In this document: positions 1-64,000 of the stretch, one piece after another | Position numbering within the stretch: position 1 is the first letter of the stretch | Layout of the letters: every line of letters starts with the position of its first letter | Assembly: GCF_032854445.1 (NCBI RefSeq) | Contig: NC_088305.1 | Location: forward strand, 26,126,628-26,190,627 | DNA length: 64,000 nt | Direction of reading: 5' to 3' | Origin: Liolophura sinensis | Taxonomy: Eukaryota > Mollusca > Polyplacophora > Chitonida > Chitonidae | The notes under the pieces: model-generated | Told to the model about the DNA's origin: nothing | Seen by the model: only the letters and a program-made list of their open reading frames with translations | Database searches by the model: none | Made by a program: the position numbers and the translations under genes

Positions 1-189
1 CGCCGTAAGGTTCAGCAAGGCTTCGTTTGGCTCCCGGGTCACACGATGTGGCAAAGCCTCCTCCGCGGACGCCATACCTACACCCTACTAAACCCTGCTT
101 GTCCCACTGCTGACGAACTAGAAGTAGGCAAACTGGACTTTGCCACGCACGTGCGTGGACTTAGAAGAGCCCTACAGCGCCATCTATGA
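1..189 (+). CDS. Possible 3' end of an unidentified ORF
   Basis: The plus strand is open from the window edge for 62 codons and stops with TGA at 187-189. The composition looks coding (LPGHTMWQSLLRGRHTY, then a charged ELEVGKLDFATHVRGLRR stretch), but I recognise no family. The last codons overlap the start of a 241-bp tandem repeat, so the frame could be chance. With no upstream sequence, neither a start nor a splice site can be judged. Confidence 0.22.
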   Translation, partial: RRKVQQGFVWLPGHTMWQSLLRGRHTYTLLNPACPTADELEVGKLDFATHVRGLRRALQRHL

Positions 190-644
190 TGTCCAATAAT
201 TATTGTTTTATTCAAATTTACATAGAAAAGGCATCAAATCCAGAGAATATGACCGCAGAAACGTGTAAGGCAACATATAGGTAAAAAAATAAGCTGATAA
301 CTTGGAGGGGCACGGTTATGTAGCACTCGCTGTGCCACTGCGAAAGCAGTTCACCCGTGAGTCTCAAGTATCGAAAATTGAACCGTTCATAGTACGAAAT
401 GTGAGAAGAACCCTACAGCGCCATCTATGATGTCCAACAATTATTGTTTTATTCCAATGTACATAGAAAAGACACCAAATCCAAAGAATATGATCACAGA
501 AACGTGTAAGGCAACATATAGGTGAAAAAATAAGCTGATAACTTGGAGGCATACGGTTATGTAGTACTCGCTGTGCCACTGCGAAAAGCAGTTCACCCGC
601 GAGTCTCAAGTATCGAAAATTGAACCATTCATAGTACGAAATAT
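163..644. repeat. 241-bp tandem duplication (2 copies)
   Basis: Two adjacent copies start at 163 and 404 with AGAAGARCCCTACAGCGCC and end with a shared ATTGAACC.TTCATAGTACG segment. They differ by scattered substitutions and small indels. Open frames inside are low-complexity by-products. Confidence 0.9.
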
Positions 645-1320
645 GGCATGTGTTTATACTTCAGTGAGTGTTCGGCTATACCAACTATCTGGGTGATTGA
701 AAATGACCCGAATCCAATCTACTATCGCTGACATCGATTTGACAACAGGCATTGTCCTGTGTAATATTCAAAAATAAAAAAACCAAATTTTGTTTTCGCG
801 TGGTTCTAGCTTCTGCATTGTCTTCTAGAACAGCTTATCATGTTCCAGGCAAACTTTTGCACTGCGACGTCCAAGACAGACCAATGAGCGCGACAAGGAG
901 CAAAACGTCGGCTTCTAAAGTCGAGTGGAGCAGCTCCAACAGCTCCATGCTATGCCAGCTATGCCAACCACCCCGACCCACCTGTGGAACGCTTCCAACA
1001 GATCATGTGATCAGCCATGGATGACCTACGGTACATGTATATTGATCCGGCATTTCAATCTTTCAGACATGGATATACACGTATAACTTAGATTAGGGCC
1101 TGGAAACTAAACACCTGCCTAAACATGGCTCGCATGAGAAAGGTTTGTATTATAATGTGTTATAATAAAGACCGTATATTTTGACAAATAGAGTTAATTT
1201 TTTTTCTTTTTTCATTTTGAAATTTCAGTTTAATTTTCTATCATCTGTATCGATCAATTATACTGCTGGTTTAATATACAGAACCTGTTAAGTATACATG
1301 ACACGTCTGAGTAAAAGTCA
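645..1320. other. No gene recognised
   Basis: Mixed-composition sequence. A plus-strand frame of 90 codons (752-1024) exists, but it lacks any recognisable domain or splice context. I looked for the next exon of the cofactor A gene on the minus strand here and did not find it. Confidence 0.5.
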
Positions 1321-1327
1321 GACTTAC

Positions 1328-1380
1328 CTGGTGACCACACCCGCCTTGATTACTATAGGCTTGATTCTGGGATCGACCAT
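1328..1380 (-). CDS. TBCA: Tubulin-folding cofactor A, first coding exon
   Basis: On the minus strand an ATG at 1380 opens a 53-nt coding exon reading MVDPRIKPIVIKAGVVT plus two bases of the next codon, then a consensus donor (CCAG|GTAAGT). The known N-terminus of animal TBCA is MADPR, then a short variable stretch, IKTGVVKR, which is the same pattern with the same start. TBCA is a small helical chaperone that captures beta-tubulin during alpha/beta-tubulin assembly. The bases just 5' of the ATG (TTCCTTACAG|CC) form a good acceptor, so a 5' UTR exon may lie further right. The remaining exons, encoding the charged helical body, would lie at lower coordinates and are not visible. The family call rests on 17 residues plus splice context. 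Confidence 0.68.
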
Positions 1381-1920
1381 GGCTGTAAGGAATCAGTGAC
1401 AAATCCGAACGCTATCTGAAGACGCAGCGTTTGGGCTTACTCTTCAGGAGGTGCACTTACAATTTCTGCTTTTCTGACTGCTGTTTGTTGTAGCGATGAA
1501 AGCGGCTTCTGCAAGATGGCAACAGTACCGAACAGCAGACGTTCATGATAAGACCGGAAGTACATCAACAACAGACGGAGCAGTTACCTCCCGTATTCCA
1601 TATTATACTGATAGAGTAAAGCGTCCGCAGAGGCCCACTGCATCCACACGTGAACAAATACATATACATGGGAAATGAAAACCATTACTGAAAACAGAGC
1701 TAAAGAAATACTGATTTCTGATAACGTTTGTTTCACCCATAGAGTACATATAAAAGTGTACTTGTTTGGGTGTTTATTAAGTCTCGGATTAAGGCAGTCT
1801 ATCTTAATCCCAGATTGAACTCACTTGAACTCTTTGATAATTCCTGGTACAAATTATCCAGTTTCTGAGTTAAGAAAACAAGTTTTTAGAACTATAATCT
1901 ATATGTTAATCTACTACATG
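1381..1920. other. No gene recognised
   Basis: Upstream flank or 5' intron of the TBCA exon. A 60-codon plus-strand frame (1496-1678) has no recognisable content. Confidence 0.5.
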
Positions 1921-1924
1921 TATA

Positions 1925-2152
1925 TGACATGTGACCCAGGAACCTCTCCACACTGGGGTCGCTGTGAGTCCAGTTCATGCTGGCTTCCTTTCGTGCCGTA
2001 CATGGGGAGGTCTGTCAGCAACCTGCCCATGGTTGTGGGTGTCCTCTAGGCTATGCACAAATTCCTCCCACCAAAATGTTGGTCGCCTTTGTATAAGTAA
2101 ACATTTCTTGAGTATGACGTACACCACCATTGCCCAATCAAATCAATAAATG
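1925..2152 (+). mobile_element. tRNA-derived SINE, family A (5'-truncated)
   Basis: Matches the dispersed element of this window: remains of a tRNA-like head with B-box-like TGTGAGTCCAGTTC, the CATGCTGGCTTCC core, then TGGTCGCC.TTGTATAAGTAAA and a tail ending ATCAAATCAATAAATG. Fifteen or more other pieces occur in both orientations. Confidence 0.85.
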
Positions 2153-2289
2153 AATAGTAAGCAAGGCAGGGATGTCCATACCACGACCATGTTTAAACTT
2201 CCGAAGATAATTTGTTCATTCCTGTAATGTTGTGTTGGTGTTAAAAAGTGTTCATAATAATAAAATAAAAAATAAAAAAAAGAACTTAC

Positions 2290-2622
2290 GTGGCTGTGTT
2301 CCCCACGTTGATGGACACGCCAGTCCCACAATCGGTAAAAAGTTTTACCACAGGCAATCGCACACACGCTCGTTGTTTTTTTCCATGCTCCCGCTGGCAG
2401 CGCACCAAATGCTCCCGTCGGGAAAACACCCGCCCGCAGGTTGGGCAGGTGAACCCTTTTTTCTGGGGTTGGTGGTGTGCATGGTGGTGAGGGGTGGTGG
2501 TGCGTCTGCTGGTGACGCAGCCAGTCATCCCACCGACTGAAGTCCCTGGCGCACATCATGCAGGTAAACGGCTTCTTCTTCTTCCCTTCACCTGCATGAT
2601 TTCCATCTCCATCTCCAACCAT
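2290..2622 (-). pseudogene. C2H2 zinc-finger exon with compensating frame breaks
   Basis: Three zinc-finger motifs lie in one minus-strand stretch. Finger 1 (FTCMMCARDFSRWDDWLRH..TH) fits C-x2-C-x12-H-x3-H. Finger 2 (FTCPTCGRVFSRREHLVRC..EH) has Cys in place of the third ligand. Finger 3 (CAIACGKTFYRLWDWRVH..EH) fits C-x3-C-x12-H-x4-H. Fingers 1 and 3 share a frame; finger 2 is in another. The switches fall at an A6 run (about 2455-2462) and an A7 run (about 2376-2384); one A fewer in the first and one more in the second would give a single open frame. The exon ends at 2290 before a consensus donor (CAC|GTAAGT). ATG 2622 is the nearest plausible start. A CCAAT-type promoter lies just upstream. 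A nucleic-acid-binding role is inferred from the fold. It could be a living gene with assembly errors or a decayed copy. Confidence 0.6.
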
Positions 2623-2900
2623 TCTCGCGCGCGGATAGGTCCGTTTTGGGGGCAAATCCCGCTCACCCATTGGTTCGTTTTGGGCGACAAAGAGCTCTTT
2701 TCGAGCTGTCCCACTCAACTTAACAAGCCGACGTTTTGCCTCTTTTTTTCACTCCCACTACCACCACTCCCCCTATACTATACTCTATTATACTACACTC
2801 CACTCTAGTATACACACCCCGTCGTGGAAAAAACCCACCACCACCACTACCTGACACACACCTGACACGTCACAGGTGTGACGTCACTCCCAGCCATGCG
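2623..2900 (-). promoter_or_regulatory. CCAAT-type promoter cassette, copy P1
   Basis: Upstream of the zinc-finger exon on the minus strand. Shares with the 4.2-kb and 7.0-7.5-kb cassettes the blocks CGAACCAATGGGTGAGC, a GAGCTCGAAAAGAGCTC palindrome (about 2691-2707), the CGGCTTGTTAAGTTGAGT block and a pyrimidine/TATACTATA tract. At 2853-2888 an imperfect inverted repeat CACCTG/CAGGTG adjoins a TGACGTCA CRE site. Promoter function is inferred from conservation and position. Confidence 0.5.
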
Positions 2901-3260
2901 CAAATAAGGCAAACACAGCAGAGCAGATTAAAATGACTGCATCTTGGGAAGGACAGCCCAAATTACCGAAAAGCTCCTGATTAACCTTTGAATGACGAAG
3001 GCAATTCAAGAATGAATAACCATTTATGCGCATGTCTCATAAATTCTTGAATAATGTTGAGTCGTACATGTAGCGATTGGACCATATGTGATATAGGGGA
3101 CAACAACAATAAATCTGTACTTCCACTTCACTGCCAAATGTTAACAAGAATGTGAAATAACCCACCTTCCAGCTACAGGTTTTCCAATGACTTAATGCTT
3201 GAATTAAAAAGTATACATATGTAAAAATAAAACAAGCATCATTGCGTTGTCTTTTTTTAC

Positions 3261-3306
3261 CTGAGACACGCGTAGTGATACATGACCTAACCACTCCCAT
3301 CATCAT
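3261..3306 (-). CDS. Short first coding exon, paralogue 1
   Basis: ATG at 3306 opens 15 codons (MMMGVVRSCITTRVS) plus one base before donor TCAG|GTAAAA. The same exon, same length and phase, recurs at 4125-4170 with MEMGVVRSRIITRVS, and the flanks TAGTCCCCCTTACATAAC are shared. The conserved frame and donor in two copies argue for a real coding exon. No downstream exon is identified. Function unknown. Confidence 0.4.
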
Positions 3307-4124
3307 CCGCCCACGCTAAATAGTCCCCCTTACATAACTCGTTCTCGCGCGCTTATCTACATGGAGTAGAAAAAAAAAACACATCCAAATGTCACCTACA
3401 TAATTACACGCAGTAGACCATATCACTTCAACGAGTCGTCTATAACCTAAAAATTTTTTTTATACATAATACATAGGAACCATCCAGATAGGTAGGTAGC
3501 CGTGGCTTGTCAGCTGTGGTTGATCATGCGTGGTTAATCACAGCCCGACTGGTTGGTAACACTGTATACAAGACCGTCTACGGTGAACAGCACGGTCGGT
3601 TGGATGGTATGCCTGCCTGGCTGACAACAATGTTTAGGCAGGCTGGCAGGCTGGTCGTCGCTCAACAACCGTGCGGCTCGCCGGACCGATTTCGTTGACG
3701 TCCGCGCTCCGCCACAGGCCAGGTGGCACGTTTGCCGGATTCTCTGGTCGGGGGAGACCTCTAACAGATACACTACAACGTGTGCGTTACACTGAATCCT
3801 TATCCATTAAAATCCATATCACTGCTTTGATATAGGATATACTCCTACTGTGGCTTGTTGCAAGCAAAAGTGTAAGTATATCTGTCAAAAAAATATCTAT
3901 TTCCCAGCAACCCTTATCAAGGCTAAAACCCAACAGCTCTTGTCAGGGCTAATCATTTTCCTATCATTTACCACCATGTATCGGAGTAGGCGGGGGCCTG
4001 GGAATGTGGTGTGAATGTCTGTGGTGAAGTTTGGAGCAGCTTGTCGTCTATGGCTAATAAAAAAAAAAAATGCACCAACCTGTATGGTTCTCAAAAAATA
4101 CGACGCGCCATTTTTTTTTTGTAC
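3307..4124. other. Spacer with promoter remnant and possible terminal exon
   Basis: 3310-3360 keeps a shortened version of the cassette blocks (TAGTCCCCCTTACATAAC, TTCTCGCGCGC). 3500-3780 is unusually GC-rich, with no recognised gene. On the minus strand, an acceptor-like TTTTTTATTAG at about 4045-4055 precedes sequence that would continue the 4125-4170 exon in phase for about 27 codons (IDDKLLQTSPQTFTPHSQ...) to a stop near 3970. This is a guess from phase alone. Confidence 0.3.
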
Positions 4125-4170
4125 CTGAGACACGCGTAATGATACGTGACCTCACCACTCCCATCTCCAT
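4125..4170 (-). CDS. Short first coding exon, paralogue 2
   Basis: ATG at 4170; 15 codons reading MEMGVVRSRIITRVS plus one base, then donor CTCAG|GTACAA. Paralogue of 3261-3306, with 12 of 15 residues the same and identical length and phase. It lies immediately downstream of promoter cassette P2, so it probably marks the start of a transcript. The protein is not recognised. Confidence 0.42.
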
Positions 4171-4199
4171 CCGCGCACGCGACATAGTCCCCTTACAAA

Positions 4200-4378
4200 A
4201 GCGAAAATAGTCCCCTTACATAACCGATTGGTCCATTTTTTCTTACGTAACCCCCTTCTCGCGCCGATTGGTCTGTTTTGCGGGCCCTCCATTGGTTCGT
4301 TTTGGGGTAAATCCCGTTCACCCATTGGTCCGTTTTTGGCGACCAAGAGCTGGCCCACTCAACTTTACAAGCCTATTT
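4200..4378 (-). promoter_or_regulatory. CCAAT-type promoter cassette, copy P2
   Basis: Minus-strand CCAAT boxes (plus-strand ATTGG) occur at about 4224, 4266, 4290 and 4324, three of the four as ATTGG.YYGTTTT. A TTACGTAA palindrome (bZIP-type site) is at about 4242. The order and wording match the 7.05-7.5-kb cassettes. It drives, by inference, the 4125-4170 exon. Confidence 0.5.
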
Positions 4379-4449
4379 AGTGTGCGAGCTAAACATATGA
4401 TGTCTGACAGTGTGCTGATATAACACAAAACTTGTTTAGATTTCGACCG

Positions 4450-4512
4450 CGGCCCGGACAGGAAGCCAGCATGAGCTGGACTTGAACTCTCAGTGATTGC
4501 ATTCGATATCTA
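4450..4512 (-). mobile_element. SINE family A fragment
   Basis: GGAAGCCAGCATGAGCTGG followed by ACTTGAACTCTCAGTG, the antisense of the family A core and B box. Followed after 60 bases by a 22-bp poly(T) run (4578-4599). Confidence 0.75.
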
Positions 4513-4783
4513 TTTAACAAATGTTTTCTGTATTGTTTTATTTTCACGTGACAATTGTGTTAGATAGTCCATTTGCTTTTTTTTTTTTTTTTTTTTTTTG
4601 TTTCAGATTTAATGCCGGTCTGTTGTGTGTAATGAGTGAACCCACCTCAGACCGCCTATATATAGTATAGAGTGGCCCTAGCCTGACACACTGACACACT
4701 GACCCACTCCATATAAAAAGAAAACACAAAAAAAAAAACCGGGGATGGATTCCATAGTAAGGGAACAGTATTATTAGTATTCT

Positions 4784-5051
4784 TTACAGCAATGTACAGG
4801 TCTGTAACACGGAGCGTTGATAGACCTCTGTTAACGTGGGACGAGCAATCTCTACGTAATACGCTTGAATAGGTCGGGAATCCTCGACATGCTGACAGAC
4901 GTCTTCAGTGTACGCTTGCAGCACCTGCAGTCGTCCCCCGTTCACCCTACCGTCCGCAAACATACTATGTAGTACACTTGTGTAGCTTTGCAGGTCGGTG
5001 ACGACAGCGACCCAGTCTTTCCATTGCGGCGTTGTACGGAGCTTCGCCAGG
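4784..5051 (-). CDS. PC4-like protein gene, distal alternative 3' exon
   Basis: Acceptor TATGTCTTTTCTAG| at 5052-5053, then one base completing a codon and 88 codons to TAA at 4784-4786. The predicted tail (LAKLRTTPQWKDWVAVVTDL ... RPTLTEVYQRSVLQTC) is amphipathic and helical in character, with no recognised family. The exon phase (one base carried in) matches exactly what the donor of the large exon at 5524 leaves, so splicing 5524 to 5051 yields an uninterrupted protein. Splicing to 5406 instead gives a different tail. Whether both are used is unknown; the matching phase is what I see, alternative splicing is what I infer. Confidence 0.55.
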
Positions 5052-5128
5052 CTAGAAAAGACATAAAGAAGACACCGTCGTCATTCTAATGCCGTCACCG
5101 ACCGAACCCTAGCCACATCAATCAAAAC

Positions 5129-5158
5129 GATAGATAGATAGATAGATAGATAGATAGA
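5129..5158. repeat. (GATA)n microsatellite
   Basis: About seven GATA units in the intron between the two alternative 3' exons. Confidence 0.95.
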
Positions 5159-5309
5159 CTATCCCTACACCAACAGGTAAAGACAATAACCAACACCAAA
5201 GACCAGGGTCGTCAACCTGAAAACTTTTTTTATTTATTTTTTCGAACTCGAACAGTGAACAAACGAATGAACGAATAAATACATGCTGTAAGTGTCCATT
5301 ATTTTGGTG

Positions 5310-5406
5310 TCACGGTGAGAAATGTCTCGTGATGACGATTGTATCGCCAATATGAAAGTCCTGACACTGGTCAATGTTTATAACGTGCACCACCCTAGTC
5401 ATCTCC
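5310..5406 (-). CDS. PC4-like protein gene, proximal 3' exon with RHIM-like tail
   Basis: Acceptor TTTTTTACAG| at 5407-5408, then one base completing the split codon and 31 further codons including TGA at 5310-5312. The tail reads VVHVINIDQCQDFHIGDTIV and ends RHFSP. An alternating beta pattern followed by (I/V)-Q-(I/L/V)-G is the signature of RIP homotypic interaction motifs, which form signalling amyloids (RIPK1, RIPK3, TRIF, ZBP1). Here the tetrad is F-H-I-G, so it is RHIM-like rather than canonical. The phase fits the 5524 donor exactly. The splice structure is well supported; the RHIM reading is an inference from spacing and hydrophobic pattern. Confidence 0.5.
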
Positions 5407-5523
5407 CTGTAAAAAACACACATAGGTAAACACAAAACGAGAATGTATGAAGGGAAAAAACAAAACAAACAAAAAAAAAAAAGCTGGGTAAGGGTGGTGC
5501 AGTTAAAACAAAAACACACTCAC

Positions 5524-6851
5524 TCGGTCATCGTAGCCTGGGTGGCCTGGGTAGCCTGGGTAGGCTGGTTGGTTTGGTTGTTAGGCCGGATTGTAGGCTG
5601 CTTGTCAGGTGCAGAGAGGTTGTTGGCTGTCGTCAAATACTCCACGTACATCTGGGCGAATGCCGGGTTCGATTTGTTGATCGGCGTCTCATTTAAAAAC
5701 AGCCGCAGTTGGTCTTTCACACTCTTCTCCACAGCCCACGGGAGGGAGGCTGCCTTACGGGCCTGGCGCATGAACTTGGCCAACACAGTTCCCTCTTTCA
5801 GGTAACGCATACGGGCCTCGTCCACGATACTCAGGGCCAGCTCTCGGTTCTCCAGCAAGGGAGGCCGGGGAGGAGGTGGATCACTCGCGGTGTTGGTGGA
5901 TTGTCGAGCGTACACATCGCGCTGTAACTTGAGGAGGTGGGGTTGGAGAGCTACATCGTAAGCTTGCCACAGCAAGGCTGTTAGCGCCGTCTCAAGCTCA
6001 GGGTTTAACGGGTCCGCCTTTTCCACCTTTTCCACCTTTTCCACTGGGATGTCGGGGATGGTGGGGGTTGCGGTAGCAGCAGTAGTCGCATCATCGGCAG
6101 TCTCCTCATCAGCAACCGTCACAGCAGCCGTCACAGCAGCGGTTAAAGCAGCACTCATAGCAGCATTCACCTCACCGCCCGTCTCACCAGTCTCTCCAGT
6201 CTCTCCAGTCTCTTCAGTCTTCCCCTCCTCTGTTTCCATCATCTCCATCCCCGGCTCTTGGGGCTCTTGGGGGTCTTGGGACTCTTGGATGTCGTCGTTA
6301 TCACCAGCCTCGATCACCACCAGCACCAAGGCGTCGATGTCGGGGATGGCCTGGACTAGTTTTTGCCAGTAAGTCCAGTACTTGAGCGTGATACCCTCAC
6401 TCGTCGGGTAGAGTCGACCGTTCGGCTGGTAGGCTCGCCATTTCTTCACATGAACGTACAGGACACCCTCCGAGTTCCTCAGCGTGGACAGAAAGTACCC
6501 GTTGGAGAGTGGCTCCCGCACAGGTAAACCCGCCTCAGGTAGATCAGCAGCCAGGGTCTTGAGCCGAGTCCACCCCACCCCGTCAAGCCTGACGCGTTTG
6601 GGTGGAGCGTTCGGGTCTGTCGGTGATTGGCAAATCTCAATCGTCTCGTCTCTACACACCCCCACCCACAGCCAGGGGGCCAGCTGTAATTTGGCAAGAA
6701 CCTCGCTGGGTAAGGGCAGGCACACCTTCCTCTTCTTCTCGGAAGGTTGTTGTTGTTGTTCGGCTATGGTGGATAGCCGGGTAGGTACAGACGCTGAGCG
6801 TTTCATCCTGATGGCAGCATGCAGGGGGTTCACGGTGGTGGAGCGTTTCAT
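5524..6851 (-). CDS. PC4-like (p15 coactivator fold) protein, main exon
   Basis: 442 codons plus two bases, ending at a strong donor (ACCGA|GTGAGT); without splicing the frame would stop at once. I choose ATG 6851 (MKRSTTVNPLHAA) because the open frame further upstream runs through the GGTA repeat and the promoter boxes. Residues about 50-100 contain WVGVCRDETIEIC...KRVRLDGVGWTRLKTL. About 110-165 read GYFLSTL..GVLYVHVKKWR...PTSEGITLKYWTYWQKLVQAI, which closely follows the PC4/p15 single-strand-DNA-binding domain (YV.VR.W, PT..GI.L, W..L...I), so two tandem PC4-like halves are possible. Then come an acidic PQEP/TGETGE region, Ala-rich and VEKVEK repeats, a helical domain (ALSIVDEARMRYLKEGT) and a QATQAT tail. 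A KKRK cluster near residue 37 could be a nuclear signal. A transcription or ssDNA-binding role is inferred. Confidence 0.62.
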
Positions 6852-6856
6852 CTCAC

Positions 6857-6905
6857 CAGGTAGGTAGGTAGGTAGGTAGGCAGGTAGGTACAGGTAGGTA
6901 GGTCG
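6857..6905. repeat. (GGTA)n microsatellite in the 5' leader
   Basis: Repeated GGTAGGTAGGTA with a GGCA interruption, just upstream of ATG 6851. Long pyrimidine/purine and GGCA-rich tracts continue to about 6995. It lies between the chosen start and the promoter, so is probably transcribed leader. Confidence 0.85.
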
Positions 6906-7047
6906 TGTAGCAGTCTCTTCTCTTCTCTTCTCGTCTCTCGGCAGGTCAGTAGGTCGGGTCGTCAGCAAGCAGGTCGGCAGGCAGGCAGGCCGGTAGAGCG
7001 TCAGGTGCGTCTGAGGCTGCCGGTCGCTGTCTTCACCGGCTTTTATC

Positions 7048-7530
7048 CTATCCACGCGGAAATTCACCACACGCTGATTGGTTCGTTTTTTCTTACGTAA
7101 CCTCTTCTCGCACGCTGATTGGTCCGTTTTGCAGGCCCCCCATTGGGCCGTTTTGGGGCAAATCCGGCTCACCCATTGGTCCGTTTTGGCGCCAGGGAGC
7201 TCTTTTCGAGCTGTTTCACTCGACTTTACAAGCCGACGTTTTGCCTCTTTTTTTCTCTCTTTTTTCCCTATACTGTTATACGGTTATACTACCTATCCAC
7301 GCGGAAATTCACCACGCGCTGATTGGTTTGTTTTTTCTTACGTAACCTCTTCTCGCACGCTGATTGGTTCGTTTTGCGGGTCCCCCATTGGGCCGTTTGG
7401 GGGCAAATCCGGCTCACCCATTGGTTCGTTTTGGCGCCCGGGAGCTCTTTTCGAGCTGTCCCACTCGACTTTACAAGCCGACGTTTTGCCTCTTTTTTTT
7501 CTCTCTTTTTTCCCTATACTGTTATACTAT
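7048..7530 (-). promoter_or_regulatory. Tandemly duplicated 245-bp CCAAT promoter
   Basis: Two copies start with CTATCCACGCGGAAATTC at 7048 and 7293. In each, four plus-strand ATTGG motifs (minus-strand CCAAT) lie about 43, 24 and 33 bases apart, with TTACGTAA between the first two, then the GAGCTC..GAGCTC palindrome and the TTTACAAGCCGACGTTTTGCC block. A minus-strand GATAAAAG (about 7041-7048) near the proximal end could be the TATA element of the PC4-like gene. CCAAT arrays of this kind typically bind NF-Y; TTACGTAA typically binds PAR/C/EBP bZIP factors. Activity is inferred. Confidence 0.6.
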
Positions 7531-7596
7531 ACACTATATCACACTCGTCTATACACATATGTCCCGCGGTGTGGGGAAAAACCCACAACTGGGGGA

Positions 7597-7641
7597 TGAC
7601 GTCACACCTACCAGCCCTTCGGGCTGGCAGGTGTGACGTCA
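7597..7641. promoter_or_regulatory. CRE-containing hairpin with cUUCGg loop
   Basis: Two 21-base arms (7597-7617 and 7621-7641) are complementary at all but one position, which would be a G-T/G-U pair, around TTC. The closing sequence CCCTTCGGG makes the plus-strand RNA end in the very stable C(UUCG)G tetraloop. Each arm starts or ends in TGACGTCA, a full cAMP-response element. A degenerate version sits beside cassette P1 (about 2853-2888). It may be a regulatory palindrome or a structured RNA. Confidence 0.65.
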
Positions 7642-8270
7642 CCACCACATCACCACAAAAAAACAACTCCCCAAACCACAAAAACTGCCTCCCCAATACC
7701 GAACGTAAGTCACATTCCTAACTACTTGCACACGATATATTAGTGAAAGACAAGTGATCAACGCGCGTACCAGTGACCGACCGCATTTTGTCGCAAAGGC
7801 TCCACGAACGATAAGGACAATGGATTATACAGATTCCGTGTCCAAGCTCGGGTTTGAACCCCCACCATGTGATATTGCTTGTTTCATATAGTTGTGTACT
7901 GTATGTCGTACTGAAACCTATTTCAGTTACATGATGTCAGTAAAGTTTTATGGATTACCAAAAACCTCTTAAAAGCGTATTATGTATAGTTTAACCACTA
8001 ATGACCCGCAGTGCTTGCATTCGAAGTAAGGGGTTTTAACGTTTTGATGCATTTCTATAATAAACAATAAACTTGACATTTAACTCTCATATAAACAAAT
8101 AATTTATTTATCGCAAACTTATGAGAATTTTTAAAAGCGTTTGCACACCACATCTCCATTCATCTTGTAATGCATCATTCTGTATATCCCACACTCGAAA
8201 CATCCCAAAAAAGAGTTGCCCAATGTAATTTGACCTGTGTTCAATAAGCTGGTGGGTTTATTTACCTAAA
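7642..8270. other. Intergenic, with a SINE-like piece
   Basis: 7780-7870 carries GGGTTTGAACCCCCACC, a B-box-like tRNA T-arm, and resembles the family B element at 13.3-13.7 kb. The rest is AT-rich with no gene seen. Confidence 0.5.
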
Positions 8271-8274
8271 ATAC

Positions 8275-8480
8275 TGAAATATTTATTTATTTTATCTGAT
8301 TGGTGTTTTACATCGTTCTTAAGAACATTTCACATTATTTCGCAACCATATGTTGAAAGAAAACCAGGCAGAGCCATGGGGTAGTTCACGACTATCCACA
8401 GTTTGCTGGAAGACCTTCCCACGTACGACTGGAAAGGAAGCCAGCATGAGCTGGAAGGCTCGTGAGTCGTTGTACTGTGT
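8275..8480 (-). mobile_element. SINE family A (diverged)
   Basis: Antisense copy: TCTGATTGGTGTTTTACATCG, CAGGCAGAGCC, CTTCCCACGTACG and GGAAGCCAGCATGAGCTGG in order. Confidence 0.85.
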
Positions 8481-9061
8481 AAATATACTAACAATTCACC
8501 CAGGGAAGCCCCATTGTACGTAAACAAAAAGGCAAAGGAAACACTAAAATAAAGTATTTATTAGATCAAAGGCCATTAAAGTCAAGAAAAATTGCTTGAT
8601 TTATTTTTTGTAGAATTTTTCTAACCGACCAAAATATAAAAAACATAGGATTCCTTTAAAACATAGGATTCTATTATGGCCTGTTGGGACCCAGGGGTAC
8701 CAGTGACGTCAGAGCAATATTTTTGGCTTGAAATGGTTAGTTTCAAGGCCCATTTGTTGAGTGCATTCATAGCTCCAAATAAAGATTTTGCATTTTGAAT
8801 TATGAAATAATTGTCAAGTGCCAAAAAGCTGAATTGACACCACCAGTCCAAGCATGATCAGAAAAGGCCACAGTAGAATCCACAGTTTTAAATGCATTTT
8901 ACTGGGTCGAAAAATATTCTAAAAAAATAAATGAAACTATTTTCACGGACCATATTTAATGGTGTTACACCCAACACATATTTCATGCTAGTGTGTTCTT
9001 TACCTTATAGGAAATGTATATAGTACTTGTATCTAGAAACGGATGTTTAGCGTCGAACGTT
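8481..9061. other. No gene recognised
   Basis: AT-rich spacer. A 76-codon minus-strand frame (8621-8851) shows no family resemblance; AACATAGGATTC occurs twice at about 8642-8671. Confidence 0.5.
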
Positions 9062-9226
9062 TTATCGTTCCACCGTACGTGGGAAGGTCTGGCGACAACC
9101 TGCGGATGGTCGAGGGTTTCCCCGGGGCTGTGCCTGGTTTCCACCCACCATAATGCTGGCCGCCGTCGTATAAGTGAAATATTCTTGAGTACTGCGTAAA
9201 ACACCAATCAAATAAATAAATAAATT
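9062..9226 (+). mobile_element. SINE family A (3' half)
   Basis: Starts CGTACGTGGGAAGGTCTGG, includes CATAATGCTGGCCGCCGTCG and ends AAACACCAATCAAATAAAT. The tRNA-like head is missing. Confidence 0.9.
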
Positions 9227-9514
9227 TTATCGTTCCAACTGACCAGTAACTGACATTTATCCAGGACAAAAAGTTTCTTCTTCCTTGTCGTCCGCTTTAT
9301 CCCTTGCAAACATATATCAATGTAGTCTCCAAAAAACAAACGCATAGTCTCCCGGCAAAAACTTCCACCCGTAACTATTCACACAGTGGACCCTTGGTAG
9401 GTGGAGTAATAGAGCTTATACACCATTACTACATGTTCCAAATTGTTTATACATAATTGGCACAATTCTGACGCCGTGGTTATTATGAATTACAAGTTAG
9501 GTATGTGTAACTTT

Positions 9515-9658
9515 ATTTGTTTATTTTATTGGTGTTTTACGCAATACTCAAAAATATTTTATTTGTAGGACGGTGACCAGCATTATAGTGGGAGAAAACC
9601 GGACAGAGCCTAGAGGGGAAACTCACGATCACCCGAAGGTTACTGACAGGCCGACGTG
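9515..9658 (-). mobile_element. SINE family A (3' half)
   Basis: Antisense: TTATTGGTGTTTTACGCAATA, GACCAGCATTATAGTGGG, GGACAGAGCC. Truncated at the core. Confidence 0.85.
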
Positions 9659-10972
9659 TGTGACATTAACAAGTGTGTTCTTGAAACCTGGCTACATCCA
9701 GTCACTGAGTGTTTGAGTAAGGCGGGCAATATTTCGATCCATGATTACACATTTCTTCTACAGAAACTTCCTTTTTTACCTTTAATGTTTGAGAGTGTAC
9801 ATTTACGTAGAAGCATCGATTGCGTCCAGTCGTTCACCAGGTAACGGCACGCGATTTATCAATACAAACAAGCACAAATCGTGCTCACTCACAGTGGGTC
9901 GTGTTGTAACGTTATTGGTTTCAATCTTTGTTTTATCTTTGTTATCTCTTACCCAGGGCACAGGGTCGAAAATCAGATAGGATCTTTCCCGTTGTTTGGC
10001 CTATTGTAATGTGTGTGCACCACTTACAAATCATACGATTCACATTTATGTCAAATCTGGACAGAGCAGGACGAAAAGCATGTGCGTTAAGACATACATA
10101 TACATCAACGAACAATCGTATACCAGTCGTCTATTATAACGGGCGTGGCATGTCAACAATCGAAAGAGTAGTTTTCAGATGGCATTCACCAAAGAACTAG
10201 AAGGTATTTAATGCAAGAAATCACTAAGTGGTTAATGTTGAATAAATCGCAATTTATGTCCTCGTATACATTTAATTGCATCATATACATGTACGCACTT
10301 GCAGGATGGAAGAATGGTTGGTTGGTGTGTTCTTTGATTTGCATGAGATTTGGTGAATTCGTCAGAAAATTACATTTTGCTTGTAGCTGGTAGAGCTACG
10401 AAATTAAGCAAAGAATCATCGGAGGACTATAGTCGCTTACTAATATCGTACATTGATCTCATTAGGTAGACACACAAACCAAACCTGGCATTTGCACACA
10501 AGCAGTTGAACACTAAACCCAACGAAACTGTCCCCTAAATTGTTTATTAATTTTTTCTCACTTTTATTTTATTTTATTTTATTTTATTTTTTGACTAGCG
10601 AGAAATAAGATAAATCTTGTGGGAGCACATGTAGGTGCTGTCTAACAACAGTGTCCGCAAAATTTAACTTATTAGTCTATTCGGAACATTTCGGAAATAG
10701 TTAATTTTTTGTGATATCATCTCTTGTGAACTAGCTTTGGATTGTTCTATTAAGGTCTGATGATTTTCAGGCGCTAGAAATAGTATGAAAAAAACACACT
10801 CTGCAAAATATCGCCTCAAAAACCCAGAAACTTAGAAAATAATAACTTTTTCTTCCTTCTTGTCAACACTTAATTGTGAAAAAAATGCAATTTTAAACGG
10901 GTTCAGTACATTCACACATTACTGCTTACCTTATGTTCACTTTAGCGTTCCACAATAAATCTGTCAACTCGC
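9659..10972. other. No gene recognised
   Basis: Several short frames overlap without domains or splice signals. An (ATTTT)n run is at 10565-10592. Confidence 0.5.
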
Positions 10973-11068
10973 CAGGGCTGCATATGATACAGGGCTGCAT
11001 ATGATACAGGGCTGCATATGATACAGGTCCGCATATGATACAGGGCTGCATATGATACAGGTCTGCAT
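10973..11068. repeat. 18-bp minisatellite
   Basis: Five tandem copies of GGGCTGCATATGATACAG with minor variants (GGTCCGCATATG), then a partial copy. Confidence 0.95.
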
Positions 11069-11349
11069 TTTCTTTTCGGCAGGTATCGGATGGCAGTGTT
11101 CATACTTAATTCAAGTCATTTTTCATTGTCACAGACAACGCTGTGTAACTCCATCTAGGGGACATACGTGAATTATTCATGGAGTCTTCAGACGGGTACC
11201 AGTGGACAAAAGTTTGGTTTGGTACAATTCCAGGTAATATCGCCTGTAAATTAGCTCGTCTACGTATGTATGTAACCCAATATTTATCTATTTCACCGTT
11301 GTTTAACGCTGGACTCAAGAAGGTTTCACTTTTACATTGCGGTGAAGAA

Positions 11350-11500
11350 AGCTAGTGTCATCAGGGTAAACCACCGACCTTTGGCACATTACTCACTAAC
11401 TTACGCACATGTGACGTACAGATATTCTCTTCAAAGAATGCTGGATCAGGCAAACGGCCACATGAGCGTCGTCGACCTCTTATTGTTACCAAGGTAGCAC
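11350..11500. mobile_element. Family B SINE-like fragment
   Basis: GTAAACCACCGACCTTTGG and ATGTGACGTACAGATAT match the family B copy at 53.66 kb and the middle of 13.3-13.7 kb. Confidence 0.6.
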
Positions 11501-11649
11501 AAGCAGCAAAAGCAGGGAAAAATACAAATTCACTGTCCAAGCCTATTGAAGGGCAGGCGTCGTTAACCACTGTAGACTACGACAGGCGCACAGTGAATTG
11601 GAACAAACTTAGAAACCGTAGTACGAGGTAAAACACCAATGGAAATAAA

Positions 11650-11982
11650 TAAACATTTATTTATATCATTGATGTTTTACGCCGTGCTAATGAATATTTT
11701 ACTTATACGACGGTGACCAGAATGATGGTGGGAGGAAACCGAGCAGAGCCCGGGGAAACCCACAAAGCGTAATGACCCAAGAGTCCCTCACTAATGCGGT
11801 CCCAGTGATTTCAAGTCCAGCTCATGCTGGCTTCCTCTCCGGCCGTAAGTGGGAAGGTCTGCCAGCAACCTGCGGATGGTCGTGGGTTCCCCCTGGGCTC
11901 TGCCCGGTTTCAACCCACCATAATGCTGACCGCCGTCGTATAAGTGAAATATTCTTGAGTACGGTGTAAAAGACCAATCAAA

Positions 11983-12029
<47 letters not shown>

Positions 12030-12035
12030 ATATAA

Positions 12036-12066
<31 letters not shown>

Positions 12067-12100
12067 ATATAATAAATAAATAAATAAATAAATAAATCAT
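11650..12100. mobile_element. Inverted pair of family A SINEs plus (AAAT)n tail
   Basis: 11650-11768 is an antisense 3' half; 11772-11985 is a sense copy with remnants of the tRNA head (B-box region TTTCAAGTCCAGC). Four bases separate them, so the tails face outward and the shared cores could pair. The sense tail runs into about 110 bp of AAAT repeats with TATAAT interruptions. Confidence 0.9.
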
Positions 12101-12239
12101 TATATTGAAGTATCGAGACGAATCTAAATCTGACAGAAACTATCCTCTACAGAGTATCTTCCAAAGTAGGATATTTGAACAGTTGCAATCAAGGCACAAG
12201 TGTCAATCCTCGGTCGATTCTCACCTAAGGCCTTAAAAG

Positions 12240-12500
12240 AGGAAGTTGTGGCTTTCGGGCTTGGCGTCCAGCATTAAGGAGATAGTGCAACGACTAGTTG
12301 ACCCGTATCAGTATAATGGCTCGGGCGGGGCGGCTTACTTGCCCTCGGTACGGCGTCTCAGTGAAGCACTAGATAAAAGAGCAGTGGAAATCAATCCTGC
12401 AACGATGTGGCGCATTATATGCACTCTAAGGATTTCCTCGTCGTCATATTACTGAAAAATTATTAAGTACGACGTTAAATCCCAAGCACTCACTTCTAAA
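12240..12500 (+). mobile_element. Family C SINE-like element
   Basis: Ends with TTAAGTACGACGTTAAATCCCAAGCACTC, the same 3' module as 34.4-34.78 kb and, inverted, 33.08-33.37 kb. The GTACGGCGTCTCAGTGAAGC middle is degraded. Confidence 0.65.
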
Positions 12501-13320
12501 CCATTACTTGTGTTTTCCAACGTCAATGAAACCTGTGCACAAATCCGTCCACCTTTCTCACTTTCTATACCGGTACTTTCTAAGCTAATATTTTCATGGT
12601 TCATGTTGAACGTTATTGCAACAATATGATCTTGCAATTGTTTACACAGAACGTCCAATTTTGTTCACGGCTGGTATTTCAATATCTGTCTCGACACCTG
12701 TATTCCACAAAACTCTCCGCTTCAAGCGAAGGCGACATATTCGCAGTTTCTAACGTCTTTTACATCACGTGCTTCAGAATTCAATCCATTACTGTCACTT
12801 AGGGAGACTCTATGACCATCAGGAAATGCTTAACGGCTGACTTAAACTCGCACCATATGCTTCGTTCTCAGCGGGTAACCTAATGCCTAGTCATTTAAAC
12901 AAGTCGCTTCGAACCCAAGTACCTTGTCAATTTATAATGCCTTTTGTACACGGGTCTATGTGTGCTTTTGTACAGACCTTACAGTGTGTGGCAGTTCAGG
13001 TTTATTATGTATTTGTCTATATATCGATCAGAGCCTGAGTATACGATCTAATTAATTATAAGCTGTCCAGTAATACAGATACATGTACCAAAGGCTAAAG
13101 CTTGAAGAGAAAAAACAGACCGGCGATGACAGAATGATACTAGCAAATGGGCTGACATAACTGATGAAATGCAGTCTCGTGTTTTTAATTTATCTCCATT
13201 AATGTGTTATTCGAACTGATCGTGGGAATACTTAAACAGTGGCGGTTTAAACATCCCATATAACAATGGTTTAAATATGATTAGGCAAAACAATACAATG
13301 ATGTTAATAATTTATAAGAC
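12501..13320. other. No gene recognised
   Basis: Two overlapping 68-69 codon frames on opposite strands (12449-12802) have no recognisable content. No repeats stand out. Confidence 0.5.
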
Positions 13321-13321
13321 A

Positions 13322-13690
13322 TCACTGGCCGCATAGCTGTCAGTTTTATCGGTGTTGGAAACCGGCGTGCAAGGGCAAATCCCTGGTCATTGGCAAGTAA
13401 GTGATGAACTTTCCCACGTCTTCCGTGCAGATATGAACACCACATTGGTGGGAGACAAGACAGGTGGTTTTCAATGACTGTAAGACTACGCAAATGGTCT
13501 CACGAGAGTGGACGCCGTTTAGCATCAGCAAAGCCGCAAACTGTGAGAGGGGGGGGCAACTATACAAACTCCATGTCTACATCCGGGTTTGAACCCGCAC
13601 CTTGTGTGCCCTAGTGGTTGAAGAGCAAGCCAAACACGTGAACTACCAGAGCAGAGCTCGCTCCTACTTACAATAAGAAACGTGCGGGTT
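13322..13690 (-). mobile_element. Family B SINE-like element (longest copy)
   Basis: On the minus strand a tRNA-like head (TGGTAGTTCACGTG... then GTGCGGGTTCAAACCCGGATG, a good B box) is followed by a body containing GTTCATATCTGCACGG and ending in GGTTTCCAACACC. Related pieces lie at 7.8, 11.35 and 53.66 kb. Copy number and shared order support an element; the class is inferred from the B box. Confidence 0.6.
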
Positions 13691-15661
13691 TTGTTTATTT
13701 TGTTTTTTTTTTACTGTGTACGGTAAAATATGAAGTACAAGTGTACTTACGAGGTGGTGTGGAAAATCTATCGTCACTGGTTACTTAGCACCCATAGCTT
13801 ATTATTGCATAATTCATATAGCATTATCGACCGTTTACTGAGGCCCCCATTAACAGTTAGGTTGTCAAACACTGTTTTCTGTTAACCCCTGCTGTAAAAG
13901 CGCTAAACGGATTGAGCTTAACCGCCCTGTGGAACGTAGGCCCTCTGGAAGTGCGATAAGCGCGAGACTAAACCACACACAGAACAACTATCGTAAGTCA
14001 AAGTTGACTTATAACTAGCGATTACGAAGTATACAGCGTTCACCTCTATAGATGTGTTACTTGGCTTGTCATTGGCACAATGACTCCAGCTATAGTGCGA
14101 CAGCCTTGGGCACGAAAATCAACCACAGGGAACTGACAGGAAAAATCACTCTACCGTTAAACATTTGGAGGGAATGAACCTTAGACAAGCTCTTGGTTGG
14201 ACTGGCGTTTATCTCATTGCCCTTGTGAATATAGTTGGCTATTGTAATTTGACTTTATATGGCAGTGGTCATTGAGCCCCTCATACCACAAGGGGTGCTA
14301 TCGCTCAAAACTCTCCGTCAACGCAAGTCACTTCCTAACTACGTAAAAACAGACCATTCTGCTTGTTAGGCTGCGGTACTTGTGAACATCATCTTTATTT
14401 TACAAAACAGAAACAGTGACGTGTTACACAAAAGAACGAAAGAGTGCACCGCTTCGACGGACTTATTTTAGGCGGGCAGTGTTCGTCATTCCGTCTACTG
14501 TTCCTTGTTTAGCACAGCGGTAGACTTTGTTTTGATTCATCGCCACTGGATTCCGTTCAAGCCTCAAGTGATGTTTGGAGTGTTTGTCGTCACCAGGTTC
14601 TTCAAGACAGCAAACAACTGAGGCCTTGGGAGTGTCTGTTTACGACAGAAAAAGTATACGGCGTGATCAACTCTCCACGCCCATGGTTTTATTCTTCCAA
14701 CGAAGGAACTTTGTGTTTTATCTAAGATCAAACGATCATTGTGAACTCCTGGCTAACTGTTGGTGTTGAGACCCACGATAAGGAACCATTAGACTCTCAG
14801 ACACGGTTGACTGGGACTGACAAAATTCAGACAGGCGTCGATTTTTTCCGAGCAGGTGACTTAAGAACAAAGTTAAGGCTCAAGTAGAGCATACATGGGA
14901 AAAACGTACCATTGTAAGGCAATATTAATGATGCAGCCTGAAAGGAGCAAATCTATATATTATGGAAACATATGAAAAAATGTGAATTGTGGCAGTGAGC
15001 GGTAATATTGGAAGAGGAGCTTTCACATTTGAAGTGAGTTGTATCAGAAAGCTTGTCTGGCTTGTCCAAGATCGCATTTCGCACAGAACAAACTTGGTAC
15101 CTCTATGTAATAGCAATCTGCTTACTATCGTGTTAGACATATCCTTGATGGCATTCTATAGCATTTCTGTTTGGCCAACTTTACCTGCTTGCGCGAATGG
15201 AGCTGACAATGCAGTGCGGATTTCTATACCTCTGTTTGGTCAGCAGCACTTGCTAGAGAGAACGGAGCTAACAAAGGCACTGGAGATTTGAGATCGTTTG
15301 GCTGCCACTCTTTTCAAAAGTCTAGATAATTTTGAAAATACTATAGACCCTTTTGTGAAAACGCCATTTCTAAACGATAGCGTCACAAAGTCGGTACGAT
15401 AAGCACAACACCAATCTGTGTGAGGTAGGGTTACTGGGTTAACACAGTCCCAAAGCTAACACTTCTTCAAGAGATTACGTGACCGAGGCCATCCGAGTTG
15501 GTAAACTACTGCAAAGTATTGGATTTCAGTCGTGATATGGAGACGTTGTGGTTAGCGGGAACGGTGGAGCGGTTGGCTGTATAGCGGAACATTGGCCGCT
15601 GGATATAGGCCTACCCAGGGTAAGGTGGATTAGGCCTTACCTGTACTTACTTTAAGCTTAC
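13691..15661. other. No gene recognised
   Basis: Unique-looking sequence. The longest frame (14989-15291, 100 codons) has no known motif or consensus splice context that I can see. Confidence 0.5.
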
Positions 15662-15729
15662 CTGTCCGACAGTCCATCAACCTGTCTGCATAATTCAGCC
15701 AGCGCCGTCCACGAATCTTGGCCCCCAGT
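15662..15729 (-). CDS. Candidate internal exon, unknown gene
   Basis: A 68-nt minus-strand block with acceptor CCTCATTAG| and donor GGACAG|GTAAGC. Read from the first base it gives GQDSWTALAELCRQVDGLSD without a stop, which looks coding. No partner exon is identified and I do not recognise the protein. Confidence 0.27.
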
Positions 15730-16601
15730 CTAATGAGGAATGATGTATACGTGAACACGCGAGGTGAAACGGTAATGAGTTGATTGTTCAACCTTCAGCC
15801 TGTGTTGACTGGGTCATCATACAACACGCGATCAGTTTGTTTCCAGCCCATACATATTTCTTCACCAACGTCGATGACCGGCTGATTTCTGGAACATTTA
15901 CTAGGTGTTTACAACACGAAATTATCTGGCGTTTTACCATGGAGTGATTTAAGAATGATAAGTGACGTATGTCGGCCACATACCGAACTTCAATTTCACT
16001 TCCCGAGTCTTGGAAGTTAAACTGTGTCTTTTAAAAAAAGCAACGACGAACTGAATATTCATAAACAGTATATCTTTGTTGGATTATGACATGTAACCTG
16101 ATTTCTATACCAAACTGGTGTGTAGTCACAGCAGGTGTTTAAACATCTTGGCATTGCTGCACACTTCATTGTGATTTTGTACACTTCAGATTTTGAAACA
16201 GAATGTAGTTTCGGTAGCCATGTCTCCTTTAAAAATGGCATTCAAGTTCAAAGTAAAACTGACCGAGTTGGTTACAAATCTAAACAACGTTCAGCTATTT
16301 TTGTGTACGATATATACCGGCACGGTGAAAACAAGAATCAGCAAAGATATTCCTTTTTGGCATGTTTAAACTGAAGATTATTTTCAGTGCATTAATGGTT
16401 TGCCGGATAATCGTCCTAAACAACCATCTTGTTAAAGACTTAGATCTATTGTCAACCCAGTGAATGGACTGTCAGTTGTGCTGCGGACGCATTTGTTACT
16501 CTTTTTGACATTGTTTGTTCGCGCTTGGTTGTTTACCTTGTCTGTTTTGTTATCTTGTCGTCGCTGGAAAATCGATACCGGGTCAGTGGATACAGATATC
16601 G
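15730..16601. other. No gene recognised
   Basis: Short overlapping frames only; nothing with domain character. Confidence 0.45.
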
Positions 16602-16705
16602 ATGAGTGGTATCATGAGCTGTTGTGTTACAGTCCTCGTGGTTGTTAGTGGAAACCGTGCTACAAGAGTCAGAGGCGACTTCTATACTTCAGCTGTGGAG
16701 GAAAT
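16602..16705 (+). CDS. Candidate first exon with signal peptide
   Basis: ATG 16602 (or in-frame ATG 16614) opens a hydrophobic leader (SCCVTVLVVVSG) followed by RVRGDFYTSAVEEM and a donor (GAAAT|GTAAGC). The leader plus FYTS..EM resembles the start of the prolyl 4-hydroxylase alpha N-terminal region (FTS..QM), but 12 residues cannot prove it. No second exon is found to the right. Confidence 0.28.
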
Positions 16706-16794
16706 GTAAGCCTACATACCGTACACGTGAGTATGATTTGCTGTATACCTGATGTTTACCAGGCTTTCATATACTAGGAGGTGAGACAGCTGAT

Positions 16795-17690
16795 ACCATA
16801 ACAAAATTATCATTAGATATGAGTAAACTATAATAGTGAACAATAATATAAATATAGTAAATTAGACATGAGTAAACCATAATAGTGAACTATGATGTAA
16901 ATATAGTACATTAGATATGAGTTAACCATAATAGTGAACTATTTATTTGAATTATTTGATCGGTGTTTTACGCCGTGCTCAAGAATATTTCACTTATACG
17001 ACGGCGGACAGCATTATGGTGGGAGGAAACTTGGCAGAGCCCGGCGGAAACCCACGACCATCCGCAGGTTGCTGTCAGACCTTTCCACTTACTAATAGTG
17101 AACTACGAAGTAAATATAACAATAGTACATTAGGCATGAGTAAACCATAATAGTGAACTATAACATAACTATAGTACATTAGATATGATTAAACCATAGT
17201 AGTGAACTATAATATAAATATAGCACATTAGATATGAGTAAACCATAATAGTGAAATATAATATAACTCTAGTACATAAGATATGAGTAACCTGTAATAG
17301 TGAACTATAATATAAATATAGTACATTAGATATGATTAAACCATAATAGTGAACTATAATATAAATATAGTACATTAGATATGAGTAAACCATAATAGTG
17401 AAATATAACATAACTATAGTACATAAGATATGAGTAAACTGTAATAGTGAAATATAATATAACTATAGTACATAAGATATGAGTAAACCATAATAGTGAA
17501 CTATAATATAACTCTAGTACATAAGACATGAGTAAACTGTAATAGTGAACTATAATATAAATATAGTACATTAGATATGAGTAAACCGTAATAGTGACCT
17601 ATGATGTAAATAGAGTACATTAGATAGAAGTTAACCATACTAGTCAACTATAACATAAATATAGTATAAGATTTAATCATTGAAATATAA
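16795..17690. repeat. 49-bp AT-rich minisatellite
   Basis: Units of the form GTAAACCATAATAGTGAACT followed by ATAATATAAATATAGTACATTAGATATGA. About fourteen copies, split by a SINE at 16945-17090. Minus-strand frames rich in Tyr/Ile here are repeat artefacts. Confidence 0.92.
16945..17092 (-). mobile_element. SINE family A inserted in the 49-bp array
   Basis: GTGTTTTACGCCGTGCTCAAG, CGACGGCGGACAGCATTATGG and CCGCAGGTTGCTGTCAGACC, interrupting the array on both sides, so it is younger than the array. Confidence 0.92.
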
Positions 17691-19900
17691 TATACAAATA
17701 TATACATTGTATAAGGGACCAGGAGTAACTAATTAAATAATGACATGCAGTAATTTACATGTCGCAATGCTTTACAGGGTAGCCACGTTATTGCTGCAAC
17801 ACTGCCGAAGTCATAACAGATCTTTCTTTACACGCAGAGGGGGAGTTGGTGGGGAAAAGGAAGCTGGGGCAGGGGAGTAAAAGGTGTGTGGTATGAAATA
17901 CAAGACGGTTTACAAAACGCCCGGGACGTAAACATTCACATGTGTGTGGAAAGATGTTGTCTGAGTTCTAATGATTCCTAGAACATTAAATATATCCAGA
18001 CCATATCATAGTGATAAATCGGTTTAGTTTACCTTCAATATTATCAAGACACCTTTCTTACCCCATTCGTAGTCTATAAGAAAATGTTGAAAAAATAATG
18101 TGAAGATTTAAAAAATTTATTTTAAATTAGAACATTTATAGTGAAGTCTTAATAAAAAAAAACATTTATTCCTTTAAGTTCAGCCATTTACTTTCTGTTA
18201 CGGCTTTGATTTGAAACACTATAATTTTTATTAACAATTTACAATAATCTAATTATTATTATTATTTTTATAATTATTATTATTATTATTCGAAACGAAG
18301 TTCATCATTTAACTGGTGGTATTATCTGCCATTACCCAGCGTGAATTACGCCCTATATCACAATTTAGGTTGCAATCGGTTCCGCATCGTTGTTTGTTTT
18401 TTGTAACCATGATTAACCATGTTTAACCCTTTATTCTCTGCAGATCACACGCAACAGTTTCTGACTGTGTTGCGAGTCCTATTAGTTCCAAAAGGGAAAT
18501 GTTAACAGATGTTAACGCCTTTTACACCAGTTCAGTCTGTTTCATTTCAGTTGTAGCCAAAGTATAAGGCTTACCATTGCTATGTTTAACTACCAAGTCA
18601 CCTTCATGAATCGCACTTTTTTTTTTATTTTGAAAGGAGAAAATCTATACTAAATATTATTCATATGTATTTTAAAAAATCTGAAATAAATATAATATTA
18701 TATGTCAATTATTTATTTTATTGAAATTGTTGGTATTAATACAATGAAATAATTGGTTTAATGTTTCTTCTGATTTTATACAGATTTGAACAATAGCTTT
18801 GCTGTCGGACAAATTATCATGATAGAATAAGCTACTCATTTACCGTTAGCAAAAAAGCTTTCACTAACGTCTGGCTTGTACAGGAAGGGAAGTGTATGAG
18901 GTAAAAGATTTAGCAGACAAGGATATAAACAGTAAAGTTAAGCAAGAAATGTGCCAACCGTTCTCTGTTATTGCAATAATATGGCAAAATGCATTAGTTA
19001 GACAAATATACATAATCGAATAAATGCAACAGAACTAAATAATGTTACACCGATGTGAAGCCAGCAAGTCCATGGGTTGAGAAATCAAATGCTTTTCATC
19101 AAAATCAGGCAAACTTTTTGAAGTCAACAAACACTGGATTCGAACTTCTAACCTGGTCGTTGAAAATCTAGAGGTGTAGAAATGCAGGTTTGTAGAAATG
19201 TCACAGTTGAGAAGAGGTAGTACCTCAACTTGTTGTTTAGATAGACATTATTAAACTGGCGTGAACCTCTGTGATCAGCCATGCGGAAACCCTTTAAAAG
19301 CTTGGCTTCAATAATTGATTAGAGGAGGTGGTTCATGGACACACTGGTATCAATTTCGATTCACGCCCTTTAAACAACATTGAAGAAGGTAAAAAGGTCA
19401 CACACTTCAAATGGTATTCTCGACACCTTTATATTAACTTGGAAAACTGCGAGGTCGTTTCGTATGGTTGCTTCAGTGATGAGCTTTGTGGCTTATTCTT
19501 ATCATGTTATACAGCCTCGGTAGGTATTTTGTGCACATTATTTCACAATAGTTCATACAGATAATGAAAAATCCTGGTATACATAGCCAGGTTATAAAAA
19601 CATATCATTACTTGTTCGTAATATTGGCTTGTACAAGTTTACTTTCAGTTCACTTAAGCTATATAGAGGCAGGCTGGAAGTACTCATTTATTTTCTCCTC
19701 AATCGCATGTTAAATCCTTTTTATCTATTTATTATTTGTTTTTTTTTATTTATTATCTATCGCCAGCTGTGTATTATATGAACAATGTTTGCTATGTCCG
19801 TAAGTAAAAGTAATTATGGAAATATTTGAAATTTGCCTGATTGTTTTTGTACATTTTTGCCTGTCAAAAGCCGCGTTAACAAAGTTTCGAAGTTTTCTTG
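17691..19900. other. AT-rich spacer
   Basis: Contains an ATT/TTA microsatellite at about 18250-18293 and poly(T) stretches. A 78-codon plus frame (19328-19564) has no recognised content. Confidence 0.5.
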
Positions 19901-19904
19901 GGGC

Positions 19905-20016
19905 ATGGTTTATACTACCGACTCTCTCCGGACGTGCGTACGGAGGTCTGACAGCACCATAATGCTGGTCACCATCGTACAAGTAAAACATGCTAGAGTA
20001 CAGCGTAAAACACCAA

Positions 20017-20048
<32 letters not shown>

Positions 20049-20052
20049 ATAT
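19905..20052 (+). mobile_element. SINE family A (3' half)
   Basis: CATAATGCTGGTCACCATCG, TAAAACACCAATTAAATAAAT and an (AAAT)n tail; diverged. Confidence 0.8.
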
Positions 20053-20741
20053 ACTACTGACTTGTAAATTGATGAAAGCTATTTTCTTCAAAGTTGTAAC
20101 ACACACCCACCCCACCCCACCCCACTCCAAAATGTACATCACTGGTAATATTGCAATATCACTACAATATTTAGAAAAACTATGGTTCTGATATGCTCCT
20201 GTGAGATGATGGACGAGTTTGCACATACGGGTTAGACCTCACCAAATCAATCTTAGTTTATCTTTTAATGTTTTCCCACTTTAGATATCCACAGTATGTA
20301 TTGACATGACCGTGCACGAGCTATTCAACGTGGTTTGTTTGTCCAAGCCGGGCTTGGGAGTTGGTTTTGTATACCACTTAGCAAACACATTCAAAGAGAT
20401 TAAATTCGGTCTGTTTAAACTATCGTGAATGTGAGTTGAACCGTAATTAGAACTCCGCTGACAAGTGATCAATAGTGGGTAATGGAGAAGTAGCTCTCTA
20501 GGACATTGAGGTCAGAAAGATCAGTTATATGGGATATCTATATTACAGTCATTACTCTGTGAATATTTAGAATATGCATCTTTCTCACATGTTTGATGGA
20601 ATATTAAAATCACCGAATATGGTTACTCAGGTTGCAAGCCCTACTCCAGCTTTTGTTATTTCGGCTGATGCTTAACTATGTCAAGAAATTTGTCAAGTAT
20701 CTGTCAAAGATTTTTTTTGGTTTACTTCATAAACTTGCCGT
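20053..20741. other. No gene recognised
   Basis: Includes a short CCCCA repeat (about 20108-20128). No coding signal seen. Confidence 0.45.
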
Positions 20742-20815
20742 TTTTATCCACCCACAAATATGACCGCCGTTGTATAAGTGAATATGTCTTCAATACAGGC
20801 AAAACACCACTCTAT
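20742..20815 (+). mobile_element. SINE family A fragment
   Basis: CCACCCACAAATATGACCGCC...GTATAAGTGAATATGTCTTC...AAAACACCA; short and degraded. Confidence 0.55.
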
Positions 20816-20948
20816 GAACGACAGAAATATCCTCAAATTATGGCTTATACACATGTAAATGTTTGACAAAATAATAATGGAGATATTCCACAATTTCTAG
20901 AATAGATGCCATATATGATTTTCCATTTCGCTTTATTTTCTGCAGATC

Positions 20949-20990
20949 ATGACAGACTTCGACTACTCCCTGTATAGCAAGAAGTCATAG
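20949..20990 (+). promoter_or_regulatory. 13-codon upstream ORF
   Basis: The exon opens after a good acceptor (TTTATTTTCTGCAG| at 20945). The first ATG encodes MTDFDYSLYSKKS and stops at 20988-20990, 16 bases before the main start. Such a uORF can lower or gate translation of the downstream ORF by reinitiation. A regulatory role is inferred. Confidence 0.45.
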
Positions 20991-21006
20991 AAGCAAGAGA
21001 CCCACC

Positions 21007-22776
21007 ATGAGAATCCACGGAGATTTCCACAGCTTTAGGCCCATGCCTCGGAGGCGAGCTGCTCTCTTAGGAGACAATAGTCATCTGGCAACGTCCCTGT
21101 TCTCCCGCCCAAAGGCAAGCTCACACGACGTACCACAACGTCCAAGGCAAGTTTCCAAATCTGAAATGTCCACTCGATCATCTAATCCACAATGGATGAA
21201 AACTTTGGAAGAGAAGTTCCATAAGCTTCATGTTAAGATTGACTCCTACCCGCAAGCAGGATTCCGAGGAAATCAGTTTCCCCCTAGTTATGGGGTCGGT
21301 ATACCTCGGTATAACTGGGCACAAAAAACCTCTAACAAACCATTACCTAACAAATACACCCTAAATAGGCCGGTCGACCTAGTTCGTCTTGGCAAATCCG
21401 TTCTTCGCTATGCAAAGACGAGACGGTACTCGGAGCAGCGATCCAAAGCTACTCGACCTTACGGTGAGGCACACAGTCCCAAAACAAATCAACCCGGCAA
21501 TCAGTCTGTTAGCGCTGTCGCCTTGTGTGCTAATTCAACTATAACGATTCCCCCCACGACAGATGATTCGCACGGATTGTCAGAGGGATATGAAGATTAT
21601 GTGGGCAGGAGTAACCTACATGTAGGTGCAGTCCGAACAAGACCGTACTACTGTGATACACAAAGTCTGTTGCCCGACGGTAACGAGCTGGGCGCTGACA
21701 ATCCCAAGGGTGATATTCACGGGACCGCAACGGGTTCACCTGTAACAGACTCTGGATTCGACTTACCAGGGCTTTATGACGACTGTCAGCTACCTCTGAC
21801 TGACAGACACGGAGATAGACGCAACCAGGGGGACGTTGTTGAAACGCGAGCGGTGGCAACCACCAATGGGACGTACCTGGACACTATAGCTCGTGCATTT
21901 TCTCCCAGCCCCTCTTGTTTCTCCCACCCTTCAACTTACAAGAGTTCCTGGAGACCCAAGTCGTCGCAGGCAGCGTCGGAAAGCGCGAGCTACCGAGTTC
22001 ATAAGAACATACGCCCACGATCAGTCAAAATGCCAAGAAATGGCCGCAAGACCTCTGAAGCAAAACGAATCAACGTTCTACTTGGAATGTCCGAAGAAGC
22101 CAGATATGCAATTTCGGAAACCAAAAAAGAGATGGGTTCACAACCAAAGAGTGTCCTTGACAACGGACTCGGTCTGAGCGACGGCGATGGCGAAAGTAAC
22201 AACAACAACAACCGTCGTGGAAGGCTTCATTATAGCATAACCACGTCAGACAATTTGATTTCTTCGAAAGGACAAGATTTAAGAAATGATACAGCTGAAG
22301 GAGATTGTACTGATATTGGAGAAGGTGACGGGGTAGGTACTGGGAGCAACATGCATGAAAGTGTCCCATCTTCAGCCTCTGTCAACACAACAATTGGCGA
22401 GGATTCGAATTCCAGGAACATGTCGGTCACGTCAGTTGCTCAGGAAGATGGGAACGAGCTCAGCAAAAGGTTGCCGGCACTTTCGTCAAGTGGAGTGTCA
22501 GGAGCTAAAAGTTTAAACTACCTTCAGGTTAGGCAGCACAATGGCCTGAGTGCTGACAGTAGACACAAAATGCTTCGAAATATTTCCCGTGAGAAGACGT
22601 TCCAAATTACACCACCTGACTACGACGTGAGATTTCGGGAGATTCTCACGTGTGAAATCCCGGAGTCCGAGACCCCGCCTGCAGACATCAAAGCTCAAGC
22701 TGTGGCCAAGTGCTCAGAATGGCTCAACAAACGGTATATCACCAATTTTAGGGGTGGTAAGGAGAATGTATCGTGA
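21007..22776 (+). CDS. Orphan 589-residue basic, low-complexity protein
   Basis: One uninterrupted 589-codon frame, far longer than chance here, begins in good context (CACCATGA) after a 3' splice site and the uORF, so it is the coding exon of a spliced transcript. The N-terminal third is basic and Pro/Arg-rich (RPMPRRRAALLGDN) with an Asn/Pro/Tyr patch (PPSYGVGIPRYNW, residues about 92-104). The middle is Ser/Thr/Asp-rich and probably disordered, with an SNNNNN run near residue 400. The C-terminal 60 residues look most folded (PDYDVRFREILTCEIPE, then DIKAQAVAKCSEWLNKRY). No signal peptide, transmembrane segment or known catalytic motif is seen. I do not recognise the family. The C-terminal helix is the best query for a distant search. 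Confidence 0.7.
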   Translation: MRIHGDFHSFRPMPRRRAALLGDNSHLATSLFSRPKASSHDVPQRPRQVSKSEMSTRSSNPQWMKTLEEKFHKLHVKIDSYPQAGFRGNQFPPSYGVGIPRYNWAQKTSNKPLPNKYTLNRPVDLVRLGKSVLRYAKTRRYSEQRSKATRPYGEAHSPKTNQPGNQSVSAVALCANSTITIPPTTDDSHGLSEGYEDYVGRSNLHVGAVRTRPYYCDTQSLLPDGNELGADNPKGDIHGTATGSPVTDSGFDLPGLYDDCQLPLTDRHGDRRNQGDVVETRAVATTNGTYLDTIARAFSPSPSCFSHPSTYKSSWRPKSSQAASESASYRVHKNIRPRSVKMPRNGRKTSEAKRINVLLGMSEEARYAISETKKEMGSQPKSVLDNGLGLSDGDGESNNNNNRRGRLHYSITTSDNLISSKGQDLRNDTAEGDCTDIGEGDGVGTGSNMHESVPSSASVNTTIGEDSNSRNMSVTSVAQEDGNELSKRLPALSSSGVSGAKSLNYLQVRQHNGLSADSRHKMLRNISREKTFQITPPDYDVRFREILTCEIPESETPPADIKAQAVAKCSEWLNKRYITNFRGGKENVS

Positions 22777-23029
22777 CGAGAAGTGTTTACATATACTTAT
22801 ATATACCTAGGTCAGTATTTCCTATCTGTTCTTGGCCACGTCGGTTACGATCGCTTAAAACTGCCCACGGACAAAATGTCACAATATTATATATTTGATA
22901 CACGGTACATATTTGCGTACAAGTCAGGTATAGCAAACGTGAACATTTTGCTTCAAAGAACTTCTTGTTGTGAAAGTGAGAAAGAGGGAGAAAATTGATT
23001 AGGGAGCATAGGACTAAGTGTTTATTTAC
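22777..23029. other. 3' flank of the orphan gene
   Basis: Likely 3' UTR and downstream sequence; no clear polyadenylation signal chosen. Confidence 0.35.
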
Positions 23030-23275
23030 GCAGATAACTTCCAGGCTCCACCTCTTTCCAATGGACGCTGACTGGCGGACAAAGGACTCAGTGTTTATTT
23101 AGACTCAGATAACTTCCAGGCTTTACCTCTTTCCAGTGGACGTTGACTGGCGAGTATTTAGATTCAGATAATTCCAAGAATTTACCTCTTTCCAATGGAC
23201 GTTGACTAGCGAGCAAAGGACTCAGTGTTCATTTAGACTCAGATAACTTTACTTCTTTACCTCTTTCTCATGTGA
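23018..23275. repeat. Diverged minisatellite, about 70 bp, 4 copies
   Basis: Copies share GACTCAGTGTTTATTTAGAC, CAGATAACTTCCAGGC and ACCTCTTTCCAATGGACGTT, with internal deletions. Confidence 0.88.
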
Positions 23276-23918
23276 CTCACAAAAACTGATTGTGTGTGAA
23301 GTACCTAGAACATTCCATAACTGACAAGGATTTTATTTTCTGCTCTTACATCACCGCATGTTGCATTCTATACAGTATTCATGTATTTATAACCGATATG
23401 AAGATATTGTGCAATTTTCCAACAAAATAATGTCGAGAACTATTTTTCATGCATGACCTCTTGTATCTTTCCGTGACCAGTGATGATTATTTCCAGGCTC
23501 TGTGGTAAGTTTCCTACAATAACAAACATAACTGGCTTCATGCAGTAAGTGAAATACTCTTTGTTTATATGCGGTATGACTGCAATCGAATTAGCATTTA
23601 ACCGATCCACAACTCATAAACTCGTAGGTTGAACGGGAAGTTCATCATCATTTCACCAATTATCGAATCAGTGCTTGATTGCTGTTGACAAAGCGAGGCG
23701 AAACTCAGACAAGTTTATTTTCCTTAATGTCTGTCTATATTGATGACAGATTATCGTCAATGATCAACTCTCCTCTAGCCGTGGCCTACATGAGGACGAC
23801 TCTTTGTGACGTTGTCATGACAACCCTCTTTATCTGTTTCCATATCTCACATTTATGACAAAAGGGTGAACCATTTAAATTTGTGTGATATTCATATGAA
23901 TTTAGTCAGAACATTATA
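23276..23918. other. No gene recognised
   Basis: AT-rich spacer without long frames. Confidence 0.5.
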
Positions 23919-24068
23919 GTTTTGACTCAACTGTCTGTTTTATATCTGCGATATCATTGGATTTCAAACAAGTTTTGACTCAACTGTCTGTTTTATATCT
24001 GCGATATCATTGGAAGTCAAACAAGTTTTGACTCAACTGTCTGTTTTATATCTGCGATATCATTGGAA
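23919..24068. repeat. 53-bp minisatellite, 3 copies
   Basis: AGTTTTGACTCAACTGTCTG followed by TTTTATATCTGCGATATCATTGGA, three near-identical copies; TGCGATATCATTGG gives each a short palindrome. Confidence 0.93.
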
Positions 24069-24519
24069 TTCGAGATATATTCAAACAACTGTATCCACTA
24101 ACTTTGAACGTTAGTTTTAATTCGAATTCCTTTTTTTTAGATCTGTGATATGCTGAAACAGTGCAAAAAATCGCAATATATATTTTTCACTCACAGAGAT
24201 TAATCTCGTCACAATTATAATTAACCTCGCTGATATAAATTAAAGATTTATTGAATGCAAAAGCAGGAAACAAAGCAGTGTTGGTCTTGTTTTGTTTTCA
24301 TCGATTACCATTTCCCTGGATTCGGGCATGCGCAATATCAGTACAATGTCAGAGTACGAGCATTTTGCCACGGAATTACTAGAATTCTGGGCTTGTGAGC
24401 TTGTTAATTTTTTTCCATCGAGTTTAATATCCAACTCAAACACAAATTATTCGATGGAAGCGATGAGCGGACACGCCTAAATTGGACAGTTTTGATACCA
24501 TTATTTGTTAGGATGAGCC

Positions 24520-24645
24520 GTTATTGTCGGGGACCTAATCACCGTTATTGTCGGGGACCTAATCACCGTTATTGTCGGGGACCTAATCACCGTCACCGTT
24601 ATTGTCGGGGACCTAATCACCGTTATTGTCGGGGACCTAATCAGG
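24520..24645. repeat. 24-bp minisatellite
   Basis: Five copies of CGTTATTGTCGGGGACCTAA, one with an extra CACCGT. Frames through it (RYCRGPNH repeats) are artefacts. Confidence 0.95.
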
Positions 24646-26769
24646 CCCGAGCGGCTCGGAACTGTGTATGCATTGGGCGACATATCGGTGTGTCTTTCCA
24701 GTGACGTTTGATGGAGGCACAGGTATGGACACAAGAAGACACCTCCCTGATATTCGAGAACAAAAGTAAAATATCATAAAATCACAGAATGGCGTTGCGA
24801 TTAGGCGGTCGTGTTTATTGCTGTCACATCTATTGTAGAAATCAATGCATTTCTTTATGCCTATTTAAGCCCTTTCATAATTACTGCTTAAGGAAGCATT
24901 TCCACTTACAAGTAATTAAATTGGCAGTATTTGCGACGTCCTACAAAAATTTGATGTCGTCTTACACTCAGCCCACAGGTTAAGTGACCGGGCCTTCTCG
25001 AGAAATTGGACATCAAAATTTTCACCAACCGACATATGGGCAGACACACGGGCCAGTAATTCGACTGACCGACAGGCAAACAAAAGAGCGACTTATCGAA
25101 CTGGGTGTCGCAGTTAGATAAACAAAGCCTTACAAAATTGCCACTCCCAGAATGATCATGATAAATACTTAGCGACTCTCGAATTCACTTACTCGACATG
25201 TCGTCAAAATGTCAATTGATTTTATGCACGAGATCGTGTCGACACATGCTCGACATTCCCTCCAAACTGTTAAATAACAGCTTATCAGCGTTGTTGAATG
25301 GGACTGTTATATATGTACGCAATCCTTAACTTTACATTGTTTGGATAACCAATCAATAGGTTGACAAGAAATCGACCCTGGTGACAACGGAAAGGTAACT
25401 CGATTGACTGAGTTAATTGTGGACCATCCATGCCGCATGCACCCATGTCAAAGATTGAGCAGTGCATACATGTTGGAGCTATAGCGCATACTAATCAAAA
25501 CAACTCGGTACAAATAAAGTGAAGTGAACTCAGACATTTATTCTGGATGTGTCAGTTAACAGTTAAGAAGCCTATATGCAGTCCATACCTATAATCAACG
25601 TGTTACGAAAACACATCAAAATAACGATTTGAAGTGCAAATAAGTGACAAATAACAATTCCAGCAGATCTACCAGCAACTTACGGATGGTTGGGATATGT
25701 TATGTTAAATATAGCACACATATTTCATGAATTCAACAACATTTCACGAATAATAAAGAAAATTAAATTAAATTAGCGCGCATATATATATATATATACC
25801 CTGACTGAGATAAATTGACAAGAGGCCATATTTCACCAGTTACGTTTGACTATACTCTGCTCTGCTCTATCTCTATTTTAGTATCCAGGCTGAAGCATAT
25901 TTGTGTTGTAGAACGATCTATATTAAGTGAATAAAATGCTTTACCGGATTAACACTATCACAACAGACGTCTTTTTGAGAACACAACCTTGAGAAGTTTG
26001 ACCCTGTATGGTGGATGCATGCATGTGTATCGCATTTTCGTGTATATATTTATGCCCAAAATCTCCTGTAGGCCTATAGCCTCTTGAAAGACGTTTTTAG
26101 CTACCCATACAGGATGCTACTTTCAGCTGCATATTACAAGGTTTTATGGAGCTACTGCTTTCTAATGGTTGGTCATTCAAACTTAGGGTTCCTTACTATA
26201 AAATAAGCAAAACACTGAACGGTCGACAATGTGCCATGACAAATGTTAATGAGTTCAAACCACGCAGATCTTAACGGTTTATAAATGAATGTTGATCACA
26301 AGTTGTTTGCAAGCCTGTCGCTATATACAATGACAATCGAGAGCAAACAGATCTGTCAAACGAAAGTTACATAGCCGAGTTCCTGTTAAGGCTTGTTATA
26401 TGTGTATATAACACTAATCACTTGGGACAATCAATTCAAGTCGAAATCGATCTACTTGACAGCGACGGGATTATTAAACGAGATAAAAAGGGTCGTCTGC
26501 GGGTGAATAACTTATCATAATATACTGCCAAATGAGGCTCGCGCCGTATATAAATTTAAAGGTGCATGTTAGAAGTTCCTCATTTGTAAGGACCTTATCA
26601 ATCCGCTTCTAGGTAGAGAAACATTCGATGAAATAATATGCGTCGTGTCAATAGGGGCAGTTCTATATATGTATCGGGAATCTGAAAAACTGAAAGTGCT
26701 CTAAACCATAAAACCGTAAAGAAAATTATTCCCACTTGTCACAGAGGGAATTAACAAATTGTTCGCGTC
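24646..26769. other. No gene recognised
   Basis: Two kilobases of AT-rich DNA with a short (TA)n at about 25782-25798 and no convincing exon. Confidence 0.5.
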
Positions 26770-26774
26770 CTGAG

Positions 26775-26945
26775 TTCACGTCCTGCCTGCGCTGACTTCC
26801 TCTCAGGTCGTAAGCGGAAAGGCCTGCTGGTAACTTGCAGACGGTCGTGGGTTTACAGGGTTTCCTCCCAGCATAATGCTGGCCGCCGTCGTATAGACCT
26901 ACGTGAAATATTCTTGAGTAACGAATGAAACACCAAGCAAATAAA
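26775..26945 (+). mobile_element. SINE family A
   Basis: TTCCTCTCAGGTCGTAAGCG, CATAATGCTGGCCGCCGTCG, AATATTCTTGAGTAACG and an AACACCAAGCAAATAAA tail. Confidence 0.85.
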
Positions 26946-27562
26946 AAAGCCGTAGCATTTTCCATACTCTGACGTGTTATAAGTTGCGTGGCTACAAAAG
27001 ATTCTGTTTTAGTTAACCGAATATTTAGTAACTTAATACTTTAGCATTTAATATTTCTTTATTAAATACAGTTGTAGATGTAGAATCACGTGCATATTAA
27101 TGGGAAAACGTAGAACTATAGGCATTAGGATGTTAAGCGGTATCAATCGATGTACTTCAGCTTGTTCAACACGTGATCCAAAATGCCCAACATACATTCT
27201 CTACTTTATCCGAAACAAATCAGCAAAAGAGTGTAATTAGTACGACGCGTACTTTATATAAAGATGGTCTGTTCCTGTAATGAGAGTAATACTCCGTGTA
27301 AACGTGCAAACTCCGTGTAAACGTGCAAACGGTTTCACGAGCGCCTTTGACCGCTCATTGTCACCAAGGTGAAATGATCAGGAAATTTGAATTTAAAAAT
27401 TGTGTGCCCATGGCTGGGGTGAACCCATTTCGGTATATAAGGTATATTATAAGTAAGTAAGTATAAACATGTGCACAAGATTTTGTCATTAGAAATGTAA
27501 GTATGACAAATTTAATACAAAGGAAGTCCATGTTAAAGTTTATTTCCGACTTTATCGCTAGA

Positions 27563-27607
<45 letters not shown>

Positions 27608-28180
27608 CCCCGGTACCTAAAAAGTAACCCAAACCATGCATGCTGCAGTCTGCAATAAACTAGCATACGAATAGGGTCATAAATTAGCTACAAATACAAA
27701 ATCTGAATGACGAAGGTTTTAACCCTCGTGTTAAAAACGAACAGTGCTATATATAAAGGGTTATATGTTTTTCTCCATCTTGTCGATACATGCCGATCAT
27801 GTATATCAAACATACCTGTAACATAATACGGAATTACCTCATTCCGTGGTTGTTGACCAAGGTCGTAGCGTACGTAACACTTGTAAAAACCTCAGTGCTG
27901 AATACCAATTCATCAATCAATTGCCGTGATGTCAAAGGGGTAACTGGATCCATTGAGCTATTTGTGGATAACGCATTAACATGATCAGGGTCGGGCACGG
28001 CGAATGATCTTGACAGGAGATTAACAGGGTATCGTTTTCCGTCAACATTTAGGAAGGCGTATATCGTACTAGATACATTTCGCTAAGGGAGGTCTAGTGT
28101 TAGACAAGTTTAAACATTTTTACGTTGCTGTCCATACACGACTCTCGCATGGCTCCCTCACAGTCCCCTGTCGCTTCGTC
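26946..28180. other. No gene recognised
   Basis: Includes a (TA)n tract at 27568-27604 and a duplicated CTCCGTGTAAACGTGCAAAC (about 27292-27330). Confidence 0.55.
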
Positions 28181-28189
28181 AATCTATCA

Positions 28190-28835
28190 GTTATAGGTCT
28201 GGAATAAACCTTAATCGATCAGTTACAAGCCTGGAGAAAACCCCAATCTGGCAGCTACAGGCCTGGAGCAAACCCCAATCTCTCAGCTTCAGGCCTGGAG
28301 TAAACCACAACTTTTCAGTAACAGGCCTGAAGTAAATCCCAATCTGGCAGCTGCAGGCCTGGAGCAAACCCCAATCTCTCAGCTACAGGCCTGGAGTAAA
28401 CCACAGCTTTTCTGTAACAGGCCTGAAGTAAATCCCAATCTGGCAGCTGCAGGCCTGGAGCAAACCCCAATCTCTCAGCTACAGGCCTGGAGTAAACCAC
28501 AGGTTTTCAGTAACAGGCCTGAAGTATACCACAATCTCAGTTGCAGGCCTGAAGTAAACCCCAGTCTCTTAGTTACACGTCTGGATCCAATCTGTCAGTT
28601 GCAGGCCTGAAGTAAACCCCAATCTGTCAGTTACAGGCCTGTAGTAAAACCTTATCTCTCTGTTACAGGCCTGAAGTAAACCCCAATCTGTCAGTTGCAG
28701 GCCCGAAGTAAACCGTAATCTGAGAGTTACAGACCTGGAGCAAACCGCAATCTCCGAGCCACAGGCCTGTAGTAAACCCATTCTCAGTTACACGCCTGGA
28801 GTAAAACCTAATCTGTCAGTTACAGACCTCTGGAC
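28190..28835. repeat. 32-bp minisatellite with 96-bp higher-order units
   Basis: Basic unit resembles CAGTTACAGGCCTGGAGTAA plus ACCCCAATCT. Between about 28335 and 28510 three units form a 96-bp block repeated nearly exactly, so 96-bp blocks duplicated after the basic units diverged. A stray copy is at 29056-29106. Confidence 0.9.
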
Positions 28836-29439
28836 CTGCTTGATCAAAAGTTAATACCTGTATTATAAAGTCATATTACATATTTACGATTTTGACCGAA
28901 CCCACCATCCAATACAGCTGTAAATATAGACCTCAGCAGCAGATTTGGTTCATATTTAATACAATTTGGGGGAGGGGTGAGGCTAAGTTCAAAACTGAAG
29001 ACCTGGATTAACATTAAATCTGGTATTAAGTCCTCAGTCACTTTTGAACAACAGAGCACAGGAGCAAACCGCAGTCTCTCAGTGACACGCCTGAAGTAAA
29101 CCCGAGTCTCTTCACGTGTCACGCACGACGTCCATCATTACAAATGGTCATGTTGACCTCGTCGTGACCATTGATGTAAAGTGTTCTTTCTCTAAGGTGA
29201 TATCTAGGTCATAACTAACTCAAATAAACATCGGATTCGGTCAGTGCTCTTGTCGTTCTTCACATCATGAGTTCATGTGATTTTCATATGTGTAAAGGCC
29301 CAAGCATTCGTGTAAGACGTGGTCAAAGGCCAGTGCGAAAGTAACCGTTGAAACGTCACTGGAAGTTGACCATGGCGTTTAAGTGTTAGCACAACAAAAG
29401 AAGGAAATAAATCAAGAATTCTAGAGAGAAATCAAGAAA
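28836..29439. other. No gene recognised
   Basis: Spacer containing the stray minisatellite copy at 29056-29106; no coding evidence. Confidence 0.45.
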
Positions 29440-29680
29440 AAAAATCAAGAAATCGAGCAAGCGATTATTCGACCGATCGAGCGAGCGGGCAATTGACCGA
29501 TCGAGAGAGCGAGCAATTGACGGAACGAGCGAGCAATCAATCAATCGATGAAGCGGTCAATCAATCGATGAAGCACTCGAGCGAGCGAGCGATCGGTCGA
29601 GTGAGCAGTCAGTCAATCAATCAATCGAGCAATCGAGCAACGAAGCAATCGAGGAAGCAAGCAAGCAAATCAATCACTTA
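29440..29680. repeat. GAGCGAGCAATCAATC-type low-complexity tract
   Basis: Irregular alternation of GAGCGAGC, CAATTGACCGATCG and CAATCAATCGATGAAGC. Confidence 0.85.
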
Positions 29681-29684
29681 TTTA

Positions 29685-29820
29685 TTAATTTTAGTTGATT
29701 GGTATTTTACGTCGTACTCGACAATATTTCACTTATGCGAAGGCGGCCAACATTATGGTCTCTTTGGTGGAAATCCACGGCTATCCACAGGTTGGTGGCA
29801 GACCTTCCCACGCAGTGAAT
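29685..29820 (-). mobile_element. SINE family A
   Basis: TTGATTGGTATTTTACGTCG, GGCGGCCAACATTATGG and GCAGACCTTCCCACG in antisense order. Confidence 0.88.
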
Positions 29821-29934
29821 AAATAAATCAATGCCGGTGCTAAGTAATTTGAACACCTGGCGCCAATGCTTGAATATGGCTAAACTAGTGATGGCAAATA
29901 CCCCAAAACCCGGATTCGCCAAGTACTCTCCCTG

Positions 29935-30155
29935 ACAAACCGTCGTTCTTAGGCAACCCACCCCTGGCGTTCTCCTTGTCACAGCCGTTCGGTAGCTGAC
30001 TAGTGAGGTCTGAGGTTCGAATCCAACTCTCGCTAATTTAGCTGCGACTTTTGTCACGTATACCCAGCGAGGGGTTATGCTCCCTGTACTCCTGTTGCCT
30101 TCGCTAGCATAACCTGACTACCAACTGATGAAGTAAAGAAAATAAATAAATATAT
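29935..30155 (+). mobile_element. Possible tRNA-derived SINE, family D
   Basis: A tRNA-like segment (GTTCGGTAGCTGACTAGTGAGG, then GAGGTTCGAATCCAACTC, a near-consensus B box) followed by an unrelated body and an AAATAAATA tail. Seen once, so element status is inferred from the B box and tail. Confidence 0.4.
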
Positions 30156-32553
30156 GTATATTTAATCAATCAAATCTGGTCCCAAGCAATTTGAACACTT
30201 GGCATGTCTGACTTAAAGTTTGTATCAAAGTATAGAAGCTACTACAACACTAACAAACCTAGGAACTTACTTATGTTCTAATTCGCCAACTCAAAAGAAC
30301 ATAGTTTCAAGGTACCTTTTAATAGGAATAACCAAGTCACGCCACGCATTCCTCCTGGCGTGCATACTTCTGTCAGACAACGACAAAATGGTACAGTCAG
30401 AAGCAAAAGACGACTTTCACAAATATCAGGCGCCCCCCAGGTGAAACTAGAGAGAAAACCTCGAAAGGAAATCTGTTTCCGTAGCCAAGCTGCCGAATAT
30501 CTCCAGTCTGGATGGAGGAATTCATGGAATATAACAATTGCTTTTCAGAATATATCAGACACAAGGTTTCCCCAGATCCACTGCTTAACCATAGTACCGA
30601 CTATCCTTGAGCAAGCCTTGCATCCGCCAATGCTAAAAAAACAAAACACCATGTTACGCCTCCCACCCCCTGCCAAATAAAAAACCAAAACCCAAAATGA
30701 CCGTGCACGCCAAGAGTTTGGACACTGACTGTCTACAGACTACATACAAGAATTATGACCATGCACTCTACGGTGCCATCATATAGCCCAAGTCATTAGC
30801 GTATTAATACTAATACCTATACTAAGATAATAATAAGACCCCTTGGGATACTGGCAATCAAGTTCACAGCAAAGCCAAATTATCGAGAAAGTATTGGTGC
30901 GACAATTAAATATAAAAGTGAAAGCGGGAATTACGGTCTATACAGAACGCTCATACTCAACGAAAGTATACCAGTGCTGACCTGATTTAAACGCCTAACA
31001 TTCATTCGTCGACTTCACCGACAAACATGTTCATCACGTACGATGGAAAGCACCATTAAACAGTTGAACTATTCTTGAGTCTGTCTTTAACGCCAGGTCA
31101 TCAATCAATAAATCAGTCATGGCCCCGTGGTCAGCGGTGAGCTGAATTTTTGTTTGAGAACCTAAAATAACATTACTTATCACAATATCACGTTGAGGAT
31201 AAATAAGATGTGTATACAATGATATCATTTTAAAAAATCAGTTTTATGATTCGCTTCGCCGCATTTGAAACCTTAACAAATACAGTCCACTGATTTGGTT
31301 TGGCAGTATAGCATTAATCAGCCCACCACTTTGAAACTCCCCAGTCGTCAGTTCCGAGTGAATGACATGTGTTGAGAGATCGTGGTGTAGTTGTTGTATT
31401 TACAAACCATAGGACTCCAACGATTCCATTATACCATCCATTGGAATATCCGGGCTACTTCAAGGAAAACCATTACACTACCAGAATGTGGGGGATGTCT
31501 GCAACAAACACCACTATACCACCAAATTGAATATTGGGGATTTCTGCAACGAAAACAGTTATTCATCCATTTGGAATATCGGTCATTTTTGCAATACCAC
31601 CACTTATATTATTTGAGGATTTTGCGAAAATCACGTGTGTTCTGTTGAAATGATAGACATGTTTTTCCAGATTAGCCGGTTTATTGTTTCTGGCTCTAAT
31701 ACGGATACAGAGTAAGATAAATAATAATTATATTTGGATAGGTTACAAATATCTGTTTGTTCTGTGTGGACATGTCCTGGCCTTAAGCATTAAATAGGGT
31801 GATGGAAAATTGAATAGAAAACATTCAGGTATGATGTCATGTTATGTTTATTTCTTAATGAAAATTAAATTGTCTTTACTTAGCTGAAAACGTCAAACAG
31901 CGATGCTTGTATTAAACAAATTGCGTGTGTGGCGAGCAGCTGGTAACCCCTGAACTTTGCAAACTGGTGTTTATACCGCTAATGATCTGCTTGTGGAAGT
32001 GTAAAACTTAAAAAAAAATGTAATATTTTAATATCACTTTATTTTATACGTGTTTGTGTGTTAATATGCACCAATGCTGTGAAACTTCTCCAAAACATAC
32101 AGTATGCTTACTCTAACCAATTTACTTCAGCTATATTTCTTATTACACAACACCGGGGTAAAACACCAATCCAATCAATAATTAAATATTACAAATTACT
32201 GATTATTAATCATGCTACAATCATTAGTATGAATCATTCCGAGGTAATGCTAACGGTATATAGACGGGTCAACACTGTCTTGTGTGTTACCATTAACATC
32301 AGGAATCTATCCCTGTGTTGGTTCTATTTATTTCACTGTGTTTGTACGCAGTACCTAAGAATGTTACACTCAAGTCTGTGAACAAATCAAGAATTATGGC
32401 TGCACGTGGTGTATAGCCATATTTACTCATATATTTACAAACAAGGTTAATGGGTGGAGGAAACCTGTCAATAAAAGGAAACCATCCCATTCATCATGTA
32501 TACATGACTAACTTCGTAACTTAAAGCGCAGTAAACGAAGAGGAATATTTTGA
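30156..32553. other. No firm gene; weak candidates
   Basis: 31034-31228 minus strand: GTTATTTTAG| followed by about 43 codons (QTKIQLTADHGAMTDLLIDD...) to a stop could be a terminal exon, but nothing else supports it. 31405-31625: a degenerate repeat of roughly 45-60 bp around CCATTTGGAATATC and CTGCAAC. 32145-32190: remnant of a family A tail. Confidence 0.3.
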
Positions 32554-32612
32554 TTGATTGATTGATTGATTGGTTATACGACGGCGGTAATCATTATGGT
32601 GGGTGGAAAATG
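32554..32612 (-). mobile_element. SINE family A fragment
   Basis: (GATT)n followed by GGTTATACGACGGCGGTAAT and CATTATGGTGGGTGGAAA. Confidence 0.75.
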
Positions 32613-33074
32613 CCATGTCCATCAACTAGAATAATGATGCATGGTCGGGTGTTATTCCAGTCCGTTGTAGTAGTCCATGGTGAGGTCGCGTGTTCAAATC
32701 TAGCTTCCGCAGAATTAACAACATCTTTACTTTAGGGATCTATTTGCCTTGCGGTACTTTTTCTGGCAGAAGCTAACTATCTAAACTGATAAACAACAGA
32801 ATGGCAAAATAATCTTATACAATTTAAATGTCCTTTAAAATACGGAGTGTCAACATATCAAACAAATATTGGCGTTAAACCCCAAGTATTCGTATATCAA
32901 AGAAATGTACATTTATGGTAATAGTTAAGCTCTAGGGCGGGCGTTTTTATTTTGGAATCGACATATACCCCCAAACAGTCAATAATTCATTCTTTTAGAA
33001 GGGTTGTTCCCCCTTTATATAGGTTTACAAATCGATTTTGACAATGGCTGGCCCTGTACCTAGGCGCTGATAAT
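32613..33074. other. No gene recognised
   Basis: Contains a weak B-box-like GCGTGTTCAAATCTAGC near 32692 and a family C tail remnant (GGCGTTAAACCCCAAGT) near 32872. Confidence 0.4.
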
Positions 33075-33365
33075 GAATGAATGAATGAATGCTAGGGATT
33101 TAACGTTGTACTTAACTATTCTTCAGTCATATGACGACGAGGAGTCATTAAGTGTGTGTGCATGCATATACTGTGTCTTCTTGTGGCAGGACGAGTCCAT
33201 GCCGCCACTGAAGTATCATGCCGAAGACACCAGACATGACACCACCTCACCCTGTCACATTATACTCTCAGTGCTGAGCGCCATGCGAGGCAGCAACAAG
33301 TATCATTTTTAATGTTTTTGGTATAACCCGACCCGGGTTTGATCCCAGATCCGCTGACTGCCCGG
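33075..33365 (-). mobile_element. Family C SINE-like element
   Basis: Starts with (GAATGAAT)n and AGGGATTTAACGTTGTACTT, the inverse of the family C 3' module, and ends at a tRNA-like B box (ACCCGGGTTTGATCCCAGA). The full order matches 34.40-34.78 kb inverted. Confidence 0.75.
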
Positions 33366-33994
33366 CAATAAATGTATTAAAATGTAGCCACGGGATGTGT
33401 CCGGGAGCGGTATGATGCGTAATGTCTTCGGTTTGTATTTGAGTGAGTCAGCACTACCAACGTGGAAGATTTGCTACCGTTATGTTAGCTTGGTAGACAT
33501 GGAGATCATGTCACGTATATGATTCACATGTTGGTCAGTCTTTTCAATTAATATGCTATATTACGCGCCAATATTTGGTTTAATTCGTTTACTATACCAA
33601 ACAATTTTTCTGTACCAGCATGGGCGGCTATCAAACCTCCTTGAATAAAACCGTTCATCCGGAGCACACTATGCAAATTTAGAGGTTCATTTTCATTATC
33701 TTCTCAAAATAGGTTTTCGTGGTACTCACTCTTACCTGTCAATGCAAAAAAAAAACGCAAAATTTTAAACACGAGATCGATTGAATTTTAATTCGGAAAG
33801 CAGTCTGCTTATGTTGTAGACTGTAGTTTGTTCAGCAGTAATTTTAAATGTGAAAGGCGTCGCTTCTTCTGCTATTGTGCTCAAAGTATTAATGCCACGA
33901 AAACCCATGAGGTGATGCTACTACGAGTGATCATAGGTTTCTTCGTTTCCAAGCGCTTATTTTAAATGGCTTTTTTTGTTTCTCCACACACCAG
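33366..33994. other. Upstream flank or intron of the SLC23-like gene
   Basis: AT-rich; no first exon of the transporter could be recognised. Confidence 0.4.
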
Positions 33995-34152
33995 CATTAC
34001 CTGACAGCCTTTGGCCGTAAACTGCTTATACTGTTATCACTGGCACCCTATTTCTGCATCGGGGATGACTACCTGGGAACCAGTCAACTCATCTCTATCA
34101 TATTCTTCGTCTGTGGCATCATCACATTGCTGCAAAGAACATTTGGAATCAA
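33995..34152 (+). pseudogene. SLC23-like transporter, exon with first TM segments
   Basis: Acceptor CCACACACCAG| then HYLTAFGRKLLILLSLAPYF, ending SQLISIIFFVCGIITLLQRTFGIK. This follows the early region of SLC23 nucleobase-ascorbate transporters (QHYLT.F, then SQLI.TIF...GI.TL.Q...GI). SLC23 proteins are 12-14 TM sodium-dependent ascorbate or proton/sodium nucleobase carriers of the plasma membrane. The exon itself is open. It is scored as part of a pseudogene because downstream exons are broken and the exon for the QGA...GPI.I.PT region is not found between 34.15 and 35.2 kb. Confidence 0.62.
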
Positions 34153-34399
34153 GTGTCTCTTACAAACAGCAACAACGGAACAAAACCCCGATACGCTCTA
34201 AGGCAAATAAAAATAGGCACTGAAGCATTCTTTTTTTTGCGTCTAAATTTTTATCAAATGTCTTCTCGTCTTTAAAAAAAAAGCACATGGTACATGTGGG
34301 TTTTGCCACAGCAACATAATATTAACAATATATTCTGTCTGACGATGAAACTGAAGTGTGCTCTACTTATTTGCAGGAATATATATGCGTTCTTCGTAT

Positions 34400-34775
34400 C
34401 ATATCAGACCGCTAATGCTTAGAGTGTCCGCCTCGTGGTCGGGAGGCCCGTGATCAAACTTGGGTCGGGTCATACCAAACACTTCAAAAATGGAACTTCT
34501 TGGAGCCTCGCTTGACGCTCAGCACCGAGAGGTTGGAGCAAGGGAACAGGACTGGTTGGACCCGTGTCAGAATAAAGTAACTAGGTGGGTTGTCCTGTGT
34601 CTTCCGCATGATACTTCAGTGGCGGCAGCGCTTGAGCGGCATAGACTCATCCTCCCACTAGAAGACACATTATTTGTACACACACCTAATGACTCTTCGT
34701 CACTATATGACTGACAAATTGTTAAGTACGACGTTAAACCCCAAACATTCATTCATTCATTCATTCATTCATACA
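34400..34775 (+). mobile_element. Family C SINE-like element
   Basis: tRNA-like start (GTGTCCGCCTCGTGGTCGGG, GTGATCAAACTTGG), a body with CTTCCGCATGATACTTCAGT, a 3' module TTAAGTACGACGTTAAACCCC and a (CATT)n tail. An 84-codon frame inside is not a gene. Confidence 0.75.
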
Positions 34776-35219
34776 ATATTAGACACTGATTTAAGTCTGC
34801 GCGGATCTGACATCTTTGAAATAGGGTCTATACAAAAAACTAAAACCCATTCAATATTCGTAGGTGTTATCATTTAACAAGGCAGTCAGAATCAGCGCCA
34901 GATGGATTCACACCGCTGAAGTAATTGGTCAAGAGTCGATTAACAGCGACCAAAGCAATGTTTTAATGGAATAGGCCAAATTTTGAAAATCAGTAATATT
35001 TGTAATTTAGTCTTTGTGTTGTTGGCTGATGTCGTCGATTGTTCATCATACCGGGAACGTCGTTGGCTTACCGGACTCCGCCCATTGCCATAATGGGCCT
35101 TCCTGAATAGTAAGTCGTTTGTGTATACCATTATGTATAGGGTAACATGTACACACCAAACTGCATACAGAAATTTAATTTTTGATTCAGCTCAAATTTT
35201 TGATTCAGATTCAGTTCAG

Positions 35220-35340
35220 CTTAGTTGCGTTTATCGTGCTGTTTTCCCAGTATCTGTACCAAATGAAGCTCCCATTACAGGTTTATGTTAAAGGATCAAG
35301 CTGGAAACTTCGCCATTTTACACCCTTCAGACTGATTCCT
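35220..35340 (+). pseudogene. SLC23-like transporter, VLFSQYL exon
   Basis: After the acceptor-like TTCAGATTCAGTTCAG|, the exon reads LVAFIVLFSQYLYQMKLPLQ, then VYVKGSSWKLRHFTPFRLIP, with donor CCT|GTAAGTG. SLC23 proteins have the same V.FSQYL...PVPVY...F...P block between TM segments. Phase 0 exit matches the next exon. Confidence 0.62.
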
Positions 35341-35375
35341 GTAAGTGTTCTCATCTATTTAAAGACACTACAGAT

Positions 35376-35500
35376 GTTTGTGGGTTTCCTCTGGGTTCTG
35401 CCCAGTTTCCTCCCACCATAACGTTCGCCACCGTCGTTTAAGTGAAATACGGTCTTCTAGACTACGGCGTAAAATACCAATCTAAAAAATAAATCAAATA
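35376..35500 (+). mobile_element. SINE family A (3' half)
   Basis: GTTTCCTCCCACCATAACG, GTCGTTTAAGTGAAATACG and GTAAAATACCAATCTAAAAAAT. Confidence 0.85.
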
Positions 35501-35865
35501 ATTCTAGCATATTAAGTACATAAATGTGATGGATAGTATTGTTTTGTTTTTTTCTGGGTTTTTTTTCGGGGGTTTCTATAGCTACTACAAGCAGCTCCAT
35601 AAAAGGCTTTGTCAGCTTGCTGATCTATCGGTCGGTTAGTCCGTCAGTCCGTCAAAATTTTGACATTCTGTTTTTAACACGGACATTTCTCCTAATAAAA
35701 ATTCGGCGTATTCTGCCATGCCACAGCCATTGTGAATCCCCGCTTGTTCTGTATACAATTAACTTCAGCAGATCCACAAAGTGGCTGCCATTTTAATAGA
35801 AGAAAACAACCGAGTGTTTAGGTTTAGCAAAATGGTATATATACATCTCAGTTCCGCTTTGGTTG

Positions 35866-36006
35866 TGCTGGCTTCCTCTCCGGCCGTACGGTCGTGGGTT
35901 TCCACCGGCCTCTGCCCGGTTTCCTCCTATTATAATGCTAGTTGCCTTCGTATAAGTGAAATACTTTTGAGAAGGGCGTAAAACACCAATCAGATAAATA
36001 AAATAA
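35866..36006 (+). mobile_element. SINE family A, internally deleted
   Basis: GCTGGCTTCCTCTCCGGCCG joins directly to GGTCGTGGGTTTCCACC, so the middle is deleted; ends AACACCAATCAGATAAAT. Confidence 0.88.
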
Positions 36007-36155
36007 ATTCCGCTTTGGTTGTAGCAGCTCATATATGAAACACAATTATAAGAGATTAATCACAAGAGGGCTGTAGCTCATTGTCAAAGTTAACAAACTT
36101 TCTTGTATCACTCCTCATATCTCTTACCCATATTTGAGTCATTTTTATTACAAAG

Positions 36156-36307
36156 GTGAAACTTGGCATTTGCCTGTCCTGGCTGGTCTGCTCCTGACTG
36201 TCGCCGGAACCTTGACCTCTGATCTATAGGCTGAGGTTACCAAGCCAGGACCGACTAGGAGATTGTGGCCCTGAACAGCGCCCTCTGGTTCTGGTTCGCA
36301 TATCGAG
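36156..36307 (+). pseudogene. SLC23-like transporter, broken exon with stop and frameshifts
   Basis: Acceptor ATTACAAAG|, 152 nt, donor CGAG|GTACTT. Pieces in successive frames match the family: VKLGICLSWLVC, then LTVAGTLTSD, then YQARTD, a TAG codon, EIVALNSALWFWFAYRG. SLC23 members have W..C..LT....L...(H)..RTD......WF..PYPGQWG here. At least two frame changes and the TAG after RTD show this copy cannot encode a full transporter. Its last base completes the Gly codon of the next exon. Confidence 0.6.
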
Positions 36308-36691
36308 GTACTTCTCAGTAACGAATAACGGTATCATCGATCCTGTAACAATTGCTGTTGTATACCCCTAGCAGCTGTCCATCTTTTGCAATCCACATCA
36401 GCTGCAATGTTTACTTACTGCATATTTTTACTTGCTACACAGGTATTTCTCAAGGCTTTCCTTCTACATTTGTTTAACTTGGGATTGTTGATTTTTGATC
36501 ATTATTCAGTATATCGCCAAAGGTCGGGTATTTTACTTCGTGCGCCATATTTAACAGAATAATCTGCTTCAATAACAGAATTCACGTAACGTCACTGAGG
36601 GCAACAGACTTTCTGTTATATTAACAGATTACCATTTTGAGGGTTCGTTTTAAACAAGTAAGTAAATAGATAACTTTATGGCATATTTTAG

Positions 36692-36814
36692 GACAATGGG
36701 ACTTTCCCACTATAAATGTTGCTGTATTTTCTATGTTGGCTGGCGTTATGACCTCCATGGTGGAATCAGTCGGAAATTACTACGCATGCGCACTGTGTCA
36801 CGCTGTCAACAGAG
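36692..36814 (+). pseudogene. SLC23-like transporter, core ESVGNYYACA exon
   Basis: Acceptor GCATATTTTAG|, 123 nt, donor AGAG|GTGACT. It reads QWDFPTINVAVFSMLAGVM then TSMVESVGNYYACALCHAVNR. This is the most conserved SLC23 region (QWG.PT......GM.AG......ESVGDYYA.A......HA.NRG), containing the substrate-site Glu. The exon is intact, with Asn for the usual Asp of GDYYA. It is the strongest evidence for the family call. Confidence 0.75.
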
Positions 36815-37194
36815 GTGACTAACACATGAAAGCATTTGGAAGCAAGACTAATCGGAAAAGTTTGCCACAATTCTTCCCATGTAAAATGATATGTTGATTG
36901 ACTAGTCAGTACTACGTATGCCTGCTTTATGGTTCATTAAATCTTCAACATGTCCTCTCCTTTCGTTTCTTCAGCATGTCTGAGAAATGTAGCACTTGCA
37001 GACGAAAAAGTGAGCGGAGAAGCTGCAAAACAATTTGTCATTAACTTCTCTTCATACTCTTAAATCGTTATTTCTTTGTTTCTGTTTCTTTTTGTTTTCA
37101 TAGGAGACGAGAAAGTAGTGTGGACCCCAACTGATTTTGTCCCCACGCTCTTTAAATTCCATGGCCTAGAATATCTTTGGTAAATTCACAGTAT

Positions 37195-37850
37195 CACATT
37201 ATCACAGTATCACACATACATAGCTGACAGATATCCAGGGCATTGTACAGCACATTCATAGTCATTCATATTCACAAATCAGCAGTAAATATCACACATA
37301 CGTAGTTCACAAATCAGCGGTACATATCACACACGCATACTTCATAAATCGGCGGCACAGTAACAAACACACAAAGCTCACAAATCAGTTTTACACATCA
37401 CACATACGTAGTTCACAAATCAGCAGCACATTTCACACATACACAGTTCACGAATCAGCAGTACATATCACACATACACAGTTCACGAATCAGCAGTACA
37501 TATCACACATACGGAGTTCACAAATCATCAGTACATATCACACATACATAGTTCACAAATCAGCGGTACATATGACACACACATACTTCACAAATCGGCG
37601 GCACAGTAAAAACACACATAGCTCACAAATCAGTTTTACACATCACACATACATATCTCACAAATCAGCGGTACATATCACACACACATACTTCACAAAT
37701 CGGCAGCACAGTAAAAACACACATAGCTCACAAATCAGTTTTACACATCACACATACATATCTCACAAATCAGCGGTACATATCGCTCTTACATCCACAA
37801 ATCAACAGCACAGTAACAAACATATATAGCTCACAAGCATTCGTGGTACT
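37195..37850. repeat. 35-bp minisatellite with 105-bp higher-order units
   Basis: Variants of CACAAATCAGCAGTACATAT plus CACACATACATAGTT. From about 37570 the three-unit 105-bp block repeats almost exactly, with CACAAATCAGTTTTACACAT in each. It lies in an intron of the SLC23-like gene. Confidence 0.9.
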
Positions 37851-38293
37851 GTACCATACAACACCACATGCAAATTGCAAAGTTATGTACACGGTACAGT
37901 AGCACACATAAAACTAACGGATATCTGTGGATCAGTACCTCACTCATAATTCACACATATAACAATTATAACATAATGAACACAAAGTGTTGTGTTTAAA
38001 TGGACATTTTTACGTATGCCAACATATATAAATACTTACTAATTCACTGCAAGGTTTAAGAAATGTTACCTTACCTTTGTACAATATTGTTTTCTTGAGC
38101 AATGTATACCTTTAATGAATATACAATGATCACTCAAAACAAAAGGTCCAAAAAAAATTAAAATTTATGACCTCGTGATTTGTAGGTAAGCAAGTTTCAA
38201 AATTGTTTCACTTCGTGAAATAAATGTCTATGGGTTTCATTCTATAACAGTGCGGAAGAGTACATGTATGTCTCGACTTTCCGATTCCTCTAG
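37851..38293. other. Intron of the SLC23-like gene
   Basis: AT-rich, no further exon seen. Confidence 0.4.
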
Positions 38294-38352
38294 GAATTGG
38301 TATACAGGGCATGTGCTGTATTTTAACCTGTGCCTGGGGAAGTGGTACCGGT
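38294..38352 (+). pseudogene. SLC23-like transporter, left part of the interrupted exon
   Basis: Acceptor TTCCTCTAG| then, completing the Gly codon from 36814, GIGIQGMCCILTCAWGSGTG. The family has NRGI..EG..C.L.G..G.GNGTTSYSENIG. The coding text GCCTGGGGAAGTGGTACC is the same as the unit of the 22-bp minisatellite that begins here. The exon's right half resumes at 42676, about 4.3 kb away. Confidence 0.65.
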
Positions 38353-38457
38353 TACTTGGGAAAGCGGTACACGATGCCTAGGGAAGAGGTACCCGATGCC
38401 TGGGGGAGCGGTACCAGGTGCCTGGGGAAGCGGTACCCGATACTTGGGGAAGCGTTA
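38333..38457. repeat. 22-bp minisatellite, left block
   Basis: Units GCCTGGGGAAGCGGTACCMG plus RT, six or so copies running from exon sequence to the transposon end at 38457. The right block is at 42122-42675. Before the insertion they formed one array. Confidence 0.92.
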
Positions 38458-38725
38458 GTCTGCGCACAAAAAGAACGCTTGCTCGCGATAAAAGCGAGCG
38501 CGATAAAGCAAGCACTTGTAATGTTGTTCAGAATTTGCTTGTGCCGCACAAAAAGCACGCTAGCTTTATCGCGCCTGCGATGTCAAGCGACGCTTGGAAA
38601 GCGTAAAGAATCAAAAGTTAATTCTTTATCGCGAGCAAGCGTGTTTTTGGTGCCCCCCACGTGTGTTGTCTAGTCACGATTTGGCAAGTGCAGTGTGTGT
38701 TTTCTCCTCTGACAGTCCGACCAAA

Positions 38726-38838
38726 ATGGATGTGGAGTCTTTGATATCAGCCGTGTTTCAAAAGAAGGAAAGACCACGCAAACCGCAACGTTGTGAATCG
38801 TGCTTGGAAAGAAATTAGGGAAGAGCTGAAACATGATG
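38726..38838 (+). pseudogene. Harbinger MADF-domain protein, exon 1
   Basis: ATG 38726 in AAAATGG context begins MDVESLISAVFQKKE. The frame then shifts to read KDHANRNVVNRAWKEIREEL before donor GATG|GTAAGA. MADF domains have this LI..V......(H)..RN.V..AW..I. layout, so bases were lost or gained near 38770, where the usual LWD segment is missing. It joins in phase to 40263 (G|AA gives Glu). Confidence 0.62.
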
Positions 38839-39199
38839 GTAAGAATAACTTTATTGTATGTATTTATTCATGGCTGCTTTCATTTATTTGTGCTCCATTG
38901 CCTTCTATTCTGTAGTAAAAGTCCCCCCCCCCTCTCTCTCCCCCTATCTCTCTCTCTCTCCTCTCTCTCTCTCTCCTCTCCCTTTTTTCCTTTCATGCCC
39001 AATATCTTTCTCATTATTTCCTTGGACCCTCTCGCTCTAGCCAACTCTACTACAAGCTTATTGTAATTTACTAACAAAAGAAAATCGAAGACAGATCTAC
39101 TTTTATATTTACAAGAGCAGCGTCTGGTCAGTTTACAAAAGCTTTTAATGGACTTTGGCCCAGATTGTTCCTTGAAGGTTACATTTTCTTGTTGATAGG

Positions 39200-40069
39200 C
39201 TATTGAATATATTGCAGAGGATATCTACTGAAGTATGCTTTAAAAACATCCCTAACAGTTTTTGAATCATTACATGGCCTCCCAACACGGTCCCAAACTA
39301 TGCCTTGGTTTTCAATCGAAACTTCGGTGAGGTTTTGCACCATGCCTTCTTTGTCTATTATAGTGTTATGCAGGACACAAACACATTTTACAATGCGATC
39401 GGCAAGCAGCACGTCTGTCTCAATTTCTTTGTTTAGCAAACGCCATTTTGCTACCAAAATTCCAAACGCACATTCCACGGTTTTTCTACATCTTGACGAT
39501 CTCTTGTTGAAGCAGTCTTCATCAAGAGGGAGATTTGTTCCACTGTAGGGTTTCAAAACATTAGTGTCATTAGTGGGTATGTCTCGTCAGCAATGAACAC
39601 AAATGGGGCCACGACATTGGAGTTTGGCAGGGCTGTAGGCTGTGGTATATGCAGTTTGTCTTGTACAAGAGCACGATAAAGGCCAGAGGCTTGAAAAGTA
39701 CCTCCATCGCTTTGTTTCCCGTGTCCGCAAAGGTTGATTTTCAGAAATTTGTAATGAGCATCAACAACAGCCTGCAACACTATTGAGAAATATCTTTTGT
39801 AGTTATAAAACATGGATCCTGATTTGCTGGGACAACGGATTCGAACATGCTTTCCGTCTATCGCTCCTAAGCAGTTTGGGAAATTCCAAAGATTGTAAAA
39901 GTCATCAGAAGCCGATAGGAATGTTTCCCTGGTTGGAGAGGGCATATGCACTGGTTTCAGCTCATCCCATATAGCAGTAACAGTTTCAGACACAACGTGT
40001 GCTACAGTGGAGGCACCCACCCGGAAGTTGAAGGCAAGGGTCTTAAAAGATGAACCGGTTGCAAGAAAT
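39200..40069 (-). pseudogene. Harbinger transposase (HARBI1-like DDE nuclease), exon 2
   Basis: Acceptor CTTTTTTCAG| at 40070, then RFLATGSSFKTLAFNFRVG completing the split Arg codon, the classic PIF/Harbinger TLRFLATG junction. The DDE parts follow: NCLGAIDGKHVRI (first Asp), CGHGKQSDGGTFQASGLYRAL (second Asp), ADETYPL, then RCRKTVECAFGILVAKWRLL (Glu). After ETYPLMTLMF the frame stops. One more T in the T4 run at 39555-39558 would restore F-L-KPYSGTNLPL, so a single-base deletion breaks the gene. Stop at 39200. Confidence 0.85.
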
Positions 40070-40262
40070 CTGAAAAAAGACGTTCATCATATTAGTTGTG
40101 TCTCTGAAAGCGGCTTTTGAATTGTGATATATATATATTTGACTTGCTGGAATGGGGCAATCATTATGACTCAGTTTATGTGAACTTTCATCATTGACAA
40201 TAATATTGTATGCAAGCACTATATCATAAATAATAATGTGCTGTTAATTTTTTTGTTTTCAG

Positions 40263-41047
40263 AAACTGCACTGAAGAACAAATGGAAGTCCCTGCGAGAC
40301 TGCTTTGCGACAGAATACAATAAAAGGTCTGTGCCAAGATCAGGAGACGCTGCAAGCAATCGCCCACAATCAAAGTGGCAGTTTTTCAATCAGCTTCTCT
40401 TTTTGAAAAATATTGTTGCGCCGAGAACTTCATTCGACTACCTATGTCTGGATAACTTTGAAGGTAATCAACCAAGCCCGGGGATTGCGGATGAGTCTGC
40501 AACAGAAGTAGACACCCAGGGCAGCAATGTGGAAAGTCAGGGACCGGACACATTTGACAATCCTACAGCCTTTGAAGCACCAGAGCCTGGGCCGTTCCAG
40601 GAGTTTTCTCCGGGGCCTCCGTCGAGTAAACGTACAAACACAAGAGCAGGACCCCCCAAAAAACGCAGTCGAGACAGCTCGGACAGTTACAGGGAACTGA
40701 TAGATGTAGAAGAAAGAAAACTTCAATACTTAAGTCAAAAAAGAGAAAATGCCGAGCAAACAAATGATGCTGACTTCCAATTCCTCAAATCATTATACCC
40801 ATACATGAAAATGGTCCCTGAGCACCTGAAACTCTGCGTTCGCAATCGAATACAGTCAGTTCTGCAAGAGTTTGTATACCCACCAACAGTACAACAACGT
40901 TCACAAAGCCAACCTCAAGATCTGGATGTACAATTGCGAGATAGCACATCGCCCGCATTGTCTTACCAAAGCTATAGCACAGGTTCAACACCTAATAGCA
41001 TTGATTCCTACACCACTCAGCCAGACTCTCATCATTTCCAGTACTAA
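40263..41047 (+). CDS. Harbinger MADF/BESS protein, exon 2
   Basis: Acceptor TTTGTTTTCAG| then ETALKNKWKSLRDCFATEYN and SKWQFFNQLLFLKNIV, the second half of a MADF (Myb/SANT-like) domain. A Pro/Ser-rich linker holds a basic PPKKRSRDSS patch (probable nuclear signal), followed by a coiled stretch and DADFQFLKSLYPYMKMVPEH, a BESS motif used for protein contacts. In Harbinger elements the Myb-like protein binds the transposon ends and brings the nuclease to the nucleus. The exon is open for 262 codons. It lies entirely inside the intron of the opposite-strand transposase. Confidence 0.8.
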
Positions 41048-41668
41048 TTGTTTTCATTATGATGGTTAAGACATCTGTCAACGCCTGAACAAAAGATATT
41101 AAGCAGCGTTTTTGTTAATATGTTGTAATCTTTATGTTGTTTTATTTTTTCAGCTGTTATCATTTCCAGGTACATTCATTTAAAGTGCTGAAGACAAAGA
41201 GTCATCAAATGATCCTTAATTTTGTTGTACTCAAATTGTATTTTACACAAGATACTTAATATGCCAGTTAGGCGTAAATGATTTTGTTTTCTCTCGCAAG
41301 TGGAAAATCATTCTTATTCTTTACGAACAGTGATCTTTTTTAAACATCTATGTTGTTGATTTTATATAATCACTCTATAACTAAGATAGTTTCTGAGTTT
41401 GTTGGCTGTTTTCTCTGTTTGTTTATTGTCTTTTGTGAGTAACAACCTTTTTAATCCTACTCTTCTCTCCTAAAATGTCCTCACCATAAGTTTAAAACAA
41501 ACAAGAGATTTACCTGTTGTAGTTCATAATGGAGATCAATAAACTTTATGATACACGTTTACACAGTCTTAGTTCATTGTGTATGCATGAATATATATTT
41601 ACAGTTATTACTTCATACTTATATATATAACTGTATATACACATACGTTTCAACTAAGGGTGACTCAC
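41048..41668. other. Transposase intron, no further gene
   Basis: AT-rich sequence between the MADF/BESS stop and the donor of transposase exon 1; no coding signal. Confidence 0.6.
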
Positions 41669-41971
41669 CTGAGCGTAATAACTAGACGCTCCTCTGGCAG
41701 AATTGGTTGTTGGTGCCAGTTGCACCAGTTCTTTGTTATCTTTGGTTCAATTTTTTCTAAGATATACTTGAATGTCTCTTGGCTGATTCTCAAGTATGAC
41801 TGGAAACGAGAAGGGCTCCTTTTAAGCAAAGGAAACAAGTGATGATATTCACCTTCCATTCACCTCCTTTTATTTATCTCATGAACGCCCATTTTTTTTG
41901 CGTTTTCCTAGGATAATTTTCGGCAAAACACTGTCTAGCAGCAATAGTTCGTCTTCACTTGAATCCGCCAT
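41669..41971 (-). pseudogene. Harbinger transposase, exon 1 (N-terminal, disrupted)
   Basis: ATG 41971 begins MADSSEDELLLLDSVLPKII, a typical acidic transposase start. At an A8 run (41892-41899) the frame slips; with seven A it would continue VHEINKRR. A TGA then interrupts before MEGEYHHLFPLLKRSPSRFQ, which matches the conserved GEYHHL block. The exon ends ERLVITLR with donor CTCAG|GTGAGT, giving the Harbinger ERL..TLR|FLATG junction. With the exon 2 frameshift this makes three lesions. Confidence 0.78.
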
Positions 41972-42121
41972 GGTGCCAAATGACAAAATTCTACCAGTCG
42001 CAAGCGCGATTTACAATCTGTCAATATGTCCACCTCAACGACAAGCAAGCGCTTTCATTTCACGTGCTTGCTTTATCGCGCTCGTTTTTATCGCGAGCAA
42101 GCGTTCTTTTTGTGCGCAGAC

Positions 42122-42675
42122 TAACGCGGTGACTGGGGAAGCAGTACCCATTACCTGGGGAAGCGTTACCCGGTGCCTGAGGAAGCGGTACCAGGTGCCT
42201 GGGGAAGCGGTACCCATTACCTGGGGAAGCTGTAACCTATGCCTGGGGAAGAGGTACCCGATGCCTGGGGAAGCGGTACCAGGTGCCTGGGGAAGCGGTA
42301 CTCGTTACTTGGGGAAGCAGTACCCATTACCTGGGGAAGCGGTACCCGTTACCTTGGGAAGCGGTACCCGATGCCTGGGGAAGCGGTACCCGATGCCTGG
42401 GGAAGAGGTACCAGGTGCCTGCGGAAGCACTACCCGGTACCTGGGGAAGCGTTACGCGGTGACTGGTGAAGCAGTACCAGGTTCCTGAGGAAGCGGTACC
42501 AGATCCCTGGGGAAGCGGTACCCGTTACTTGGGGAAGCGTTACGCGGTGACTGGGGAAGCGGTACCCATTGCCTGGGGAAGCGTTACCCGCTGCCTGGGG
42601 AAGCTGTTCCGTACCCGTTACTTGGGGAAGCGTTACGCGGTGACTGGGGAAGCACTACCCAGTGCCTGGGGAAGC
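42122..42675. repeat. 22-bp minisatellite, right block
   Basis: About 25 units of GCCTGGGGAAGCGGTACC-type sequence with variants GTTACGCGGTGACTGGGG. Because 22 is not a multiple of 3, each frame cycles through all three translations every 66 bp, explaining the long but meaningless ORFs. It ends exactly where SLC23 coding text resumes (GGGGAAGCGGGATTGGAAC). Confidence 0.93.
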
Positions 42676-42727
42676 GGGATTGGAACATCATCATACACGA
42701 AAACATCGGGGTATCGGGATTACCAAG
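42676..42727 (+). pseudogene. SLC23-like transporter, right part of the interrupted exon
   Basis: GIGTSSYT, a one-base frame slip, then ENIGVSGLP and donor CCAAG|GTTTGT. Together with 38294-38352 this rebuilds the family motif G.GNGTTSYSENIG..G.TKV. Phase 2 exit matches the next exon. Confidence 0.68.
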
Positions 42728-43189
42728 GTTTGTGTGAATAACGACTTACTTGTTAGGCAAGCGGTATACACTATCTTTTGTTCGCACTGCTCAATTCACA
42801 GCACCCTCTCGTTCTGCTGCGATCTGCCCTCAGGTACCAGACAAACTGCGGTGATATTCGCAATTTTCCCCATGAACATTTTACAACATTTAACGTGAAC
42901 TATAAACCACCGTCTTATAATTGCATGGTATAAATGGTATTCTGTTATTATAACACAGTATTGTGTAATATTCAACATAATATCCTGTCCGTATACAAGA
43001 ATAGTCATGCTGTGTTAAAAGAATATGTGTGTTATATTTATCAGAATAATCCTCTGCAAAAACAGGATACATTCATACATTCATACATACATCACAGACT
43101 TTCTGTTAAATATAACTGATTATTTTTCAATAGTGATTTTCATCACCAACCTATCAGTAAATCGATCAATACATCCTTCAAGTGGCCAG
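42728..43189. other. Intron of the SLC23-like gene
   Basis: No repeat or exon recognised. Confidence 0.4.
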
Positions 43190-43317
43190 TCGACGTGTGA
43201 TACAGACATGTGAGCTGCTGTTGATCGTTCTAGGCTGTCTGGGAAAGTTAGGGGCCCTGTTTTGTCACCGTAGCTACCCCCAATAATTGGTGGTCTATTC
43301 ATGGTCTTGTTTGGTCA
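43190..43317 (+). pseudogene. SLC23-like transporter, RRVIQ...GKLGALF exon
   Basis: Acceptor AAGTGGCCAG| then SRRVIQTCELLLIVLGCLGK and LGALF, followed by two frame changes through VTVATP to PIIGGLFMVLFGQ. Family pattern: (G)SRRVIQ.......G..GK..A.F...P.P..GG. The splice entry is intact but the frame is not. Confidence 0.65.
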
Positions 43318-43621
43318 GTGACTTTATTATTAGCTTACATCATTCAAAATCTTATTGACTTATTTTTCATCTACCCACTGTCGTATTTAAACTTTCATGC
43401 TGTGTTTTAGAATACAGTAAGCATTAACTGATTGAAGTTCAGTGTTAACTAAGTTGTGTCTGGGTGCTTCGGGGCGACCCTAATGTAGGTGTAGATGTAG
43501 TGTAGGTCAGGTTTGTGGCTCGTCATTTATGGGGTCAAAACTGGACAATGTTGGGGGACGGCATCAAACTGACGCAACCCACATAACTGTATGGGGAAAG
43601 GGGCTCTCGTTGTCTCATTTA

Positions 43622-43795
43622 CTGGTTTATTTATTTGATTGGTATTTACGCCGTACGCATGAATATTTTACTTATACGTTGTCGGCCAGCATTATGATGA
43701 GAGGAAACTGGGCAGAGCCCGAGGGAAACCCACGACCATCCGCATTGGTGAGAGACTGCTGAGTCATTGCGACGCAATGGGGCCTACCTGGTGTA
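43622..43795 (-). mobile_element. SINE family A
   Basis: TTGATTGGTATTTACGCCG, GGCCAGCATTATGATGAGAGG and the head remnant ATTGGTGAGAGACTGCTGAG. Confidence 0.9.
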
Positions 43796-43817
43796 GCCTG
43801 GCAGTCATCTTATAAGT

Positions 43818-43948
43818 AAACATCTGGCTTCCTCTCCGGTTGCACATAGGAAGGTCTTTCAGCAACTTGCGAATGGTCATGTGTTTCGGGTCGGACGGCT
43901 GTAATGATGGCCCACATCATATAAGTGAAATATTCTTGAGTTTGACCA
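43818..43948 (+). mobile_element. SINE family A, facing the previous copy
   Basis: TGGCTTCCTCTCCGGTTGC, AATGATGGCCCACATCATAT and AATATTCTTGAGTTTG. Head-to-head with 43622-43795. Confidence 0.8.
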
Positions 43949-44851
43949 CGTGCACTCGAAGTTATCTCCCTTTATAAGTCAGTCATACGCTGATATATAT
44001 TGACGGGCGTGAAACACCGTTGGCAAGAAACCACGAAACAGCAATAAAAACCATTTGTTTATCGACTGTTATCGCACCTGCTCGCACTAAACACACATCT
44101 TTCTTAATCTCAGTGCATTAAACAGCTCGAATTCCGCGTGAATATCACCTTAGAAGGAAATGTCCAAAGTCTGTCAACTCCATCGTTTATCCCGACGCTC
44201 AGCCATCCATAGCCTCTTTGGCCCTCCTTCGGGTGCTGACGGAGATTCACGAACCGGTGTACATGCGCGTCATACTTGACACAGATATCATCCAGTTTTT
44301 AACCAGCGTATTACAAATCCAAAGCAGATGACACCAAATGTTTATTAATTTATCAGTTGAAAAATAAGGAGGTATAATTTTTCTTAATCTATACATAGGC
44401 ACAATTTAAAAGTTAGAATTGATATACCCATATCATATTTCAACTGCATTTTCATGTCAGCTTACATGAATTGTAGTGCATATAAATTGTTGAAAGTCTG
44501 AAGACAGAAGACAAAAAGAAGAAATAATTGACTGGTTTAAATTCCCACAGGTGTATGTACTCATACTTAATACATCCACAGTTCAGTTAATTATCAGCTA
44601 GAATTGTGTATCCATTTTTGTAGTGTCCCATTTCTACATAGAGAAAACTAAATATAAAAAATGTCTCTATGACAAATGATTTTAAACATTTCCTTCAAAA
44701 GTGATATTAACGAGGAATTCGAGCCGTTTAAAGGACTGGGATTAGGAGAGATGTGTGCCTAGTGTGAGCAGGTGTCATAACAACCGAGAAACAAAGGTTT
44801 TTTATTGCCGTTTCGTGATTTTTTGCCAAAGGTGTTTCGCGCCTGTCCATA
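43949..44851. other. No gene recognised
   Basis: AT-rich spacer before the Tc1 element; no SLC23 exon found here. Confidence 0.45.
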
Positions 44852-46338
44852 TAAACTAACGGCCAAAAGAAACTTCAAGACTCCGTGAGTTAAATTTAAC
44901 CAGCCTTTTCAGCAAATTAATACCAAATTATTGTAGGAAAACAGTGTACGAGGCATATTCCCATGTGCGACAAGCGTCATATATGCCCACACGGAGACAA
45001 CAAAGATAGTTGAAAAATCATGTGACCCATGGATGGCAACTGCACATGTAATAAGTGTCTAAAAACGTTACACACAGTGTGCTGGACTTGGACACTGACT
45101 AAAAACTACCAAAGTAATGCCTCGATTGACTCCAGAACACCGCGAGAGGGCCCTGGGTATGGTATCTATGGGAGCCACCCATGCCCACATTGCATGGACC
45201 TACGGCTGCTCTCGTGTCAAACTTGATGCAAGGTTACAGGCAGACAGGGCAGACATCGGACAGGCCAAGAACAGACAGGCCTAGTATAACTACGCCCAGA
45301 GAAGTTGGGTACCTGTGCACCTTACATCTGAGGAACCGCTTCCTGACAGTGACGCCATCGTCAATCAACACCTAAGGTCACCGGGTGAGTCGGCAGACCG
45401 TGTCCAGGAGCCCATAGCTCACGGAATTAGAGCCTATCTACCATTCAGAGGGCAGTTGTTGACAGTCGAACATCGTCGCCAGAGGTTGCGCTGGGCTCGA
45501 ATTGTACGCCGTTGGCGGCGACGTGATTGGCGTCTTGTTTACACGGATGAAAGCCGCTTCTCCCTGTTCCGAGCCGATGGCAGACAGCGAGTTTAGCGTC
45601 GAAGAGGTAAACGAACGGCTGCATCATGCGTCCAGGAGGTGGCACCATTTGGTGGCGGCAGCGTGATGGTGTGGGGTGGGATTTGTGGAGAGGAACGGAC
45701 ACCACCGGTCATCATTTACGGGAACCTAACAGCTCAACGTTACGTGGATGAAATTCTACGTCCTTGTTTCCTGCCATTCCTTCAACAGCAGCCACGTCAT
45801 GTCCTGTACCAGCATGGCAACGCCATACCTCAGTTCTGCAGAACTTCCTGGACTCTAACGACGTCAGCGTCTTGCCGTGGTCTGCACGTTCCCCAGATAT
45901 GTCCCCACAGAACACCTTTGGGACATCATGGGTCGTCGAGTAAGACAACGGCCACACCTTGCAGCCAACCGACAAGAACTCACGTCATCTCATCAGACGA
46001 ATGCCTTTTTCTATGCGTCAGAGAGTTTTTGTATGCATTGAAGCAAGGGGTGGCCACAAGCGATGTTGATCGGTTTTGATATTGACTGATTTTAAAAATA
46101 ATCAACATTTGGTACTCTGCCCGTTGTTAACTAAGAGGCAATGGCTATTTTTCAACCCCTGCAATGTTTGTTCACTTGTAAAATGATTTGAGGGCTGCTT
46201 TGTCCATTCTTACTCAAGACTTTCAAATTCTAAAGTCATTAGTCTTTTCAATATATTAAACTTCAATCACCCTGTTTTTGGTTTGGCAAAATAAATTGAT
46301 TTGAACTCTTTGTAAAGTTTCTTTTGGTTGTCAGTTTA
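44852..46338 (+). mobile_element. Tc1/mariner-type DNA transposon (decayed)
   Basis: Inverted ends TAAACTAACGGCCAAAAGAA (44852 on) and TAAACTGACAACCAAAAGAA (from 46338, minus strand), 23 of the first 26 bases alike, flanked by TA on both sides as Tc1 elements require. Length 1487 bp. Carries one transposase relic. Confidence 0.88.
45117..46079 (+). pseudogene. Tc1-like transposase, multiple lesions
   Basis: ATG 45117 starts MPRLTPEHRERALGMVSMGA, a helix-turn-helix region. A TAG follows after 55 codons and the frame changes repeatedly. Conserved blocks are recognisable: RQRLRWARIVRRWRRRDW, YTDESRFSLFRADGRQRV (first catalytic Asp), FGGGSVMVWGGICG, GNLTAQRYVDEILRP, then VLYQHGNAIPQ where active relatives have QDNA.PH (second Asp replaced by Gly), and EHLWDIMGRRVRQRPH in another frame. 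Clearly inactive. Confidence 0.88.
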
Positions 46339-47060
46339 TATAAATTAGTGTTTGACAGACGAATAAAGGGAGATAACTTCGAGTGCCTATTGTATGGCGT
46401 AAAACTCTAATAAAACAAGTAAATTATAAGTGAACAAATGTTGACTAAAGCTTTAATCTTCTCGTCCTCGGATCGTCAGTATTCTTTGGAATAAGTCTGT
46501 CTTCCTGGATGCAAAGTAACCCTGGTGTCAACCAAACCCGTCAGTGTTTCCTTTTGTTGTCATTTAGGAAACAAATATAAAATTCTGCTGAACAAAACTA
46601 ACAAAGCGAAGTCCGGTTTCTTTAAAGACGCTGTGCAGAAGAGTTCTAGTAAAAATGAATCAGCAGTGAATTCTTGCTATTATTTTAGAATAGCCCATAT
46701 AGTTACTTTTCGCAAATTATCATCCTGGTCTGTGCACGTGCTACCTTTCAAAATCGGCAATACAGTTCCAGAAATTCATAAAGTCGCTACCACGATAATA
46801 TCTAAAACCTTAGAATCATTTTGACATAATAAATAACACAGGTAGGAGTTTGAGTGTTTACTGAAATGCAATGATTTGAGCAATATCCTTGGTAAATACA
46901 GAATTTTTTTACCCAAAAATCTCCGGTAGATAGCCCCTTTAATCATTTTTGTCTATCGTAGCTACCGATTTGCAACAGATGTGAACACAGGATCACGTAA
47001 AAAGGTATACGATGACAGTGCTCTATGTTCTAAATTTTTATTCGGGTATTTCCTCCTCAG
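46339..47060. other. No firm gene
   Basis: A 99-codon plus frame (46525-46824) has no recognised motif. Just upstream of the next exon, ACAGATGTGAACACAGG near 46974 may be a decayed piece of the SLC23 (P).(A)(V/I).TG block. Confidence 0.35.
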
Positions 47061-47156
47061 GTAGTCACATTGCTGATCAGATTCTTAAATTGTTATGTAT
47101 CACCAGTATGTTTGTCGGGGGCTTTTGCAACTTTGTCTTGGATAACACGGTTCCAG
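47061..47156 (+). pseudogene. SLC23-like transporter, MFVGGF...LDNTVPG exon
   Basis: Acceptor TTTCCTCCTCAG|, 96 nt reading SHIADQILKLLCITSMFVGG and FCNFVLDNTVPG. SLC23 proteins have (A..)DQIL.VLL...MFVGG...F.LDNT(V/I)PG near the C-terminal TM segments. The donor side is CCAG|GCGTGAG: a GC rather than GT donor, or a mutated site. It is either the 3' continuation of the broken copy or a separate partial copy. Confidence 0.68.
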
Positions 47157-48311
47157 GCGTGAGATGGAATTCATTCCGTTTTTTTTATTTATTTACTGTA
47201 ACTACTTCCTTAAAATACTGAACAAGACATGTTTGAGTATTTCCGTTCCAGTGCAATTGTGTGCTTACACCTAAACGGATACCCTGGGAATAGGAAAGAA
47301 GGGTATTGTTTTTAACAATCTACATTCAGCTTGACATGATTAGATGTTGTTTTCCTCGATAAATACAGGCACAGAAGAAGAATCGTAGAATTTTGAAAAG
47401 GTGCGAGATGATCAACGCATGAAATCCTCGCCTTTTATGTGGGACACGTTTGGTTTCCCCTTCATTCAGATGTCCTCATAGGTGGCGTTGGACAAGCTAT
47501 ATCCCATTCTGTTCCGGATTTAAAGGTCTTGAGAGATGTTCTACTGCCAAACGCCATTAAGGATGCAGATTTTTATTAAAATTTTTATTTATTAATTTTA
47601 TTGAAATCTCGAGCTATCACGCTTTGTAGGTCATGTGACATTAACAGCATGAACAAGAATTCGTCGATCTCATGAGTTTTAAACATCCACCGTCTTATTA
47701 TGGTCATTGTTTGTTTTTTTCCATCCCATTATGTTGCACTAATTTTCGTGTAATTTGCTACCATAATAAACATTTACATGAACAGTTAGAATAAAACACT
47801 AAGTGAGGAAAACTAACAAGAGGCCGTATTTCACCGGATATGTGAGACTATTTACCAATTATCACCACTGTTGTGATGTACAATGGTGTACATCTTTAAG
47901 TATGTGCATGTGTGGATGGTGTGTTAAAACTCGTGAAAGGGAAAGCTGGCCAGATGCAGGACAAACTGCCACTTTATTGAAGAGATGCCTAATCAAGGCT
48001 ATATCTGGAGTATCCATTTCTGACATGTATTTACTCTCATAGAACGCATGCGCTAAAATGTCTACATGTTCTACCAGATAAAATGATACACGCATTTAAT
48101 AAAATCTGTAAATATTGTAAGAAAAATTAAACCAAAATCAAAAAGCAACGTGAAAACTTATTTGCACATGTATGGTCTTCTTATTTTTTTTCGATTTTTT
48201 CTGTGTGGAGGAAAGGGTATTTGAGTTTATTTGTAGATATACGATTCGTATTTATGAGAAGACAGTAACATTCCAAAAGTCCAATTCCTCAGATTTATAT
48301 ACTGTGAAAAA
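47157..48311. other. No gene recognised
   Basis: AT-rich; short frames only (for example 47803-48042), without splice or domain support. Confidence 0.45.
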
Positions 48312-48492
48312 AAATCCAGCTCATGCTGGTTTCCCTCTCCGGTCATAGGTGCGAAGGTCTGACAACAACCTGCGGAAGGAGGTGGATTTTCCTAAGTTTT
48401 CTTCCAACATAATTATGCTGATCGCCGTCGTATAAGAGAAATATTCTTGAGTACGGCGTAAAACACCAATCAAATAGATAAATAAATAAAAA
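48312..48492 (+). mobile_element. SINE family A
   Basis: TCCAGCTCATGCTGGTTTCC, GCTGATCGCCGTCGTATAAG, AACACCAATCAAATAGATAA tail. Confidence 0.9.
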
Positions 48493-49337
48493 CCAGAGAT
48501 TTTGTAATAGATAAACCTACTCAGAAAAAGACACATGTCACACCATAGATGTTCTACATGGGAGCCCACTACGCTTACGAGGAATAGATCATTGACGATC
48601 GGGTTTCCTTGACCTACCTATACAACCTCACATGTTTACTTCAATTCTTTAAGTTAGGCAACATTTCTACACCTCTGACCTTCTCAGCAGGACCTCTTAC
48701 CAGGTGTATCTGTGATATAAGTCTGTCGCTGGGGTCGTGACTTCGTATGATTATGAACCAGCAGGTGGGGACAAAGTTCAGGTAAGATTTTACTGCTTTT
48801 CTTTAAGTCTCAAAATAACTACTTATTTATATGGGGAGCTGGAGAAGCCACCACGTGAATTTACAGTGAATAAAAAATGTTAAATGTTAAAATTTTATTA
48901 AGATTTACTAAGTGTTCAAATGATACGCGGTAAATGAAATGAAATATATGTATGTCAACACCTTAAACTGTAGTGACGTGTAATGAGTGTTTGAAGGTCG
49001 TAACGCAATGTTAGACTACACAATTTTTATTTATTATTTATCATGCGGGACACAACACCTAAAAGTGGTTAATTTCAAATCATTTTTGTACAACGTTAAA
49101 TCTCGGACACTTAGGAAAGTGTTTTTTCTCTAACGTTATATGTGTAATAATATTCAGCAATTGTAGATTCTGTTTCCAAAAAAAATAGTTCACGTTCCAA
49201 TATCTTACCAATGCGCATGAGTAGACATTACACTAGTAAACGTCAGAAGAATTTCATTTAAAAGTAGAATTCTACGTAGAAATGATCTCAACCCCACTGG
49301 CATCCAGCATTGTCAATATGGCCCTTAACAACCGAAT
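48493..49337. other. Spacer with a weak candidate exon
   Basis: At 48693-48781 an acceptor-like CTTCTCAGCAG| and a donor (GTTCAG|GTAAGA) flank a block holding an ATG (MIMNQQVGTKF). Support is too thin for a gene call. Confidence 0.25.
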
Positions 49338-49588
49338 TGATTTATTTATTTATTTGAGTCGTGTTTTAACGCCGTACTCAGGAATATTTCACTTATACGA
49401 CGGCGGCCAGCATTATGGTGGAAGGAAACCCACGATCATCCGCAGGTTTGCTGGCAGACCTTCCCACTCACGGCCGGAGAGGAAGCCAGCATGAGCTGGA
49501 CTTGAACTCACAGCGACCGCATGGTGAGAGTCTTCTGGGGAATTACGCTGCGCTAGCGCGCTAATCAACTGAGCCGCGGAAGCCCCCT
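49338..49588 (-). mobile_element. SINE family A, near full length with tRNA head
   Basis: Read on the minus strand it starts GGGGGCTTCCGCGGCTCAGT, with an A-box-like GGCTCAGTTGATTAGCGCG and a B-box-like TGTGAGTTCAAGTCC, then the core and the GTCGTATAAGTGAAATATTC 3' end with an AAATAAAT tail. This copy defines the family as tRNA-derived. Confidence 0.93.
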
Positions 49589-50404
49589 TTTCAAATACTA
49601 GTACTCCAAATGTTGCCAATGTGAGAAAAGAGTGACGTCATCAATGCTCTTAGGGTACAAAATTGAACAGCAAAATAGAGTTTGTACTAAGGTGAACTGG
49701 TGGGTCTAATTTGTGGCATTCTGATTGCGAACATTTTGGATATCTCGAGGCCTGGTTATGTAAATGTGACAGAAATTGTATAATCTACCACCAGACTTAC
49801 ACAGATTGTATGTAAGCTTAAATCAATTCAGATTTACTTTTCCGCATAATTAATCATAGATCAAGTCACTCAGTGTACCCATGTCGTGACCTATAAAGAG
49901 TACAACCGATTGGCTAAAACATCCATCGTGACGGTGTTAAACTCAAACTTCATGTAACACTGTCATGAAAGATCAACCCCGTATTATTTTAGCTATGCAA
50001 ATAATGCGGCTCAGCCAGCACGATAAAGCATTCGTTGATGCTAACTGTGATGTACCGTTGTTGTTTTTTTTTTATATATATTATTTGTTTGAAATGACAC
50101 CGCGCGAATCTTGGAAAAGAATCGGTAGTTATTACATTACTATAGTCTATTCCTTTTAGAGAGTCGCCTACATTCAGCTGTCTGTAAAATTAATCATCCT
50201 CGTCACCACAATTGCCTTTAGTCAGTGGCACTTTACAACATGAGCTCTACGCATTGATATGTGGAACGTCCATATCATTGCAAGGACAATAAAGTTAGAA
50301 CACTGTTTCTAATTCATGATGTTAAAGTCCATATGCTAGGTTTCGACGGCAAAAACCCATTTCCTCAAGTGACGTCATAATTATATAAAAACCAAATAAT
50401 ACAG
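49589..50404. other. No gene recognised
   Basis: A 64-codon plus frame at 49965-50159 is unidentified. Confidence 0.4.
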
Positions 50405-50486
50405 ATTTGTGTTTTACTGATGATCGTACTGGGCTGTCTTGGCAAGTTCGGGGCTTTGTTCGCTACTATTCCTATACCAATAATGG
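50405..50486 (+). pseudogene. SLC23-like transporter (second partial copy), LGKFGALF exon
   Basis: Reads ICVLLMIVLGCLGKFGALFA then TIPIPIMG with donor ATGG|GTGAGT. Homologous to 43190-43317 but without frameshifts (GKFGALFATIPIPI against GKLGALF-broken). The 5' edge is degenerate: the SRRVIQ codons are replaced by AACCAAATAATACAG. Open in itself, but no transporter N-terminus is present for this copy. Confidence 0.62.
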
Positions 50487-50829
50487 GTGAGTGTTCGTCA
50501 TTATGTTTGGACATTCGACGGTTTTGTTGGATTTCTGAAATATTTAAATCAGTCTCAGTTGGCTTCAATTTAATTTATTATGTTCTTAGATTAACCATCT
50601 TCAATCTTTTGTATAACAGCACGTTGGTGGCATGGACCAATGTATACATACATAAATACCATAAGATCGAGTCATTGGCAGTCAGTGATATGGCTAACTT
50701 GATATTTTGTGTCAGAAAATTTTACCAAATTTAACGACAGAAGAGTATCGAATTCAGCCAAAGAACGAAATTAGGATTAAATGACATAAAAAGCTCATCC
50801 AAAATGTGATACGAAACTTCTCTTAATTG

Positions 50830-50874
50830 ACGTATCAGCATGGATGGTAGAGAAGCAGAGTGCTGTCCATACGG
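50830..50874 (+). pseudogene. SLC23-like transporter (second copy), small exon remnant
   Basis: VSAWMVEKQSAVHTG ending at donor ACGG|GTGAGT corresponds to the family's P.W(M/L)......(A)(I/V).TG segment just before DQIL. The upstream half of the exon (GLSNLQF..LNS.RN) is not readable; frames there contain stops. Its last base completes the Gly codon of 51567. Confidence 0.48.
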
Positions 50875-51566
50875 GTGAGTTCAACATGCCTAAAGAGGCT
50901 ATAACGGAGCACTTCGGTAAACAAAGTCCATATTATTGAAATCAATGTTTGCCGTTTATCAAACATAGCTCAAATTATTGTTTTTAAAAAAGATCGGACA
51001 TGCATCTATACTATTTGTGGTATTAAAATGATCCTAAAACTTAAAAACATTATAAAGCGGCCAGTATTACTATAAATTTTACGAAACTTTATTACAGATT
51101 TTGAACGGGAATACATGCATTCATTTGACGAGTATCGTGTGCAGGCAATTATTTGAGCTTTTCTAAATTAATAGTAAAAATTTGATCGAATTTTTGTTCA
51201 TGGATTTTTAGCCAAAAATCACCTGTAATGTCTCTTCAACCCGCCCCATGTTTGTAAACCGTCTGGCTGGAAAACAACCATCAACAAAAATTCTCTTGAC
51301 ATTAACATCCCCAAAGCTTAAAGTAAAAGGAAAACAAAACCTGAAAAATATGTCACTGGAGAAAACAGTGAAAACATTGTCCACAATGAATTATTACATG
51401 TATTTTAAGATTTTAGGTTTTTTACGGAACAAACGATAGGCTGATGGAGCGTTTTGCTTTGAATGACGCAACAGTAGCGTTTTCATCCTATTTAAATCGT
51501 TCATAAAAATCAAAAAATGTTAAGTAAACTTTTCACACCTGACCTGTTCCCACTCTTACCTTTCAG

Positions 51567-51656
51567 GAAGTGACATCGCAGACCAAATTTTAACAGTGGC
51601 ACTGGAATTTTTGTTGGCGGGGTTTTCTGGGTTTGTCCTGGATAACACTACTCCAG
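51567..51656 (+). pseudogene. SLC23-like transporter (second copy), LDNTTPG exon
   Basis: Acceptor TTACCTTTCAG|, 90 nt, donor CCAG|GTTAGA. Reads SDIADQILTVALEFLLAGFS then GFVLDNTTPG. Paralogue of 47061-47156, two codons shorter around the MFVGG motif. Splice sites are good and the frame open, but the following C-terminal exons are not found before 55 kb. Confidence 0.66.
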
Positions 51657-51689
51657 GTTAGATGAAACGAAATTATGGCGGCAATCATT

Positions 51690-51975
51690 GATTGATTTAT
51701 TTATTTGATTGTTTAAACGCCGTATTTAAGAAATTTTTTATACTATGGCAGCCAGCATTATAGTGGGAGGAAAGCTGGCAGAGCATTATGGTGGGAGGAA
51801 ACCTGGCAGAGCCACGGGAAACCCACAACAAATCCGCGATTTTCTGACAGACCTACCGGCATACATATACAGCATGAGCTGGGCTTGAACTCACAGTTAC
51901 AGCATTGGTGAGAGGCTTCTGGGTCATTGTGCTTCACTGGCACGATAACCAATTCAGCCACGGAGCCCGCCCCAA
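51690..51975 (-). mobile_element. SINE family A, full length with internal duplication
   Basis: Contains GGGAGGAAASCTGGCAGAGC twice in tandem (about 51768-51812) and ends with the tRNA-like head (CACGATAACCAATTCAGCCAC). Confidence 0.9.
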
Positions 51976-53174
51976 ACTCCTCAACCTCGAGTAACTTTTT
52001 TTCTATTTTTTTGGCATATCTTTCTTAATTTTCCATAAAGTCATATTTTTCATGTATTCTTCAATGAGCTGTTGGCTTCGAGAACTGCACACTATCGGGG
52101 TCACTTTCATGAACACGTTCAGCGTGGCTGACAGTGATCTCTCCAAGACGGACTTATGGACTTATGGACATTCAAAGTTATTAATGTGGATATATATGTA
52201 TCATTATTTATTTGATCTATTTGGGTCTAATTCATTGGGGTCTTTTCTGTCCTTTTTTTGTTTTTTGTTTTGTTTTTTTTTTTGTTTGTTTGTTTTTGTT
52301 TTGTTTTTTGGGTTTTTTGTTGAGCAGGTTAGCAGGAGCCTCTTACCAATGCGGTCACTGTGAGTTCAAGTCAGCTCATGCTGCCTTCATGCAGGCTTAA
52401 GCCTGTTTAACCTATAACTCCTATAATTCATAGGCGAATGTAGTATATAGATTTTTATCTGAAAATATGATGGATTCGACGAACACCTATATACGTCTAC
52501 GCTGTGCGATTCCCCCATCTTCCGGTATACGCGCGAGCCACGAACCCGCTTAAGCCCTACAGCTTCGGGTTTGACCGAGTGATCGCTGGACTTAGACCGT
52601 TTATTATTGCCGCCTTGGTGTTACTTTCCACACGCCCTTAAGTCTATTCTACATGTATAAATTTCTTTTGATTTTGTACACACAAAATTGATAACAAAAT
52701 GTGTCTGAACATACTATAGAACTAGACAAATATACGATAAAAGAAAAAAAATACAGCATCCCTTTCTTTGGTAAGCAGACTTTGATCATTGAAACACATA
52801 ATCATTGGATTCAAATATCAAATTATTGAGCAAAAAACCTGACTTTCACCAAGAAATGAACCAAACTTTGACTTAAGTTAGGCAGGGCTTTGTGGGAATC
52901 GGCACCAGAGTTCATATTTCTCAAGTGTCTTAAGATTTAAATGAAAAATTCAAACACTACTACAGTTAAAATGACTTGCTCTAGGATGTTTATAATTCGT
53001 ACACATTACACATTACACAATATCACATTACAAACAAATTGTTCACCACGTATTAAGTTTTGCAAAGATATTTATACAGTCGACTAAAATGTACACGATT
53101 ATGCAGATTCAAAAATTTACATAAATATCCGTTATGAGATGAACAATGAATTGCATGTTGATTTTGGGACACAA
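51976..53174. other. No gene; SINE head fragment and poly(T)
   Basis: 52256-52320 is a T-rich tract. 52320-52400 is a sense family A head (TTAGCAGGAGCCTCTTACC, GTGAGTTCAAGTCAGC). The remainder is AT-rich. Confidence 0.55.
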
Positions 53175-53387
53175 TTAATTATACTTTTTAGAAAACAATT
53201 TATTAGGATTCGGGCTGGTTTTTTGCAGGACAAGACACATATGCTTGCGCTTCAAATAGTGCCGGACCAATTCACGTTTTATTCGGAACACATCACAAAC
53301 TACTGGTGACAAAAAGGTCCTTTCTGAGGCCTCTGCTACGAAACTCTCAGCCATAACTATTATTTGTTCTATACGCCCATAAACCAA
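53175..53387 (-). CDS. Unidentified 70-codon ORF
   Basis: A minus-strand frame with coding-like composition (AEASERTFLSPVVCDVFRIK then RELVRHYLKRKHMCLVLQKT) ending KLFSKKYN. No splice site, domain or neighbour supports it. It may be a chance frame or a decayed gene. Confidence 0.22.
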   Translation of the reverse strand: MVYGRIEQIIVMAESFVAEASERTFLSPVVCDVFRIKRELVRHYLKRKHMCLVLQKTSPNPNKLFSKKYN

Positions 53388-53655
53388 AATACTATGAATA
53401 TTAAAAAATAATGATAATAATTAGCTAATAATTCAGTTACACTGTAATTTAATCCTAATAAATGTGTTGCAACGCCTAGCGAAAAACTCATCACCTTTTA
53501 TATACAAATATATGGGGTTTTTTCTTTCAAATGCAATATTGTAATTATTCATTCATGGACGCTTGATTACTTAAATGGCGATGAATTACTTTATATGACG
53601 ACGGTAAGGTTTTCGGCTTTTTCGCTTTCACTTTCACTTTCACGGTATCAGTTTA
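53388..53655. other. No gene recognised
   Basis: AT-rich, with TTTCACTTTCACTTTCACGG near 53622. Confidence 0.5.
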
Positions 53656-53860
53656 ATTAGTGAAGGAAGTCAGAGCGTAAACCACTGACCTTTATTAAGT
53701 TACTGGCGAACTTTCCCGCATGTGACGTACAGATATGAATACCCACCAGTGAAAGACAAGAGTGCACAAACGTCATCAGGAGTGTCGCCCACCGCTTAAT
53801 GACACAAAAACGCCGCAAACAGTAACAGAACGTGCCCTACCAATTTTGGTTTACAACGGT
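53656..53860. mobile_element. Family B SINE-like fragment
   Basis: GTAAACCACTGACCTTTAT, GAACTTTCCCGCATGTGACG, ACAGATATGAATACCCACCA, as in the 13.3-kb copy. Confidence 0.62.
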
Positions 53861-54169
53861 ACATTGTCGACGCAAAGGCCAATTATGCAGGATCTTGGAT
53901 AAAAACATTATAACTAATTTAGAATAAATTCAGCCTTCTTCTGAAAGTATAAACTTGTTACCTCCAGAACGTGAACAGAGCCCATTACATTGTTTTTTTA
54001 TAAAAAAAAATAAGTGTAAAACTATCGCGTTAAGGTAACCACCTTGATCTATATAGGCTATTCCGAGTCAAGACAGAGTTCATATATAGGCTGCTGTGTT
54101 TAGACTTGTTTTTATGCAAAATAGGTGAATGCGATACCATACATTTACTTTCGTCGTACCTTTTATGGC
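53861..54169. other. No gene recognised
   Basis: AT-rich spacer. Confidence 0.5.
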
Positions 54170-54510
54170 TTTATCAATGACCCAGAATGACAGTTACATT
54201 GGTGACGTCCATCATCCTGACTGGCCGTTACACTGGTGACATCCATCACCCAGAATGACAGTTACATTGGTGACGTACATCACCCAGAGTGACAATTACA
54301 TTGGTGACGTCCATCACCCAGAATGACAGTTACATTGGTGATGTCCATCACCCTGACTGGCCGTTACAATGGTGATGTCCATCACCCAGACTGAAAGTTG
54401 CATTGGTGGCGCTCATCACCCAGACTGAAAGTTGCATTGGTGGCGCTCATCACCCAGACTGACAGTTACATTGTGGAGCTCATCGCCCAGACTGACAGTT
54501 ACATTGGCGC
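54170..54510. repeat. 34-bp minisatellite, about 10 copies
   Basis: Units like CACCCAGAATGACAGTTACA then TTGGTGACGTCCAT, with variants TGGCCGTTACA and GAAAGTTGCA. Many units carry the core GGTGACGT. Confidence 0.93.
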
Positions 54511-55456
54511 AGTCCGGTTATACTAGACCGTACCACTGTAGCTTCAATGTGTAGACAAGATGTTATTGTTCGGCTAGCAAGATCCTCTATATAGCCTATC
54601 TACAATGGGTTGTACCCTGGACGCTGCTCCAGGCTATATATCGTAGATAGATGATAGTCGTATACATGTATATCACCTTTGGACATACCACCAATCAGCA
54701 CGACTGTACCAACCCACTGTGTGCAGGCAGTGCAAATAACACACGACTGGCTTAAATAAAGGCCATGTCACTTTATGATTATTTACAATTCAACATCACC
54801 TTTTCACCATATATGTAAGGCGTCATTGAGAGCGCAACGCGACGAGAACGCCTTTGTATTACCACTGTGTACACATACTTGTTAGTGTCAGTTTCACTAT
54901 CTCAGAGCTGTGAGTCTTTCAATGAATTTCTGCCACACGTTGATGTCCCACTAGCTAGACTTGCAATTCTAAGGGTTTTTCTGAACTGTGGACATCTGAT
55001 TACTCTTCCAACCCTCCACCCCCCCCCCCCCCACCCCCACCACACACACACACACCCCGGAAAATTGATTTGATTGAAGAACAAATCTCGTCGGAAAGAA
55101 AGTACACTTGCTGTTTCGTTCAAAAACGACGTCACATCATAAATATTTATAACACGGAATCATCAACATTGACTGAGCATTATTGTATGTTCGCTGTGCT
55201 GTCTTTGGTTTGAAAACTGTACTGCAGAGATGCAGTAGCGCGTGAGCATGTTCTATCACTATGGTTACGAGTCGCTCAAGAAGTGTCCACGAGAATTTCC
55301 ACCACTTTGCATTTGTTGCCAAAATATTCTTACATTCTCGTGTGTCTCACAAACCACTTGTCACAAACCGCTTGTCACAAAGAACTTGTCATAAACCACT
55401 TGTCCTAAGCCGCTTGTCACAAACCACTTGGTCCCTTCAAAACCTCTTTACGTGTT
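54511..55456. other. 3' flank of the dehydrogenase gene with simple repeats
   Basis: A C-rich/CA tract at 55013-55055 and a repeat of CACAAACCACTTGT at 55345-55432 (about six copies). No further gene seen. Confidence 0.55.
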
Positions 55457-55565
55457 TCACCTCTCTGACGTCACTTCCTTAAGTCCCATTATGGCGTCAT
55501 CAGTAAGGTAATCCTTCAAACAGTCAAGCGTGTATTTCCACAATTGCTCTTGGTATTCTGTATTT
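55457..55565 (-). CDS. Short-chain dehydrogenase (retinol dehydrogenase-like), last exon
   Basis: Acceptor CTCTGTTCCAG| at 55566, one base completing Arg, then NTEYQEQLWKYTLDCLKDYL and TDDAIMGLKEVTSER to TGA at 55457-55459. SDR retinol dehydrogenases of the RDH11-14 group end with a helix of the type (D)...(A)..LW..S..L. The phase fits exon 56007-56133. Confidence 0.75.
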
Positions 55566-55739
55566 CTGGAACAGAGAGATAAACGAAACTAATTGCTTGA
55601 ATGAAGATTTATTGATTTATAAGGGATGTAAATTAATTGATTGTTTGAATCATGGATTAACCGATTGGACCCCAGGTGAAACAAAATGATGGATCACGTG
55701 ACCAAACCCAAAGCTTGTATCCAATGTGCTTAGCTTACC

Positions 55740-56005
55740 TTTAAAGAGTGGAACCAAGCCTTAGCCTGCCTTTAAACAGTATAATCTATGCACATGTATT
55801 AAGCTTGCTTTGAGGGAGTGTAATCAATGTGTTTATATTGCTTTGAGAAAGTGTAATCAATGAGATTGTATTGCTTTAAAACAGTGTAATCAATGTGTTT
55901 AGCTTGCATTTAGAGAGTCTAATGCACGTATTTGTCTTGCTTTGAGAAAGTGTAATGAACGTGTTTGTCTTGCCTCGAGAGCGTATCATCATTGTGTTTA
56001 GCTTA
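55740..56005. repeat. Degenerate repeat, about 38 bp, in the dehydrogenase intron
   Basis: Recurrent GTGTAATCAATGTGTTTAGC then TTGCTTTGAGA with substitutions; six or seven copies leading up to the donor of the 56007 exon. Confidence 0.65.
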
Positions 56006-56006
56006 C

Positions 56007-56133
56007 CTGGATTCCCGAGACGATGTGGCGGGTTTGGCGTCTACAAAATAAACACCTGTAGTACCTCTTAGTTCCGGGTTTACTGCACAGGTCAGTGAGG
56101 TTGCTGAACCTTGGTACAGATTCCGGACTACAC
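56007..56133 (-). CDS. Short-chain dehydrogenase, penultimate exon
   Basis: Acceptor CACATAG| at 56134, donor TCCAG|GTAAGC. Read in phase from the previous exon it gives GVVRNLYQGSATSLTCAVNP then ELRGTTGVYFVDAKPATSSRE. Retinol dehydrogenases have G..T..Y.A..PEL.G..G.YF.DC........ at this position. Starts with two bases that complete Gly with the G left by exon 60857. Confidence 0.82.
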
Positions 56134-56559
56134 CTATGTGCAAGTAAAAAAAGAGAATTTTCCGAAATTTAATTGATTTCAGAGAACATGCAGAGTTACG
56201 GGGTTTTTAATTCAGGTACTAGTGCATAACAGCAGTAAGATAGGCCTACAGGAAATGTACCACATCCGCATAGTGCTGTATACAGTTACCGGGCAGTGCA
56301 ACTTGAAGATGTTTTAAACAACCAAGCAATGTGCGGGAAGTTTTTCTGTCCAGAACTATTTAAATAGCGTGCGGTAACGAAGTCCTGCTAGGTAATTAAC
56401 GTCTTTGATGTGAGGAAGTCGGCCTACAATAAAACTTTTTAAACAAATGACATCTCACCATACAATCTTTCAAAAGACAGACTGTGCTTTTAATCTTCAG
56501 TATGTATGTTATGACAACCTTATGGAACGTAAGTACGGTGTTTAAAGTAATAACAAATG
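56134..56559. other. Dehydrogenase intron sequence
   Basis: Unique-looking intron between the 56007 exon and the 46-bp satellite; no other feature. Confidence 0.5.
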
Positions 56560-59500
56560 AAAATTTATCAACATGAATACCATAAAAGATTACAGCTAGA
56601 AGAGTGGAATTTATCATTATGAATGACATAATAGATTACAGCTAGAAGAGTGGAATTTATCAGTATAAATAACATAAAAGATCACAGCTAGAAGAGTGAA
56701 ATTTATCAGCATGAATAACATAATAGATTACAGCTAGAAGAGTGAAATTTATCAGCATCAATAACATAATAGATTACACCCAGAAGAGTGGAATTTACAG
56801 TGTGAATAACATAAAAGATTACAGCTAGGAGAGTGGAATTTATCAGCATGAATAACATAAAAGATTACAGCTAGAGGGGTGGAATTTATCAGTATGAATA
56901 ACATAAAAGATTACAGCTAGGAGAGTGGAATTTATCAGTATGAATACCATAAAAGATTACAGCTAGAGGAGTGGAATTTATCAGTATGAATACCATAAAA
57001 GATTACAGCTAGAAGAGTGGAATTTATCAGTATGAATACCATAAAAGATTACAGCTAGAGGAGTGGAATTTATCAGTATGAATACCATAAAAGATTACAG
57101 CTAGAAGAGTGGAATTTATCAGTATGAATACCATAAAAGATTACAGCTAGGAGAGTGGAATTTATCAGTATGAATACCATAAAAGATTACAGCTAGAAGA
57201 GTGGAATTTATCAGTATGAATACCATAAAAGATTACAGCTAGAAGACTGGAATTTATCAGTATGAATACCATAAAAGATTACAGCTAGGAGAGTGGAATT
57301 TATCAGTATGAATACCATAAAAGATTACAGCTAGAAGAGTGGAATTTATCAGTATGAATACAATAAAAGATTACAGCTAGAAGACTGGAATTTATCAGTA
57401 TGAATACCATAAAAGATTACAGCAAGAAGAGTGGAATTTATCATTATGAATACCATAAAAGATTACAGCTAGAAGAGTGGAATTTATCATTATGAATACC
57501 ATAAAAGATTACAGCTAGGAGAGTGGAATTTATCAGTATGAATACCATAAAAGATTACAGCTTGGAGAGTGGAATTTATCAGTATGAATACCATAAAAGA
57601 TTACAGCTAGAGGAGTGGAATTTATCAGTATGAATACCATAAAAGATTACAGCTAGGAGAGTGAAATTTATCAGTATGAATACCATAAAAGATTACAGCT
57701 AGGCGAGTGGAATTTATCAGTATGAATACCATAAAAGATTACAGCTAGAAGAGTGGAATTTATCAGTATGAATACCATAAAAGATTACAGCTAAAAGAGT
57801 GGAATTTATCAGTATGAATACCATAAAAGATTACAGCTAGGAGAGTGGAATTTATCAGTATGAATACCATAAAAGATTACAGCTAGAAGAGTGGAATTTA
57901 TCAGTATGAATAACATAATAGATCACAGCTAGGAGAGTGAAATTTATCACCATCAATAACATAATAGATTACACCCAGAAGAGTGGAATTTACAGTGTGA
58001 ATAACATAAAAGATTACGGCCAGACAAGTGGAATTTATCAGTATGAATACCATAAAAGATTACAGCTAGAAGAGTGGAATTTATCAGTATGAATACCATA
58101 AAAGATTACAGCTAGAAGACTGGAATTTATCAGTATGAATACCATAAAAGATTACAGCTAGAAGAGTGGAATTTATCAGTATGAATAACATAATAGATTA
58201 CACCCAGAAGAGTGGAATTTACAGTGTGAATAACATAAAAGATTACGGCCAGACAAGTGGAATTTATCAGTATGAATAACATAAAAGATTACAGCTAGAA
58301 GAGTGGAATTTATCAGTATGAATACCATAAAAGATTACAGCTAGGAGAGTGGAATTTATCAGTATGAATACCATAAAAGATTACAGCTAGGAGAGTGGAA
58401 TTTATCAGTATGAATACCATAAAAGATTACAGCTAGGAGAGTGGAATTTATCAGTATGAATACCATAAAAGATTACAGCTAGGAGAGTGGAATTTATCAG
58501 TATGAATACCATAAAAGATTACAGCTAGGAGAGTGGAATTTATCAGTATGAATACCATAAAAGATTACAGCTCGAAGAGTGGAATTTATCAGTATGAATA
58601 CCATAAAAGATTACAGCTAGGAGAGTGGAATTTATCAGTATGAATACCATAAAAGATTACAGCTAGGAGAGTGGAATTTATCAGTATGAATACCATAAAA
58701 GATTACAGCTAGAAGAGTGGAATTTATCAGTATGAATACCATAAAAGATTACAGCTAGGAGAGTGGAATTTATCAGTATGAATACCATAAAAGATTACAG
58801 CTAGGAGAGTGGAATTTATCAGTATGAATACCATAAAAGATTACAGCTAGGAGAGTGGAATTTATCAGTATGAATACCATAAAAGATTACAGCTAGGCGA
58901 GTGGAATTTATCAGTATGAATACCATAAAAGATTACACCTAGAGGAGTGGAATTTATCAGTATGAATAACATAACAAATTACAGCTAGGAGAGTGGAATT
59001 TATCATTATGAATACAATAAAAGATTACAGCTAGGAGAGTGGAATTTATCAGTATGAATAACATAAAAGATTACAGCTAGGAGAGTGGAATTTATCATTA
59101 TGAATACCATAAAAGATTACAGCTAGGAGAGTGGAATTTATCAGTATGAATACCATAAAAGATTACAGCTAGAGGAGTGGAATTTATCAGTATGAATAAC
59201 ATAACAAATTACAGCTAGGAGAGTGGAATTTATCATTATGAATACCATAAAAGATTACAGCTAGGAGAGTGGAATTTATCAGTATGAATAACATAAAAGA
59301 TTACAGCTAGGAGAGTGGAATTTATCATTATGAATACCATAAAAGATTACAGCTAGGCGAGTGGAATTTATCAGTATGAATACCATAAAAGATTACAGCT
59401 AGAGGAGTGGAATTTATCAGTATGAATAACATAACAAATTACAGCTAGGAGAGTGGAATTTATCATTATGAATACCATAAAAGATTACAGCTAGGAGAGT

Positions 59501-60510
59501 GGAATTTATCAGTATTAATAACATAAAAGATTACAGCTAGGAGAGTGGAATTTATCAGTATGAATAACATAAAAGATTACAGCTAGGAGAGTGGAATTTA
59601 TCAGTATGAATACCATAAAAGATTACAGCTAGGAGAGTGGGATTTATCAGTATGAATACCATAAAAGATTACAGCTAGAAGAGTGGGATTTATCAGTATG
59701 AATAACATAAAAGATTACAGCTAGAAGAGTGGAATTATCAGTATGAATAACATAATAGATCACAGCTAGAGGAGTGGAATTTATCAGTATGAATACCATA
59801 AAAGATTACAGCTAGAAGAGTGGAATTTATCAGTATGAACAACACAAAAGATTACAGCTAGAAGAGTGGAATTTACCAGCATGAATAACATAAAAGATCA
59901 CAGCTAGGAGAGTGGGATTTATCAGTATGAATAACATAAAAGATTACAGCCAGAAGAGTGGAATTTATCAGTATGAACAACACAAAAGATTACAGCCAGA
60001 AGAGTGGAATTTATCAGTATGAACAACACAAAAGATTACAGCCAGAAGAGTGGAATTTATCAGTATGAATACCATAAAAGATTACAGCTCGAAGAGTGGG
60101 ATTTATCAGTATGAATAACATAAAAGATTACAGCTAGTAGACTGGAATTTATCAGTTTGAATAACATAAAAGATAACAGCTTGAAGAGTGGAATTTAACA
60201 GTATGAATAACATAAAAGATTACAGCCAGAAGAGTGGAATTTATCAGTATGAACAACACAAAAGATTACAGCAAGAAGAGTGGAATTTATCAGTATGAAC
60301 AACACAAAAGATTACAGCCAGAAGAGTGGAATTTATCAGTATGAATACCATAAAAGATTACAGCTCGAAGAGTGGGATTTATCAGTATGAATAACATAAA
60401 AGATTACAGCTAGAAGACTGGAATTTATCAGTTTGAATAACATAAAAGATAACAGCTTGAAGAGTGGAATTTAACAGTATGAATAACATAAAAGATTACA
60501 GCTAGAAGAG
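56560..60510. repeat. 46-bp satellite array, about 85 copies
   Basis: Units of ATAAAAGATTACAGCTAGAA then GAGTGGAATTTATCAGTATGAATACC repeat head to tail for about 3.95 kb. Variants (AATAACATAAT, ACACCCAGAAG, AACAACACA) cluster, so neighbouring blocks were copied together. The array lies wholly in one intron of the dehydrogenase gene. Confidence 0.97.
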
Positions 60511-60856
60511 TGAAATCAGCCCGGCCACCACAATGTGATACTTCGCAAATACTTCTATGGTCATGTAACATTCCAATAAAAAATTCTCTGATTATAGAAA
60601 ATTTACGGCAAATAAATGATTAAAAGACCCCTTTCTCCCTATTCCTCAACCATTTAATTATTCCTGAAAAAACGATGTAGGCCCGGCTATAAACTGCATG
60701 CACAGCTATTTAAGCTTCGTATCACTTTATTTCCATATACTGATCAAAGTATTCCAACAAATATCTGTTATATCTAATTTAATATACTAATGTATTGTTT
60801 GACAGGGGGCAAACCAGTCTCTGATCAATATGGGAGCATGGCAAAAGTTTTCTTAC

Positions 60857-61007
60857 CAAATAATCTGCCAACTGTGTAAATGTGCTTGTAATAAAATCGA
60901 TCTTGGAAATTTCTGGAAAGCTCTGAGTCAACGATGCCCGGATGTAGTGCCGTCACTGTGATGTTACTGCCTTGCAGACGACGAACCATGGAATACATCT
61001 GCATAAT
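60857..61007 (-). CDS. Short-chain dehydrogenase, exon with HPG motif
   Basis: Acceptor TTCCTTTTGCAG| at 61008, 151 nt, donor TTTG|GTAAGA. Reads IMQMYSMVRRLQGSNITVTA, LHPGIVDSELSRNFQDR and a hydrophobic IYTVGRLF tail. SDR retinol dehydrogenases have (L)F...L.RRL.G..(V/I)TV..LHPG.V.(T)EL here; the PG loop contacts the nicotinamide. It starts at phase 0 directly after KMYQ of the previous exon. Confidence 0.85.
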
Positions 61008-61045
61008 CTGCAAAAGGAAAACAAATTCCGTTTTTTATTGTTTAT

Positions 61046-61156
61046 AAATGTAGAAATGTGGTTATAAATGTAGAAATGTGGTTATAAATGTAGAAATGTG
61101 GTTATAAATGTAGAAATGTGGTTATAAATGTAGAAATGTGGTTATAAATGTAGATT
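61046..61156. repeat. 20-bp minisatellite in a dehydrogenase intron
   Basis: Six copies of TGTAGAAATGTGGTTATAAA. Confidence 0.96.
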
Positions 61157-61589
61157 TTATGCCATTGATAAGCCTTGGAACCGCGTCACGAATATGAGAA
61201 TGTCTCATTATTAGGGAAATTGACAACTTTTATTTGACATGTTTGAAGCAGCCGCAAACGTCCGACGTTCATTCACCTTATCTTATAACATTGTCACAAA
61301 ATTCAAGCCAAAGGAATTTAATCGGAGTATCCTTGTAAACTGCTTTTCACGCGTCTAACAATTTTCACTTGTTCGTGACATCGCCAAGTCCGTTCTGATA
61401 CTCACCAATCAGGTCGATGCTTACCAAGCCAAACTCAGAACAGGAAAGAATTTATATTGTGGTTGGTACATCGTCTTATGGTAAAGAATCAACCATAAAC
61501 TTTCTAGAGCAAAATATTTTATTTCTAGCTGTGTTTGAATTTTATGCACAAATCTTGAGTTTGTACCTTGCCAAAGGTTGGTGCTTTAC
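61157..61589. other. Dehydrogenase intron sequence
   Basis: No further feature. Confidence 0.5.
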
Positions 61590-61690
61590 TCCACACATTT
61601 CTACCTCTCCCACAATAATGCTGGCTGCTGTCCTATAAGAGAAAAATTCTTGAGTACGGCGTAAAACACCAATCAAATAAATAAATACCG
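61590..61690 (+). mobile_element. SINE family A (3' part) in the intron
   Basis: AATAATGCTGGCTGCTGTCC, TTCTTGAGTACGGCGTAAAA and a CACCAATCAAATAAATAAAT tail, inserted antisense to the gene. Confidence 0.9.
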
Positions 61691-61790
61691 GTAAATATAC
61701 TAATTCGACACATTAATTACCCTTTGTATGCATTTCATTTCTTGAGGTTATCCTTTCATACTTCAACACTAGATGCTTCAGTGAACTCAC

Positions 61791-61985
61791 CTGGTACATC
61801 TTGGAGTTGCCGTAGTACTTCATTCTGTTGAAATTGCTCACCTCCTTGCCTTGTATCGTGCTCATGCAAAAGCTTGCGAACTTGTGAGCAATGCTAGAGA
61901 CGAGGATAATCCGACAGTCGTCACCTGACCTCTTCATGACCGGTAACAGGTGAGCCATGATGAGAAACTGACTCAGATAGTTCAC
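61791..61985 (-). CDS. Short-chain dehydrogenase, catalytic exon
   Basis: Acceptor CTTCTGCACAG| at 61986, exactly 65 codons, donor CCAG|GTGAGT. Reads VNYLSQFLIMAHLLPVMKRS, CRIILVSSIAHKF (catalytic Ser of VSS) and YYGNSKMYQ, giving the SDR Y-x3-K pair. The family pattern VN.LG.FLL...LL..(L)..S...RI(V)NVSS.A... and Y..SK is clear. These enzymes reduce or oxidise retinoid-like or lipid aldehydes with NADP(H). The N-terminal TGxxxGxG nucleotide-binding exon lies beyond the window or in unresolved sequence. Confidence 0.87.
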
Positions 61986-62365
61986 CTGTGCAGAAGACAT
62001 AACACAAAAGTGGGTTATGAACTGACTTATATAGTTCACCAGTGGCGAAGACAATAAGCAAACGTGTTATGAACTGACTAAGGTAGTTCAACTGCGGCGA
62101 AAACATAAAGCAAAGGTGAGTCATGAATTGACTTAGGTACTTCACCTGCGGGGAAGACATAAAATAAACGTATATCATGAACTGACTGAGGTAGTTCACC
62201 TGCGGGGAGGACATAAACTACACGTAAGTCATGTACTGTCTTGGGAAATTCACCTGCGCGGAGGTGTCGTGAATTGAATCAGGTAGGTCACTTGCTGGGG
62301 ACGAGATAAAACAAACATGAGAAACAAATATTAGTCATAGGTAGTTCACCTGCGGAGAAGACTTA
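61986..62365. repeat. Minisatellite built from the exon's own 3' splice site
   Basis: On the minus strand, copies of TCTTCCCCGCAGGTGAACTA then CCTCAGTCAGTTCATGA recur about every 53-55 bases upstream of the true acceptor at 61986. They match the end of the intron plus the first eight codons (VNYLSQF.) of the catalytic exon. At least four copies (about 62088, 62142, 62196, 62352) keep the CAG acceptor; others have lost it. Confidence 0.85.
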
Positions 62366-62805
62366 AAGTAAAAGAAAGCTAAAATATGAACTAAGGTCCA
62401 CCATACAGACAACTTAACACTATGCACAAGTATACTTTGTTTTAATCTTTTATAGTTTTCTTTGTGCAGAGAGTTAAAACCGTTTAACCCTCTGAATCTA
62501 AAGTGACTTTGTGGACCATACTATCAGAGTTTATGACCTCACCGAAGGTTTTTCCCATGAGTAAAAGATTACTGAAATAATGTTCTCAAAAATTCTTTCC
62601 TTCTGATGAACATCGGGGAAAAAAGGTGATGTGACGTCAGAGTTCCTAAATACAGTCAGTACAGCCCATAAAGTAAGCCATAAAGGTCAAAATTTTGAAT
62701 GCCTTTCAACTCTCTTTAAAAAGTCGACCACACTGGTGGTCATACTCGTGCATACCTGCCGCCGGTGAGCCGCAAGAGTTGTTGCTCATTGGCAAAAACT
62801 CCAAC
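62366..62805. other. Intron or upstream region, no exon seen
   Basis: I looked for a TGxxxGxG-encoding dehydrogenase exon on the minus strand and did not find one. Confidence 0.45.
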
Positions 62806-64000
62806 TCCATTATTATAATAATAATAATGATAAAGCCAACACTGAGGCGATCGTGGAGGAGGAATTATTATAATAATAATAATGCTAAAGCCAACACTGA
62901 GGCGGTCGTGGAGGAGGAATTATTATAATAATAATAATGCTAAAACCAACACTGAGGCGGTCGTGGAGGAGGAATTATTATAATAATAATAATGCTAAAA
63001 CCAACACTGAGGCGGTCCGTGGAGGAGGAATTATTATAATAATAATAATGCTAAAACCAACACTGAGGCGGTCGTGGAGGAGGAATTATTATAATAATAA
63101 TAATGCTAAAACCACACTGAGGCGGTCGTGGAGGAGGAATTATTATAAATAATAATAATGCTAAAACCAACATTGAGGCGGTCGTGGAGGAGGAATTATT
63201 ATAATAACGATAATGCTAAAGCCAACATTGAGGCGGTCGTGGAGAAGGAATTATTATAATAATGCTAAAGCCAACACTGAGGCGGTCGTGGAGGAGAAAT
63301 TATTATTATAATATTAATAATGCTAAAGCCAACATTGAGGCGGTCGTGGAGGAGGAATTATTATAATAATAATAATGCTAAAACCAACATTGAGGCGGTC
63401 GTGGAGGAGGAATTATTATAATAACGATAATGCTAAAGCCAACATTGAGGCGGTCGTGGAGAAGGAATTATTATAATAATGCTAAAGCCAACACTGAGGC
63501 GGTCGTGGAGGAGAAATTATTATTATAATATTAATAATGCTAAAGCCAACATTGAGGCGGTCGTGGAGGAGGAATTATTATAATAATAATAATGCTAAAG
63601 ACAGCATTGAGGCGGTCGTGGAGGAGGAATTATTATAATAATGCTAAAGCCAACATAGAGGCGGCCGTGGAGGAGGAATTATTATAATAATAATAATGCT
63701 AAAGCCAACACTGAGGTGATCGTGGAGGAGGAATTATTATTATAATAATAATGCTAAAGCCAGCATTGAGGCGGTCGTGGAGGAGGAATTATAATAATAA
63801 TAATAATGCTAAAACCAACATTGAGGCGGTCGTGGAGGAGGAAATATTATAATAATGCTAAAGCCAACATTGAGGCGGTCGTGGAGGAGGAATTATTATA
63901 ATAATAATAATGCTAAAGCCAACACTGAGGCGGTCGTGAGAAGGAATTATTATTATAATAATAATAATGCTAAAGCCAACACTGAGGCGGTCGTGGAGGA
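62806..64000. repeat. About 54-bp minisatellite running off the window
   Basis: Units contain ATGCTAAARCCAACACTGAG, GCGGTCGTGGAGGAGGAATT and an ATTATAATAATAATA stretch of variable length. At least 20 copies; length changes are confined mostly to the TAA/TAT part. Confidence 0.96.

Follow-up and report, generated by a model that had tools for sequence, protein, structure and literature searches.

An exon of a decayed SLC23-family gene as the probable seed of a 22-bp minisatellite that is divided by a PIF/Harbinger element

Results

A decayed SLC23-family gene

The analyzed stretch of DNA (hereafter the window) comprises 64 kb of contig 11 in a genome of 609 Mb. It contains the remnants of an SLC23-family gene, one exon of which is divided by a tandem array and a transposon (Table 1).

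Table 1. Coordinates of the SLC23-family remnants, the 22-bp array, and the PIF/Harbinger element in the window.
Feature	Position	Strand	Remarks
Decayed SLC23-family gene	33992..47542	+	tblastn with human SLC23A1 and paralog exon peptides; stops, frame changes
Split exon, left half	38294..38346	+	ends in AWGSG codons
22-bp array, left part	38331..38457	+	element cuts into the last unit, behind TTA
Left flank of element, TTA	38455..38457	+	
PIF/Harbinger element	38458..42121	.	3,664 bp; 66-nt terminal inverted repeats, 3 mismatches
Harbinger transposase region	39203..40083	-	DDE_Tnp_4 profile, two reading frames
Second Harbinger gene	40184..41041	+	MADF and BESS domains
Right flank of element, TAA	42122..42124	+	probably a second TTA with one substitution
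22-bp array, right part	42125..42662	+	unit at 42592 has a 5-nt insertion
Split exon, right half	42663..42727	+	one T, then GCCTGGGGAAGCGG (AWGSG); GT donor at end
Second, partial SLC23 remnant	50393..51658	+	matches residues 398-429 and 490-517

The exon remnants of the larger gene match human SLC23A1 residues ~50-110, 218-308, 310-359, 359-393, and 393-437, and further remnants match residues 440-484, 489-517, and 555-575. They are colinear with SLC23A1, i.e., the gene order is kept. No open reading frame runs through all exons, as three-frame translations and alignments placed stops and frame changes in several of them. The exon for residues 257-308 holds two stops and frame changes, and the exon after it is 123 nt long, compared to 150 nt in paralogs. 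The exon following the split exon has 134 nt instead of 132 nt and changes frame, and the exon for residues 440-484 has two stops ahead of its conserved part. The exon of residues 155-214 gave no match at E up to 1 between positions 30000 and 56000, and that of residues 103-130 gave one too weak to count (E 0.031). Some exons, e.g., 47069-47158, still read through. As judged from these lesions in several exons, the SLC23 gene of the window is a decayed pseudogene.

A search for a recent duplicate of the pseudogene lacking the array returned only the pseudogene itself. In a second search (best 40 of 2599 candidates), only the pseudogene itself and a dispersed repeat at ~42937-43127 were returned. 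This repeat of ~190 nt (42937-43127) lies in the intron that follows the split exon and is 77-82% identical to 39 other places (best 40 of 2599 candidates), three of which have an adjoining opposite-strand match, as a palindromic MITE would give. Open frames are also present at 45099-46076, inside one of the introns of the pseudogene; we take them to resemble a broken Tc1-like transposase.

Two halves of one exon

The left half of the split exon begins at 38294, directly after an AG acceptor (38292-38293), and the right half ends at 42727, directly before a GT donor (42728-42729). The left half translates as GIGIQGMCCILTCAWGSG. The right half reads GIGTSSYT, followed by a 1-nt frame change, ENIG, a second 1-nt deletion, and IGITK; it thus carries two 1-nt deletions in total. 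On its own, the left half matched human SLC23A1 weakly (E 0.47, tblastn), and its match to the exon of a paralog had an E value of 2.4e-06, with 1.5e-04 for the right half. The joined 36-residue peptide matched two distinct PDB sequences (E 0.012 and 0.013), both of SLC23A1, which was the only molecule matched by this peptide among solved structures. A Pfam search with the exon halves and the joined 36-residue peptide matched no family.

Paralogs were sought in the genome with the PF00860 (Xan_ur_permease) profile, which gave at least 56 matches with E values of 0.001 or lower (81 candidates scored, exons counted singly), all of those listed being outside the window. Ten paralog stretches picked from the PF00860 matches were fetched. 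A full-length match to the exon was present in 8 of these 10, and the exon is continuous in all 8; the remaining two stretches (L037 and L041) are the 3' continuations of L036 and L040. The six closest paralogs (L035, L036, L038, L039, L040, and L042) are all on contig 11, and the continuous exon is also carried by two more distant ones (L043 and L044). In the six close paralogs, the exon reads GIG-x-EG-x-GC-x-LAG-[AV]WG[ST]GNGTT, with [AV]WG[ST]G falling where the window exon splits. When the array and the element were left out, the window exon aligned to the paralogs with the two 1-nt deletions as its only internal gaps. The sequences that start at 38294 and end at 42727 are therefore the two halves of one SLC23 exon. 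The initial annotation had described this exon as readable on both sides of an interruption, and the exact coordinates, with splice sites at both ends, agree with that description; the SLC23 alignment likewise indicates adjacent residues of one exon, which the paralogs carry unbroken. A tree built from three exons did not single out one paralog as nearest to the pseudogene (support 0.44).

In the L036 paralog stretch, a different 22-bp array (GCCATCGGGACATTTGTTCCTC, 4.5 copies, 9198-9297) was observed a few bases past the exon that follows the counterpart of the split exon.

The 22-bp array

The first unit of the array, at 38331-38352, consists of sequence that belongs to the exon itself. Once the element is removed, 665 nt lie between 38331, where this unit begins, and the last exon-derived unit at 42663, so the extra sequence amounts to 30 units of 22 nt plus the 5-nt insertion in one unit. 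Both the first and the last unit retain GCCTGGGGAAG(T/C)GG, i.e., the AWGSG codons of the exon. These codons thus stand at both edges of the array, where the exon requires a single set. For an unrelated array with the same base composition, the chance of an in-frame [AV]WG[ST]G at one given edge is ~1e-5, and a chance likeness of exon and unit was ruled out at this probability per edge.

An exact 18-mer of the array occurs four times in the genome, always at this locus. Both matches (2/2) of a DNA search with the right array part were also at this locus; because this search passes over simple repeats and highly frequent words, its count of array matches is not complete. When up to two mismatches were allowed in a 20-mer of the array, 18 of the 19 places found were here, and the lone 20-mer elsewhere is on contig 6 and has two mismatches. 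A dispersed 22-bp satellite was ruled out, as the 18-mer, DNA, and 20-mer searches found the array at this locus only.

The units differ from each other by a mean of 20.7% (29 of the 30 units; the 27-nt unit was dropped). No clear higher-order periodicity was seen in the array, with mean unit differences of 0.173-0.217 at lags 1-12. The consensus of the 22-bp unit is open in all three forward frames.

Because the AWGSG codons stand in both outermost units and the array was found only here, the SLC23 exon most probably seeded the 22-bp array. The initial annotation had proposed a coding exon as the seed, with a unit made of the exon's AWGSGT codons. The codons kept at both edges, together with a unit that occurs only here (apart from the contig 6 20-mer), favor the exon origin, whereas the gene to which the exon belongs has decayed through stops and frame changes.

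Tandem Repeats Finder (TRF) detected 17 arrays in the window (period 10-70, at least four copies), corresponding to 16 loci if the two parts of the split array are taken together; the arrays cover 14% of the sequence. The window also contains a minisatellite of 16.5 copies of a 35-bp unit, located in the intron that directly precedes the split exon (37263-37836), and a long array of 86 copies of a 46-bp unit (56562-60516).

The PIF/Harbinger element

The element lies within the array between a TTA and a TAA, as had been proposed. Its transposase region matched the DDE_Tnp_4 profile in two frames (E 6.5e-10 and 1.1e-10), and the second gene matched MADF (E 2.9e-07) and BESS (E 4.5e-06). The first 30 nt of the element, with two mismatches allowed, identified 25 ends in the genome, comprising the window copy, ten other two-ended copies, and three single ends. 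Matching TWA duplications flank 7 of the 10 other two-ended copies, and the flanks of the other 3 are mismatched. The TTA and TAA of the window copy are likewise a mismatched target duplication. Removal of the element together with the right TAA yields TACTTGGGGAAGCGTTACGCGG, which has the exact sequence of the units that start at 42526 and 42619.

The window element differs from the ten other copies by 1.2-2.9% substitutions over ~3.1 kb compared in each; these values were calculated by hand from mismatch counts and alignment lengths, with gaps not counted as changes. Two Harbinger ends on small contigs (L064 on contig C301 and L067 on contig C96) have an identical 25-nt flank, so that a single insertion was probably assembled twice.

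Discussion

Proposed order of events

The features described above are best explained by a pseudogene, an array seeded by its exon, and a later Harbinger insertion into one unit of this array, an account that we hold with high confidence. According to this account, a duplicated SLC23-family gene would have decayed into an intron-bearing pseudogene, and a 22-nt stretch of the exon over the AWGSGTG codons would have been tandemly duplicated. The duplicated stretch would then have expanded to ~31 copies, presumably by slippage or unequal exchange. A PIF/Harbinger transposon would later have entered the TTA of one unit and divided the array; in an empty allele, this unit would read GAAGCGTTACGCGG. 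One substitution in the right copy of the target duplication would account for the present TAA. The order exon, tandem expansion, transposon, as given in the initial annotation, is supported because one unit is cleanly split and because the units differ by 20.7%, compared to 1.2-2.9% among the copies of the element. By this measure, the element appears to postdate the diversification of the array, with the reservation that divergence within an array is not a clock. We regard the process as neutral decay and infer no function.

Alternative explanations

The mismatched flanks could suggest that the element did not arrive by a simple insertion, and that recombination between two copies or a rearrangement of the array produced the TTA and TAA. 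Mismatched flanks also occur in 3 of the 10 other two-ended copies, which is in line with such events. However, joining the two flanks restores exactly one known unit, which is unexpected from a rearrangement between different places, and we consider this explanation unlikely. Because the split unit rejoins to a known unit, an ordinary insertion at TTA with a later substitution on the right side is the likeliest origin of the flanks. Another source of the array itself could be a pre-existing minisatellite that moved into the exon and whose edge codons match those of the exon by chance or conversion. The window is indeed rich in minisatellites, with its 17 arrays at 16 loci in 64 kb, but the 18-mer, DNA, and 20-mer searches found this array nowhere else in the genome, and both of its edge units carry the conserved family codons AWGSG (chance ~1e-5 per edge). 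Such a transfer is therefore extremely unlikely.

The unit length of 22 nt cannot be divided by 3, and adding one unit therefore puts the codons that follow out of frame. Growth by single units could have occurred only where the frame no longer mattered, unless the first duplication itself destroyed the frame. Alternatively, the array may have grown during translation in 66-nt steps of three units, in which case the exon would briefly have encoded a growing 22-residue repeat and the gene would have died later. In favor of this scenario, the 30 extra units add up to 660 nt, which can be divided by 3 (the 5-nt insertion comes on top), and long stretches of the array are open in forward frames. 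On the other hand, one unit count in three would be a multiple of 3 by chance, growth by one 22-nt unit at a time disrupts the frame, and the frame continuing from the left half now meets four stops within the array. The added loop would also fall in a conserved part of the transporter. We therefore regard growth during translation as very unlikely.

How unusual is the locus

The initial annotation had called such a layered record within one exon rare, which the base rates do not bear out. At the array rate of the window, 0.28 arrays are expected over ~1.1 kb of exon remnants, corresponding to a 24% chance of at least one. With the lower rate of the other loci compared (17 rows in 175 kb, a count that contains overlapping loci and repeated rows), the chance is 10%. 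Rarity is thus not supported, as the chance of an array in this much exon remnant is 10-24%. The landing of the element in an array is not improbable either, given that 14% of the sequence consists of arrays. Although the events at this locus can be read with unusual clarity, every one of them is an ordinary mutation.

To our knowledge, the seed sequence of many minisatellites is unknown. Here, the seed of the array is known from the paralogs and both edges are retained, and a transposon that is young by divergence marks a later time point. For these reasons, the locus is a neat natural example of how tandem arrays originate and drift. It leaves the view of every known system as it was. Word searches of open papers gave no description of this locus among the matches listed.

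Comparison with known systems

The pseudogene keeps the exon order and the motif of human SLC23A1 (PDB 8jew) and of the paralogs in this genome, and differs from these transporters by its stops, frame changes, and shortened or missing exons.

The element resembles PIF/Harbinger transposons, as described in PMC4482050 and PMC9710019, in its DDE transposase, the second gene with MADF, and the terminal inverted repeats. A TWA target duplication is published for this superfamily (PMC4482050) and is present in most copies of this element. In contrast, the target duplication of the window copy is mismatched, and its transposase was matched in two frames. The inverted ends are 66 nt long, compared to ~15 bp for the PIF elements in PMC9710019.

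The closest comparison for the array is with human gene duplicates. According to De Grassi and Ciccarelli (2009, PMC2812944), minisatellite-length repeats vary within exons of recent human gene duplicates. In human segmental duplications, these variable exon repeats average four units of 30 bp, and most of them preserve the frame, whereas seven cases shift it (PMC2812944). Those cases and the locus described here have in common that a minisatellite grew within an exon of a duplicated gene. In contrast to the cases in PMC2812944, the present array is composed of ~31 units of 22 bp, lies in a pseudogene, and was later split by a transposon.
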